The position numbers and the translations under genes were made by a program. The notes below the pieces were generated by a model. It did not search any database and was not told where the DNA came from. It saw only the letters and a list, made by a program, of their open reading frames with translations. Positions 1 through 64,000 of a DNA stretch of 64,000 nucleotides are shown piece after piece. Position 1 is the stretch's first letter. Every line of letters begins with the position of its first letter. Source of the stretch: Branchipolynoe longqiensis (taxonomy: Eukaryota > Annelida > Polychaeta > Phyllodocida > Polynoidae); assembly GCA_030323885.1 (NCBI GenBank), contig CM059203.1, positions 1,612,001 to 1,676,000 on the forward strand, given 5' to 3'.

Positions 1-59
1 AGCGGTTTAATAGACTAAATTATATAATATGCACTTTTGATCGACCGGAAAGTCAACAA

Positions 60-306
60 ACTGAGGTTTCGACTGCTCATGCGTGTGAGGTGCTTAATCC
101 GCCTCAGTGCGTCCACATGGGCAAAATAAATCGAATCAGAGAAATCGCCTCACGTAAACTACCTCGAGAGGTGGTTTACAGTATCCGGATCACAGAAATC
201 GATTCAGCCCTAATTCGACTCAGACGCCCGTTCACACGGGAAATGTGCGTCGAACTAGGCAAGTCGCTTTCTACGAATCGATTTACATTACCTGTGTGAA
301 CACGGC
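60..306. repeat. Probable small foldback/MITE-like repeat
   Basis: A short interval with several inverted motifs: a near-palindrome centred on CTCGAG at 154-179 and repeated GTTCACACGG / GTGTGAACACGG motifs near 229-241 and 290-305. This looks like a small non-autonomous DNA transposon, but I could not define exact termini or a target-site duplication. The 69-codon frame across it shows no recognisable protein. Confidence 0.3.
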
Positions 307-1412
307 TATAGTTTAGCCAAACTATCTCTACGTTAATTCTGTTAATATGTCTGGTATAATCTCCCCGCAGATGGGTTAAGTAGCTGCATAAGGCCTATTA
401 GGCTTAAGGCCCGTAATTATATATTTATATAAAGCAATCCAAAGTTAAGTTTGACCATAGCGGTTAATCCATAGAAGTCTGGAGGATAGTAAAGAATGCA
501 AGGAACGTTCCAATTTTACTTTTCCAAGAGATCACAGCTTTTTATTGTTAACCAAACTAACATTCGTTTGTAGCACATATCGTAGATGTATTATGCAAAC
601 CCCTCCCATTATCATTAAATTAAAACAAGTTTAGAATTTCGAAAATAAAGGCCTAAAACTCGGCTGAAACATCAGAGCGTTATTAAATACGTCTGATCGG
701 TCTGGGTTCGAACGCCCGACCTTCTATCGTTGCCAGGAGAGTCGCAATTGGCGTCTCCTAGCAACGCTTTACGGCCGGAAACCCGGTGCCTCGTAAATGT
801 TTGGCATTCGCGGGTCTGCCATGGGGAGTAGCCTGTCTTTCCAAATACGGGTTAATCGGCGCACGCTCGCGAATGTCACAAGGCGAATAGTCTCGCCCAC
901 TTCACTGCTCCCCCAGACGAACAACAAGATTCGATGTTTGTCTAACAAAGGCAAAGTGGGCGCGACTACAACGGTCTGCGGTTGCAGCAGAACAACTATT
1001 AATATCCCCGTGAACCTTTCCCGTGTCCTGCTAGCAGTGCAGGAGGCAAGACGCGTACCTTACTTCTCGTTGTGTTGATATCCTGAAACAAAGAGACCAG
1101 GAATCTGGTCAAACATTAGTTACGCAGAATGTACGTCAAAGCTAAAAAAATTGACATACAGCAAAAAAAATGTTCATTGCGCCAAAAAAAATTTTACTTA
1201 TATATTTTACGCCTAAAGTAATGAAAAATGTTACCGACATTACTGACATAGCTAGAAGAGCTCCAAGAAATCTATCCAGAAAGATAGAATTTTTTTTAAT
1301 GGAATAAATTCAGCGTGTATTCCGCCCTACGAGGGTATTCTGCTCATCATTAAATATTCCATTTTTATTTTTTTTATTTATTGCATCATATCCGTAGTCT
1401 TTTATATTTTTG

Positions 1413-1452
<40 letters not shown>

Positions 1453-1894
1453 TCTTTTGGTGTACTGATATGTTTTCAGTAGTTTTTTTTTCACACCATG
1501 TTTTTTTTTTTTCAATATATATGTCCCGCAGAATAAAAAAAGAAAGGAGCTGTGAGCTCTTATAACGGCTTAATACTAACAGTCGCCCCTGCCAACTTGG
1601 GGCAAGGGGCCGTCCACTAGCCAACAGTTGGTTCCCACCGTGCCATCTACGCTATACAGCCGTTGGCAGCTGCAGTGCTCTACTTAAGCACGGTGGGACT
1701 ACTCTAAATGAAATAGAGATATATACCTTATATATATAGTAACAGCGTCAAACTGCCAGGTGCGGTAATTGACATACAATACCGTAGTATTATTTTTTGT
1801 TAAATTTGTAGTTACTTTTCGTGTTTTTACCTTCCAGAAACTATTGGTCGTACCAAACGACATATACACACTTGTTTACAAGATCCCTAGCAGA
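307..1894. other. Intergenic, AT-rich; no gene seen
   Basis: No supported coding region. It holds A/T homopolymer runs, a (TA)n microsatellite at about 1414-1444 and poly-T tracts near 1441-1512. Short frames here match nothing I recognise and look like chance frames. Confidence 0.5.
1414..1444. repeat. (TA)n microsatellite
   Basis: About 15 uninterrupted TA units followed by poly-T. Simple-sequence repeat. Confidence 0.9.
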
Positions 1895-2085
1895 TGTGAT
1901 ATATGCGTAGTAGGCGTCTAGACCTGTGGTTAATATATGTTAACGATATGCAGAGTTGGGGACAAAGAGATATGCAAATGAGATGACGTCATGGAAAGTT
2001 TAGCTGGCGGGTCAAGCGTGCCCTACGCCGTGAATAAACCATTCAGTAACCAGAACTCAAAGTGTTCAGACGTTGTACTTTCACA
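1895..2085 (+). mobile_element. Solo LTR (Gypsy-type family) with 5-bp target duplication
   Basis: The 191-bp unit starts TGTGATATATGCG and ends TTTCACA, i.e. TG...CA. It is flanked on both sides by GCAGA (1890-1894 and 2086-2090), the 5-bp duplication expected of LTR element integration. A second copy at 49081-49257 sits directly after a Gypsy integrase and a purine tract, which identifies the family and orientation. The LTR contains an octamer-like ATGCAAAT, a perfect TGACGTCA (CRE) and an AATAAA. The internal region is absent, consistent with LTR-LTR recombination. Confidence 0.9.
1974..1991 (+). promoter_or_regulatory. Octamer-like plus CRE motifs inside the solo LTR
   Basis: ATGCAAAT (POU octamer) lies about 6 bp upstream of a perfect TGACGTCA (CREB/ATF site). 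In the homologous LTR at 49081 both are altered (ATGCTAAT and TGACATCA). Motifs are read directly from sequence; regulatory function is inferred. Confidence 0.5.
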
Positions 2086-2234
2086 GCAGATAGGCCTAAA
2101 ATGCGTACTCATGCGAAGTACACTCGCATGCCTTTTAAAATCACGGGCCGACCTTGTCAGAGCCGGTCAAACTGGGTAATTCTAAGTTACGGGCAAAGTA
2201 ATCAGTTTATTCTATGCCGACTAGCGACTAATTG

Positions 2235-2360
2235 AAGAAAATAACGTGGCCATTTGCAGGGTTGAAAGCAGTTATTTCTCATCTTCCCCAGGGGAAGGAA
2301 ATAACGATAGCCAGTTCCCGCGATGAAGCTAGTTATTTCTCGGCTTCCCCCGTATAGTAC
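2235..2360. repeat. Small foldback with GTTATTTC arms
   Basis: GTTATTTCTC..CTTCCCC is followed within a few bases by its approximate inverse GGGGAAG..GAAATAAC, and the motif recurs downstream (GTTATTTCTCGGCTTCCCCC). This is a short imperfect hairpin repeat with no coding content recognised. Confidence 0.45.
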
Positions 2361-2929
2361 CCGGACTAGTTGGTGCCCCCATTGCCCTTGAACAACTCCC
2401 TCCAGATTTCCCGTGCGTCCGTAATTTAACGTTGCTACATACCCAGTTGACCCCTGGCTACCGACCAAGTCGAGTCGCGATCGACCATAGTCAACACTTA
2501 TAAGAAGATTACATTAAGGAACCTTTCGTACAGGAATAACGTCACGATTGTATTCCGCTGGGCACATGACCTAACAAATATTGCATAATGTCGCTTAAGG
2601 TTAGTGCGAAATCCACGTACAGCATTTACCGATTATCGTTATACATTTCACACCATAGTTTATAACAATTATAATACGACGACCATAGGAGGCAATAGTG
2701 GTAAGTCGCACATGGGAAAGGGCAAAAATATTAGGGAAATTTAAGAAAGATCAATATTGATATGAAGGTGATGACCTCCGGCAACTCACGCAATATTGCA
2801 TCAAGCTGCGGGTTGTCTTTGCTCTAAGAATCCAAGAGAACTATTTTGATTACGTAATGGTGTGGTGGGGCCCTGCCATGTTTAATAAAACCCCGATAAC
2901 AGCTGTTTTGTTGACCTGAAATTCAAATC

Positions 2930-3170
2930 TGTTGTTAATGGTTTGTTACTTGCCTAAAGGCGGCCTAATATATTCTAAATTTAAGTTTAATATCTGGATA
3001 ATGCAATCCAGAAATCCCAATTACTGGTTTATTACCTGCCGAGATTCGGCCTAATATATGCTAAATTGTAAATTTAATAGTTTAATATTGTAATCCATTA
3101 ATCCCAATGCGGTTGGTTAATTGCCTAATACGGCCTAATATATTCTAAATTTTCCAGGTTAATTTTGAAT
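2930..3170. repeat. Minisatellite, about 3 x 85 bp
   Basis: CGGCCTAATATATTCTAAAT recurs at about 2961, 3047 and 3131 (spacing 86 and 84), each preceded by a GGTTTRTTACTTGCC-like and a TCCCAATTAC-like segment. An imperfect three-copy tandem repeat. Confidence 0.75.
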
Positions 3171-3174
3171 CTAA

Positions 3175-4047
3175 TCATCTGCGTTCGCCGCGCATCCACG
3201 CCATGGACAAAAATAGCGCAAACGAAAAGCCGATAGATTTCTTATTGAAGACACAATTTACCTCACTGGGATACCGGGGAGGGATAGTAGCCTTAGGGAT
3301 ATCGCTATCCCATTCAAGCTCACCTTTTTCCAGACGGGTGAGAAGGAGTGCCATCACGCCAAAGTCGGGATGACTTGAGTGGTCGACAGGAGGGGTAACC
3401 TCCTCTTCTTGTACGTACTCTGCTGGAACCTCTGCTTGTTGAACACGGGGGGGCTCCTTGAAGAGTCTGTCGATGACCGGCTGTTGACGCGGTGATCGTC
3501 TAGGTTGCGGCCCAGTCGGTGACTGGGAACCACAAGCTGCGGCCGGCCGCGTTTCCTGTGTGCCAGGAGATGGCGACACAGATGGCTGCTCACTGCAAAG
3601 TCGATCAGAACTAGTAGGTTTCGACGACTTACCTGGAGATGAGGTGGTAGGCTCATCTTCCACAATTAGGTCCTTTGGACGCCGTCCGGAGACAACAGTG
3701 AAGCCCTCGTCCATCTCCATCGGGATGACGTGAGGGGCTGTAAAGTCGCTGTCTGCCCAAGATTGAGACACAGGACGTATTAAAGTAGTATCGTCGGCCG
3801 GGGCCTCAGACACATTACCCTCTGCGAGGGATAATTGAAATTGAGCATGGCGTGCCGCTGGACACAAGTTCCAGTCGATCACCGGCATCTGTTTTACTTT
3901 CCCGGTTAGGCCACAATGGACGGGCAAGTAATACTCCTCTGTGTCCGGCTCCGAGACCGGGCCGCTCACCTGGGAGGTGGCCATCCCTGTGCCCAGTCGC
4001 GTCCTTGCGACCAGGCCAGTGACAGCCCCGCCTACCACTACAAACAA
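3175..4047 (-). CDS. Unrecognised 290-codon ORF, Pro/Ser-rich middle
   Basis: I do not recognise this protein. The frame is open for 290 codons; a second Met about 22 codons in (near 3984, sequence MATSQVSG) is an alternative start. The N-terminal third has a Cys/His-bearing stretch (YYLPVHCGL, DWNLCPAARHAQF). The middle (residues about 120-200) is low-complexity Pro/Ser/Thr/Arg, followed by an acidic segment (EYVQEEEV). The C-terminus is hydrophobic (FSFALFLSMAWM). Higher GC than the flanks and a long open frame suggest real or former coding. It could be a retroelement ORF1/gag or a lineage-specific gene. No RT or other pol domain adjoins it. Confidence 0.35.
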   Translation of the reverse strand: MFVVVGGAVTGLVARTRLGTGMATSQVSGPVSEPDTEEYYLPVHCGLTGKVKQMPVIDWNLCPAARHAQFQLSLAEGNVSEAPADDTTLIRPVSQSWADSDFTAPHVIPMEMDEGFTVVSGRRPKDLIVEDEPTTSSPGKSSKPTSSDRLCSEQPSVSPSPGTQETRPAAACGSQSPTGPQPRRSPRQQPVIDRLFKEPPRVQQAEVPAEYVQEEEVTPPVDHSSHPDFGVMALLLTRLEKGELEWDSDIPKATIPPRYPSEVNCVFNKKSIGFSFALFLSMAWMRGERR

Positions 4048-4936
4048 AAAAATGTTTGAAACTAGCCGCTTAAAGACTTGGCGAGGATGTTGGAACCCTT
4101 GGTTCAGCAGTCACTAACCTGCCACAAGCGTGTACCCTCTTGCTCTCACTGGCAAGGGGCTTGAACCAACAGCCTCGTCTAGAATTTGGGGAAAGCCAAA
4201 GGGTGGATCGACATCCAGTGGGAACCAGATGACGACTGACTGTAAATACGGCCGGTCGAGACCTTTTGGCCGTCGACCAATGGTGAGGCCGTGTTTTGGC
4301 GGGAAACCGCTCGCGGCCCTGGATATGACGGTGAAGTAGGTCACGGAGAGCGTGTTGTCTCCAAGGCGACTAATTACGTACACTCCCGATCGTCTGAATC
4401 GAGCGTATTAAATTTTAAAGATGTGCCTATTTATAAATTAGGTCTCTGTGATTGCTTCTTTTGCATCGTCTACTATAATTACAAGTACAGGGGGCAAGTA
4501 GTGGCACTATTCGCTCTACGGAGTGTAATAAATTTATTAGAACTGGATTGTTTCAAAACAGTTTTTTTTCCAACTCGACCCATTCGTGTTGCTATCAAAG
4601 CGTGTCACGATTTGTGGAATTATTTTGTTTTGAGAGCATCGGTAAGTTGGGACCCGTGAATTTATTTAAATGTAATCCATATCACCGCACACTTTAAGTG
4701 TATTAATGACCGATGGTACACGTTCGAGGAACTTATAGTCCTGTGGAATACCGTCGGTGGTATAATATAAAAGAAACCTTTAATCACACGCGAATGTGAA
4801 ATCATTTGGAAATAAATGACGTACCAAGCGGGGCGGGGCAAACACCCGGGAACCAGCACTCGCTGGCTTGTTCCTGGGCGGGCGGGACGCGTGGGTAATC
4901 AAAACACGTAGGCCACCAGCTGCATTCCTTCAGACG

Positions 4937-5281
4937 GGATGGCCGAATGAGTTAGAGCATCCGTCTCCCGTGCTGGTAGATCGTGGGGTCGTGGGTTCGA
5001 GTCCCGGTCGAGTCAAACCAATGACTTCAAAAAATTGATACTTGTTGCTTCCTAGCCAGGTGCTCGGCATTATTAGGATAGGGCAAGGACTGGTGTGCTC
5101 AGTGTCAGGATAATGTGACTGAGTGGGATACCAGGTCATGGTGCCGGCGGCCTGGTTTCCCAGTGGGACAGCACTATAAAGTCGCCATGAGTGCGCACTG
5201 TCACAAGTCGGTACCCGTCCTGATATGACCTTAGATGTTGCTAGGACGCAAAACAACAACAAACAAACAAACAAACAAACA
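4937..5281 (+). mobile_element. tRNA-derived SINE (family 1) with 15-bp TSD
   Basis: The 5' head has RNA polymerase III promoter boxes: A-box-like TGGCCGAATGAGTTAGAGC and B-box GGTTCGAGTCC (about 4994). A roughly 240-bp body ends in (ACAA)n. The element is bounded by a perfect 15-bp duplication GCATTCCTTCAGACG at 4922-4936 and 5282-5296, proof of LINE-type target-primed insertion. Other copies are at 19810-20150 (-), 20955-21275 (-) and 62760-63145 (+). It is not a functional tRNA: there is no good acceptor stem. Confidence 0.92.
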
Positions 5282-5344
5282 GCATTCCTTCAGACGCTAT
5301 TTGTTTACTGACGAGACCAGTCCTACCTCAACGTAATAGCAGAA

Positions 5345-5489
5345 ATGAAGATATCCATCATCGCCGATTCGCGGGGCGTGGGCTTGAGGTGTTGCTCAAG
5401 CGGATGGGCCCGGAGAACCAGTACGAAGTCTACACCAGCCCCGGCAAGGGGTATGTCGAGGCGATGCACCTGGCCGTGCCCCGACTCCA
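5345..5489 (+). pseudogene. SGNH-like gene, exon with nucleophile block (frameshifted)
   Basis: ATG at 5345 begins MKISIIADSRG. The downstream frame GLEVLLKRMGPENQYEVYTS is offset by one base, so a single nucleotide is missing near 5378. It ends at a consensus donor (CA|GTGAGT) in phase 2, matching the acceptor before 6416. The frameshift could be a mutation or an assembly error. Confidence 0.5.
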
Positions 5490-5601
5490 GTGAGTACGAT
5501 CTTCGAGATTTCCTAATTTTTAGAGTGCAATGGGTATGTGTACCCAGGAGGCGGTTATCTATGACTAATCTATATTAGGCGTAACCCTCGGCCCTAGTGT
5601 G

Positions 5602-6268
5602 CCGGTGTGGCAGTAAATCGCAAACCCCTGGAAATTGCACACCCCGGGGTTTGCGATTTACTAGGAAATCACAAACCCCCCCTGGAAATCGCAAACCCCC
5701 CTGTGTTTTGGGACTGATTCGGGCCAAATCGATTCAATGCGACCATATTTAACAGAATTACATACTCAAATCGTGAAATTTCATTAAATTAACCCTAAAT
5801 TCGAAGCGTTATTAAGGCTACCGCCGTAACGGCAGAGATATTAGCAGTAGGGTAAAATACGCCGTGATGTGTGCTGAGGCAATGCTATGTCTATGGGGAG
5901 CATTTATTTTTGTAAAATAAAAAAATTAACTTTCATCGAATCGATTAAAAATATCTCAATGCGCGATTGAAGAGGAAGATCTGAGGTATTTAATTTAACC
6001 TAAGAGCAATTTTATCTGAAAGTATTAAAAACAGAGATAATAGTGAAAGTTGGGATATTCTGAGTGTCAGTGCCAGTGTTAGCCTTACCAGATCATGGTA
6101 AGGCTAACACTCAGAATGGGGGTTTTGCGATCTCCAGGGGGGATATGCGATTTCCTAGGAAATCGCAAACCCCCCATGCCCATATATGGCATGGGGGTTT
6201 GCGATTTCCTAGGAAATCACAAGTGGGGGTTTGCGATTTACAGTGCTTGCGATTTCCTGCTACACCGG
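5602..6268. mobile_element. CCGGTGT-terminated foldback element 1 (intronic)
   Basis: The left end CCGGTGTGGCAGTAAATCGC is inverted at the right end (6247-6268) with two mismatches. Inside lie multiple palindromic modules, including GCGATTTCCTAGGAAATCGC flanked by poly-G/poly-C (about 6150-6230), and a hairpin GTTAGCCTTACC/GGTAAGGCTAAC near 6080-6110. No coding sequence, so a non-autonomous element. It lies in the first recognised intron of the SGNH-like gene. The target duplication is unresolved (TAGT on both sides). Confidence 0.7.
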
Positions 6269-6352
6269 TAGTAATGAAAGAAAGGCCTATATTGTGCCAT
6301 CTGGCTCGCAGATCCTACAATACAATTTCCGTACTTGCTATACTGCCATGAA

Positions 6353-6367
6353 CCCCCCCCCCCCCCC
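6353..6367. repeat. Poly-C tract
   Basis: Fifteen consecutive C, just upstream of the acceptor at 6415. Simple repeat. Confidence 0.8.
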
Positions 6368-6415
6368 ACCCGCGAATATTCTGCGTGTACCCGGAAATAT
6401 TATTGTGACTTTCAG

Positions 6416-6475
6416 GCAATTCGGGCCCGACTATTGTGTTCTAATGGCGGGCATTTGTGACGTAACCCAGCGGCG
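6416..6475 (+). pseudogene. SGNH-like gene, central exon, left part
   Basis: Acceptor TGACTTTCAG|G precedes the frame; with the phase-2 donor at 5489 it reads QQFGPDYCVLMAGICDVT, a beta-strand plus GxxD-type turn typical of the SGNH core. It is cut by the foldback element starting at 6476. Confidence 0.5.
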
Positions 6476-6647
6476 CCGGTGTAACGATTTCAACTTCCCC
6501 CCTTCCCAAGTTCCCCCCCGGGAATCTGAAAACGTTTTTAACTTCCCCGGAGGGAAGTTAAAAACGTTTTCAGATTCCTGGGGGGGGAACATAAAAACTG
6601 TTTTCAGATTCCTCCCCCTGTTTTCAAATTCCCCCCTCTTTAAAATT

Positions 6648-6830
6648 GTGTCGTGGGGGTGATGAAAATGGGAAATATTGCGCCTAGAGCGGGACTCGAA
6701 CCCACATCTCTTTGCATTCCGGGCCAGTGTGCTAACCATTACACCACCTAGGCTCCCTGATATCAACACACTCCCCACGCCTACCTGTCTATGTGGTTAC
6801 TTGCCTGAGAGGTCAGTGCAGACCACTACA
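6648..6830 (-). mobile_element. tRNA-derived SINE (family 2), copy a
   Basis: On the minus strand it carries the pol III boxes TGGTGTAATGGTTAGCAC and GGTTCGAGTCCC in a Glu/Gln-tRNA-like segment that ends GCTCTAGGCGCA. Length 183 bp. An almost identical copy lies 321 bp downstream and an older one at 24611-24792 (+). Confidence 0.85.
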
Positions 6831-6968
6831 CTCGTCCCCCTGGAATTGTAAGTCTTGTAATGCTTACAATTACATACATACAGGCAATGCACTAACACAT
6901 ACATACACAGGGTAGGTTCAACAACCATACAGCGCAAAGCTTGTACAGGATCCTGATCACGGCAACCA

Positions 6969-7151
6969 GTGTCGTGGGGGTGATGAAAATGGGAAATACT
7001 GCGCCTAGAGCGGGACTCGAACCCACATCTCTTTGCACTCCGGGCCAGTGTGCTAACCATTACACCACCTAGGCTCCCTGATATCAACACACTCCCCACG
7101 CCTACCTGTCTATGTGGTTACTTGCCTGAGAGGTCAGTGCAGACCACTACA
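6969..7151 (-). mobile_element. tRNA-derived SINE (family 2), copy b
   Basis: Same 183-bp unit as 6648-6830 with very few differences, at an exact offset of 321 bp. The pair could be a tandem duplication of SINE plus spacer or two independent insertions. The near-identity suggests recency. Confidence 0.85.
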
Positions 7152-7589
7152 ATTGTTTAAAAATATAAAAAAATATAAAATTCCCCAAAAATGTAAAAGT
7201 TTTAAAAAGATCGAAAATTCATGAAAAATAGAAATAGTAGTCACCAAAATTTCTCCAAAAAGAATTTTTGTTCGTCGAACAATTTCATGTACAAAATTCA
7301 CCAAAAAAAGTATATTTCACGAAAATAAAGAATTTCACACAAAAATTCCATATTTTTTTAATTATTCAAAAAAGCACAACAAATTGAAAAGTTAAATAAT
7401 TCGAAAATTTCACGGAAAATAACAAATTTCTAGACAATTTCCAGGCAAATAATGAATTTAACGAAAAGATTTAAAGTTCATGAAAAATCTTATATTTCAT
7501 GGAATTTAACAAACTAAGAGATTTGTGTATGTCTGTGTGTGTATGTCAGTCTGTAGTTCATTTTTATTTTTATTTAAGATGGTGTGGAT

Positions 7590-7955
7590 TCTAATGTGCT
7601 ATTAACATTAGCATTATCGAAGGATGCTGAAAATATCATGGACAAAGAAGATCACCAACAAAGAAGTTCTCAGCAAAATTAAAAATGAGAAACGCTTATT
7701 TGCCACTATACAGACAAAGAAACTTATTTATTTTGGCCACATCATTCGTCAGAGTTCAAAATACCGTACATTGTTGGAAGGGAAGGTGAATGGCAACAGA
7801 GTGAGAGGGAGACCAAGAACATCATGGCTTACAAATATTTCACAGTGGACAGGCTTGAATTATTCAACAGCACACCATCGGGACAAGTGGAGAACCATTG
7901 CATCCAACCCTCGACTAGAGGACGGAACTATTGATTGATTGATTGATTGATTAAC
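7590..7955 (+). mobile_element. LINE 3'-terminal fragment, (TTGA)n tail
   Basis: The frame 7624-7938 reads as the C-terminal tail of a LINE reverse transcriptase: KKLIYFGHIIRQ, then RGRPRTSW and a TGL..A..RDKWR segment typical of endonuclease/RT proteins downstream of the RT. The 3' end is a (TTGA)n tail at about 7931-7952. It is heavily 5'-truncated and nested in the foldback element. Confidence 0.7.
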
Positions 7956-8184
7956 AGCACCATAATCTCATATGTGCGGACAATTTTAATTGACAGAGGG
8001 AAAACATTTTCAAATTCCTGTGGGGGGAACTTGAAAACGTTTTCAAGTTCCGCGGAGAGGGAAAGTTAAAACGAGGGAGGGAACTTGAAAACGTTTTCAA
8101 ATTCCCCTGGGAGGAATTTGAAAACGTTTTCAAGTTCCCGGGGGGGAACTTGAATATGGGGGGAATTTGAAATCTTTACACCGG

Positions 8185-8291
8185 GGTCAGACCACTCTCC
8201 GGAGCACGGACCCGCTGGAGGTGCACGGACGTCTCTGCGACGAGCGGGCGGAATCCGTCCGGCTCCTGAGGGCTGTTTACGGGGGCGGTTT
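8185..8291 (+). pseudogene. SGNH-like gene, central exon, right part
   Basis: It continues directly after the foldback element with an open, GC-rich frame containing TDPLEVHGRLCDERAESVRL. It is interrupted about 8292 by an inverted-repeat unit. Assignment to the same gene rests on position, composition and frame. Confidence 0.4.
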
Positions 8292-8770
8292 TGCGGATTC
8301 CGAGGGACACCAGTTTGCGAGGGACACATCGCTTCTGCACATGCATCAAAATCGAACAGCATCATCACTAACCTTGTAAATTTAATATAATGTTTTTGGC
8401 AAAGATGTTTTCTATATGTGTACCAAACGATTTGTTTCTAGATGGTGTAATTTGAGAGATATTTGACTTCTTGTGTATTTTCTGTATGAAGATTGCTCAC
8501 GGCCATTGACAATGCCTTGAGTTTGACGGTACGCTCAGTGCAAAACGTTAGTTTTATTCAAAATTAATAGAATTCAAGAAACCTAACCATATAAATTTAA
8601 TATAGTCTTTATAATAAAGATGTTTTCTATATGTGTACCAAGCGATTTGTTTCTAGATGGTGTAATTTGGGAGATATTTGACTTCTTCTGTATGAACATT
8701 TGCTCACGGCCGTTAACAATGCATTTGAATGGAAGTGTCCCTGGCAATCTGGTGTCCCTCGGAATCCGCA
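8292..8770. mobile_element. Inverted-repeat element (TGCGGATTCC ends) with internal duplication
   Basis: TGCGGATTCCGAGGGACACC at about 8292 is exactly inverted at about 8750-8771. Between the arms a roughly 130-bp sequence (ATGTTTTCTATATGTGTACC...) is tandemly duplicated at about 8405-8515 and 8620-8720. No coding potential recognised. It separates two pieces of the SGNH-like coding sequence. Confidence 0.6.
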
Positions 8771-8900
8771 TCAGCGGTATTGTATCGCCACTGTCACGGG
8801 GGTAAACCTCCGCGACTGCAACGACCCGCGGCGGCGCCGGATGACCCTCGCCCAGTATTGGTCGCAGCGAGAGAACGGGATCCGGGGTCGCCCCGATCAG
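8771..8900 (+). pseudogene. SGNH-like gene, penultimate exon
   Basis: The open frame reads RYCIATVTGVNLRDCND, then an Arg-rich turn and MTLAQYWSQREN. It ends at a consensus donor (CAG|GTAACC) in phase 0 and pairs with the acceptor at 8993 over a 93-bp intron. Confidence 0.55.
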
Positions 8901-8993
8901 GTAACCCCTACGGAATATATCCTTGTGTGGGAGATAGGAGAACGTCCACTGCAATTTATATGATCATATATTTTCGCTTATATCTTTTCACAG

Positions 8994-9522
8994 ACCTTCT
9001 TGGATGACATCATTGCCACCTACAATGAGGCGGTGGGCAATAGGAACCGACACAGCGGCGAGCCCACCGCCTGGCTGGCGGAGGCCATCCACACCGGGGA
9101 CCCCACCTACCCAGAGACCTGGGCCGCGTTCAGGGTCCGTCTCGGAGGCGCCTCGGAGGCGCCCGTGACGTCAGGCTAGTCTGAACAACAATAGCAGTTG
9201 GTCGCCTCGAAAATGGCCGCCCCCACAGGCGGCGGCCATTTGCAATGGACAAGCTGTGCTGTGATTGGCTGAAACAACTGGATACGGCGGCCATTTTCGA
9301 GACGCTTTTTGTCTCTACCATGAAAAGGGAGGCGTCGCCGAGACGTCGCCGAGACGGACCCTGAACGCAAATAGAGCAAAAAGCATCGCCGAGACGTCGC
9401 CGAGGCGCCTCCGAGACGGACCCTGAACGCGGCCCTGGTATGACCGACTGCACGACGGGTGCCACGTGAGCTCGGCCACCCGCAAGATGTGGCCGCAAGA
9501 TGTGGGCACCTACGGGAGGTGA
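8994..9522 (+). pseudogene. SGNH-like gene, last exon, split by a hairpin element
   Basis: Acceptor TTTTCACAG|ACC. Codons 8994-9122 (43 residues, starting TFLDDIIATYNEAVG and ending ETW) and 9439-9522 (27 residues, YDRLHDGCHVSSATRKMW... then TGA) are in the same frame once the 9123-9433 element and one CCTGG copy are ignored. DGCH is the presumed catalytic Asp/His pair. A polyadenylation signal follows at 9631. Confidence 0.6.
9123..9433. mobile_element. 311-bp hairpin MITE, 34-bp perfect TIR, CCTGG TSD
   Basis: The ends GCCGCGTTCAGGGTCCGTCT... are perfectly inverted for 34 bp. CCTGG flanks both sides (9118-9122, 9434-9438), so both termini and the duplication are defined. A nested inner hairpin (CCTCGAAAATGGCCGCC / GGCGGCCATTTTCGAG) lies at about 9206-9305. 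No coding content. The superfamily is not identified. It sits inside the last exon of the SGNH-like gene. Confidence 0.88.
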
Positions 9523-9630
9523 CCCTGTAAATAACTATGTTTATGATTTATCAATACCCTTTATACTCTATCTATTACGTATGATTTTATCTTCTGGACC
9601 GTTCATGTGAATTAAGCAACACTATGATAA

Positions 9631-9636
9631 AATAAA
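9631..9636 (+). promoter_or_regulatory. Polyadenylation signal AATAAA
   Basis: First AATAAA after the SGNH-like stop codon (9520-9522), about 110 bp downstream; a plausible 3' end for that gene. Confidence 0.5.
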
Positions 9637-10197
9637 GCAGTATAGATAACACTCTGGTGTCGCAGTTTAGCATAATTGGGTTTGCCCTTCATTTTTAATG
9701 TTATTACGTGCGCCCGATATGATGCCCATTGATACATGGAAACTACTAAATGTAAGATGGCTATTTTCCCATTACCTGTATAGTCAGATTAGATAATTGA
9801 AGAAAAGTAATATTTAATGCTGTGTTGTTTATATAGTGCTGGGCATGGGAAATTGTACTGTACCTATTACAGATGTAGGACGGTACATATATACCAATTA
9901 ACACAATACGTGTAGTTTTGCATAGGGTGCAATTAAACATGTATTTATACTATGTAGGTCATGGCAAGTTAGGCGATATATGTAGTGTTGTAGTTATTAA
10001 AATGTGTAGGGTCAAAGGTTATATGTAGTGTAATTGTTCACTCATATCTACATCTATAACTTGAGTTTCCATCCCAAGCAGTGAATAACTAAATGTATTC
10101 TATATGTGTTTGTATTATCCGATAACCAGTCTAGTGATATTTTAAAATCACATACATATCTACCGTTAAGAACTGGATATGTTTCGGGTGGGCATTA

Positions 10198-10596
10198 TTA
10201 GACAGAGTCGTTAGATATCCGTCTGACGTCACTTCCCGGCGCGTTAAACCTATCTGCAAACAGTGTTGGTGTATATATATATTTTTTAGTGTTGGCATCA
10301 TTATGTGGGAACCACAATCTCGCGGTGACGGCTTCCGTCTTATAGTTGACTGTAGAAAACTTTTGAATAATTCTGTTAATAACTATGTTTCTGAGGCCAC
10401 TCAAATAATAAGTAATCGATGAGTATTTCAAGAATCCCGACAACCAAGTAACATACAGTGCCACATGTGTTGATGAACAAGGGGTTGGAATCAAGTGTCC
10501 CGGAAATGAATGTATGAACCTCATGTAAGTCTGGACCTGCATGCTATGCGCCAACTTTGAGTTAGGCGCGTAGTAATGCGATTGAAGCTCCTTCAT
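10198..10596 (-). pseudogene. Tyrosine-recombinase core-binding domain fragment
   Basis: The 132-codon frame has the helical pattern of the N-terminal (SAM-like) core-binding domain of transposon tyrosine recombinases: SKLAHSMQVQTYMRFIHSF, a Pro-rich turn, HVALYVTWLSGFLKYSSI and YYLSGLRNIVI. The catalytic domain with R...HxxR...Y is absent nearby, so it is a remnant of a DIRS, Ngaro or Crypton-type element. Confidence 0.5.
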
Positions 10597-10599
10597 GTT

Positions 10600-13055
10600 C
10601 CGTTGGAGATCTAAAAAAATACAGCAACATTAATCGATGTTAAACAAATAGTGGCAACACATATGTTTAGGCAAGTTAGCCTGCATTGCTGATCTCAATG
10701 AGACAGTGGTCCATCTGCTTAGTGCATCGCATACCTTATTCTTGTCCCCAGGGAGGTGTGCAGAGGAAATCTCAAGTTATATTGACAAGACAGCCAAAAT
10801 AATCGTTGAATCCAGTCCATAATAATGCGATTCTTTGACCTACCAGATGATATTGCGCAACTGACTACAGTACTGTCAGTCATAAATATGACTGACTTAC
10901 CCTCCCACAGCGANNNNNNNNNNNNNNNNNNNNNNNNNNNNNNNNNNNNNNNNNNNNNNNNNNNNNNNNNNNNNNNNNNNNNNNNNNNNNNNNNNNNNNN
11001 NNNNNNNNNNNNNNNNNNNNNNNNNNNNNNNNNNNNNNNNNNNNNNNNNNNNNNNNNNNNNNNNNNNNNNNNNNNNNNNNNNNNNNNNNNNNNNNNNNNN
11101 NNNNNNNNNNNNNNNNNNNNNNNNNNNNNNNNNNNNNNNNNNNNNNNNNNNNNNNNNNNNNNNNNNNNNNNNNNNNNNNNNNNNNNNNNNNNNNNNNNNN
11201 NNNNNNNNNNNNNNNNNNNNNNNNNNNNNNNNNNNNNNNNNNNNNNNNNNNNNNNNNNNNNNNNNNNNNNNNNNNNNNNNNNNNNNNNNNNNNNNNNNNN
11301 NNNNNNNNNNNNNNNNNNNNNNNNNNNNNNNNNNNNNNNNNNNNNNNNNNNNNNNNNNNNNNNNNNNNNNNNNNNNNNNNNNNNNNNNNNNNNNNNNNNN
11401 NNNNNNNNNNNNGGCGGGGGGTGAAAACATTAGATTAGGTGGGTTTGGGCGGGAACGGCATGAAGGTACATCAGTGATCAAGGGTTAGTGGGATATGGAG
11501 GGGGTGAAGGGCTAGTCAGGGCGCGACAGGAGAATATCATCATTTAATGTGAATATAATGGAGAGTGTGTTAAAGGTAAATCAGATACTTAGGGTATTTA
11601 ACTATGCAATACATATATAGAGGCCCAGTGTAGTACTGTGAACCCACCACTACTCTCGTCCACCATTCTGTGACCCAAACTGGGAACTAACTAATTGTTA
11701 ACAATACACCATATATTAACTTACCACAAGTTAAATATATTTTAATACAACCTGTTAACCTACCAGAAGTCAAGTATTTTTTCACGCTATTGAAATCCTC
11801 CTTGTAGCGGTTCAATGGAAAATTTAGTGTGTTGCGTAAAGCGCGGTAGAAACAAAGTCAAGAATTGTATCCAACCGATAGAATTTACCTGTAACGTAGC
11901 AGAAAAGTGAAAAGTCTCTCCGTATGTATTAATACGCTCCTAATTACTCCAAGGTTAAAGAAAATTACCGAAAGTAGTCCGAAAATGAAAACAATTCTTG
12001 CGGCGACACGAGGCTTCAGACAGACGATAAAACTGTAATATTACAGTAATATCAACGTCCAAGACTAATGTAACCCTTAAGAAAAGACACTTTCGTCGGA
12101 AATTCGTCGACAAAGTAATTTACTTCAATTTAATCCTTGCAAAAAGTAAAAAGAATAGAGAATCAAATAGAAGAAAACAACTTATCCACTCCAACCAACC
12201 CACCAGTCGCAGTCTATGTCAAGTCCTTAAATCTCTCAACCTCAAGAAATTTAGAATTTAGAATAGCATATCAAATTAAATGAAATAAAAATACTACAAA
12301 TATAATATAGTTTCTATTAAATAATTCTAGTACTACTCCTAACGTCAAAAATGAAACTACACGTGTATTGAAGTCACACCACGTGCGTTCAAATGATCCA
12401 CGTGCGTTCAAAAATAACAGTAGTCAGCTAAGAATTAAGTAAAGAAATATAAATGTTGTATCATAAAACAAATAAAAAGAAAATGCTACTGAAACATACC
12501 GAAACTATTCAATAAACTCTGTATAGTCAGTACTAACCAATCTCGGTAGTTTCTCAAGTCGTGGTCGCCATTTTGTAAACGTGCCGGCTGGTGGTGTGGG
12601 TGGTGTGAACAGGTCAAGTGAAAACACTACAGGTAATAAAGGAAAACAGGGTAAGAAGGAAAAGTAAGAGAGTGAGACTCTCTGGTTTATTGCTTATATA
12701 GGTTCTCAAGATTCAAGATGGCCGTTGTCACATGATCCTATTCATCAATCACAGTACAATGCAGTGGTCACATGACTCACTCCTCCAATCAGAGTACAAT
12801 GCAGTGGTCAATGATCATAACAATACCATGTGGGGGGGAGGGGGCATGTGAGGTGACTCTTCCAAAGACTGTTCTTAGTCAAACTCGGAAGTGACACTCC
12901 CTCCAAAGACTATTCAATTATACAAATTCTATACTCAATGAATAATAGTTTACCAAGTTCACACATCCTCTATATGTCTTTGGGTTTTTATAATTTAACA
13001 TTTATCATTATATAGACAGTTTGTAATTTACTATAGTAACTTCATCTCGGTTCAC
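10600..13055. other. Intergenic region with assembly gap; no gene seen
   Basis: Contains 499 N (10914-11412) and otherwise AT-rich sequence. At about 12730-12815 a segment around CAGTACAATGCAGTGGTCA is directly duplicated. The missing 5' exons of the CUB protease could lie in the gap or further upstream, but none was recognised. Confidence 0.5.
10914..11412. other. Assembly gap (N)
   Basis: Run of N; the two flanking frames that cross it are artefacts. Confidence 1.
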
Positions 13056-14783
13056 ATGTATTATATCGGACAATTTTACAAGGGGGTCTCCTGTAGTCTT
13101 TTCGTGGACGACTTTGTTTTATATTACAGCGGTGCTAACATTAATGTCATAGAGAGACAGCTACAACCAAGCATAAATGGGATCCATCGATGGTCAGTTC
13201 TGAACGGTTTCAAATTTTCCAAGACCAAAACAGTCTGCATGCACTTCTGCCTGCTGCGTAGAATACATGCGGAACCGGAGCTGACCCTGGATGGGGATCC
13301 CATTAAAGTCGTTGAGAAAACCAAATTTCTGGGCCTCATTCTCGACGCAAAACTGTCTTTTGTGCCACATATAAAGTACCTGAAAACAAGATGCCTGAAA
13401 GCGCTGGATATTCTGAGGGTGCTGTCCAGCTCAGAGTGGGGAGCGGACAGAGATGTTCTGCTCTCCGTGTACAGAACCTTGGTTCGTTCACGAGTGGATT
13501 ACGGCAGCATAGTATATGGTTCCGCAAGGAAATCATATATTGGGCTGCTAGACACGATCCACCACCAGGGACTGCGCTTGGCCCTTGGGGCCTTCCGCAC
13601 CTCACCAGTTCAGAGCCTTTATGTCGAAGCCAATGAACCATCACTTAATAACAGGAGAATCAAACTGGCCATGCAATATGTAGTCAAGATAAAAACTAAT
13701 GCATTGAATCCTGCACACAATTGTCTATTCGAGCAACATGACGAATCCAGGTATGAAGCCAGGCCAAATTACATCCGGCCACTGAGGCTCCGAATGAAAC
13801 CTCATTTGGAGGCCTTGGGCGTGGATTTGGACGTGTTGGAGGATGCCAAAGTCCCAGAACATCCCCCGTGGTCGTTGAGAAAGCCATCGGTTATCCTCCG
13901 ACTCACGGAACTGAGGAAATCTGGGACACATCCACTCGAGTACCAAGGACTGCATGCAGAGATTCAAGGCCAGTTTGCAGACCACCTCTCCATATACACT
14001 GATGGTTCGAAAGACCAAAGCCGGGTAGCTGCTGCGGCAGTCTGCCGACGGGAAAAATTTGGTGTACGTTTGCCTGATCAGAGCTCGATTTTCACTGCAG
14101 AGGCCCGAGCACTCCTTCTCGCTTTGGAGTGTATCGAGGTATCCAACCACACTAACTATGTTATATACAGTGATTCATTCTCTTGCCTCCTGGCTGTTGC
14201 TGGACTGAAAACGAATCACCCTATTCTAGCAACGGTCATTTATAAAATGAACCAACTGACAGTAGATGGGTATGATATCCACCTGTGCTGGGTGCCTGGC
14301 CATGCTGGCATACAAGGAAACGAACGAGCTGATCGGGCTGCGAAGAAGGCCCTGAACTGTGATCTTGAACCGTGTCTGATCCCTCACTCTGATCTGAAAC
14401 CACTAATAGCCACCCACATAAAATCCAAATGGCAACATGAGTGGGATGAAAACATTAATAAACTTAAAGAAATTGAACCATCTGTGGGAAAGCCACCACA
14501 GACTCATGCGGGAGGTCGGCGGGACCAAGTGGTCCTTAGTCGCTGCCGTGTTGGCCACTCGTGGCTTACACATGCTTTTCTGCTCAAGGGGGAACCTCCC
14601 CCTGAATGTATTGGGTGTCAGTCCCCACTGACACTCAAACACATTTTACTAAGTTGCGTTGATTTTTTGGCCCTGCGCCAACGGTTCTACACTGCAGGCA
14701 GTATGCATGACCTTTTTACTAAGGTAAAACAGGAAAACATTTTAGCCTTTTTGAGGGCAGCTGGACTGTACCACCTTATATAG
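13056..14783 (+). pseudogene. RT C-terminus plus RNase H ORF of LINE family A
   Basis: 575-codon open frame. The first roughly 10 residues (MYYIGQFYKG) derive from flanking DNA; homology with the 43 kb copy starts at VSCSLFVDDFV. The RT fragment covers residues about 10-200, RNase H about 310-430 and the C-terminal zinc cluster about 530-550. Length and integrity suggest recent insertion compared with the two frameshifted copies at 22.4 and 41.5 kb. Confidence 0.85.
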
Positions 14784-15013
14784 TTTACTAAATGGATTCT
14801 ATTAATTATTAATGAAACTTTTCTTTTTCTATGGGAATTTGTTTCCCTTGACCACAGATATATGATTGTGAGCTTTCTAATTTAATTAGTGTCTATTGGC
14901 ACATAATTGATTGTCTGCATTTACATGTAAAAGCGATGGTTTGAACAAAAAACAAACATTTCTCGCCGTGAATATGGCCTATGCTGCCGACCACCAATCA
15001 ATCAATCAAACCA
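13082..15013 (+). mobile_element. LINE family A (I superfamily, RNase H), 5'-truncated copy
   Basis: The coding part (to TAG near 14783) starts inside the RT at motif C, FVDDFVLYY, continues through the thumb ([29 protein letters not shown]) and then an RNase H domain with [24 protein letters not shown] and WVPGHAGIQGNERAD, i.e. D-E-D-H-D all present. A terminal Cys/His cluster [17 protein letters not shown] follows. The roughly 230-bp 3' UTR ends in (AATC)n. The RNase H and overall layout fit the I/Nimb group; the exact clade is inferred. The RT catalytic A and B motifs are missing, so it cannot be autonomous. It lies upstream of the protease exons. Confidence 0.88.
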
Positions 15014-15728
15014 ACTAATTTTTTTTTTTAAGCCCTAGTGTCATGAGCCTATGGCACCAATCTGTCCCCAGAATGTTCAAACCCAAACAGAAATACCTAC
15101 CTACAGCCCTGTCAGGTTCCAGGATTACTAGGTCATCTCACATCACGTGGTGGCCGCGAGATGACCATCTAGGTCATAGCCACAGGAGTTTTGACAAGCT
15201 TGTCGAAATTATTTTTGGGTTCTTTCAGCTCAAATTGCTTCAAAACTAGTCATTTTTCATCAAAATGACTCCAGACTAATGATTAGTAGCTCATAATGAT
15301 CACTTTGGTATATTTATCTAAAAAATAAGACAAAAATTCAAACGCCATCGGACCATGCAACTTTAATGATAGGAACTGGTGCATTTATTCTACCTGCATG
15401 GTAATCTAGGTTAATGCTCTTTTCTATCAGGAACATCAAATATATAAATCTGTATTGAATACCCAAAGTGTGAGATTTAATCAAAGTTAAATATGGATAT
15501 CTGAGTTTGCATTTCTGCCACTTCTTGACAAGGTAAACTTTTCAAGAAATAATAATTACTAAGCAGAATTTTGTAATCAGATTTTGTATATTGAACTCAG
15601 TTATGAGTTCACTTTTGAGACCGATTCATGAAAGCTCTTGATCTGCCCTTCCACCTCTGCCTCTCTGTTTGTGTCTCTTGGAATAATGTGTTGTCACACT
15701 CCACTTATCACTCTGTCTTTTACTTTAG
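15014..15728. other. Intron sequence; nothing recognised
   Basis: AT-rich, presumably intronic to the CUB protease. No repeats or exons identified. Confidence 0.5.
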
Positions 15729-16091
15729 GTGATCAAGATTACCCTTGCAACTGTTGGTTTGTTCAATATTGAGCAATCAATTGGCTGCATTTATGACTAT
15801 ATCACGTTCCACGATGGACAATCAGTAAACGATAGTATTATTGGCCGGTACTGTGGTAGGTTAGCAAGCTTACGCATTGCGTCAACGAGCAACCGCCTAT
15901 ATATTGTCTTCCACACGAATGGAAAAGTCACCAAATCTGGATTCCAGCTCGTAATTGCGTTTCGGGAGCCAGTAGCTTGTGGTGGACAACTTCATGGAAG
16001 TTCAGGAGAATTGCATTCTCCAAACTTTGGGATATCAAGCTATCCAAAGAATGCAGTATGCGTATGGAATCTCGAGGTTGCAGTTGGTCAA
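15729..16091 (+). CDS. CUB protease exon: end of CUB1, start of CUB2
   Basis: Acceptor TTTACTTTAG, donor GTAGGT; 121 codons, phase 0 to 0. CUB1 signature [10 protein letters not shown]...GRYCG...LYIVFHTN...GFQLVI, then CUB2 start [18 protein letters not shown] with the canonical Cys...W. An upstream exon with the CUB1 start is required but not seen. Confidence 0.88.
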
Positions 16092-19000
16092 GTAGGTAGT
16101 CATTTTGATTCAACAAAACAAAGAAAAGAATAAGTGTATATATTTTGTTCATGATAGTATAAATAATATTCACTGAAGTATTGAAATATGTGTGTTATAT
16201 GCTTTGATATGGATAGAAACTGTGCAGATTACACTTTTATGATGGATCCCTCTATATTGTCATGTACCCTGATGGTATGTAAGTACAAAATCAATTGATG
16301 CAATTTTTGTTAATCAAACAATGTTTTATTTGAATTTTAGATCAAGTAGAATGCTTGTTTAAAATATACTTGTATGGAAAAACTAGCCACCCAACTAGCC
16401 ATTCCAATTTATTCGTATAGCAATTACTGTTGGTAGAGAGATTCTTCCCCTTCCCCTCACCATTGCATACTCAAAGCATGACCCTTTATTCTGTTGGTAT
16501 ATGATAACTCTCATGAGAACCAACAAGTTGTTTCTCCTAATAGGATAACTTCCATCTACATCCCTGCACACTTACCCAGAAAACATGGTGTATGTAAATA
16601 ATGCATGTATTTCCTTCATAAAGACAACTAAAGGAACCAGCTACAAATTCCAGCAACTGACAAGAAGAAATATATATCGGAAAACCCCAAAATAGAAGTA
16701 CAATCATCGCATGAATTAGATTAACATAACATTGTAGTTACCACTGTGTATCTACATATTTGACATCATAGGGCCTCCTGAATGCTTGCCTTCAGATTAT
16801 TCTGTTAGAGTTCCACGCTTTGAATCTGGATGGTGCCGACTACTGTCACCATGATGCAATTTACATCTATGATCATCACATTGCAAGTGGACCCTGGCTT
16901 ACATATTTCTGTGGAAACAGAAGTACAAATCTACCATCGCTGCATTCAACTGGCCGGTATCTGACAGTGAAGTTTACTTCTGATGCCTTGATCCAAAAAC
17001 CAGGATTCAATGCTACATACAGAAGCATGCCAGAAACAACCGGTGAGGACCGTGTTTCTTCTTGTTTTATTCTTTAGTTAATACAAACCACATTGAGGAT
17101 AAGGCCCCTTAACCTCAAAGGTATGCCAATAATATATATACAGTAAAACCTCTCTAAATAGACTTTAAGTGGTCCATTTAGGGACGTGGTAGGCTTAGGG
17201 AGTTTTTGTATCATTACAATGGTATTCTATGGGCGATCGTTTGGGATCCTAATAAAGGGATCGACATAGGGGAGTGGTCGATCTGTGTAGGTGGTCGGTT
17301 AGAGAGGTTTTACTGTATATATAGCTGTTGGCACAGTTCGGGAGGGTCCAATGCCTCTGCCACCCAGCCCAGAGAATCACCACACCCTGCTTATTACAGG
17401 TGAAGAAGTGCTTAATAAAGTATAACCCCGTTAAACCAAACTTGAAGGGACCTAGAAATTTGTTAGGATTAACCAATGATTGGTTTAACCAAGCTTTGGC
17501 TTTGACTTTGACTTTGAGTAAGTGTGTATTGCACATGTAAGCTAACATACAATCTATGGGGACAATTTGATTTTAGTTTTTTTATGTATGTACAGTATAT
17601 CCCCGTTAAACCAAGCTCGGTTAAACCAAATGATTGGTTAATCCAAACTTGTTTTGGCGGCCCGGAAAAATACTACAATTTATCATATAAAAAAGTTAGT
17701 GGGGTCATAGATGACCTTATAATCGCATGAACATTTGGTTTAACCATACCGGAGTGCCCCAGGTTCCGACAATTTTGTTTGGATTAACCGATAATTTGGA
17801 TTAACCAACTTTGTTTTAACCAACTTTTGTATATGATAAATGGTAGTATTTTGCCGGGCTGCCAAAAAAATGTTTGGATTAACTGATCGTTTGGTTTAAA
17901 CGAGCCTGGTTTAATGGGGTTATACTGTACTGTCCATATATAGAAAAAATTCTTGAGATCGAATGACATTGTGCATGCCCATAGTTAAGGTTTGGGCCAG
18001 TGGTGGCTCCACCGGTCCCAGGATGGAAGGAACAGACCAAATACATTGTGAATAGTAAGTGGTACTAAATGAATAATAATAATAAATTTGCTTCTACACG
18101 TCTATGCTTACATAGTGCTTATGCATCACATATATACACTGTTGTCAATGGCATGAAAGCAAAGACCCTATAATACTATTATAGGTTCTTTAACGAAAGT
18201 CTAACGTTGTAATGAAATGGTGTTTTGACAAAAAGGACATGTTGAATAAGAAGTAAAGCTTGTTTTATTTAACAACGCCTCTAAAGCGCATTGACTTTTG
18301 TATCATCGGCTATTGGACGTCAAACATATTTGACATATTTCTTTGGAGGAAACCCTTGTGCCACCACATAGGCTACTCTTTCCCATAAGCAGCAACAGGA
18401 CTGCATATACCACAGCTTTTGATGAATGAGTTGTGGACCACTGGTTGGAAAGGAAAATAGCCCAATCTGCAAATGGGTCCACTGAGAAGGATCGATCGGA
18501 TGATCGAAATCTTCACAGGTGAACACGCTACCACCTGAGCTACATCCCTCTCCCTATGCTGAATAAGAAGGCATTGCTGTTGAAAATTACAAGGATGAAT
18601 GTTCCCTAAATTAAGAACAAAGTGAACAAAGGCTGATTCATGCAATTATCTACCACTTACAAATCTGCCTACTGCCCCAATCGGAGATGTACGGTTGGAA
18701 GATGTGACGGGATTGTACTTGGGTCATTCTCTGAAACTGGGCACCACATATTTGGTTCCCATGTTACGACTGTAATAATTCTTTCTTATATTATGCTAAA
18801 CCCCAGACACCCAGGCCTACCTCAAAGCTTTCCACCTATAGCAACACCTATTGTACGAGCCACTGAATCAATGTTATGAACAAAGCTGCGCTTATAAAAA
18901 TTCAACAACAAATTAAATCATCATCATAGCAGATGTTCAAAAACCTAATGGCTAAGATAATTGAAACATGTGTCTCCTAACAATATATAAGCATCACACT

Positions 19001-22000
19001 CAATATCTAAACCATATATATCAAAACTGTAAATGTAACCTTGTTCTGAGAAAAAAATTCATTGGTGGCAGAGACCAAAAACATGGTATAGGCCTACCTC
19101 ACCCAAGCAAGCTCTGAATAGTTCTAATCTCCAAGCACACTTGCGCTTACTTCTTCAGTTCATGTAACCAAGCATGTGGGTGGAGAGTGCCAAGGTCTGT
19201 CATGTATGAATGACATCATGGGTGAGATTCCCTCATCAGATGATCTAGAGAGGTTAGCCACAGATAGGGGAATTCAGACAAACCCGCACAATGTCAGCCA
19301 CATAAAGCTCTCAAATCTACATGATTTAATCAATTATTCACACCAAAAGTAGATGGTTATAATAAAGAAACACTTGAACCATATATTTTGTGCTTGAGTT
19401 GACAAATTCTATAACATTTTACTCAATAGGGTTGTCTAGAAGCTCTGGCAGTGCTGCTGGACTAACTACAGCACAGCAAGTGCAACCAACCTCAGCACAC
19501 TCCCCCCAGATACTCAGTTATACAAACTGAAAAACAGGCAACGGTCTGTTTGGAGAGCATTTGTCGTAGTATGGTTCCCGTCTCAGCGGCCTATAGGTCC
19601 CTACTGGGTCCCTTTAACAAAACCTTTCTTGACATACACTGCATCGCTGTGTTTCTCTTAGGACAAAACGAATGTGGTCCTGGTCGTCCCAGCATTGTCA
19701 CGCTGTCTGAGGGTGCGAATGAAATGATTCAATCTCAGCGAAATCTTGCAACTTACCCACACAATGCTCACTGCCAGTGGCAAATCAGGGCACCTGTAGG
19801 CAAGGTATGGTTTGTTTGTTTGTTGGGGTTTTATGTGCTAGCAAGATCTATGGTCATACCAGAACAGGTAGTACTCACTGTAAACATGCACACTCATGGC
19901 AACTTTATATAGTGCTGTCCCACCGGGTGATCAGGCTTCGGGCGTCATGACCCGATATCCCACTCAGTCACATTATCCTGACACTGAGCTAATTACCAGT
20001 CATTGTATTATCTTAGTAATGCCGACCACCAGGCTAGGTAGTGTCAAGTATCAATTTTATAAGTCAGTGTTTTGACTCGGCCGGGATTCATACTCTCGGC
20101 CTTCCACATTGGAACCATGCGCTCTGCCGATTCAACCACCATGTTTGGTCTGACTGCAATATATTTCTCTCTAAATATGCACAAGTTTCAGGCCATCAGC
20201 TATGCCTGTAGATAATTAGGTGTGAAACTAGGTCATCAGCAGGCAATCAGTGTAAAAGAAACTCGATCATATAGAAGTGGACTGGGAATTGAATGCAAGA
20301 TCCTTCATTTCAAGCCCACAATGACTACCTATTGTCGTATGTCATTCTTATATTTACAGAGAGTTCAAGTCCACTTCAACTCATTTGATTTGCACTATTC
20401 TATACCATGTCGCTATGACAAAGTGGAGATATTCGATGGATCAACAACTACGGGCGATACATTGGGAAAATTCTGTGGCTTTGAAACACCTCCTGATGCC
20501 TTCAGTGCTGGTAATATCATAACGGTAAGCCCTTATTAGGCCAAATCAAAAATGAAAAGTGGTGATCGTCCCGGACCGTGCCCGAAAAATTGCTCGCCCT
20601 TGAATTTGTGTTTTAACTGTTAAAAATGCATCAGGCTAACAGCAATTCAACTTTCATATACATTTTTAAGTCATTGGTTTGATTTAGCCAGGTTCAAACC
20701 CAGGAGTTTGAATCCCATCACCTGTCAGAACGGGAGGTGGACGCTCAACTCATTCACAAATTGTCTGGTTATGTATTACATCTATGTCAAAAATAAAAAA
20801 TAAAAATAAAAACCGCCCACCCAACCCTAATTTTTATTTCAAAAGGATGATCACCAACTTTTAATATTTTATTTGGCCTTAGCACAAATTTTCTTATTTC
20901 CATTGATAGATTCAAGTCAATAGTGCTGGCTAAGTGATATATTTATATGATTTGGTTGGTTGTTGGAGTCCTGGCATCATCTGAAGTCATATCAGGATGG
21001 GTACCCCCTTGTGACAGTGTGCACTCATGGTGACTTTATAGTGCTGTCCCACTTGGTATTGAGACTGCTGCCATCATGCCCCAATATCCAACTGAGTCAC
21101 ATTATCCTGACACTTAGCTACCCAGTCCTTGCCCTATCCTATTAATGTCAAGCGCCCGGCTAGAAACCAACAAGTATCAATTTTATATGGCATTGGTTTG
21201 ACTCAACCGGGATCTGATCTCTTGATCTCCTGCATGCCAGGCCCGCGCTCTACGATTCGGCCACCACGCCTGATATACATGCTGTGTAAGAATTATACAA
21301 GTATAATAATCCGGAATATCCCTCATTTCCCCCATCACTCACAGAGTTTCATGGACTGATGGAGTCAGTCCTAGTCATCTACTGCTCCAGCCTCCGCAAC
21401 CCCAGCTACTATGGTGGCACCACCACCCCTGCACACTCTTGCCGCCACTCACTGAACCACATTGCCTATTTGTCCTTTTATGTGTGATTGACCATGTTGA
21501 TTTATCAATATGTGTCATTAATTGAGACAGAATTATTCACTGTGCTACATTTAAGTTGATGCCTGAAATAGGCTTATGCACATAACGGGTGTAAGAGGGT
21601 GTGGGATTTTGCATGGTCAACATCGGAAAATGAAGCATGGTCTCTGAGATTTAAAGAAAAGCTTGGATATATTCCATGATCTATCACAACTTCTACATCA
21701 AATGCATGTCCCATATACAAACAGGGTGACTAGTCAGCTGTATTCTGTTGTTAATGCCAATAACTTAAATAGGGGAACATAACAATTGTGGGTGCATGTT
21801 CTACAGACCCAGATTTATAATGTAAATCACCCTTTTCAAGAGTAGGCAACATAGTATACTGGTGCTTAAACAATCTGAGCAATAACTGCTTCAGTAGGAA
21901 GTAGGCCTAACTATAAACAACCTGTGATTCCAGTGTTTTTCTATATTGGCGTAGACTTGAGAAATTGGTAAAGAATGCAAAAACCAAACAACAAAAAGGA

Positions 22001-25000
22001 ATATGCTGACCACAGAAAGCTGTCGATTTTACTTTTAGATTCTATTAATCTGCATGATTTTATTAATTATTCACCACAAAAATACCTGGCTATGGTAAAT
22101 AAGTATTTCATCAATATATTTAGCATAATAGATTATACATTTATGTGGTTATTCCCATAACTGAGCCTCCCGACACTTTTTCTAGTAGGCTGTTTAGCAG
22201 CCCTCTCACAGAGATGCTTGTTGAGTGTCCATCCATTAACAATTTTCCAGGTCGGGGGGGTCGTTTTTATTTATATTTTGTATTTTGTATGGAGAATGGC
22301 TAAGAAGAAAACTAACCATGGTATTATGGTCTGAAGGTGTGATAGGAATGTACAGAAGCCCATAGGTACAATCTAGCTAGAAATTGAACAAGACTGATTG
22401 ATTGGTGGTTGCTTTACACCGTGTCGGCAGGATAGGCCATATTCACGGTGAGAAATGTTTGTTTTTTGTTCAAACCATCGCTTTTACATGTAAAAGCAGA
22501 CAATCAATTATGTGCCTATAGACACTCATTAAATTAGAAAGCTCACGATCATATATTTGTGGCCAAGGGAAACAGACCCCCCGCTTTACATCAGCAACAA
22601 TACCATTGACCTTGACCCTGAAACGGGTCACCGCCAGTATGCTACCTTGAGATACTCCTAGTTCCTGTGAGTGTAGGCTGGAATAGGTACTCTTGACGTG
22701 GTTGCGGAAATGCCTGAAGACTAGAAAGTTCCTGATGAAAATTGGCTGGTGGCCACGAAGGCCAATCGCATGGAGATCTTCCATGATGCCATGCTGCCAC
22801 GTTGTGTCATAGGCTTTTTTGAGGTTGAAAAATACAGCCACAACGTGCTCCTTCTTAAGGAAAGCGTCTCTTATGAAGGTCTCCATGTGCACCAAATGGT
22901 TGAGGGTGCTGCGGCCCCGTCTGAAGCCACACAGGTGGTGTTCTGACTCCAGTAGCCAGACGAGGCGGTTGTTTACCATGCGCTCCATGGTTTTACAGAT
23001 GCAGCTTCTGAGGGACATGGGACGATAGTTGTTGGCTTCACTCTGGTCTTTACCAGGTTTGGGAGTCGGTATTACTGTCGACTCCTGCCAAGAGGTGGGG
23101 ACGACACCCGACTCCCAGATGTTGTTGAAGAGTTGAAGCAACAGTCTCAGTGCAGGTTTGGGGAGATGTTTCAAAGATTAATAATGAATTCCATCAGGTC
23201 CAACTGCTGTGTCATGCAAGTTTTCCAAAGAACACCTCAACTCACCCATACTGAATGGGCAGTTGTAGTGTTCCTTGCCATCAGAGGAAAAGTCCAAGAG
23301 CTTTTGCTCTTGGTGTTCCTTGATGGCCAGAAAGCCTGGGAGGCAGTTTGCCAAAGATGAGTTTCCAGCAAGGGCGCGAGCCAATTCTTCACTTATTTCG
23401 TTGAGTGATGTGAGAATGGTGCCGTTGCATTTCAAGTGCTGGACTACGGAGGAATGACCTCTGCTCCATTTGATTCTCCTGATCATTGTCCACACTTTGC
23501 CCAATGGCATGCGGATGGTGATGCGAGAAACAAATTGTCTCCAGCACTGCCTCCGCGCTTCTTTGATTGTTCTGCGAGCGCAAGCGTGCAGAATTCTAAA
23601 GAGCGCCAGATTTTCAGCAGTCGGTCTCGTGTGGAATTTACGCTGAGCTTTCTTTCATTCCTTAATAGCCCTCCTACAGCCGTCATCCAACCATGGAGGT
23701 GTCAAATGCTTGGGAGTTGCCAAGGTCTTCAGAACAGATTTCTCTGCGATCCAATTCAGCATCTCAGTGAAGGCATCGATGTCACTGATGTCTGGAGTGA
23801 ACTCCTCGTGACATAGGGTCTGGAAGGTGGGCCAGTCGGCTTTACGAAGCCGCCAGCTCCTTTCTCGCTCTACAGGAGATGCCCCCCAGCAATTAAGAAT
23901 AATTGAGAAGTGGTCGCTCCCGCAGAGGTCATTCCAGACCCTCCATGAAAAGTCCAGCCCCAGTTCTGGTTCTACAATGCTGAGATCGATGGCAGAGTAT
24001 GTTCTGTAGCCGGGATGCAAATATCTGTATGAAAATGACTGGCCACAAGGTCCTCAATTCTCTAGCCTTTAGCGTTGCTATTGTCCCATCCCCATAATCG
24101 GTTGTGGCCGTTAAAGTCACCCATAAGTAAATATGGGGACGGTAACTGGTCCACAAGGGCATCCACTTCTTGTAAAGCCTGTAGTGTTGTGTCCAACGCC
24201 ACTGGCATACATTTCACATCATGTCTGACCAAGATGGAGGAGCCGCCAGTGGCTCGGTCTCCATCTGGTGCATGCTTGCTATGAATGGTGTAGCCTTTAA
24301 GACTACAAATCTCAGAAGCTTTTATATAAGTTTCTTGTAGGCAAACAGCAACAAGAAAACATTAACAATGCTATAATATCTTTATTAAACTGAAATCTAA
24401 ACTACATGATTTAACATAACAATGTATTAAGCATTGTTTTGAGTTTTAATATTTCATTTGAAGGATTTAAACATTTAAAAAATAAATATTTGGGGGTCAG
24501 GCGCATTTATCAGGTCAGGCGGGGATGCTAAACAAGTTTTTTTTTTTTATCTGGCCTCACGCTTTGTGCCCACTCTGTTATCTTTGGTCTCCAAGATCAT
24601 GATGATGCTGTAGTAGTATGCATTGACCTCTCAGGCAAGTAACCACATAGACAGGTAGGGGTGGGATTTGTGGTGATATCAGGGAGCATAGGTGGTGTAA
24701 TGGTTAGCACACTGGCCCAGAATGCAAACAGATGTGGGGTCAGGTCCTTCTCTAGGCATAATATTTCCCATTTCCAGCACCCACATGACAATACTATAAT
24801 ATGTGTACACACAAATTGTTTTCTTTTACCATAACAAGCTGGCACTAGAGGCCCAATAGCCAGAAGCCCATCAGCCAGAAGAGGATATGTAGGAGGTACA
24901 CTGTAAGTTAAGGTTGCATAGCACGCTGAAAGCGTACACTTTTCAAAACAAAGACAATTATTTAGATTTGATTTGACACATATAACTTGGATACTGATGC

Positions 25001-28000
25001 ACTTAATAAACATTTTATAATATTACTGGATGCTCGGCCGCATGAACACCAGATAATACTATAAAACTCTTCCCCTTAATTTCACCTGTGATGCACTCAT
25101 CCTAAATCAATATAACCAACTCTTTAACCAGTACTTGAAAGAGAAAGGAAAACAAGTCACACAGATGAACAGTGAATAAGTTGTGCTTTATTGGCATCAA
25201 CCCCTGTCCACCTACATGTGACCTATCACCTTCACTCCTTACCTGTTGTCCACACTATGTCTCATTACCTTACTTCTATATAGGAAGCAGTGCCTACAGC
25301 CCTTGGAACTGGGGTCCCTTGGGTGTTGCACTCAACTCAATTTGGAATATGTGAATTTGGATCGCATCAGACAGAGTGTCTGGGGTCCTGCTCTAGAGTA
25401 GGTGTGCCTCACTCAAGAGTCAGGAGTAGAGTTATCTCTCCAGTGTGCCTGGAGAAGTCTCTTGAATAAATAATTAGAATGAGACTTGTGTGGTCATGAT
25501 ATGCCAAGGGGGTCAGGTGACTGGACCTCCCCCAGCCAGCCAATCAGACACCACCACAGCCTGGGTGGGTGACACCCCCCAGTAGGGGTGGCTGTCACTC
25601 AACCCAGCGGCATGTGGTGCACTCTATGCATATGCAGATTAGGCTGGTGGGTCAGCCCAGTGGTCATGGGCGGACAGGTGGCTGCAAACAGTTACAGATA
25701 TATATATATATATTCAAAATGTCCTTTTTCTCCAATTGCATTCTTTATGAATACATAGAGAAACATTTCAATAATCATGTACTGTCTCTTCATTAATCCT
25801 AGGCATCATATAGGAACATATATTTCACATAGCTTATATCATGTCACACTGGGAGTGGGATATTATTACATAACCTTGTCCCCACTCCGTCACCCAAGAA
25901 TATTAATGCTCTCTGCCAATATATAATTCTGAACCGAAAATCTGTATATTTTTACAATTTGTTGACACATTGACTGATAGAAGGGAATACGAAGCGAATT
26001 TAATCGAATATTTTATAGCAGAATCATATGGTATCAGATTTTGGCATGCTTGCCAAAATTAATTTGCCATGTTTTCACTTCAAATGTTTCCAAAGTATAC
26101 AAGTTAAAATAAAAGTGATCTAAAACTAAAGTAATAGATAATAACAATCAACCTAATATATTTATCTAAAAAAATGACAGAAACTCAAAGCCATCAAACT
26201 ATGCAACTTTAATCTGTAAGTTAATACGCATATTCCGAGTTTGCTTGTTCCTGAGAAGAGCCAAATATAATTTCTAGAAATTCTAGACCATCCTAGTTGT
26301 ATTAATGAAAGGATTTGAAACTTTGATGTTGTGTTTGAACTGTTTTCTTTAGCTTGTATATTGTTTTAATGTCTGTATTTCTACATTTGCAGTCTTTTCT
26401 CCCTTTGAAACAAATGAAAATCATACTTGTAAATGTACAAAGTTCAGCTTGACCAGGGCACTAGCAACCCTAGGGTTGGCATGTGTGTACACAGTCATAA
26501 GTTGGTTAGCCTGCCTCTCAGCCCTAAATTTAAGCATAGGTCATCTAATTTAAACTGACCTCCCACCGATAACCACTTGAGTCCTAATGACCAAGCTTGG
26601 TAGGATCCAAGCTGTGCATTTGTTTCTCATGTAGATTATGTAGATTATCAAAGAGAACTTTTGGTTTGTATGTTCAACCCCTCCCACCAACCTATGACAC
26701 CTAATTCTGGTCATGCACACCCTAGTTACCAAAGGGTATTTGTTTTTATTGTAGGTCCTGTTCACATCTGACAGCTCTATTACACGAAGAGGTTTCATGA
26801 TCACCCTTTCTGTAGTGGATGCAGGAGGAAGAGGTAAGACTCTGCCACATACATGATATAAGGCAAACATTACATGAGGCCAGTAGAGAGGTAGAGAACA
26901 TGATTCCTTCAGGACAACAAGCCAACTCTATTCATGCTACTATGTCTTTTCCAAATTATCAGCCGGTGAAGGCTATTGAATATCACAAACTGTTCCTTCA
27001 TTTGTTCTCTTGCAGAACCACTCTGCGGGATACCTGAGGATTCCTGGATACATCCCAAAATCGTCGGTGGAAAGGAAACGATACCCCACATCTGGCCATG
27101 GCAAATTATGCTACAGAAGTATGGCTTCTTCAGCTGTGGTGGTTCGATAATCTCCAAGGATTGGATAATCACTGCAGCACATTGTGTGTATGTAGATAAT
27201 TTGTGAACCTTCTTAATCATAATTTGATGTTTTTCTCCTTGTCACACTATGCACCAAGCAATGTACATATTTCTTTTCCTGACACTCAACGTGGCATGCT
27301 CTGGTACCTGATATATAGAGGGGTGGTTAGTTTCCTGCATAGCTGAGGTAAGTACTCGAGTGAAGGGGGGGGGGGGGGGAGGTTGGAGGGGACAAGGAGG
27401 GAGGGGTGACCAAGGCAGGAGGCAGGGCACAGGATCCATGCTATGGTGCTTGTTCAAAGCATCACTTAGTAAGTTGTTGCCTTTACTCACCTTGTAATTA
27501 TATGGAACACACATGAATCGATATCAGTCCTGAAGTTGACCATGAGCATTACTTGTAGCAGATCCGACCCAGAATTCCTACATCACAAATACACATTGTC
27601 GGTCCCAAGATGGTGAGTGTTTGATTGCTTGTGGTTTAATGCAATACCAGCAGCAAGGGCTATTTTCAAGGCAAAGATCAAGTGGGACCTGTTTTGTCAG
27701 TCCTTGCAATTAAATTCATATCCTTGACCTGAAATATGAAATTTGGAAACAAGTTGAGCATCCATCTCCTGTTCTGGTAGTTTGTGGGATTCAAACTCCT
27801 GGGTTCGAACCCTGGCTGAGTCAAACCATTGACTTTAAAATTGATACAAATGTTTAATTGCTGCTAGTCCGATGCATTTGTAACAGATGCAAAATAAATC
27901 AGGGGCAGGCGATTTTTCAGGTACGGGTTGGGACGATCACCAATTCTTTTTATTGGCCTTATAGAAAGAAGGCCTCAGTAAAGAAGCAGTACTAACTAGT

Positions 28001-31000
28001 TTTACTATATTATTAACATGAATTTATTTGGTATCATAGGGCTAAGTTATGGCATGAAAAATCTCTTAGCTGACCACTCAGCATGTAGCTTACTTACCAT
28101 TTTGGGCCAGAACCTTAACGTATGTAGGGACTATAATAGTGACAGGTATCATAGAACTTATACATTAAAGCTGTGTTCACATGTACAGAGTTAAAGCAAT
28201 TTAGTTAAACTGGTTTAACTAAACCGGTTTAGCGCTGTGTTCACACATACATAGTTTTGAAGCTTATATACACGTTCTTAGTAGTTACATACAAACTGGA
28301 TATATCCAGTTTGTATATATGCTTGGAGTTATGCCATACTGAAGTACACCAACGGAACTGATGCTTGGATTTATCCCATACTGGATTACATGAACGGAAC
28401 AAATTGTACCAACAGACTCTCAATTCAGGTGTTTCCCCAACCTGATTATTTTCAATTGGGATTTGCATGCAGTTACTAAATATTACAGTAGATAGTTTCA
28501 TTTATGTATCAAGTATGGCTGGAAGTCCAGTGCTCTGGCGGTGACAAACGATATTCAGTGAATAAAGTACATTTCATTTGCTTTTGTGTAAAGATGCACA
28601 CACCAGTTTAAAGAAAATTTAAAGGGTCAGGTTCCAGAGGTAGGTCGATGGGCATCATAGTCAGAAAAACAATTTCCTAAGAGTGTAGGATACTAGTTAG
28701 GTCAGCATCTGGAGCTACTAGTAACAAGTTCTTTTTTGCAAGTTCCAGAGCTTTGAGTTTTTGCAAAGTATCTGGGTCAGCAGTGTTAATGCCACGTTGT
28801 AAGGTTGGTGGTAGGCTGCTTAGTGGCGGTAGGATTGACTGACAAGTGCCTGTGGCTCTGTGACGATCCATAGCATCAGACATCCAGTTTTGGTCACCAG
28901 ACTGTGTGACATTGTTGTTTGAAGCTGGTTCATTGATTGATTGATTGGTGGTTGCTTTATGCTGTGTCGGCAGCATAGGCCATATTCACGGCGAGAAATG
29001 TTAGTTTTTTGTTCAGACCATCGCTTTTACATGTAAAAGCAGACAATCAATTATGTGCCAATAGACACTCATTAAATTAGAAAGCTCACAATCATATATT
29101 TGTGGTCAAGGGAAACATGTTGGGAAGCTGGTTCGTAGGTGCACTCCAGAGAGATGAGTTTGCAGACTTCAATGGTGTAGTAGGTTTAGGGCCAATAGAG
29201 GGCTTGACTTTATGATCACTGGTTGCACCTGGGTTATAGGGAGCATGTCACATGGTTTAATAACCTGGAGTTTGACAGCTGTAATAGCCAGCTAGTTATG
29301 TCATGCTGTGGTGAGAATCATATAGAAGATTGCTGTGTTGATTGTAGTACTTGACTGCTTTGAAGTTGGTGAAGGCGCACTCCTTCTCGAATTTGGTCCA
29401 GTCTGAGTGGGATTGGGCTAGCACTGATATCAACAAGACTAGGCACATTAACTTTTTTGCAGGAGTGTTGGAAGCTGGTTGTTACAGGATTTCGGTTAGG
29501 ATTATGCATACTTTCATTTAGGGTATTTGAAATTAGAGGATCCGGTTGGCGGTTACTGGGTTTAGTACCAACAAGTATTTGTCTGACTTCCATTAAGACC
29601 TCGCCAGCCAGATTTTTGGCATGAATACGCTGTTTCATAGTAGTTGTCAGATGGTCTTGGACATCCACCCCATATTTTTTAGAAGGTCCCCTCATATATG
29701 CAACATGTGCCTGTCAATTTTAGATACTGACCAAGATTTTGATTTTGTGTGTACTTATTCAACATCATCTTGCACATAAACATACATGCAACTTTATCCC
29801 CAGTCCTCAGACTGGATGGAATCTCCCAAAGACTTACCAAGGAAGGTGCTGTCTGAGGCCCTTATGTGCTCTGCTAGGTCAGGTTGATTAACATACTGCT
29901 ATTCACCTTTTACTCTGACTTCACATTGATACAGATTCGATAGCTTACACTTGTGTCCAGCATAGACAATGTAATCTGCAGCTACTCAAACTTGTTTGTC
30001 ATTTGGAGGTAACTATATTGGTAATTTTCACGTACTGTTACGTTTAGATTTGAAACTTTAGTCAGTTCTTCAATTTGGGCCATATCTCATATTTGTGACT
30101 TGAGCATGTGATTTTCATCTTCTGAGACAAATACTTTTTCAAACTTGGGATAAGCTGTAAAAAAATGTTTGTTTCTCATAATGATACATGACGAAGGAGG
30201 AGAGGGAAGCAGGTATTGGAATAAAACACACTTTATTCACAAACAATGGATCAATGTTATAGTGTACAATGGAGGTAGTTAAATGTACAAATGACGGTAT
30301 AACATGTAGCAATGAAGATAAAGTGCAGTATCAGAGGGCAATAATTCACAGTGTCAAGAGGTGCATTGGACCATGTCTGAGGTTAATGTCATATCAAGGT
30401 TTGAAGTCAGATGGGAGGGAGGCGCCCCGAGGAGCCCTCCACCAAAACTGAGGAGAGGGCTCGAGGGGCGCCCGAGGTGGCGATGCGGGGGACGTAGGCA
30501 TGGACCGAGGCGGAGGTCCAGGTCCCCTGCTCCATTATGCCTGGGCGGCGACGTCGAAGGGCGTCGGGGCGAGGGGGTCCCAGTGATGGCCCGAGGCGAA
30601 CTCAACGTATCCTCGGGCCTGTCGATGACGGTTCCTCCAGGTGGAGGGGGCGAGGGCGGCAATGCGCAGCCCGTCGACGGTGGCGACCTCGGAGGCGGTG
30701 TACCCTGGATCAGAGGCCGGGGTTGTAGGGAAAGTCATCATGGTCGGCGTCGGCGCGCTCAAGCCCGAGGCGGGCGACCTCGTCTCGGGCCACGCCGGCC
30801 CAGCGACCAGGGAGGTGGGCGCGGCTGAGGGCGTCGGCAAGGACGAGGTCGGCGCCGGGCTTGTGGACAATAGTGAGCTCAAAGCAGGCCTCGGCCGCCA
30901 TCAGCCAGAGTTCCCGGGCGCAGGTCCCGAGGGTGGGGTCCCGGGCCCGCCCCGAGTCGAGGGAGGCGGGGGAGGCCATGTTGTCCGTGTTGACGACAAC

Positions 31001-32391
31001 ATTGGCCCCCGCGACATCAGCCGGGAGGAGGGCGCGGAGCGCTACCACCAGGTTGACCGCCTCGAGCTTGTGGATGGCGGGGAAGCGGGCGCGGAAGGCC
31101 TTGGAGTACCCTCGGGCATAGTATCGCCTGGGGGAGTAGGCCCCACCCCCGGGCCTCGCAGTCGGCGAAGAGCTCGTCGACTTTGTCGGGGGCGATGCGG
31201 ATGGTCATGGCGTTGCTGTCGATGGCGAATCCGAGCCAGGAGACCCGCACCGCCGGGGGGTGGCACTTCCCTGAGGCGACCTCCAGGCCGAGGGCGCCGA
31301 CGAGGGCGATGAAACCGTCGAAGGCCTGGCGGGCCCTCAGGTAGGTGAGCTCGCACCCGACAAAGTCGTCGACGTATACGAGGGCATGGAAGCCCTCGCG
31401 CCGGAGGATCCAGGCCACCGCAGCGGTCACCCTGACGAAGGCGGCGCCCGAGGAGCGGCAGCCGAAGGGGAGGGCGAGGTCAACATAGGTGGCCCCCTCG
31501 AAAGCGATCCCATAGAGGGGGCAGGAGAGGGGGTCGGCCCGGAGCTGGCGGTAGGCCCTGGATATGTCCACGGTCCAGGTGTAGGCCCCGGTGCCCTGTC
31601 CGACGAGGCGGCGGCCCACATCGGCCACGCAGGGGAGCCGGTAGGCGTGGGGCCTACCTAGGTACTCACGGCGGGGTATCCCAGCATTGACGCTGTGGCC
31701 AGGGGGGGTAAGAGAGGTCGACGATGACCCGCCTCTTGCCCGGGTCGGATTTGGGGCGGGTCATCATGGGGGAGACCTGGGCCCAGGGGGTGAAGGGGGG
31801 AGCGAGGAAGGGGCCGGCGAGGGCGCCGTGTGCGAGCTCGGTAGCAATGAAGTCGCGGAGGTGGACCTGGTGCTCCGGGGCCTCGCGGTGGTTGGTGTAG
31901 GTAGGCCGGGGAGGGGTGCTGGCGGAGTAATTGGCTGGAAAGCCAAACTCGAGGAGGTCGACTAGGTCCTTGTCGGGGTGGTCTCGGAGGCGGGCGCGCC
32001 ATGCGGGGATGTGTAGGCCTGAGGGGAGGGGGATGCGGGCGGCTAAAAAGTTAGGGAGGCCCGCAGCGTGGAGGGTGTGGTAGGCTTGGGAGAAGGTGGG
32101 GTGTCGGCTCCAGGCAGTGCCGGAGAGGTGGGGCCACATGGATAGGAGGGTGGGGCGGTAGGCTGTGGGGGTGGGGCCGCAGGAGGGGGCGGCGAGGAGG
32201 GTGTCCTGGATGCCTGGGTTGACGACCTCGGCGACTGGTTCGCCGAGGTCGCTGGGGGGATGGGTGGGTGGTGGGTGGTGGGGGTGGGGGGGGGGGGGGG
32301 GGTGGGGGGGTAGGAGTGCGGGAGGGGTGGGAGAGGGGAAGGGAAAGGCGAAGGCGTGTGGGCGGAGGGGAGGAGGGGCGGGGTGCGGGGG

Positions 32392-32435
<44 letters not shown>

Positions 32436-35400
32436 CGGGAGGGCCGGGGAGGCGGCCGATGTATGCAGTGTCGCCGGGGCCGGGGCGCCGGGGGGGGTTG
32501 GGGGGGGGGGGGGGGCGGGGTGGTTGGTGCGGGTTGGTGCGGTGGTGCGGGTGCGGGTGAGGCGTTTGGTGCGGGGGGGGGGGGCGGTAGTGGCGGCGGG
32601 GTTGCGGCGGGCGGCGGAGATGTGAGGGGCGGCGTGATGGGAGCCATCTGGGCCGGCCGGAGATGCGAGAGGTTTGGCGGGGGGGGGGGGGGGGGGGGGG
32701 GGGGTGATGAGGTGCCATCTGGGCCAGCGTGAGATGTGAGGATACTGGGGTGGCGGTTGGCGCGGGCAGTGCGGCGGTGTTTAGGGAGGCGGTTGGGGGT
32801 GGTGTCGGGTGTTGGCGGCTGATTGCTTTGGTGACGGGGCACCCTGGGGCGGACATCCGGTCGGGGCCGGCGAGGTGGTTTCTGGACTTCCGGTGTGCGG
32901 TGTGGGGTTTCTGGGTTCCCAGGGCGGTGGGTGATGGTGGGGGTGGGTACGGCGGGGGTGGGGGCGGCATGGGTGCTGGCTGTGGTGGTGGGGGCGGGGG
33001 TGGGGCCGAGTCGCCGCCGCCGGACTAAAAATCCGACTGACAAATATAGTTTACAACTTAGTTTTGTTGAACGATCGCATACATATATGCTGTTCCACTA
33101 GCGCATGACGTATAGGTCAAGCTTGGCCATTGGTTTTAGTTTACACCCATATCTGAATGTTTTGATTGTTGTGTCTGGGGTGACTTGTTTTGTTGGTGTT
33201 GGTATGACGTGGTTCATTGGTGCTATAAATACTTGCGATCTGTTCTTGTGTAGGTGTTGCCTACTACTATGCCTTTTTGCCAGGTCCCTTTTCATTTTGA
33301 TATTTCACTCTTTTCCCTATGGGGATGGTTTTGTGTGTTTTCCCAGCTGTTTTGTTGTCATAGTCTTTTTGTCTTTGTTCGATCGATTTTATTTGTGGCA
33401 TTTTATCTGGTTGTATGTTTGGCAACATGGATTGTTTGATTACCGGTATCGTGATCGGAGGAACTGCTCATCAGCAGTTCTGCTGGAGATGCTATGAAAT
33501 CCCGTATTTGCGGGCCCCCACCTACTATATATGCGGGTGTTTAAATGCTATTGATGGCCGATCCAGTTAGGTGGTACATGAGGGTTGTGGTTACTTTCCT
33601 TATCTTCACTCATGTTATTTGCTGTACTGCTCAATATGGCTAAACTGCCCTAATATCCGGCATAAGGCATACTATCCTGCATAAGGCATCTGGTTCAAAG
33701 TTCCCCCTTTTTATATCTGTTTTAGATAAATTACCTGCTAGAGCTATACCCCATAGTAGATATAACAGACAAGACAACACACTATTCGAGTTCAGCACCA
33801 GCAGAAGTGTAGGTAGATAAGCGCTGGTTGCTTAGTTTTATTCAGTTTATATATGTTTTTAGATACATACAACAGTGGATGTAAGAGACCTTTTCATTGG
33901 CTATTACACTCATGCACACCAGTCACTCCTCTCCCGCATGATCTCTCCCTAACATAGTTCACCATTGGCTGCTTTAGGGACTCACCCCCTCCCACCCAAC
34001 TCTGGCCACCACCTAGTTATCTGGGATTACATAACCTGTGGTGACAGTGTGGCCGGGTGAGATAAGGGGGAGGGATTATGCTTTAAGGAGCATTGTTTCC
34101 CTCCCCCGGTGTGAGCATTATAATGGGAGTACTGTTTCTTATTTAGTCATCTCGATATTCAATACATACTTAATCAGACAATTTTCAACCTTCAGTACGT
34201 CCCTCTCTAGCCTCAGTGTGAGCCTTTAAAGCTAGCTTTTCAGGCACCCACTTGATGCTAGAGATAAACCCTGGAAGAGTTGAAAATGTCTACCCCGCAT
34301 TATATCTCCCAGCTTTTCCTTGAAGCGGTTCCATTCTTTAAATTTTGCCGTGCTTCTTTAATTATCGATGGATTTCCATTTCCCACTCTGAGATGCTACT
34401 TATTGACATTGATTTACTTTGACAGACAGAATTCCGGCCCATTAAGTGTCCAGTGTTCATGGTTATGAGCATAGGCCTACCTAGTCCTGCATTGGAGGTT
34501 CACTGCATACACTGTCCTGAACTTAGACTGTATTAGTTTCCTTATCAACTGTTCCTTGTATAACTATGAGTGTAGGTGTACCCCTTTAAGTTCAAGTATT
34601 CATGATTATTTCTCATATAGGCTTACCTAGTCCTCCCTTAGGAACACACTGCATATACTATCCTGATATTGGACTACATGGTAGCTTCCTTATCAACTGT
34701 GTTCATATAAAATTGTCCTGAGCAGCAAAGCAGTACTGGACCCCATGCCACACACCCAACATCGACCAATCGCCATCTTAATCAACACGGCTGTGACACC
34801 AACACAAACGCCATTCCGACGCCACTTCAACTTTAAAAAGGCCAACTGGAAAGCCTTCTCAACAGACCCAGACAAACACATCTGTGACATTGATCCATCC
34901 TCGGAAAATTATGATCGCTTTGTGAAGGGGGATCATATGACAGCCAGAAAGTACATTCCACGGGGATGTAGAAAGAACTATGTTCCAGGACTCACCACCG
35001 ACCTGCAGAACAGTACAATGACTACATCCAGTTGTACAAACAAGACCCCTTCGCCACAGCTACCATCACGGCAGAAGACAAACTTGCCCAGCCTTCTCAA
35101 CAGAACTAGACAAACTCATCTGTGACATTGATCCATCCCCAGAAAATTACGATCGCTTTTTGAAGGGTGATCATATGACAGCCAGAAAGCACATTCCACG
35201 GGGATGTAGAAAGAACTACGTTCCAGGACTCACCACCGACCTGCAGAACCGTACAATGACTACATCCAGTAGTACAAACAAGACCCCTTCGCCACAGCTA
35301 CCATCACGGCAGGAGACAAACTTGCACAGCCTTCTCAACAGAACTAGACAAACTCATCTATGACATTGATCCATCCCCGGAAAATTACGATCGCTTTGTG

Positions 35401-38008
35401 AAGGGTGATCATATGACAGCCAGAAAGCACATTCCATGGGGATGTAGAAATAACTACATTCCAGGACTCACCACCAACCTGGCAGAACAGTACAATGACT
35501 ACATCCAGTTGTACGAACTTCGCTACAGCTACCATCACGGCAGGAGACAAACTTGCAAAGGCACTGGCAATGGAACTGCGGAAAACATGGCAAACACTCA
35601 TTGCGAACACTGACATGACACGCAATGGCAAAAAGGCCTGGTCACTGATCAGGAAGCTGAGCAACAATCTGTGCAAAGCAGATCAGCATATCAATCTAAG
35701 ACCAAATCAAGTTGCACACCAACTCCTCCTAAATGGCAAGCCAGAAACAAACAGTGACAGAGTAACACCATAGGACGTGATCAAGAAAACCACGACTTTG
35801 ATGACGACTTCACTGCCACCAAACTGCAAAATGCACTAAAACACCTGAAAAACGGAAAAGCTGCCAGACTCGATGAAATCTTGACTGACGAGATCAATAA
35901 TGTCGGACCCAAAACGACAAAGTGGGTATTGAACCTGCTGAACACGTGCACAAGAACACACCGCATACCAATACTTTGGAGGCAGTCACGTGTTGTCGCT
36001 CTGCTGAAGCCAGGCCAGGAAAGGACTCATCGAGCCCGAAAAGCTTCAGGCCAATCTCCCTTCTGTGCCACCTCTACAAACTGTACAAATGTTTGATACT
36101 GAACCATCTGTCTCCTATTATCGAACATCTCCTTATCCAAGAGCAGGCTGGATTCTGCCCCGGCAAATCTTCCAATGCCCAGGTGTTGAACCTCACCCAG
36201 CACATTGAAGACGGCTTTGAGACAGGGAAAGTCACCGGCATAGTCCCTCGTAGATCTCTCGGCTGCCTATGACACAGTCAACCATTGACGACTGCTTGAG
36301 AAGGTCTACAACATGACAATAGACTACTGCCTGATATGCATGATGCGCACCCTACTGGAGAACTGCCGCTTCTTCATGGAACTCAGAGGGAAAAGAAGCA
36401 GATGGCGATCACAGCGGAATGGTCTACCACAGGGGAGTGTCCTCACACCACTTATCTTCAACGTGTACAGGAATGACCAGCCGATTCACCCAGGCATGTG
36501 CATCTTTGTGTACGCAGACCACCTTGCCGTCACTACACAGAGCTTGGACTTTGCACCGATTGAAAAAACACTGACTTCAGCTCTAGTCAGACTGTCGGAG
36601 TACTACACCACCAATCAACTCCGCCTGAACCCAACAAACACACAAGTCAGTCTCTTTCATCTGTGGAATCGTGAATGTGGCAAACAGCTCAACATCAGCT
36701 GGAATGGTGTGAACCTTGCCCACTGCAACCACCCAGTGTATCTTGGCATCACACTCGACCGAACATTGTCATATAAAGCACATATTGAAAAGACCAAAAA
36801 GAAAGTCGGAACAAGAAACAACATCATCTGTAAACTAAGAAACTCAAAATGGGGAGCCACTCCAACAACACTCAGGTCATCCGCTCTACCCATGCAAAGA
36901 AACTGAATGCGACACCTGCCGACTGATCAGAGGCTGTCTGAAGCCAACAAACATCAATAGCCTGCCCCTACTCACCGGAATTGCCCCACCTGACATCAGG
37001 AGAGCAGTGGCGAGCCATACAGAATGGATGTGGCAAGCCACAGACCAAGGGCATCCACTCCATGGACATCTCGCAGTGGTGCCACGCCTGAAGTCACGTA
37101 GGAGCTTCATCAGAAACACCAAGCCCATCAACACAACAGTCACAGCGACCCATGTGGAGATGTGGAGGGAGCGACTCGAAGCCCTAGACGCCAGCATGCA
37201 CCTCAACATCCATGCCGAAGAACACCTCCCCGCTGCCACGGAGAACCCCTGGGTAACCTTGAAGGTTCTGAGCTGGTTGCGAACACAGGTTGGCCGGTCC
37301 AGAGTGAACATGCTGAAGTGGGGATACTCTGACTCATCGGAAAGCTGTAACGGCGGCATCAGGCAGACGATGCAACACCTACTGGTCTGCCCCATGATGG
37401 CCACTGCCTGCTCTGCTGCAGACCTGACATTGGCCAACAACATTGCCATCAGTTGCTCTAAACACTGGGAGAGCAGCATCTGAAATAGACAACTGGTGGA
37501 AGGACACAATGAAGAATATTTTTTCCCTTCCATCTCTCAGATAGCCATGTTGACATACACAGACGCAGACAATTGTACCACTACCCACTATCTAATTTAG
37601 AACCAGCTGCTATCTCTGGTTATGCAATGAGTACCTCATAAAAGTTAAGGCATTGAAATCAACTAATCCACAGATTTATAACACAGGCAATAAATACCCT
37701 TACACTAAATTGCATGGCATATAGTTGACACCCTGCTACCCATTGCAATCTTCTTGCTAACCAATACCCAGAACCTACAGAGACACATGATAATATCCAA
37801 ACTGAGTACTCTAGCCAACCCCTCTAAAATACTGGTGCCAAAGCCATCTCAATACATATCAGCTTACATAACCTATTTATCTTCACAGAAACATTTTTGA
37901 GGATTTTAATTGTGTTATTTTGTGTGTTTGAAAAAGAATATATATATATATTGTTTTATTATTTTGTTCATATAACTTTTAACGGTTAATAGCATGACTG
38001 GAACAATG

Positions 38009-38041
<33 letters not shown>

Positions 38042-41000
38042 CTGGGTACTGGTGGACAGTGTGCAAAGGATATGAACATGGGACAAGTGGCTGGGCGGGC
38101 TTCCTCTGAATGAACTGAAGGGGCTGCCAGGTGTCAAAATAGGACACCTGAATGTACGTAGTCTCACACATAAAATAGAGCAATTAAGAATTGATCTGCC
38201 AGGATCGGGACTTGATATTTTCACTGTATCAGAAACAGGGCTCAATAGCCTTATAGAAAAATAACTAACTTCAATAACTTCAATAACAAACTACACCTTC
38301 TTCAGCTATGATCGAAAAGGAAAACATCTAAATGGGCAAGCCAAAGCTGGAGCTGGACTAGGAATTTACTGCCAAAATTCTCTACAAGTAGATCTTAATA
38401 GATATGCAATATAATATTTCAAATGCTGAGCTGGAACTGCAATAGGTGGTTGTAACAAGGCCTTATACAAAGAAGATCCTAATTGGAAATGTGTACAGAC
38501 CACCAGATGGAAGTGTTAAACAGGCCTTTGAGGAATTGAGTAATTGAGTAATGTGATGAGTGAAATAGATGACATAGACAAGTATGAGACCATACTGATA
38601 GGTGACTTCAATGCAGACTGTAGTGCTAAGAGAAAGCTACCAGCTATAATCATAAATCAATTTGCTTCAGAGCATGAGCTCCAACAGCTGATAGATAAAC
38701 CAACTAAGTCAACTAGAACTACCGCAACCACAAACTTTTCAACTGATGCACTAACAACAATCTTGCAGAGCTATTACCCCACTACAATATTTGAGGAGCA
38801 GGATCCCAACAAATTTTGGGATATTTTAGAAGATATGATCAACCATGCAGCAGATAAACTTTGTCCGATGACTGAACTAAAAATAGAAGAGAACACAGCT
38901 GTTTACATCACCAGTAAACTGATAGAACTACAAAAATACAGAGATTATTTTAAGCAAAAGGCTGACCTGACCAAAGACCCTGGAGACCAGTTTATAGCAA
39001 AATGCTTAACAAGCAAAGCAAGAATAGAGGTGAGGAAAGCGAAATCTATGTACTACATTGGTCAAGCCATAAAGCACAACCAGAATCCTAAGAAATTCTG
39101 GTATGAACTAAGTCAAATTCAACCAGAAGCCAAACCACAGATAAACAGCATAATAGACGACAGGACAGGTGAGAGAGTACCTGATGGTCAGTTAGCTGAA
39201 GTAATAAACAACTGTGTTGTAGACATTGGGGCAAACCTCACGAAACAATTCAAACAAAAAATACAAGTATCCAAACAATTATCGCCCAGTTGCAAATCAA
39301 CATGAATACAATCTTGAGAAAACAACAAGAAAAGAAGTACGCGCCAAGATTGAAGAACTCTCATCATATAAATCATCTGGTATGATGCATATCAATTCAG
39401 CCTTCATTAAGACTGCTATTACACATCTCTACAACATTGTCATTGAAACAGGTATATTCCCAGATAAATGGAAAATAGCTACTGTCACACCAATACCAAA
39501 GATAAGTGTAATGGCCCATGGCCCTCCGACTCCCACTCTCGCGGTCACTCACAGAAGAACACCAAGATTCAATTAGAGTACGCTTCAACTTGGTTTATTG
39601 AACCATCTGTTCTCCGCGGAGTCAGTAGTTGTCTGACCCACCCCCTGACTCACCAGCTCCCACGTTGACTCTATAGGTGTGTGTGTGGGGGGGGGGGGGA
39701 GGGGGTCAGCCACCTGCAGTAGAGGGCAGCCCAGTTGGGGTATGCCCGGTGGCTACCCGTGCCACCACCTGGCGCAGTATAGTGGTACTGCGCTGGTGCA
39801 TGGCATAGTCTCCGCTGCTACCGCATGGTAGTAGAGCTCATGTACAGACTACTACATAAGTAATCCTAAATCAAGCAATGAACTGCGACCAATATCAATC
39901 TGCCCCTCCCTGGCAAAGTCATCAAACAAATAATCCATGATCAAATAAAAACCTTCCTAGAAGACACCATCTACCTTGCCGAACAGCAACATGGCTTCAG
40001 AAAAGATAAATCAACCACAATAGCCCTAGCAACTCTATTAGATGAACTGCTGACTAACATGGATATAGGAGATCTGACAATAACCGTTTTTCTTGATTTC
40101 AATAAAGCTTTTGACACAATAGACCATGACATTTTACTCTGGAAAATTGAAAGGGCAGGACTTGGTCCTGAATCTTGTACATTTATAGCCAACTATCTAT
40201 CAAATAGACAACAAGTTACACAAATAAACAGACAGTCAACTAAGTCAACAGAGAGATCAATTACAACTGGAGTACCCCAGGGTTCCATGCTTGGGCCACT
40301 ACTCTTCCTCATATTCATTAATGAATTGCCCCTGGTAACAAATGAGGCCATGTTCAACCTGTTTGCTGATGATGCGGCCCTCACAGTCCATAGCCCATAG
40401 CCCACACATTGAATCTGCAGCAGAGGTAGTTGAGGATGTACTAGATAAGGTTAACATCTGGTGTAAGGAAAATAAACTGACAATTAATGCAAAGAAATCT
40501 GAATACATACTTTTTGCAACCAAAGTAAAAAAATCCAGAGCACAACCTATCAATTTACATTTGGGTGATGCAGTATTGAATCAGGTAGACACATACAACT
40601 ATTTAGGGACCACACTCGATTCTACACTAAATGGTAATCGACAACTCTCAAGATCACCATAAAAATGACAACTTTCAGAAAAATTAGGTACTACATGAGT
40701 GAGAATACAGCCCTGTTACTATATTATCTGTGCTAAGATCGAAGGTTGTTTCTTTAGGACTGGATGTAATTCCCCCGCCCAGGTTACATTGAGGGGCGGT
40801 AGAGATATCATTGGTATTTCGTATTGCATCACCATGTTCTGTATTTGTACCTCGATTGATCGGCATCTCCACCCTTCTCCCTCGATGGTGCACCCTTGTG
40901 GTAGCTCCACCAATTTTGCTATCGCGATTCTTACCCGGGTAGGGACTTTTCTGGGGCAGTGCACCGACATGGCCGTGTCTGCTCCAGGCGGTGCAATCGC

Positions 41001-44000
41001 TGCCCATGTCTTACCGTGCTGGGGAGGTATTCCTGTTGCTGACCCTGTAGGTGTTTGGCGCACTCTCAGTTTACATTATACTGGGAGTGCACCTGTGACC
41101 ATTGCGGCTTCGCAGCCCTGTATGGTTGTCTCTGGCACCGGCGACCACACCTCCGGTCCTCTACCCGTACACCACATGGGCACAAAGCTTGTGCTTGTCT
41201 CTGTGCTCACCGCCACTCGTGATGCACCTACCACCGTACGGACATGAGCATCACCGACTGGCACTGGTAGATAGTTGAGACCGAAGAGCAGGTATTGGTC
41301 GCTCGCAACTAATGGCAAGGCAACGCTATATGCCAAGTTGCCTTCTATACCCCATACTCATGCAACCGCTGTATTCTCATAGTACCAGTGCACTGGCAAT
41401 CCCTCAAATTGTGCCTCTCGAGCAGCTGGTAGCACCTCCATTAACCTAGGTTTCCCCAGGCTGATTGATTGATTGGTGATTGCTTTACACCGTGTCGGCA
41501 GCATAGGCCATATTCACGGTGAGGAATGTTTGTTTTTTGTTCAAACCATAGCTTCTACATGTGAAAGCAGACAATCAATTATGTGCCAATAGACACTCAT
41601 TAAATTAGAAAGCTCACAATCCTATATTTGTGGTCATGGGAAACAAATTCCCATAGAAAAAGAAAAGGTTTATTAATAATTGATAGAATCTATTTAGTAA
41701 ACTATATGAGGTGGTACAGTCCTGCTGCCCTCAAAAAGGCTAAAATGTTTTCCTGTTTTACTTTAGTAAAAAGGTCATGCATACTGTCTGCAGTGTAGAA
41801 CTGTTGGCGCAGGGCCAACAAATCAACGCAACTTAATAAAATGTGTTTGAGTGTCAGTGAGGACTGACACCCAATACATTCAGAAAAGCAGAAAAGCATG
41901 TGTAAGCCACGAGTGGCCAATACGGCAGCGGCTAAGGACCACTTGGTCCCCCCGACCTCCCGCATGAGTCTGTGGTGGCTTTCCCACAGATGGTTCAATT
42001 TATTTAAGTTTATTAATGTTTTCATCCCACTCATGTTGCCATTTGGATTTTATGTGAGTGGCTATTAGTGGTTTAAGATCAGAGTGAGGGATCAGACACG
42101 GTTCAAGATCACAGTTCAGGGCCTTCTTCACAGCCCGATCAGCTCGTTTGTTTCCTTGAATGCCGGCATTGCCAGGCACCCAGCACAGGTGGATGTCATA
42201 CCCATCCATTGTCAGTTGGATCATTTTATAAATGACCGTTGCTAGAATAGGGTGATTCGTTTTCAGTCCAGCAACAGCCAGGAGGCAAGAGAACGAATCA
42301 CTGTATATAACATAGTTAGTGTGGTTGGATACCTCAATACATTCCTACGCGAGAAGGAGTGCTCGGGCTTCTGCAGTGAATATCGAGCTCTGATCGGGCA
42401 AACGTACACCAAATTTTTCCCGTCGGTAGACTGCCGCAGTAGCTACCCGGCTTTGGTCTTTCGAAGCATCACTGTATATGGAGAGGTGGTATGCAAACTG
42501 GCCTTGAATCTCTGCATGCAGTCCTTGGTACTCCAGTGGATGTGTCCCAGACTTCCTCAGTTCCGTGAGTCGGAGGATAACCGATGGTTTTCTCAATGAC
42601 CACGGGGAATGTTCTGGGACTCTGGCATCCTCCAACACGTCCAAATCCAAGCCCAACGCCTCCAAATGAGGTTTCATTCGGAGCCTCAGTGGCCGGATGT
42701 AATTCGGCATGGCGTCATACCTGGATTCGTCATGTTGCTCGAATAGACAATTGTGTGCAGGATTCAATGCATTAGTTTTTATCTTGACTACATATTGCAT
42801 GGCCAGTTTGATTCTCCTGTTGTTAAGTGATGGTTCATTGGCATCTACATAAAGGCTCTGAACCGGTGAGGTGCGGAAGGCCCCAAGGGCCAGGTGCAGT
42901 CCCTGGTGGTGGATTGTGTCTAGCAGCCCAATATATGATTTCCTTGCGGAACCGTATACTATGCTGCCGTAATCCACTCATGACCGAACCAAGGTTCTGT
43001 ACACGGAGAGCAGAACATCTCTGTTCGCTCCCCACTCTGAGCTGGACAGCACCCTCAGAATATAAAGTGCTTTCAGGCATCTTGTTTTCAGGTACTTTAT
43101 ATGTGGCACACAAGACAGTTTTGCGTCGAGAATGAGGCCCAGAAATTTGGTTTTCTCAACGACTTTAATGGGATCCCCATCCAGGGTCAGCTCCGGTTCC
43201 GCACTCATTCTACGCAGCAGGCAGAAATGCATGCAGACTGTTTTGGCCTTGGAAAATTTGAAACCGTTCAGAACTGACCATTGATGGATCCCATTTATGC
43301 ATGGTTGTAGCTGTCTCTCTATGACATTCATGTTAGCACCGCTGTAATATAAAACAAAGTCTTCCATGAAGAGACTACAGGAGACCGCCCGCTGTACAGC
43401 AGCAGCAATACCATTGACCTTGACCCCAATAAGGTTCACGGCCAGTATGCTGCCTTGAGGTACTCCTAGTTCCTGTGAGTGTAGGCTGGAATAGGTACTC
43501 TTGACACGGACGCCAAAATGCCTGACGGCTAAAAAGTTCCTGATGAAAATTGGCAAGTGGCCACGAAGCCCAATCGTATGAAAATCCTCCATGATGCCAT
43601 GCTGCCACGTTGTGTCATAGGCTTTTTCGAGGTCGAAGAAGACAGCCACAATGTGCTCCTTCTTAAGGAAAGCATCTCTCATGAAGGTCTCCATGCGCAC
43701 CAAATGGTCGAGGGTGCTGCGGCCCCATCTGAAGCCACATTGGAGGTTGGACAGGTGGTGTCCTGACTCCAGTAGCCAGACGAGGCAGTTGTTTACCGAC
43801 TCCCAGATGTTGTTGAAGAGTTGAAGCAACAGTCTCAGTGCATGATCAGGAAGATGTTTAAAAAATTGATAATGAATTCCATCAGGTCCAACTGCTGTGT
43901 CATGCGAGCTTTCCAAAGAACACCTCAACTCACCCATATTGAATGGGGAGTTGTAGTGCTCCTCGCCATCGGAAGAAAAGTGCAAGAGCTTTTGCTCTTG

Positions 44001-47000
44001 GCGTTCCTTGACGGCCCGAAATCCCAGGAGGCAGTTTGCCAAAGACAAGTTTCCAGCAAAGGTGCGAGCCAATTCTTCACTTATTTCGTCGAGTGATGTG
44101 AGAATGGTGCCGTTGTGTTTCAAGTGCTGGACTACAGAAGAATCACCTCCCCTTCATTTGATTCTCCTGATCATTGTCCATACTTTGCCCAACGGCGTCT
44201 GCATGGTGATGCTAGAAACAAATTGTTTCCAACACTGCCTCCGCGCTTCTTTGATTGTTCTGTGAGCGCGAGCGCGCAGAATTCTAAAGTGCGCCAGATT
44301 TTCAGCGGTCGGCCTCCTGTGGAATTTACGCTGAGCTTTCTTTTGTTCCTTAATAGCCGTAACCATGGAGGCATCAAATGTTAGGGCGTCGCCGAGGTCT
44401 TCGGAACAGTTTTCTCTGTGAAACATCTCAGCATCTCAGTGAAGGCGTCGATGTCACTGATGTCTGGAGTGAACTCCTTGCGACATAGGGTCTGGAAGGT
44501 GGGCCAGTCGGCTTTTCAAAGCCGCCAGCTCCTCTCTCGCTCTACGGGAGATGCCCCCCCCGCAATTAAGAAAAATTGGGAAGTGGTCGTTCCCGGAATG
44601 TAAATAGAACAGAGAGTTACAGTCTTATGCAGCATCAGACGAACAGCTACAGCCTGTAGTTTTGTGTCTAACGCCACTGGTGTACATACCACATCACGTC
44701 TGACCAAGATGGAGGAGCCGCCAGCGGCTAGGTCTCCATCTGGTGCGTGCTTGTTATGAATGGTGTAGCCTTTAAGACTAGAACTCTCAGAAGCTTTTAT
44801 ATAAGTTTCTTGTAGGCAAACAGCAAGTGGATTGAGGTTGCAACAAAGAAGAGACATCTGTTCGATGTTGCTCCTAAAACCTTGGCAGTTCCATTGAATA
44901 AGAGATGCACCTTTCACTGTCATTTTGGAGCAGTGACAGGTGTTCTCCCCCATGCCTTTGGTTTGAGGGAGAGACTTCGACTGCGGGTTTCCACAGTCTC
45001 AGGCATCTCAATATCAGCCAGCGCCCGATATCTATTTGATGTTAAGTTTTTGGAGATCGATGACCCCCTGGACGTTTTGTCCGTAGGGGTCAAAGATCCC
45101 TTCGGAACTCGGTCCGACAAATTGTTCTTCTTCTTTTTGGGCATCGCCGGCTCGGCCAGCGTCTGCACCACAATACTATTATTACAATTATTACTTTTGG
45201 TTGAAACTGGCGTTGGATTTGGGACTGGGGTGAAGGCAGTGGGCTTCCCTCCAGTCAACCACATCAGTTCAGTCTGGCATTCAATTGTCCTGTTGGAGGC
45301 TTTCGCTGCCGCAGCATAGCTCTTGGTGATTGGCGAGGGAGTATTCGCCTCAGCCAGCCTTCGAGCTTCTGGGTAGCTTAGCCGCTTCTCAGTCTTGATC
45401 TGCTGAATTAGCTTTTCTTTTTTCCAGACAGGACAGTCTTTAGATATGGCCATATGGTCACCCAGGCAATTGGAACATTTTGCCTGGTTTTGACAACAGG
45501 TGTTGTCGTGACCTTTTTGACTGCAATTAAAACAGATGATTTCATTTTTGCATCTATCCTTGCCATGACCAAACTTCTGGCATTGGAAGCATCGAAGTGG
45601 ATTTGGGATGAAGACATCCACATTCACACTAAGGTATCCAATTTTCAAATCCTTGGGGAGAAAAGGCTTGCCAAACGTGAGAATATATGTCCCTGTTTTT
45701 ATGGACTTGCTATCCCTCTTTATAACTATCCTTCGTACGTTTAACACTCCTTGAGACTTGAGCTCATGTGCTATCTCATCCTCATCAACACCATCAAGAT
45801 CTCTAGTCCAGATTACTCCTTTGCTAGAGTTGAGAGTTCGGTGCTTGCACGTAGCAGATTGTTGGCATGCGCTTTCTTAGCACACTCCACCAGAATATGT
45901 CTACTTTGTAGTTTCTTCACGTCTTTGACTGTGCCAGCGATTCCCATAGTGCCCTTGTGAATGGCAAATGGGGAAAGTTTGGCAACTGATGCCTCGTCAT
46001 TCAATGATTCAATCATAATGAACCTCGATTTTGATGGCTTCTAGTCTCTTACCCCAGTTCCGCTTCACTTCCGACCATTGGTTGTTTGTGCGTGCTATGC
46101 ACTTCTCAACAGCAGCGATCCATCTGGCCACGGGTGGGCGCACTGGTGGTCTAGCTATCACCACCAGCTACCATATCGCATTGATGGACTGTACTTCCCC
46201 CTGGTCCCTCACCTGGGCACGTATGCATGACGCGGTGTTAGCGAGCCAAAACTGGTTTTGGCGGGGATTTCTAGGTTAGCGGCGAAAACTCAGTATGCAA
46301 GGATGGGTGTTAGCGCAAACACACTGAGTGTAAGCTAACACCGCGTCATGCATATGGGCCCAGCACTCCGTCCTGGCTGAAAATATCCCCCTCGGGAACC
46401 AGTCCGTTGGTGAGTATGGCCATGAAGCTGCCGAGCAGTGCGACCGGCCTCATTTCGATGTTGAAAACTGTGGTCATTCTCTGAAATATGTCCACATATC
46501 AACGATTCACGACAGGTTTTTAGTCATTCATTGTAAATACCCCACATTATTGATACCCATATATTACATTAGTAAACCAATAATTCTGAACCCGTTGCTG
46601 AAAATATAATTGAATGTAATCAAAACAATGCGCAACACTTTTGAACACTCATTCAAAATATATAACCATAATCAACAAATTGTGTTCCAGATCCCGGTCA
46701 TAATGCTAATTTCTAACCTGTATTTCTGTAATTAAGCACTGCTAGATGTATATCTGTTTGGTCAGCTGTGCATTTCTTTATCATGTTTTTGATGGTTTGG
46801 GCAAATCTTTTGACTTGTCCATTGCTACATGGTTATAACGGGCTGGAGTATATGGGGGTGAATTGTTAGTGATTTGCGAATATTTTATATTCTTCAGTCC
46901 GAAATTGTGGTCCGTTGTTTGAAGCAACGTAACTGAGTATGCCTTGTCGGGCAAAGTTTTGTTGTAGCGATTCTATTACTGTGTGTGAAGTGGTATCGTT

Positions 47001-50000
47001 AATTTGGTCTAGTTTGGGGTACTTGCTGTAATAGTCTACAATTAAAATATACGTTTTGTTGTGAATTTCGAACACATCTACTCCTATCTTGTGGTAGGGA
47101 ATGCTTTCGATATTGTGATTGATCAAGGGTTCTTAGTGCAAAGTGTTGCTATTATTTTGACATGTGTTACATCTATATATTCTCTCCTCTATCTGTTTAT
47201 TTAGATTAGGCCAGAACACAGAATCTCTTGGTAATTGTTTAGTTTTGTGATTCCGGCATGTGATTTGTGTAAGATGTCTAACATGGTGTGTATTATTTCA
47301 TGTGGTATCAGAACTCGGTTTCCTTTTAGCACCAGATTATCCTCGATAGTAAGCTCATCTTTATACGTATGGTTGATAGTGTCTCAGTTGGGGTGGTAGG
47401 TTTTGAAATGGTGTTTCCCAACCATTCTCGATTTGATTTTTTAGTTCTCTCATTGTGTTGTCTGTTTTGTACTCTTGAGTGATTCTTTCTAATATGCCTG
47501 ACTGCGCTTCTATTGTTGCCACATTTACGGGGCCGTCGAATCGATTTACTGGATGTAGGCTGCAGCTGTGTGCCCTGGACCATGCGTCTGCAAAAAGCAT
47601 TAATTTACCTTTAACATGTGTGAGCGTGATGTTGTAATTCTGCAGCCGCATGCGGATTCGCTGCATTCGGGCTGAGAGCGTGTGGATTTGTTTGGATATG
47701 ATGGCCACCAGGGGTGTGTGATCAGTCTCCACTAGTCTTTCTTGGCCGAAAATGTGATCGTGAAATCGTCTGCAACCAAAACAGATGGCCAGCAATTATC
47801 AAAGAAATTCACAAGAATCTGGGAAAACAAGTCAGGATAAGTAAAGTGAAGATAAAGTCAGTTGGTGTGACACTTGCCAAAACAACTGGAAAAGTTTGCA
47901 TAACGAGCCGTTGATAAATCACCCGATCGCCTGTCAACCGTATGAAAAAGTCGGGGCAGACTTGTTTGAGTTAAACCATAAAAATGACCTGATAACTGTA
48001 GATTACTACATGAAATATCCAGAGGTGACGCTGTTGGGCGATACGTCGTCTGTCACTGTTATTGAAGCGTTTAAGGATAATTTTGCAAGGCACGGTACGG
48101 TATTCCTAGTCAAGTCATTTTGGACAATGGTCCGCAGTTTAAGAGCCATGAGAATAGGGAGTTTATGCAGCACTATGGTTTTAAGGCCGTATTCTCCAGT
48201 CCACAGTATCCCCGCAGTAATGGGCAGGTAGAATGGTTTGTGCAAACGGTCAAGGACATGTTAAAGAAGTGCGAGAAGACTGGTGCAGATTTTCAGTTAG
48301 CTTTGCTGAATTATCGTAACACTCCATTGCCCGTCCTGAATGCATTTCCGGCTCAGCTGTTCATGAGCAGAAGGCTGAGGGGCAGGTTGCCGATGGCGAA
48401 AGAAATGTTGGTGCCTGAAACGCAAAATCCAAAGAAAGTCCAGACGGCAAACGGCAGCAAAGTCAGAAAGCGTTTCATGACAAGTGTGGAAAGCCGCACA
48501 AACCTATGAAAGTCGGAGATAAAATGAAATACAAAAATCATGCTGGGGAATGGAAAAAAGGGGTTATTTTGGGTCGGACTCATGTTTCGGGGAGAGAATA
48601 TCAAATTTTGAACGAGTCAGGTAATATGTTATGGAGAAACCGAGTGCAGATTATCAGGGCACCTATGAGGGGGCAGCCCAAGCCGGTCGGGCAGACGCAA
48701 AGTAGGTCAGCTTCGTTGCCGAATGTAAACAGTGCGGCTAATCTAAGTAGGTCAGGTCGCCTGATTAGGCCGGTGAGCAGGTTAGACCTGTAGTAGCTCA
48801 GTGTAGATTGGGTGTTTCACACGTATAGCATGTGCATGTAGGATTAAGTTATATTTTCAGCTGTGTTTTGATATTGAATGTGTAATGAACAATTTATAAT
48901 GTGAGGCATTACAGCAGGACAGTGAAGGACTTCAGTGCCATATGGCGCTTGGACATTTGCAAGGACTTGTGTTTCAGTTAAGTATGCATATATGTTATTG
49001 TGCATTCGTTTGATTGTTATGTGCTATGTTGGTGGTTATTTTGAATCCTTTCATGTTTCAGAAATACTTTGAGGGTGGGATGTGATATATGCGTAATAGA
49101 CGTATAGGTGTGTGGCTAATATATGTTAACGAGAGAGGGGATTATGCTAATGAGATGACATCATGGAAAGTTTAGCCGGCGGGTTCAGCGAGCCCTAGCC
49201 CGTGAATAAACCATTCAGTATCCAGAAGTCAAAGTGTTCAGACGTTGTACTTTCACACAAGGCACCACTACTAAGGCAGACCAGAAGCCAGATCAAAGCC
49301 CATGAAAGGAGCACATTGGAAATGGCCGCCAAGGCATGGAATGTGCAAATGGTGTAAGAAAGACAAATCCCTGATCTAAAAACGTACACAAAATATCTGT
49401 GCAGAATTAAAACTAGAAACCCCAACTGAACTGCACCACAATTAAGGGGGCAGGTGATATGTCACGGCCCACCAACTGGACAGCCCAGGGCGGGATGACC
49501 GGAAATATAAAAGCCAGATAACATATCCAACAACAATATAAATCAAATCAAATTCAAACAAACATAACTCAACCACCTATTACATACAGGCCTATGGACA
49601 TGTAAATCAAATAGGCTAGTATAGAATTAAGTAGAAAAATGCGGAAAACTCTTCCCAAGTAAACCCCAAAACACTAACATAGAACCTTAAGAAAACAACT
49701 AACATAGTAATAAGAATAGAACAAAAATACAATGCCAAGAGGGCCCAAAAAAACTAACATAGGCTACTAAACATACCAACAGACTATCTATCTGCTACTG
49801 AAATGCAGACAATCAAATAACTTATCAGCAGCTACTGCTTGGTAAGACAACACCAACAGTACAGCTGGCCAGCATTGAAAACAACCCTGGGTACCCGGGC
49901 TTACATGATATGGACAGTATAAATACAGCCTCAATATAAAAAGAAATAAAAAATAAAAAATAGCATGACTCTCTCGGGTTCTGGTCTGACCCCCTCTTGA

Positions 50001-53000
50001 GTCAGTAAGTGCCCAACTGTTGTTAATTGTTTTTGGCATATTTTGGATTTTGTTTTATTCAGCTTAAAGCCGACTGCTCGGGCCCTTTCTAATACAGCTT
50101 TCAGCCGTATATTGTGCTCAGTAATAGACAAACCGCATATTAAGATGTCATCTGTCACAATCCCAACCACGCTCAATTGTTCCATCTCCTGTATGAAGAT
50201 GTCTCCTGCGGTTTTTACGCCAAAGGGTAGACTGGTGCACTGGAACCACCCCCACGGGGTGTTAAATGTACACATGCGTGAGCTTTCTGGATCTAGTTGT
50301 ATTTGCCAGTATCACAATTGGGCATCTAAAACTGAGGTAAACCTTGGTTTTGTGGTATTTGCCAACATTTCTTTGATCGTCTTAGTATGAAAGGGACCCC
50401 TTTTAACAGCCCGGTTGAGCTTGGTAGGATCCAGGCAGATTCTGATTTTATCTGGCTTACGTATGAAAGTGATCGAGTTCACCCAGTCGGTGGGTTCTAT
50501 CTGTTCCTCGATCAATCCTAACTCTTTATACACTTTATCTCTGATACCATATGGGATTCTACATGGCGGATCTATTCAGGGTGCAACATTGCAATCAACA
50601 TGTATAATGGCATTTGTTTTGATTAGACCTAGTTCTTTTGCATCTGGGCTCATGCACTGTTTTGGTATGTCACTGTTCTCTGTTTTTTGCTCCGTAATGT
50701 CATGAATCCTGGCTAACATGTTTAGGTCGACACATGCATGTTTGGCTAGTATGGGATGCCCCACATTGATGACTTGGAACGTGATCATCTTGTCCTTGAT
50801 CCTGAGTCGAGCAGCACCTTCGGGGATAATCCGATTTCCCGAGAATGTTACCAATGTACACTTGGTTGCTTCCAGATAATCACACCTGTCATGAATGTGA
50901 TGTGGGAGTACATTGGCCGCCGACCCTGGTCCAGTATAAATCGCACCAGAACGTTGTTTATTGAGATCGTGGCGAACCAGAGATCCATCTTATTATTGTC
51001 CTCGATGCCTAATTCACCGATGAACAGATTCGCAATCAGCACATCTATATAAGACTCACCTCATCTGAATTTTCCGGTAGCTGATGGGATTCCTCCATCT
51101 GTACCTCATGGACTGGAGTTTGATGGCTTTGATATACCTTTGTGAAGTGTCCCATCTTCTGGCATGTGATGCATGTCTTCCCTTGAGCTGGGCATAGACC
51201 TTTCCTATGCGTGTAGCCACAGTTGCCGCACGTGGTACGACTGTTGTTGTTTGGTTGGGGGGCGGTCTCCAAGATGGCTTCCAAGATGGTGCCGGTGGGC
51301 ATGGCGCCGGTGGCCATGGTGCCCGTGCGCCAGCTCCTTTGAATATGTTGTCTACTTTGCTTGCTTCCTCTCCTGTTGCTTTACCTTCCAGCTCTGCTGC
51401 TTCAAATTCGCTCAGTTCACATATCTCTATGGTCTTCTGCAATGTTAGGTCGTTTGTTCGCAGCAGCTTACTGCGGAGTCACAAGTTTTTCCCTCCTACC
51501 ACAATCCTGTCCCGTAGCAGGGAGTCTTTGGTCTCACCATAATACCACAATCTTTTACCTTATCCCTCAGTGCTGTTAGATACGTGGCCATACTTTCCGA
51601 CCCCTGATTGTGGATATTGAACTTACATCATGTTATTATGATGTTAGTTTTCCCAGTGCAGTATCATCTGAGGCGCAGGGGTCGAGGCTGTCATACCCAG
51701 TGTATCCTGGACCATACGGGGCTCCTGGTGTAGGTGCAGTGTCCGGTGGGACCTCACGGGGCTCCCTGATAGTATTTCACGGTGCTCCCTGACTGGGACC
51801 TGATGGGGCTCCCTGTTGGGGACCTCCGGGGCTCCCTGAGTAGGACCTCACAGGGCTCCCTGATGGTGGTTGCTAATCACCATTGTTATTGTCGAGTTCA
51901 CAGTTGTCGGCAATGGGTTCCGGGCCGCCGACGATATAAAAGCTGTCGTAATTCTGTCTATAGAATCTGCTGAGTGGCTCCCAAGAGGACCCGGAGAGCC
52001 TTGTGAGGATGGCAAGCGCAGCTCGGTTGTCAGACAGGTTGTGTGGTGGGCCGAGGAAGTCTCGGATGGCGGTCCTGTCAAAGGCCACACATGATACTAG
52101 GATGTGGGCGACATTGAAGATTTGGTCACCGCAGGGACATCGTTGCAATGCAGGGGTGTCGATGCACCGCCTGTATCCAGTCCTGAAGTGCGTGACTGCC
52201 TGTTGCATGGACGCAGAGAGGTTTCTTGGGACAGGTAGGTGCTCCCTGACATTTTCATGCCAGGCCCAACTGATGGAGTATGGGTTCCTGATGGTGGTGC
52301 GGAGGGAGGCCTCCCACAGGGCTTTGGTCGCTCTAGCGTGGGTGGCTTTGAGCTTGGAGAGAGAGTGGCCTATGATGAGGTCGATCTCAGGGCGGCAAGA
52401 ACCATCCAGAGCAGCTGAGTGGGCCTGGTCATTACCGGAAAGTCCTATGTGGGAGGGAACCCAGGCCAGCACTGTGTCGAGGAGAGCTTCATGCCTGGTG
52501 GTGATGGTGTTCTGGATCAAGGTGGCCAGAGAGTGGCTAGCTCTGTGGTCCTTGATCTTGCGGACTGCATTGAGTGAGTCAGAGACTACGATGCAGCTGC
52601 AGTGTCGCAGGTGGGTCAGTGCATGGTGAATGGCGGCGAGCTCTGTATCGAGGGTGGAGGAGTAGTCCATGACCCTGATAAGGCGTCTAGCCTGCCCGTC
52701 TGGTAGGAAGTGTCCAGCCCTGGTTTGGCCTGTGTCAGGGTTGAGCGAGCCATCGGTGTAAACCGTGGTGGCTTGAGGGAAGTCCTCTTTGGCCCGGGCA
52801 ATGGTTTCCTTTGCCAGGGTTCTGAGGACTATGGTCGGGTAGTTGGCTTTGCTTGAGCAGAGGCTGGTGAGCGTGACCTTTGCCATCCTGTGGGTTTGTG
52901 TCAGGGTGCGGATGGCCGTCTTCGTTCCCCAGGAGAGGCCGAGGCGCCGTCTTGGACCATTTTGTAGGTAAGAGGCTGCGCTGCGGTAGAAGGTGGGTGG

Positions 53001-56000
53001 CCTACAGACAGGGCTTGGCAGAGGTGGTTTGCCAGCAGCTGTTGTCTGTGTAGGTGGAGTGGTGGGAGGTTCACCTCAAGGAGGAGGATCTCAACTCTGG
53101 TTGTCCTGCGAGCTCGGGTGATGAGTCAAACTGCCTGGTATTGGACTCTTTCCAGGGTGAGGAGGTCTTTGGTCAGGGTGCCACTGCGAGGGAGGCGTGC
53201 CCTACGGTTGTCTCTGCAGTAACCAATCCAGGAAATGGTGGTGGCTGCATAGTCGTAGAGGGCCCGCACAGCCTGTTTGTAGAAGAGACTGAGCACTTCA
53301 GCTGGAGCTCCCCAGTTGAACCCAGAGATTCTAGTCATTAGAAGAAGTCTCTTGTTCATTCTGGAGGCCAGGTGCTTCACAAGTGGTCTCATGGTGAGTT
53401 TGTGATCAAGCCTGACTCCCAGGTAGTCGAAGGTGTCCACCCATTCGACGTCCAGGTCTGCTGCACGGAGTGGGTGGGGAGGCTGATTGGTGAACATCAT
53501 CATGGCTTTGGTTTTGTTCGAGGATATTTTGAGCCCCAGATCACGTCAGGTGTCGCTTAGTAGGAGCAGGACATCCGCCATGAGGAGGGTCACGTCCCTG
53601 GTATGTGAGCAGACTACAGCAATGTCGTCTGCATAGCACAGGGTCTTGACATGACAGGTGGCGCTCAGTAATGCCTGCTCTCAGTCACCTTATGAGGGCA
53701 GTGACTACAGCATTAAAGAGGAAGGGGCTGAGGACAGCTCCCTGGGGGACGCCATTTTTTAGATGGTTGAGGGGAGAGGTGCTGCCCTGGAAGCGGGCGC
53801 TGGCTCGCCTGTCACGAAGGTAGTTCTTCACGAATGCCAGAGGCTTCCCGCTGACTCCCAGCTCAACGATGGAGGCAAGGACCACGTTGTGGTCGACCAG
53901 CTCGAAGGCCTTCTAAAGGTCCAGGAATATGACAGCCACGCCAAAGCCTCGTCCACTGGTGTGTACTATCTCCTCGAGGAGGGTGAGGACGGCGTGCTGC
54001 GTGCCGCGTCCACCTCGGAAACCCAACCAGCTCTTCAGGGAAGCCGCTGGCTGATATACTTATTGCTTACATATTATGTGAAAATATCTGCCATTGGACA
54101 GGTGTTTCAATGGTTTTATTTTGGTCACACCCTTTGTGTGAAAATGTGTGCAGATATTAGGTGAGAACTTTATTCCAACATGGACATTGGCATGGTAGGC
54201 CAATTTAAGTGTGATTGACATTGTCTGTCAATACATATGTTGGTATGGACATGTGCTAAACACCCGATTAGTGTTTCAATGTAAGATTAAAAGTAAAATA
54301 CTTTACAAACATGTTTTGGTAATGTGTAATGAATGTCAATCATAATAAATCAATATTATAAACATTTAAAAAAGAAATCATAAAATTCCATCAAATTGTA
54401 TTTGATCGAAACATGCACCTGTCAGTCACCTGGATGTTGGCGGATTTGCTGGGAAGGGAAAAAGTGGACCAATATGGGACCTCTATCAGATTCTTATAAA
54501 CATTTGTTTTATAATTTGTCACATAAGTGCTGCACATTATCTTTTATAGTGTCTCCATACATTAGATTTGTTACTTTATTGTAATAAACTAGACATTTTG
54601 TGTGATTTATGGTTTAGACTGCATCCATGGGAGCCATGTGGGTCCTATATGCACAGAATAGACAGTTTGGGACAATGTTGATCCCATGTAGTTACATCCA
54701 CATGGGTTTGGCTGGATATAACCCAGATGGGCCCCATTTACCCGTGTTTGCTGGGATAATCTTAGGAAGTCATTGCTTTCTTTATTCAGAACCGGAGTTT
54801 TAGCAAACATACTGACCGTCATTGCTGGGGAGCATGACAGATCTGCTACTGAGGGGACAGAGCAAATCTATGATGTGGCTTCCATCGTCATACATGCACA
54901 GTTCAACTATACCTCAGGTGTGAACGACATTGCCCTGCTCAGGCTGGCCAGTAGCATCCACTACACAACAGCCATTAAGCCAATATGTTTGCAACTGAAT
55001 GATGCCACCCCTCGAGAAACTTGCGACGCCACTGGGTGGGGTAGAACTGGAGGTAGGAAATGCTCTGGACTATTCAATCAATTCAGATGCTTCCAATTAA
55101 ATATGTGGTTCTAGAATTAAAATTGTGTGTCACTGCTTTGAAAAGAATATGTTTAATTTTATTTGGAATAACAAGAACTTTTAAGGTTAAAGACGTATGT
55201 ATAATAATATAGTGCTTGGAATGGATGGAGTAGAGTCACAATTATAGATGTTATTCTAAATCAGGCAGTAGCATTTGTGATTTGTTGGACATTTACATAT
55301 ATATATATATCAATTATACTGATAATCAGAGCCAATGCAAACAATATCTAATGTTATTACATTATTAACTGTGCATCCCACAGCATTGAGTGTTCACCTA
55401 CTATATCGGTTATATGTGTCTTTTCTCACCCTTACTTTGGATGCATATAGAGCATATAACATCAAACGTGTTGATGGAAGTGCCTCTTCAGATCATCAAC
55501 CATACAACGTGCCGTAGGACATTCTTGAACGCCTCAGAGATCACTTCAGCCATCCTTTGTGCAGGCTATCCTAAAGGTGGCAGGAATATATGCACGGTTA
55601 GTATAGGCCTAGACCGTGTCTAGGCATCCATATGCATGCATATGTCAGTGTTTGTAAATAAAGAAGGTGTCACCAAATTTCATTGACAGAAGTCCTGGCC
55701 TGTGCCCACTCTCCCCTGTCTCATACAAGGACAGAGCTCGCTTTTCTTTGTCCATAGCCCGATTCAGGAAAGGTTGGCCCTTTCTCCTCAATGAATCCCC
55801 CACCCCTTCCATGTATCATTAGCTATTGGAAGTCAAATATATGGTCATTCTGACAGCATTTGCCATAGTCTTTGATGAACCAGTTGTGGGCCACTGGTTG
55901 GAACGGAAAATAGCCCAAACTGCAAATGTGTCCACTGTGCAGGATTGATAGGATGACTGAGACCATCACAGGTGGACATGCTACTGCCTGAGCTACGTCC

Positions 56001-56506
56001 CACTCCTCCATCTATGAATCCTAATCACATGTTGGGGAGACTGGCCTTCTCTATATCTTCCATACCATTTGTGAGAGGGCAATCATTGCCCCGCCAGCCT
56101 CTGCACCATTTGGAGGCTGATCTTCTTTCATTGTCTTCTGGTCACATTGTTGTAATTAACTTCATGCTTTATATTTGTAGGGTGACTCGGGTGGTCCTCT
56201 TGTCTGCTTAAACGATGACCAGTTCTCACTCCACGGCATCAGTTCAAAGGGTACCATTGAATGTGAAATGCCCAAGAGGCCTTCTACCTTCACTCGAGTG
56301 AGCCAATATATAGTCTGGGTTGACCAAAAAACAAATGGTATGTGATTACTTTTCATTGCATTACATTTCCTTATTGGCCTGATTGATAAGTATGTGTCAG
56401 CATTCATTTTTATTTGACTAGAATTAGGATATTCACAAACATGCATCATTTATTTGCAGATGGAATTATTGGGAACAAAATGCTGTTTGTGGTTATTTAT
56501 AGATAA
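15729..56506 (+). CDS. Secreted CUB-domain serine protease (3' ten exons)
   Basis: Ten exons with consensus splice sites and compatible phases give 594 codons including stop; the 5' end (signal peptide, first part of CUB1) lies upstream. Order: CUB1 C-terminal half (residues 1-78), CUB2 (79-203), CUB3 (204-332), short linker with EPLCGIPED, activation site Lys347|IVGG, and an S1 (chymotrypsin-fold) protease. The triad is His388 (TAAHC), Asp436 (NDIALL) and Ser529 (GDSGGPL). The linker Cys probably pairs with the KPIC Cys, tethering the two chains after activation. N-glycosylation sequons: NYTS and NASE. Architecture resembles MASP/C1r-type and other CUB proteases, but no Sushi or EGF domain is seen here. 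Asn523 replaces the Asp that sets trypsin specificity. Confidence 0.9.
16796..17042 (+). CDS. CUB protease exon: rest of CUB2
   Basis: Acceptor TTGCCTTCAG, donor GTGAGG; phase 0 in, phase 1 out. It reads [13 protein letters not shown], then [14 protein letters not shown] and LTVKFTSD...KPGFNATY, the standard second half of a CUB domain with its third and fourth Cys. Confidence 0.9.
17141..17315. mobile_element. Pogo/Tigger-like MITE (175 bp, TA target)
   Basis: The termini CAGTAAAACCTCTCTAA and TTAGAGAGGTTTTACTG are perfect inverted repeats flanked by TA on both sides. The CAGTA start and TA target fit the Tc1/mariner-pogo group. No coding capacity. Confidence 0.85.
17413..17515. mobile_element. 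Partial copy of the CCCCGTTAAACC MITE
   Basis: AGTATAACCCCGTTAAACCA and the following GATTAACCAATGATTGGTTT match one half of the complete element at 17593-17927. The other terminus is missing. Confidence 0.6.
17593..17927. mobile_element. Pogo/Tigger-like MITE (335 bp, TA target)
   Basis: The ends CAGTATATCCCCGTTAAACC and GGTTTAATGGGGTTATACTG are inverted repeats with two mismatches, flanked by TA. Internally it repeats GGTTTAACCAA/TTGGTTAATCC motifs. Non-autonomous; intronic in the CUB protease. Confidence 0.85.
18257..18556 (-). mobile_element. tRNA-derived SINE (family 3, TTTATTTAAC end)
   Basis: The minus strand begins with a tRNA-like head (GTAGCTCAGGTGGTAGCG...) and ends in the complement of GTTTTATTTAACAACGCC. 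The body includes TCGGCTATTGGACGTCAAAC and CACTGGTTGGAAAGGAAAAT. From memory this layout is common in mollusc genomes. A second, older copy is at 55812-56013. Confidence 0.75.
19662..19804 (+). CDS. CUB protease exon: start of CUB3
   Basis: Acceptor TTTCTCTTAG, donor GTATGG; phase 1 in, 0 out. It reads [20 protein letters not shown], then [17 protein letters not shown], the N-terminal beta-strands and first Cys pair of a CUB domain. Confidence 0.88.
19810..20150 (-). mobile_element. tRNA-derived SINE (family 1), intronic
   Basis: Plus-strand sequence starts with (GTTT)n, continues with the inverted body (CACTCAGTCACATTATCCTG...) and ends with the inverted head GACTCGGCCGGGATTCATAC. It is inserted almost immediately behind the donor of the 19662-19804 exon. 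Confidence 0.8.
20360..20524 (+). CDS. CUB protease exon: middle of CUB3
   Basis: Acceptor ATATTTACAG, donor GTAAGC; 55 codons, phase 0 to 0. It reads [14 protein letters not shown], then [11 protein letters not shown] and [10 protein letters not shown], with the third and fourth Cys and the acidic YDxxxIxDG calcium-site motif of CUB domains. Confidence 0.9.
20539..20878. mobile_element. Harbinger-like MITE carrying a SINE-type tRNA head
   Basis: The ends GGCCAAAT...GTGGTGATCGTCC and GGATGATCACCAAC...ATTTGGCC are inverted; TTA flanks both sides. GGCC termini with a TTA target fit PIF/Harbinger. The interior (about 20640-20765) holds, in inverse orientation, a tRNA-like segment matching the head of SINE family 1 (GGTTCAAACCCAGGAGTTTG and a TTGGTTTGATTTAGCC flank). 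A second copy with the same cargo is at about 27670-27958. Confidence 0.75.
20955..21275 (-). mobile_element. tRNA-derived SINE (family 1), intronic
   Basis: Inverted body (GACAGTGTGCACTCATGGTG... ATTATCCTGACACTTAGC) followed by inverted head (TTGACTCAACCGGGATCTGA). Diverged from the 4937 copy. Confidence 0.75.
21276..22393. other. Intron sequence; nothing recognised
   Basis: AT-rich, within the 20525-26754 intron of the CUB protease. No coding frame or structured repeat supported. Confidence 0.5.
22394..24360 (-). mobile_element. LINE family A, internally deleted copy
   Basis: The 3' end (22394, (ATTG)n tail and UTR to about 22575) is joined directly to RT sequence, so the RNase H region is deleted. 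The RT covers 23510-22575 ([26 protein letters not shown]). The motif-A Asp is replaced ([12 protein letters not shown]). Endonuclease C-terminus lies at 24020-23655 ([11 protein letters not shown]...[10 protein letters not shown]). Several frameshifts. Defective. Confidence 0.85.
24611..24792 (+). mobile_element. tRNA-derived SINE (family 2), older copy
   Basis: Contains TGACCTCTCAGGCAAGTAAC and TGGTGTAATGGTTAGCACAC with a decayed B-box (GGGGTCAGGTCC). Same layout as 6648-6830 in opposite orientation. Confidence 0.8.
24793..26754. other. Intron sequence; weak LTR/SINE-like stretches
   Basis: No exon recognised. The interval 25160-25690 is GC-richer with TCCCCCAGCCAGCCAATCAG-type sequence and a minus-strand AATAAA near 25180, possibly part of an old LTR. 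A (TA)n run lies at about 25698-25712. Confidence 0.4.
26755..26833 (+). CDS. CUB protease exon: end of CUB3
   Basis: Acceptor TTTATTGTAG, donor GTAAGA; phase 0 in, 1 out. It reads [20 protein letters not shown], the last two strands of CUB3 (hydrophobic-x-F-x-SD...GF). Confidence 0.88.
27016..27187 (+). CDS. CUB protease exon: activation site and catalytic His
   Basis: Acceptor CTCTTGCAG, donor GTATGT; phase 1 in, 2 out. It encodes linker Cys ([11 protein letters not shown]), cleavage site [15 protein letters not shown] and the WIITAAHC motif with the catalytic His388. Lys at P1 implies activation by a trypsin-like enzyme. Confidence 0.92.
27360..27440. repeat. Poly-G / GGGA-rich low-complexity tract
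   Basis: A run of about 14 G followed by GGAGG-rich purine sequence on the plus strand, just inside the large intron. Confidence 0.7.
27670..27958. mobile_element. Harbinger-like MITE with SINE head, second copy
   Basis: The right end GGGACGATCACCAATTCTTT...ATTGGCC is followed by TTA, as in the 20539 element. The interior contains TTCAAACTCCTGGGTTCGAA and CTGAGTCAAACCATTGACTT, the same tRNA-like cargo in matching relative position. The left end is decayed (about 27670). Confidence 0.6.
28180..28260. repeat. Palindromic cluster (TTTAACTAAACCGG)
   Basis: GCTGTGTTCACATGTACA and GCTGTGTTCACACATACA flank a mirror-like AGTTAAACTGGTTTAACT AAACC stretch; probable small MITE remnant. Confidence 0.35.
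28679..29700 (-). CDS. Unrecognised ORFs split by a LINE insertion
   Basis: Two minus-strand frames, 29695-29318 (125 codons, starting [18 protein letters not shown]) and about 29000-28677 (ending in [16 protein letters not shown]), look like pieces of one gene or element ORF. The interval between them contains a 192-bp LINE 3' fragment with an 11-bp duplication. No domain recognised; the first has a helical, charged N-terminus, the second a Leu/Lys-rich helix. It could be a transposon accessory ORF or host exons antisense to the protease intron. Confidence 0.3.
28932..29123 (-). mobile_element. LINE family A, 3' UTR-only insertion with TSD
   Basis: Only the terminal 192 bp of the family (from about GTTTCCCTTGACC to the (AATC)n tail, read on minus) is present, bounded by GAAGCTGGTTC at 28921-28931 and 29124-29134. 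A dead-on-arrival insertion. Confidence 0.9.
29701..30185. other. Intron sequence; nothing recognised
   Basis: AT-rich with no supported gene or repeat boundary. Confidence 0.45.
30535..30740 (-). pseudogene. DIRS A: recombinase N-terminal domain remnant
   Basis: [19 protein letters not shown] followed by [16 protein letters not shown] is the first helical segment of a DIRS tyrosine recombinase core-binding domain (compare the TWRNKTRQVVRYLQH segment near 60350). The catalytic part is missing. Confidence 0.6.
30710..32000 (-). pseudogene. DIRS A: reverse transcriptase / RNase H
   Basis: The RT fingers [15 protein letters not shown]...[11 protein letters not shown], then [20 protein letters not shown] are in one frame (to 31666) and motif [19 protein letters not shown] and motif C VYVDDFVG in another (31628-31017), so at least one frameshift separates them. 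RNase H ([35 protein letters not shown]) lies in a third segment. YVDDFVG and the short connection are typical of DIRS-order RTs. Confidence 0.7.
32260..32710. repeat. Extreme poly-G runs inside DIRS A
   Basis: G runs at 32393-32435 (43 G) and about 32679-32704 (26 G), plus several of 9-13 G. On the coding strand they read as polyproline. The long Pro-rich and Gly-rich frames across them (up to 434 codons) are low-complexity products, not evidence of protein. Confidence 0.85.
33044..34424. other. Intron sequence; nothing recognised
   Basis: No confident gene or repeat. The 130-codon plus frame at 33105-33497 is hydrophobic but AT-biased and resembles nothing known to me. Confidence 0.4.
34425..34700. 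repeat. Imperfect tandem repeat, about 2 x 146 bp
   Basis: CTACCTAGTCCTGCATTGG... and CTTACCTAGTCCTCCCTTAG... recur 146 bp apart, each followed by CACTGCATAYACTRTCCTGA and TTCCTTATCAACTGT. Confidence 0.7.
34735..37490 (+). mobile_element. RT-only LINE (clade not assigned), decayed
   Basis: Domain order on plus: pre-RT segment with [15 protein letters not shown], a linker ([20 protein letters not shown]), RT fingers ([33 protein letters not shown]), then [15 protein letters not shown] and FVYADHLAV (catalytic YADD changed to YADH), and a C-terminal segment to 37483 ending in a Cys/His cluster. No RNase H follows, unlike LINE families A and B. The copy has multiple frameshifts and an internal triplication. 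Confidence 0.75.
34890..35560 (+). repeat. 238-bp tandem triplication inside the LINE
   Basis: GATCGCTT..GAAGGGKGATCATATGAC begins at 34913, 35151 and 35389: exactly 238 bp apart twice. Each unit encodes the [18 protein letters not shown] segment. 238 is not a multiple of three, so every copy shifts frame. Units are nearly identical, so the duplication is younger than the element's other decay. Confidence 0.9.
37491..38009. other. Intron sequence; nothing recognised
   Basis: AT-rich, with a short (TA)n tract at about 37939-37951. Confidence 0.45.
38010..38039. repeat. Poly-G tract (30 G)
   Basis: Thirty consecutive G at the 5' side of the CR1/L2-like LINE; the polyproline frames antisense to it are artefacts. 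Confidence 0.85.
38100..40690 (+). mobile_element. CR1/L2-type LINE, split by a solo LTR
   Basis: Endonuclease start ([18 protein letters not shown]... LDIFTVSET) near 38125-38210, endonuclease block [10 protein letters not shown] at 38600, spacer helices to 39305, then [11 protein letters not shown] (39470), interrupted by the LTR 39507-39856, then EQQHGFRKD (39980), [13 protein letters not shown] (motif A), [14 protein letters not shown] (motif B) and LFADDAAL (motif C). RT catalytic Asp residues are intact, but frameshifts, a stop before 39310 and the insertion make it inactive. CR1/L2 assignment is inferred from motif style. Confidence 0.8.
39507..39856. mobile_element. Solo LTR nested in the CR1-like LINE
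   Basis: 350 bp starting TGTAATGGCCC and ending CTACTACA (TG...CA), flanked by TAAG (39503-39506 and 39857-39860; ATAAG if one base is shared). The LINE reading resumes on both sides (…PIPKI before, [12 protein letters not shown] after). The internal GGTTTATTG is an AATAAACC on minus, suggesting minus orientation. It contains a poly-G stretch at about 39687-39700. A different family from 1895-2085. Confidence 0.8.
40691..41460. other. GC-richer segment with antisense open frames, unidentified
   Basis: Overlapping frames on both strands (plus 40699-41247, minus 41336-41076 and 41063-40719). The minus frames have a VPETTIQG...VTGALPV stretch that vaguely recalls retroelement gag-pol spacers, but I cannot assign a domain. 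Confidence 0.3.
41702..44123 (-). pseudogene. LINE family A ORF2: RT and RNase H (degenerate)
   Basis: Frame 44123-42978 (381 codons) holds RT from the [15 protein letters not shown] segment through [11 protein letters not shown] (motif A intact), [10 protein letters not shown] (motif B) and FMEDFVLYY (motif C lost). Frame 42977-42345 continues with the thumb and RNase H start ([18 protein letters not shown]). 42224-41702 supplies [10 protein letters not shown] and the [17 protein letters not shown] zinc cluster. Confidence 0.85.
44516..44953 (-). pseudogene. LINE family A ORF2: AP-endonuclease N-terminus
   Basis: [18 protein letters not shown] and [13 protein letters not shown] are the first two blocks of the APE-type endonuclease of LINEs. 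The reading passes directly to [14 protein letters not shown], which follows the SDHFSIIL block in the 23.7 kb copy, so the endonuclease C-terminal half is deleted here. Confidence 0.8.
44920..46016 (-). pseudogene. LINE family A ORF1: three CCHC zinc knuckles
   Basis: Frame 46016-45813 gives the N-terminus ([19 protein letters not shown]...). Frame 45747-44920 (275 codons) gives the rest, with [28 protein letters not shown] and [15 protein letters not shown], i.e. three knuckles of the gag-like ORF1 found in I-superfamily LINEs, followed by a basic, low-complexity tail with a KKKKNN patch. A frameshift lies between the two frames. Confidence 0.8.
46031..46860. other. Intron sequence with one foldback
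   Basis: No gene. It contains the foldback at 46216-46364; the remainder is AT-rich. Confidence 0.45.
46216..46364. repeat. Short foldback (TGCATGACGCGGTGTTAGC arms)
   Basis: TATGCATGACGCGGTGTTAG at about 46221 is inverted as CTAACACCGCGTCATGCATA at about 46334-46353, with further imperfect pairing outside (CTGGGC / GCCCAG). About 149 bp in all, with an inner GTGTTAGC/GCTAACAC. Probable MITE; TSD not resolved. Confidence 0.65.
46866..47795 (-). pseudogene. Gypsy element G1: RNase H and integrase fragment
   Basis: 47795-47361 encodes an RNase H end ([34 protein letters not shown]), and 47126-46866 an integrase core ([25 protein letters not shown] with the second catalytic position Asn instead of Asp). 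Broken by frameshifts. Probably the distal part of the G1 element whose gag-RT lies at 49931-51542, interrupted by the opposite-strand G2 fragment. Confidence 0.7.
47780..49257 (+). mobile_element. Gypsy element G2: integrase plus 3' LTR fragment
   Basis: Plus-strand integrase: VGADLFELN...[19 protein letters not shown] (48120), [13 protein letters not shown], then a C-terminal GPY/F-like module ([11 protein letters not shown]...WRNRVQII, 48506-48660). A stop at about 48791 is followed by a spacer, a purine tract GAGGGTGGGA (49071-49080) and the LTR 49081-49257. A frameshift lies near 48100. No gag, protease or RT on this strand, so 5'-truncated or recombined. Confidence 0.8.
49081..49257 (+). 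mobile_element. 3' LTR of Gypsy G2
   Basis: 177 bp, TGTGATATATGCG...TTTCACA, clearly homologous to the solo LTR at 1895-2085; it contains CGTGAATAAACC (AATAAA). Directly preceded by the polypurine tract. Confidence 0.88.
49931..51542 (-). pseudogene. Gypsy element G1: gag zinc finger, protease, RT
   Basis: On minus: gag end with [13 protein letters not shown] and CITCQKMGH (51317-51045), protease-like segment with FILDQG where retropepsins have D-T/S-G (51042-50848), a linker, then RT in two frames: [20 protein letters not shown] (50533-50312) and [19 protein letters not shown]...[10 protein letters not shown] (50275-49931). Frameshifted throughout. RT motif C appears as TDDI. Decayed. Confidence 0.75.
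51740..54055 (-). mobile_element. LINE family B (RNase H-bearing), 5'-truncated
   Basis: On minus: RT from about 54050 (motif [15 protein letters not shown] at 53760), motif-C region about 53640 (LCYADDIAV in another frame), thumb ([31 protein letters not shown]) at 53503-53126, and a 337-codon frame 52886-51873 with RNase H ([44 protein letters not shown]: all five positions present) and a terminal zinc cluster CPCGD...HILVSC. Different family from A by sequence, same general I/R1-like layout. Frameshifts near 52.9 and 53.6 kb. Confidence 0.82.
51751..51868. repeat. Minisatellite, 5 x about 24 bp
   Basis: ACCTCACGGGGCTCCCTGA-type units recur five times with small variations, immediately downstream (on minus) of the LINE family B stop codon, i.e. 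in its 3' UTR. Confidence 0.85.
54056..54789. other. Intron sequence; nothing recognised
   Basis: AT-rich end of the large intron up to the acceptor at 54789. Confidence 0.5.
54790..55052 (+). CDS. CUB protease exon: catalytic Asp
   Basis: Acceptor TTTATTCAG, donor GTAGGA; phase 2 in, 1 out. It reads [26 protein letters not shown] (catalytic Asp436), KPICLQ (interchain Cys) and [11 protein letters not shown]. Its phase matches the exon 27.6 kb upstream exactly, supporting one gene across the retroelement-filled intron. Confidence 0.92.
55451..55596 (+). CDS. CUB protease exon: S1-pocket segment
   Basis: Acceptor GCATATAG, donor GTTAGT; phase 1 in, 0 out. It reads [31 protein letters not shown], then ICT. 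Asn523, six residues before the catalytic Ser, occupies chymotrypsin position 189 (Asp in trypsin-like enzymes). Confidence 0.9.
55812..56013 (-). mobile_element. tRNA-derived SINE (family 3), partial copy
   Basis: Contains TTAGCTATTGGAAGTCAAAT and CCACTGGTTGGAACGGAAAA and ends with the tRNA-like head (inverted GCCTGAGCTACGTCCC). Older than or diverged from 18257-18556; intronic. Confidence 0.7.
56181..56337 (+). CDS. CUB protease exon: catalytic Ser
   Basis: Acceptor ATATTTGTAG, donor GTATGT; phase 0 in, 1 out. It starts GDSGGPLVC with the nucleophile Ser529, then [20 protein letters not shown] and the C-terminal helix [12 protein letters not shown]. The position-215 Trp of trypsin is Lys and position 226 Gly is Ser. 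Confidence 0.92.
56460..56506 (+). CDS. CUB protease terminal exon
   Basis: Acceptor TTATTTGCAG; phase 1 in. Encodes 15 residues ([15 protein letters not shown]) after the protease helix and TAA at 56504-56506. No membrane anchor or extra domain. A candidate polyadenylation signal is at 57589, rather distant. Confidence 0.75.
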
Positions 56507-57704
56507 TATCGGGAGACTTGACACATATGCGTTGATCTGCCTGAGATGAGCAGTCTCATGTCTGCATCACTGTAGCAGCTGAGGAGAGTCATGAGGACTT
56601 ATTGACCCTATATATTACAGTTTGACCCTCAGTTTTAATTAGACCCTAAATACCTCCTAGAGAATAGGTAGTTCAAGTAAAACAATTGTGTTATGTAGAG
56701 TTGTCTTGGTTATATTAGTGTTCATATAATGATATATAGGGCCTACATTGAATCGGATATATTCTTCTTTTGCTTATTTATTACAGGTTCGTTCCAGTCA
56801 GCCCCATAACAAAACCTCGACCAGACTGTCAATGTGACCTGCCTCACCACAATATTGGTTATGGGATTGATGCGGAGCCTAGCTTTAACCCATGCTCTGC
56901 ATAGTATATATGTAATCCTAGAAATGGAAATGCACACCACAAGAGGGGCATGAATGTAAAGTGTATAACAGGGTATAATATCCATAGCATGACTTGTGAT
57001 AGCTTCAAATGAAGTTCAAATTTAAGCCCATACTAATGGAATTAACCGGGAATTAAATATGAGGCTAAGCCAGCAATTTGTTTCGCTAACAAGATGAATA
57101 ATGTATCCCATTCATGAAAGCCTTCCTTTGTTAGGCTTCTGTATTGCATTAGTTTTATCACAAACATAATATCCTCTTTGAGAAGGAACTTCACTCTCCA
57201 GTGTGGAAGGAAATCTATCACATGATGCAGCATGTACTAGGCATCCTGAATTATTGTTCCATAGTTTTGAGTCTCTGTCATATTCTTTGATTGATTGCTA
57301 TAATCTACTTTACTTAGTTTGAAGTAACATTTATTCTAAATGGCTACCTTTGGACAGATCTGAAGTGGAAACATGACAAATTAATTGTTGACAGTCACAT
57401 CAAAAGTGTATAGGTTCTATTACATTGACTTAGTATCCCTTTTTATGAAGTAAGAAATGGTTAATAAGTGCACCAGTATCTAAGTTTGATACATAGGCTC
57501 AAATCTATGGGAAACTTTTACTTTTTAATGTGATGCTTTTATTGGACTATGCAGCTTTAACTTTAGATGAGTTTCAGGATGAGGCCATAATAAAGAAATC
57601 AATGGGAAAACAACATGTATGGCTAAGCCATGGGTTATGACTAATAACAAGAAATATATAATTATCTAACTAAGAGAAGATTACTCTGGTGTATCAATAT
57701 GAGA
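56507..57704. other. 3' flank of protease gene; nothing else recognised
   Basis: Presumably 3' UTR and intergenic; AATAAA at 57589-57594. No coding region or repeat boundary recognised. Confidence 0.5.
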
Positions 57705-57762
57705 TTGTTCATGATGGTCTACCAACATGGATAATTTACACGCGTACGAGGAGCCCTACCCT
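57705..57762 (+). repeat. Left inverted terminal repeat of element D
   Basis: TTGTTCATGATGG..., CCAACATGGATAATTT and GAGGAGCCCTACCC in order; the reverse complement lies at 59288-59345 with a handful of differences. Confidence 0.8.
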
Positions 57763-58011
57763 TCCTCCCCTACGACCCCCTCTCCCCCTGCACGACTACC
57801 CACGCCTCCTCACCCCTACCCTACCCGACAGCCACCCCCACTCCCTCTACCCCTACCCCTCTACCCCGACGGTGGCGCCATCTGAACTAGAATTCACGAA
57901 CTAAAAACCCTGCCGGAGACAGCCAGAACTACCACACGAGACTCTGACATCACGATCTCGCCTGGCGAGACCCACACCCTGCCTGGCCTATATAAACGAG
58001 CAGCCGCCATC

Positions 58012-58743
58012 ATGGTTCGCATGCACGCACCAGGAAAGGGTATCTCCCAGAGTGCCCTCCCGTACAGACGTAGTGTGCCGACTTGGCTCAAAGTGACCAG
58101 TGACGATGTCAAAGAGCAGATCTTCAAGCTGGCCAAGAAGGGTCTCACCCCATCACAGATCGGTGTGATTTTACGTGATTCGCATGGGGTGGCCCAGGTG
58201 CGTTTTGTGACAGGCAACAAGATTCTTCGCATTCTCAAGGCGAAGGGCCTGGCCACAGACATCCCAGAGGACCTCTACTACCTCATCAAGAAAGCGGTCG
58301 CCATCCGGAAGCATCTGGAAAGGAGCCGCAAGGACCGTGACTCCAAGTTCCGCCTGATTCTGGTGGAGAGCCGGATTCACCGCCTGGCGCGTTACTACAA
58401 GACACGCAAGGTGCTCGCCCCCAACTGGAAGTATGAGTCGTCCGTAATCAAGCGCGGGGTCGTTCGGTCATCCCTCCACCAACCAAGACAGGCCCCACCC
58501 ATAACACCAACAACCTTACTCCGCATCGTCAACCATTTCCGAGCCGTGGGCCCCCGAGCACGGGTGTTCACCGCAGCAATACTCATGGGGTACGTCACCC
58601 TACTGAGGCAAGGCAACCTGCTCGTCACTGGCCGGAAAAGACGACCCCGGCCACACCATACAAGATGCGGACGTCCACGATGCGGGTACCCACCTTGTCC
58701 TCCACGTCCGATCCACCAAAACCACCAGACTGGCTCGCGATGA
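58012..58743 (+). CDS. Ribosomal protein S13 (uS15) fused to tyrosine recombinase
   Basis: 243-codon frame. Residues 1-144 are 40S ribosomal protein S13 in full except its last about 7 residues: RMHAPGKG start, [38 protein letters not shown] and NWKYESS are family hallmarks. There are no introns, whereas animal RPS13 genes normally have several, so this is a retrocopy. Residue 2 is Val, not the usual Gly. At codon 145 (58444) the frame passes without a stop into [10 protein letters not shown]..., which matches the recombinase of the 59.4-60.4 kb element and includes its first catalytic Arg in TLLRQGNLL (about residue 199). One extra A near 58637 shifts the frame; the rest of the recombinase continues at 58640-59110. 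Not the functional ribosomal gene. Confidence 0.85.
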
Positions 58744-59110
58744 ATTCTCCATCGTGGTCCGAACGAACGAGCAACCCAACATCTGCCCCGTCCGAGCATG
58801 GCGGGCGTACAGGAGGTCCGCTCGGCCCGCCCCACAGGACCCGGCGTTCCGGCTCCCCAACGGGGCCCCGCTCACCGCGCCCACGCTCCTGGCCGCTCTC
58901 AGAGCTGCGCTCCGAGCCGCTCGCCACCCGTGCCCGGAAGACTACACCCTCCACAGCCTCCGAAGAGGAGGAGCACAGGCCTGTGCAAGGGCCGGCGCAT
59001 CCATCGACGAGGTCCGGCGGCTGGGGAACTGGCGGTCCTCGGCAGTTCACGCATACGTCCCCAAGGCGGCCTTCCCCGCAGCGACACAGGCCCTCCCCAC
59101 ATTTGGTTGA
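58640..59110 (+). pseudogene. Element D recombinase, C-terminal catalytic part
   Basis: After the +1 shift, the frame reads [26 protein letters not shown], a loop, YTLHSLRRGGAQ (HxxR motif) and LGNWRSSAVHAYVPKA (Trp and nucleophile Tyr), ending FG-stop at about 59110. All catalytic positions of a tyrosine recombinase are present; only the single-base shift separates them from the upstream Arg. Confidence 0.8.
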
Positions 59111-59193
59111 GGGCCTGAGTCGAACTTACCTTAAAAACCACATTGATCTGACATACTCATTGCCTTTTACATGACTTTGTGATTCAATAAAAT

Positions 59194-59378
59194 TCCATAA
59201 CATGGGCTCCTTGTTCGCGTGTTTAATTGTTCATGATGGGCAACCAACATGGATAATTTACGCGCGCACAAGGCAACAGGTGGCAGCAGGGTAGGGCTCC
59301 TCGTCCGCGGTCAAATTATCCATGTTGGCGTACCATCATGAACAATTAAACACGCGAACAAGGAGCCCATGTTATGGA
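59194..59378. repeat. Perfect 46-bp inverted repeat at the D/B junction
   Basis: 59194-59239 (TCCATAACATGGGCTCCTTG...) is the exact reverse complement of 59333-59378; further imperfect pairing (CCAACATGGATAATTT) continues inward. It combines the internal complementary region and right terminus of D with the 3' end of the opposite-strand element B. Confidence 0.9.
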
Positions 59379-59454
59379 TTTTTAATGACAACAAAGTTTA
59401 AGCAAGTACAGTAAGTAAGTTCGGTATGACAGTGTGAATGTTCGACTCAGGCCC

Positions 59455-60417
59455 TCAACCAGATAATGTGAGGGCCTGTGTTGGTGTGGAGAAGGCGGAC
59501 TTGGGGACGTAGGTGTAGACGGCGGATGAACGCCAGTTTCCGAGGTTCCGTACCTCTTCCAGTGAGGCCCCGGCCTTGGCGCGTGCCTGGGCCCCTCCCC
59601 TCCGGAGGCTGTGTAGTGTGTAGGCGTTGGGGTCGGGGAGGCGTGCGGCGCGCATGGCGCTTCTGAGGGCAGCCAACAAGGTGTTTGCGGCCAGTGGGGC
59701 TCCGTTGAGGAGTAGGAAAGCTGGGGCGTCCGGAGGCGGTGGGTAGGTCGTCTTGTAGGCTCGCCAGGCTCTCACCGGGCATAGAGATGGTTGTGGCCCC
59801 GGCTGGACGTTGATGTAGAAGGCGTCCGCTGGGGACCTGGTGGTCTTTGTCGAGCGGATGTGGAGGACGAGGTGGGTTCCTGCATCGCGAACGTCCCGGG
59901 CCTTGATGGTGTGGCCCGGATCGCCCTTCCGGCCTGTGACGAGGAGGTTCCCTTGTCTGAGGAGTGTGGCGTAGGCTATTAGTAGGGCTGCAGTCATGAC
60001 CCTGGCCCCGGGGCCGGCCGCCCGGAACCGCCTGAGGATGTGGTGGAGGAGCTCTGGTGTAATTGGCGGGGCCTGGGTCGGCCGGTGGTTGGAGGACCTG
60101 ACTACCCCGCGCTTGACGACCGATACTGCGTACGTGTCGAATGCTGCTGTTGCTCCACCAACGAGGCTGACCCACGTCCGGGCCCCGCTGAAATAGTTGA
60201 GGACCGCCGACGGGGACCTCAGGCCACGATCAAGGGCCGCGAGGAGGCCCATTAGGTCGTACTGTGAGGGCCTGCGAGGGTCGTAGTGGCGTTCGCGTGA
60301 ATGTTGGAGGTATCTCACGACCTGCCGGGTCTTGTTACGCCAGGTCCCCGCCGCCAGTCCTGCGTTGAATAGTGCGGCAATCCGGTCCTGGTCATCGTTG
60401 CAGGAGGCTGGGGATAG
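59455..60417 (-). CDS. Element B tyrosine recombinase (intact frame)
   Basis: Open from about 60417; first Met at 60318 (287 codons). The N-terminal helical core-binding domain runs from TWRNKTRQVVRYLQHSRERH to SAVLNYFSGARTW. The catalytic domain has TLLRQGNLL (Arg), HTIKARDV..GTHLVLHIRSTK, YTLHSLRRGGAQ (HxxR), LGNWRSSAVYTYVPKS (Trp, Tyr). This is the reference for the truncated recombinase in D and shows that D lost the N-terminal domain, exactly where RPS13 is joined. It would integrate circular element DNA by site-specific recombination. Confidence 0.82.
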   Translation of the reverse strand, partial: LSPASCNDDQDRIAALFNAGLAAGTWRNKTRQVVRYLQHSRERHYDPRRPSQYDLMGLLAALDRGLRSPSAVLNYFSGARTWVSLVGGATAAFDTYAVSVVKRGVVRSSNHRPTQAPPITPELLHHILRRFRAAGPGARVMTAALLIAYATLLRQGNLLVTGRKGDPGHTIKARDVRDAGTHLVLHIRSTKTTRSPADAFYINVQPGPQPSLCPVRAWRAYKTTYPPPPDAPAFLLLNGAPLAANTLLAALRSAMRAARLPDPNAYTLHSLRRGGAQARAKAGASLEEVRNLGNWRSSAVYTYVPKSAFSTPTQALTLSG

Positions 60418-60441
60418 AAAGCAGGTATTACTATCCCCAGT

Positions 60442-61488
60442 CTAGACGGTATTTGGAATGACAGTGTTAGCGTGCCTGACTCTGACGCGTTTTAGGTGCA
60501 TTCGGGAGCATATTGTGTCTGCCTTCTCTTGGGCGGCGGGGTCGAAGGGGGCCCTGCTCAGGGCGTCGGCGAGGACTAAGTCTTTCCCTGGTTTATGGAG
60601 AATCCGGATCTCGGTTGAGTGGAGCGCGGCAAACCTCCAGAGCTCCCTCGCGCAGGCGCAGAGCACCGGGTCCCTTCCGGCTCCAGACGCGAGTACCGAT
60701 TGCGAGGTCTGGTTGTCTGTGTTGATCACTATGACAAAGTCTTGTGGCTTGAGAGGGGCAAGGGCGTGGAGGGCTACGACCAGGTTGATGGCCTCCAGCC
60801 TGTTTATGTGGTGGCCGCTCGCTTTGAAGTCCTCTGGGTATGCCTCCGAGTAGTACGCCTCTTGGGAGTGGGCCCCTCCGGCCTGGAGGGAGGAGTCACA
60901 CTCGATGACCCAGGGTGTTTTGGGAGGGTCTTTGAGGAGCACCACGCCGTTGGTGGTCCTGGCGTAGTCGGCGAACCACGCCAGGTCACGTTTGAGGTCC
61001 GTGGTGACTGTGTGCCTGCCGGTGCGAGGGGTCTCCCGGAGAGTTGTCAGTATCCGGTTCATGAACCTTCTTGCTGGGGTGACGCACCTGGCGATGTGCT
61101 GCAGCCGCCCGACTACTCGCTGTAGTGTCGCTCTCGTTATCTTTTGGGAGGCCGCCACCTCGTTGCACTCCTTGATCACGTCCGCAAGTTTATCATCCGG
61201 GATGCATACTGTCATCTGATCGGTGCAGATCTCATACCCGAGCCAGTGGATCCGATGTGTGGGTGGAGTGCACTTGGTGGGCGCGAGGGCCAGGCCCAGT
61301 GCCGCCATGATTTTCAGCATGTCGACATATGCTGCGTCAGCGGCCTTCTTTGTGGCCGCTACCCCGACGAAATCGTCTAGGTAGCAGAGGGCGAAGTGCC
61401 CTCTTTTCCTGAGTAAGTAGGTTACGGCATTGGTTGTGCGGGCACAGGCCAGTGCAGAGGTCCTGCACCCGAATGCCGGGGCACACAC
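60442..61488 (-). CDS. Element B reverse transcriptase / RNase H (N-terminally truncated)
   Basis: 348-codon open frame. RT: FGCRTSALACARTTNAV, CYLDDFVGVAA (motif C), LGLALAPTKCTPPTHRIHWLG, thumb (QRVVGRLQHIARCVTPARRF). RNase [66 protein letters not shown]. Motifs A and B of the RT lie beyond the truncation. Typical DIRS-order pol. Confidence 0.82.
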   Translation of the reverse strand: MCAPAFGCRTSALACARTTNAVTYLLRKRGHFALCYLDDFVGVAATKKAADAAYVDMLKIMAALGLALAPTKCTPPTHRIHWLGYEICTDQMTVCIPDDKLADVIKECNEVAASQKITRATLQRVVGRLQHIARCVTPARRFMNRILTTLRETPRTGRHTVTTDLKRDLAWFADYARTTNGVVLLKDPPKTPWVIECDSSLQAGGAHSQEAYYSEAYPEDFKASGHHINRLEAINLVVALHALAPLKPQDFVIVINTDNQTSQSVLASGAGRDPVLCACARELWRFAALHSTEIRILHKPGKDLVLADALSRAPFDPAAQEKADTICSRMHLKRVRVRHANTVIPNTV

Positions 61489-62037
61489 CTCCCCGGGCTT
61501 CCGGCTCTGCCCCGTCGCTGCCTGGACCGCTGCCTGTTGCCCTGGTTCCCGCGGGCCCGGCCGACCCGGCCTTCATCATGCCCTCGGGCTGGCCCCTCGA
61601 TCCTCGGACTCTCACCGGCCTCCTGCGGGGCGCCCTCCGCACCCTCTCCATCTCCACCCCCGACAGCTTCACACTCCACAGCCTGCGACGGGGTGCCGCC
61701 CAGACCTGCCAGAGGGCGGGAGTACCCCTCGCAGACACCTGGACCTCCGGGACGGTACATGCCTACCTCCCCCACATCGCCCCCTCTGCCGCCCGTCATG
61801 CCCTCTCCTCCATTTTGGTGGAGGGCTCTTCGGGGCCCCCCTTCTCCCCTGATGCTGAAAATTATTTCTCATTATATTCTCGTTATTACTTGCCTCGATG
61901 AACATTAATTGTCATTATATTGTCCTTTTATTGCTTGCATTGTCCTTCTTGTACTTTCTGCATTTGCTTATGTTCTTGCACCTGAATAAAGTGTTTTTAT
62001 TCCACCCCTGCTTAATCTTCCTCCTTCGCTGCGTATC
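61485..62037 (+). mobile_element. DIRS-order element C: recombinase 3' end and terminus
   Basis: Plus strand: recombinase C-terminus beginning near LCPVAAW (frame break), then PAFIMPSGWPLDPRTLTGLL, FTLHSLRRGAAQTC (HxxR) and SGTVHAYLPHIAP (Tyr), then TTTTGGTGGAGGGCTC, an AT-rich UTR, AATAAA at 61985 and a CTTCCTCCTTCG end shared with element A. Abruptly joined to element B at about 61485, so a chimeric junction. Confidence 0.75.
61985..61990 (+). promoter_or_regulatory. Polyadenylation signal of element C
   Basis: AATAAAGTG; the matching inverted signal of element A lies near 30219-30236. Confidence 0.5.
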
Positions 62038-62759
62038 AGTTTGAAATCACTTTGATTATCAAGGTTACTCTAAGAGATATTTTAAGTTCAAAGATGTTCA
62101 AGTAATTTTGGCATGCACGTCAAAGCGCTGTCACCGTAGACTTCAGCAGTGACAAATTCTATTAAATTGACTTGGTATCCTCTTTTATGCATTAAGAGAT
62201 GCTTATTAGTATGTATGTTAGATGTGTAGAATCAAATGAAGAGTTCAGGCACAAAACCACATAAATGGGAATCCAAAAATTGAATTAAAATAAAATATAT
62301 TTACCTAATATAATTCTAATTCTCACTAATTCAACCATTCTTGAGACAAAATAATTATGAAGTAATGAACACAGAAATATGAATCTAACAATTTAGCCTT
62401 TTCAAGGTTTGACTTCCATGTTTATCCGAATTTTTGGATTGGTGTGTATGGGGTTTACCATCTGAACTCCTCAAATCTAGATAAATGTTCTGGTTTTGAA
62501 AATGTGATGTTTTCATCGGACCATACCATTTTTTTATCTCCAATAACCTTCACTTAATACAGTCAATTATGGCATGCACATGGGTTTAACATTAGCCATA
62601 AACGGGAATTGAATGGACTACCTATTTGTTGTGCTTTTGTTGAAATCAAGCTGCGCTCGTCATGAAAACAAGCCGACATACCGTACCACTATTCCTCTGT
62701 CCTACACTTCCATATTTGGATAATAAAAGTCAATGTATTTTGTTATTCCATTGCCTTCT
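62038..62759. other. Intergenic; nothing recognised
   Basis: AT-rich, no supported gene or repeat. Confidence 0.5.
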
Positions 62760-62891
62760 GTCAGACGAGATGGCCACATCAGAGGGCTTCCCGTGGGTTC
62801 GAAACCCAGCTGAGTTAGACCAATGACTTACAGAATTGATACCTGTCCCTACATAGCCCAGTGCTTAACATTGTTCATGTTGCGCCTCACA
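62760..62891 (+). mobile_element. SINE family 1, truncated copy
   Basis: Head (GACGAGATGGCC... GGTTCGAAACC) and the first part of the body (AGTTAGACCAATGACTTACA, TTGATACCTGTC); the remainder is replaced by the adjoining SINE. Confidence 0.75.
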
Positions 62892-63145
62892 GGGCGCAGT
62901 GGCAGAATTGGTAGAGCACAGGCTTTGCATGCGGGAGATCGGGAGTTTGGTTCCCGGTCAAGACAAACTAATGACTTATTAAATTGATACTTGTTGCTTC
63001 CTAGCCTGCCACTTGGGATTAATGGGATAGGGCAAGGACTGGTTAGATCAGTGTCAGGATAAACTGACTGAGTGGGATACTGTGTCATGGTGCTGGCGGC
63101 TTGATTTTCCAGTGAGAAAGACTATAAATCCGATAAAAACGTACC
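62892..63145 (+). mobile_element. SINE family 1 body with a different, Ala-tRNA-like head
   Basis: Head GGGCGCAGTGGCAGAATTGG... has A-box TGGCAGAATTGGTAGAGC, an anticodon-like TTTGCAT loop and B-box-like GGTTCCCGG. From AAACTAATGACTTATTAAAT onward the body matches SINE family 1. It lacks the (ACAA)n tail. Confidence 0.75.
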
Positions 63146-63638
63146 TTGAAACAACTCAGCGTGCTGTCTGAGTTTGTTGAATATGCTAATTGACTTGAGA
63201 CCAGAACTGCTTCATCTCCCTGGGCTGTGAATGTCTTGGTGGCAACAGACCGAGGTAAAATATATGTATATATGTATAAAGATCCCCTTGTTTGTGTAAT
63301 AAAGATTTTGTAAAACTTGATTTGTTGTGTCCGAGTTGAATAATGTCATAAGTTAATTGTTACAAATTAAAGTAAAGAGGATAAGAATTTAACCACTGAA
63401 AATAAAAACAATTTAATATTAATATTAAGGTCACAAGTACCTAACCTTTCTCCCCCTTTCTCCCTCTCTCTTTCCCTTTCTCTCCCCCTCTCTTTCCCTC
63501 TCACCCCATTTCTCTCCCTCTCTGTCCTGTGTTCTTAGTATGTACATACAATAGTATATATATTAAACCAGGTTATGCTGCCAAAAGTTTAATTCTTCTA
63601 AAAAGAGAGGAAATAAATTATCAGTATTGTTAAAGACC
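63146..63638. other. Intergenic with pyrimidine-rich microsatellite
   Basis: No gene. A (CTTTCTCCC)n-like polypyrimidine tract spans about 63445-63530. Confidence 0.6.
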
Positions 63639-64000
63639 CAGTCACACTAAGCCGGACGAGCCCCAGATTTTGAGCCGGACCACCCACGGACCAATGGCCC
63701 GAACTGTCCCGGACCGCCACGGATAAAATCACTGTTTTCGTCGATTTTTGCCTCGCAGTCACACTTTCCCGGACGAGCCCCAGACGAGCCCCGGACCAAA
63801 GGCCGGGACCGCCCCGGACCACCCCGGACCGCCCGGTAACCAACCCTCGGAATGTTCCCGGAACGGCCCCGGACAAGCCCGAACTGGGCCGGACCGGCCA
63901 CTGACTAACCTGGACGAGGCCGGACCACCCCCGGACTGCCCCAGACCACCCCCGGACCACCCCCGGACCACCCCCGGACTATCCCGGATCACCCCCGGAC
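63639..64000. mobile_element. CAGTCACAC-type element, left part (runs off the window)
   Basis: CAGTCACACTAAGCCGGACGAGCCCC at 63639 recurs as CAGTCACACTTTCCCGGACG at about 63756, followed by CCGGACC-rich sequence and, from about 63920, 11-bp tandem units ACCACCCCCGG. It looks like the terminus of a non-autonomous DNA transposon with subterminal repeats. The frames here are repeat artefacts. Confidence 0.5.

Follow-up and report, generated by a model that had tools for sequence, protein, structure and literature searches.

In a 64,000-nucleotide stretch of Branchipolynoe longqiensis DNA (the window; C18:1612001-1676000 within the 1.85 Gb genome assembly), we found an insertion at 57704-61483 in which a spliced cDNA of the host gene RPS13 lies among parts of tyrosine-recombinase (YR) retroelements. 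The element is a composite of families, consisting of an A repeat of family X at the left, the RPS13 cDNA, a YR-B1-A2 part of family Y and an inverse third fragment, of family Z. We consider it probable, at roughly 0.7, that this copy is a recent by-product of retrotransposition in which a spliced host RPS13 message came to lie between two YR element parts. It looks like a one-off, broken by-product rather than a working new gene, and it suggests that YR retroelements are able to pick up host genes. The reading builds on the pieces and their joints, the spliced state of the cDNA, its youth, a left end that falls on an element terminus and copies of the target site that lack the insertion.

The RPS13 (uS15) cDNA occupies 58002-58443 (+) and holds the last 10 nt of the predicted 5'UTR followed by codons 1-144 of 151. 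Its frame, which starts at 58012, matched Pfam PF08069 (E 3.9e-31) and PF00312 (E 2.9e-12). The source gene lies at C8:58052694-58064431 and has four exons (58052694-58052738, with its start predicted from a pyrimidine-rich start, 58056795-58056922, 58063246-58063415 and, to the stop codon, 58064297-58064431), and each of its three introns has GT and AG ends. All three introns are missing from the window copy, and 441 of its 442 nt equal the joined exons, the sole difference being a synonymous one at 58171. Absence of introns together with near-identity to a gene of the same genome marks the piece as a processed copy. The last seven residues (TASAMVA), the stop codon and the mRNA 3' end are absent, in agreement with an earlier note on this DNA that had described the frame as complete but for its last seven or so residues; also absent are 12 nt from the start of the predicted mRNA, whose 5'UTR is predicted to be 22 nt long. 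When the whole genome was searched at the DNA level with 58012-58480, all 32 candidates were scored and gave 32 matches: one was the window, three on C8 were each the size of an exon, and the remaining 28 were short alignments, of about 40 bases, with element copies. No second RPS13 retrocopy was found by a protein search of the genome, in which the four matches (six of six candidates scored) were the window copy and three gene exons.

Both ends of the cDNA join element sequence through short overlaps. At the 5' joint, which was absent from the earlier note, the cDNA starts 10 nt before the ATG, directly behind the promoter repeat of the other family; the two sequences share AGC at 58002-58004 (+), where X reads GAGCAGC and then TCACTG, and the 5'UTR of the gene reads CCAACCA and then AGCCGCCATC. 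At the 3' joint the overlap is TCC at 58441-58443 (+) rather than the TCG/TC proposed before: the gene reads GTCGTCC/ACA, the element GGTCTCC/GTA and the window GTCGTCC/GTA, with the frame kept. Under a uniform-base model, the chance of at least 3 shared nt is 5% for one joint and 0.26% for two independent random joints. The flanks of the RPS13 piece, ...GAGCAGC of X on one side and TCCGTAATC of Y on the other, come from different families and are unlike each other. Neither poly-A nor 3'UTR is present at the 3' joint, and no target-site duplication surrounds the RPS13 piece. Moreover, this joint lies within RPS13 exon 4, away from its splice site, and we therefore ruled out splicing as the cause of the fusion.

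Downstream of the cDNA, the window carries the C-terminal part of a family Y tyrosine recombinase, from residue 108 on (58441-59110, +). The in-frame fusion of intronless RPS13 to this recombinase at 58443/58444, the central claim of the earlier note, is present: Pfam identifies the frame from 58012, and near-identical YR copies dispersed in the genome identify what follows. The resulting chimeric open reading frame of 243 amino acids (58012-58743, +) contains 144 RPS13 residues, 64 recombinase codons and an out-of-frame tail of about 35 residues, the recombinase frame being broken near 58637. Within the recombinase part, 58754-59107 gave a weak Phage_integrase match in Pfam, at E 4.2e-4 and short of the curated cut-off, and 58444-58635 had no Pfam match. 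Measured on the stop-to-stop frame of one Y copy (L017), the recombinase has lost the first 107 of 328 residues. The loss of an N-terminal part, as previously described, thus stands; its exact coincidence with a domain boundary is at most putative, as the structure predicted for the related recombinase of Z reached a mean pLDDT of 33.8 and was set aside. The Y part is followed by a B1 repeat (59105-59228, +) that matches B1 and B2 of Y copies, and by the first 48 bp of an A2 repeat (59226-59273, +), which match the first bases of A1 in both L013 and L018 at 100%; beyond 59273 the sequence no longer agrees with Y.

We compared the Y part with 10 Y copies (L011-L020), taken from 28 short genome matches. 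Over about 837 nt, identity was 99.5-99.8% to nine of the ten and 97.9% to the tenth. Across 58444-59270, the window differed at one position from six copies, at two from two, at three from one and at 24 from one, with no substitution private to the window against the 10 fetched copies. The one-base length change near 58637, already noticed in the earlier reading, is private to the window copy, being absent from all ten relatives.

The left part of the insertion is a family X A repeat, the left terminal and promoter repeat (57704-58004, +), which starts with the terminal ATT at 57704-57706. Among the best 40 of 634 candidates, it was 94-99% identical to 39 other full-length matches, and 33 of those 39 start at the base matching 57704. 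Its identity to the A repeats of Y copies was about 85-90%, in pieces. Both A repeats were visible and of X type in six of the eight fetched X loci, the other two showing one A repeat, and A1 was of Y type in the two of ten Y loci whose A1 was fetched; X and Y are thus different families. A TATA-like box at 57989-57996 (+), found by direct reading and present in both X and Y copies, lies 23 nt before the RPS13 ATG and may serve as part of a putative element promoter. In all nine exact finds of the promoter string (five of the eight fetched X loci), X copies read GAGCAGC and then TCACTGCTCC. Because X copies continue differently after GAGCAGC, the RPS13 piece occupies the place of all element sequence from the end of the X promoter repeat to a point midway through the recombinase of Y.

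One further locus, L052 (C8:59207226), was considered as a second capture beside an X promoter and rejected: by eye, a 13-base stretch, TGCTCCTGGCACT, is repeated on either side of its insert, which was read as a retroposon. This insert of several hundred bp lies in the X-family leader, after an A repeat ending at 3529, and has a CAATACAA-like tail. Another X copy, L053, shows a second B2-like end (at 4337 and 4685) with nearly the same flank, a 348-bp duplication over its right end.

The earlier note had called the element DIRS-like. That it is built of YR retroelement parts was borne out; membership of DIRS1 in the strict sense was not, in view of the two families, the split direct repeats and, for Y, the lack of a methyltransferase match. 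Passages of PMC9210276 and PMC4157794 describe Ngaro elements as having split direct repeats in the order A1...B1A2B2, and part of PMC3266345 describes the internal regions of DIRS1 as inverse-complementary to the termini. In L013, a Y element of 2,458 bp, A1 lies at 1-422, B1 at 1730-1853, A2 at 1851-2294 and B2 at 2335-2458, with B1 and A2 overlapping by the 3-bp ATT; the same A1...B1A2B2 layout is found in L053 of family X, and the internal repeats are direct copies in both (95-100% in L013, 96-100% in L053). The YR gene lies upstream of B1 in Y copies, and the internal pair is downstream of YR in families X and Y, as in Ngaro. The B1/A2 junction is itself near-palindromic (76-82%), so weaker inverted matches accompany the 95-100% direct ones; in L053, 54 bp of this junction also match the inverse complement of the left terminus at 80%, a weaker match than the direct one. 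The internal regions are hence direct repeats of the termini rather than the inverse complements of DIRS1 in the strict sense.

The domain content of family Y points the same way. The fetched stretch of L017 holds an open reading frame without a Pfam match (cut by the locus start), a reverse transcriptase frame (RVT_1, E 1e-10) and the 328-codon recombinase frame (Phage_integrase at E 0.0013, short of the curated cut-off). No match to the methyltransferase domain of DIRS1 was found at E<=1 in the three frames of this one Y copy, the first of them cut by the locus start, and a diverged domain could escape such a search. Reverse transcriptase and tyrosine recombinase without a methyltransferase is the Ngaro content. 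The X and Y repeat layout, together with the Y domain content, therefore appears to be that described for Ngaro rather than for DIRS1. L013 and L018 have A1 and the recombinase but just a short internal stretch and no reverse transcriptase; they are internally deleted and presumably non-autonomous.

At the right, the Y part is followed by 3 nt of filler (59274-59276) that fit neither family here, and then by the Z fragment in inverse orientation (59277-61482, -), which includes a partial A2, B1, the YR gene and an RNase H/reverse transcriptase region that is cut off. Over 59277-61480 the fragment showed 4-11 differences per copy to its six closest copies, with no private substitution against these six; three further copies were about 94% identical, and the right break of Z was read against L043 only. 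The Z recombinase sequence matched an integrase family of PHROGs (E 1.4e-4 and 1.4e-5), and a comparison with solved structures returned 18 chains, mostly Cre, at E 0.26-0.97, none of them significant. With A2 stopping at 59273, the B2 repeat of Y absent and the YR frame broken, the copy is not a complete mobile element. A near-palindrome at 59184-59388, with 90-bp arms (88%) and 25 nt between them, is formed where Y and Z repeats meet tail-to-tail; both A2 repeats are cut near its centre, the pattern that loss of the middle part of a longer palindrome would leave.

The insertion sits in a repeat of which two other copies, L061 on C11 and L060 on C14, carry the site free of the insertion. The left flank (57496-57703, +) was 96.6% identical to L061 over 208 bp and 94.2% to L060 over 190 bp, and both matches end exactly at 57703. 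The right flank (61484-62100, +), a relic of an older YR element that we call W, was 95% identical to the C14 copy and 92% to the C11 copy. Both flanks lie on the same strand in L060 and L061, with 294 and 279 bp between them, respectively, so that about 280-295 bp of target were lost at the right. At the position of the left joint, C11 reads GAG/ATTATGTGG, with an ATT core, and the element end in the window also starts with ATT; C14 reads GAG/ACTATGTGG (GAG/ACTATG), with ACT as its core, against an exact ATT core. Six of nine other A1 ends that we fetched have ATT before GTTCATG, the remaining three having ATC, ATG and ATA, and AT follows 13 of 23 distinct B2 ends in a count by eye. In a model for DIRS1 set out in part of PMC3266345, recombination takes place through a 3-bp core and duplicates no target sequence. 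From the flank positions in L060 and L061 and the comparison of element ends, 57704-61483 is an insertion with a normal element end at its left and an abnormal end at its right.

Elsewhere in the window, 54773-55114 matched a trypsin-like exon or fragment (Pfam PF00089, E 2e-16), and other retroelement fragments with reverse transcriptase or RNase H domains lie at 51873-52886 (-), 13056-14783 (+), 42978-44123 (-) and 22470-23174 (-). Two tRNA-Ser(GGA) genes were predicted 321 bp apart (6680-6753 and 7001-7074, -). A 238-bp unit is repeated in three tandem copies with 92% matches at 34852-35557, and an array of CCGGACCACCC-like units of about 11 bp occupies 63650-64000 and continues past the window end.

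Changes private to the window copy were few over about 3.77 kb: one substitution in X against 19 copies (the nearest of which has 3 differences in 301), one difference in RPS13 against one gene (on either side of which the change may have fallen), one indel in Y against 10 copies and none in Z against six. The parts of the insertion therefore look very young and of similar age, in line with the recent origin previously suggested. Youth alone explains the identity of the copy to RPS13, which consequently says nothing on constraint, and the alternative of constraint on the RPS13 part raised in the earlier note is needless. We found only one copy of the fusion in the 1.85 Gb assembly, with no other locus sharing its junction. 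A genome-wide look for the pattern TATATAAACGAGCAGC with any base but T behind it gave a single hit, the window locus, and an equivalent exact-pattern test with the Y promoter gave no occurrence in the genome. Such patterns test only the present switch point, so other captures could exist elsewhere.

Template switching between spliced RPS13 mRNA and element RNA, the mechanism that the earlier note had put forward, is our best reading of these data: the introns are gone, the joints have 3-nt overlaps and the order of the pieces fits. X, RPS13 and Y are ordered and oriented as one continuous minus-strand synthesis from Y over RPS13 to X would leave them. A family Y element would have been under reverse transcription, and the enzyme would have been within the YR gene, heading for the template's 5' end. 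At the 3-nt match TCC, the enzyme would have jumped onto the spliced RPS13 mRNA and copied it almost to the cap, and a second jump, at the 3-nt match AGC, would have brought it to an A repeat in RNA of family X. This A repeat includes sequence upstream of the TATA-like box, which makes the internal A2, located within the transcribed region, its most likely source. The elements' recombinase would then have joined the left end of the cDNA at the 3-bp ATT core in the older repeat. The right side would have been resolved abnormally, leaving a cut Y A2, the 3-nt filler, an inverse Z and the loss of about 280-295 bp of target. The Z fragment may have arrived in the same event, and the order of the template switches is likewise presumed. 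Because of the filler and the lost target, the Y/Z joint suggests end-joining, either at once or via a later deletion between elements in opposite orientation.

The right end departs from that of a normal element, so that some or all of the structure could have arisen through the end-joining of cDNA fragments. In its full form, in which separate X, RPS13, Y and Z cDNAs were ligated at a break by microhomology or non-homologous end joining without any template switching, we regard this as rather unlikely. The 3-nt filler and inverse orientation at Y/Z and the loss at the right flank are common in break repair, and the 3-nt overlaps would suit microhomology joining as well; but the left end falls exactly on the element terminus, at an ATT core that is present in one of the two empty-site copies, and X, RPS13 and Y share one orientation in the order expected for one cDNA. 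We consider it very improbable that a LINE made a processed RPS13 pseudogene inside a pre-existing element. Although the intronless state and the nearly complete 5' end would be explained, such a later, simple insertion conflicts with the lack of poly-A, 3'UTR, mRNA 3' end, last seven codons and flanking target duplication, on which we rejected it; moreover, nothing is left of the element sequence that should lie between the two joints, and the genome search gave no other RPS13 retrocopy. A chimera of the assembly also has very little to recommend it. The locus is single and was judged from the assembly alone, but spliced cDNA is not expected in genomic reads, the left end coincides with an element terminus at a site seen elsewhere without the insertion, and the contig is 48 Mb long.

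As to function, a selected RPS13-recombinase fusion driven by the element promoter is scarcely credible. Its joint is in frame, the host start codon and a 10-nt leader are kept and a TATA-like box lies upstream. However, only one copy was found, a private indel breaks the frame 64 codons after the joint and the youth of the copy makes its identity uninformative on constraint. The ATG also lies only 23 nt past the TATA-like box, which makes its transcription uncertain, as the usual start point might miss it. With the frame broken, the 3' repeats incomplete, a single copy and an identity that youth explains, the sequence does not support a working or mobile fusion gene, and the chimeric, possibly mobile gene of the earlier note found no backing.

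Template switching with recombinase joining, our preferred reading, has parallels in several known systems. In retroviral transduction, a spliced host coding sequence replaces internal genes, in frame with an element gene and behind a promoter repeat. The window copy is similar in its replacement, its in-frame fusion and its promoter repeat, whereas no infectious particle is known here, there is no sign of re-mobilization and the right-hand repeats are incomplete. For LTR retrotransposons, capture of host mRNA by template switching comes from the work of Tan and co-workers, as summarized in part of a review (PMC5408686). Their captures and the window share a host mRNA piece within an element, short similarities at the switches and a 5' repeat or promoter; the window differs in its element, which is of the YR type, in having flanks from two families and in a left joint that probably lies at a 3-bp core and is not integrase-type. 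Among LINEs, passages of PMC2104539 describe tripartite chimeras made by double template jumps, and passages of PMC13174262 report that six of 17 LINE-1/mRNA chimeras end at splice donors. These chimeras and the window are alike in uniting several transcripts in one cDNA, but the LINE examples described there have target duplications, and those of LINE-1 also poly-A, whereas the window has neither and joins within exon 4 instead of at a splice donor. Families X and Y resemble the Ngaro elements covered in parts of PMC9210276 and PMC4157794 in their A1...B1A2B2 layout, and Y also in its reverse transcriptase and lack of a methyltransferase match, a likeness of layout and domains; the window copy, unlike a Ngaro element, is a chimera with an incomplete right end.

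On the passages cited, then, host mRNA capture by template switching is already known for LTR elements and LINEs, and what sets the present case apart is the YR retroelement. A limited literature search, which is a thin basis, found no report of host-gene capture by YR retroelements. The relevant passages of PMC9210276 and PMC4157794 do not mention capture, template switching or chimeras, those of PMC9210276 likewise mention neither host gene nor transduction, and those of PMC3266345 make no mention of template switching.

More generally, we hold it somewhat more probable than its opposite that YR retroelements capture host mRNAs, with the reverse transcriptase switching among element RNAs and a cellular mRNA within one cDNA and the recombinase inserting the product. 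If this is true, an element promoter came to stand upstream of a nearly complete host coding sequence that is fused in frame to an element gene, an arrangement that would amount to host-gene transduction by a retroelement order without such reports in our limited search. To our knowledge, RNA copying in YR retroelements and the frequency of recombination among them are mostly inferred from structure. Here, the known source gene, element families and empty site fix the joints to the base and show recombination between element families, and an insertion this recent offers a direct means of studying how templates are switched and how the recombinase joins ends. The window copy itself is probably a dead end, but it shows a route by which host genes may enter YR elements.
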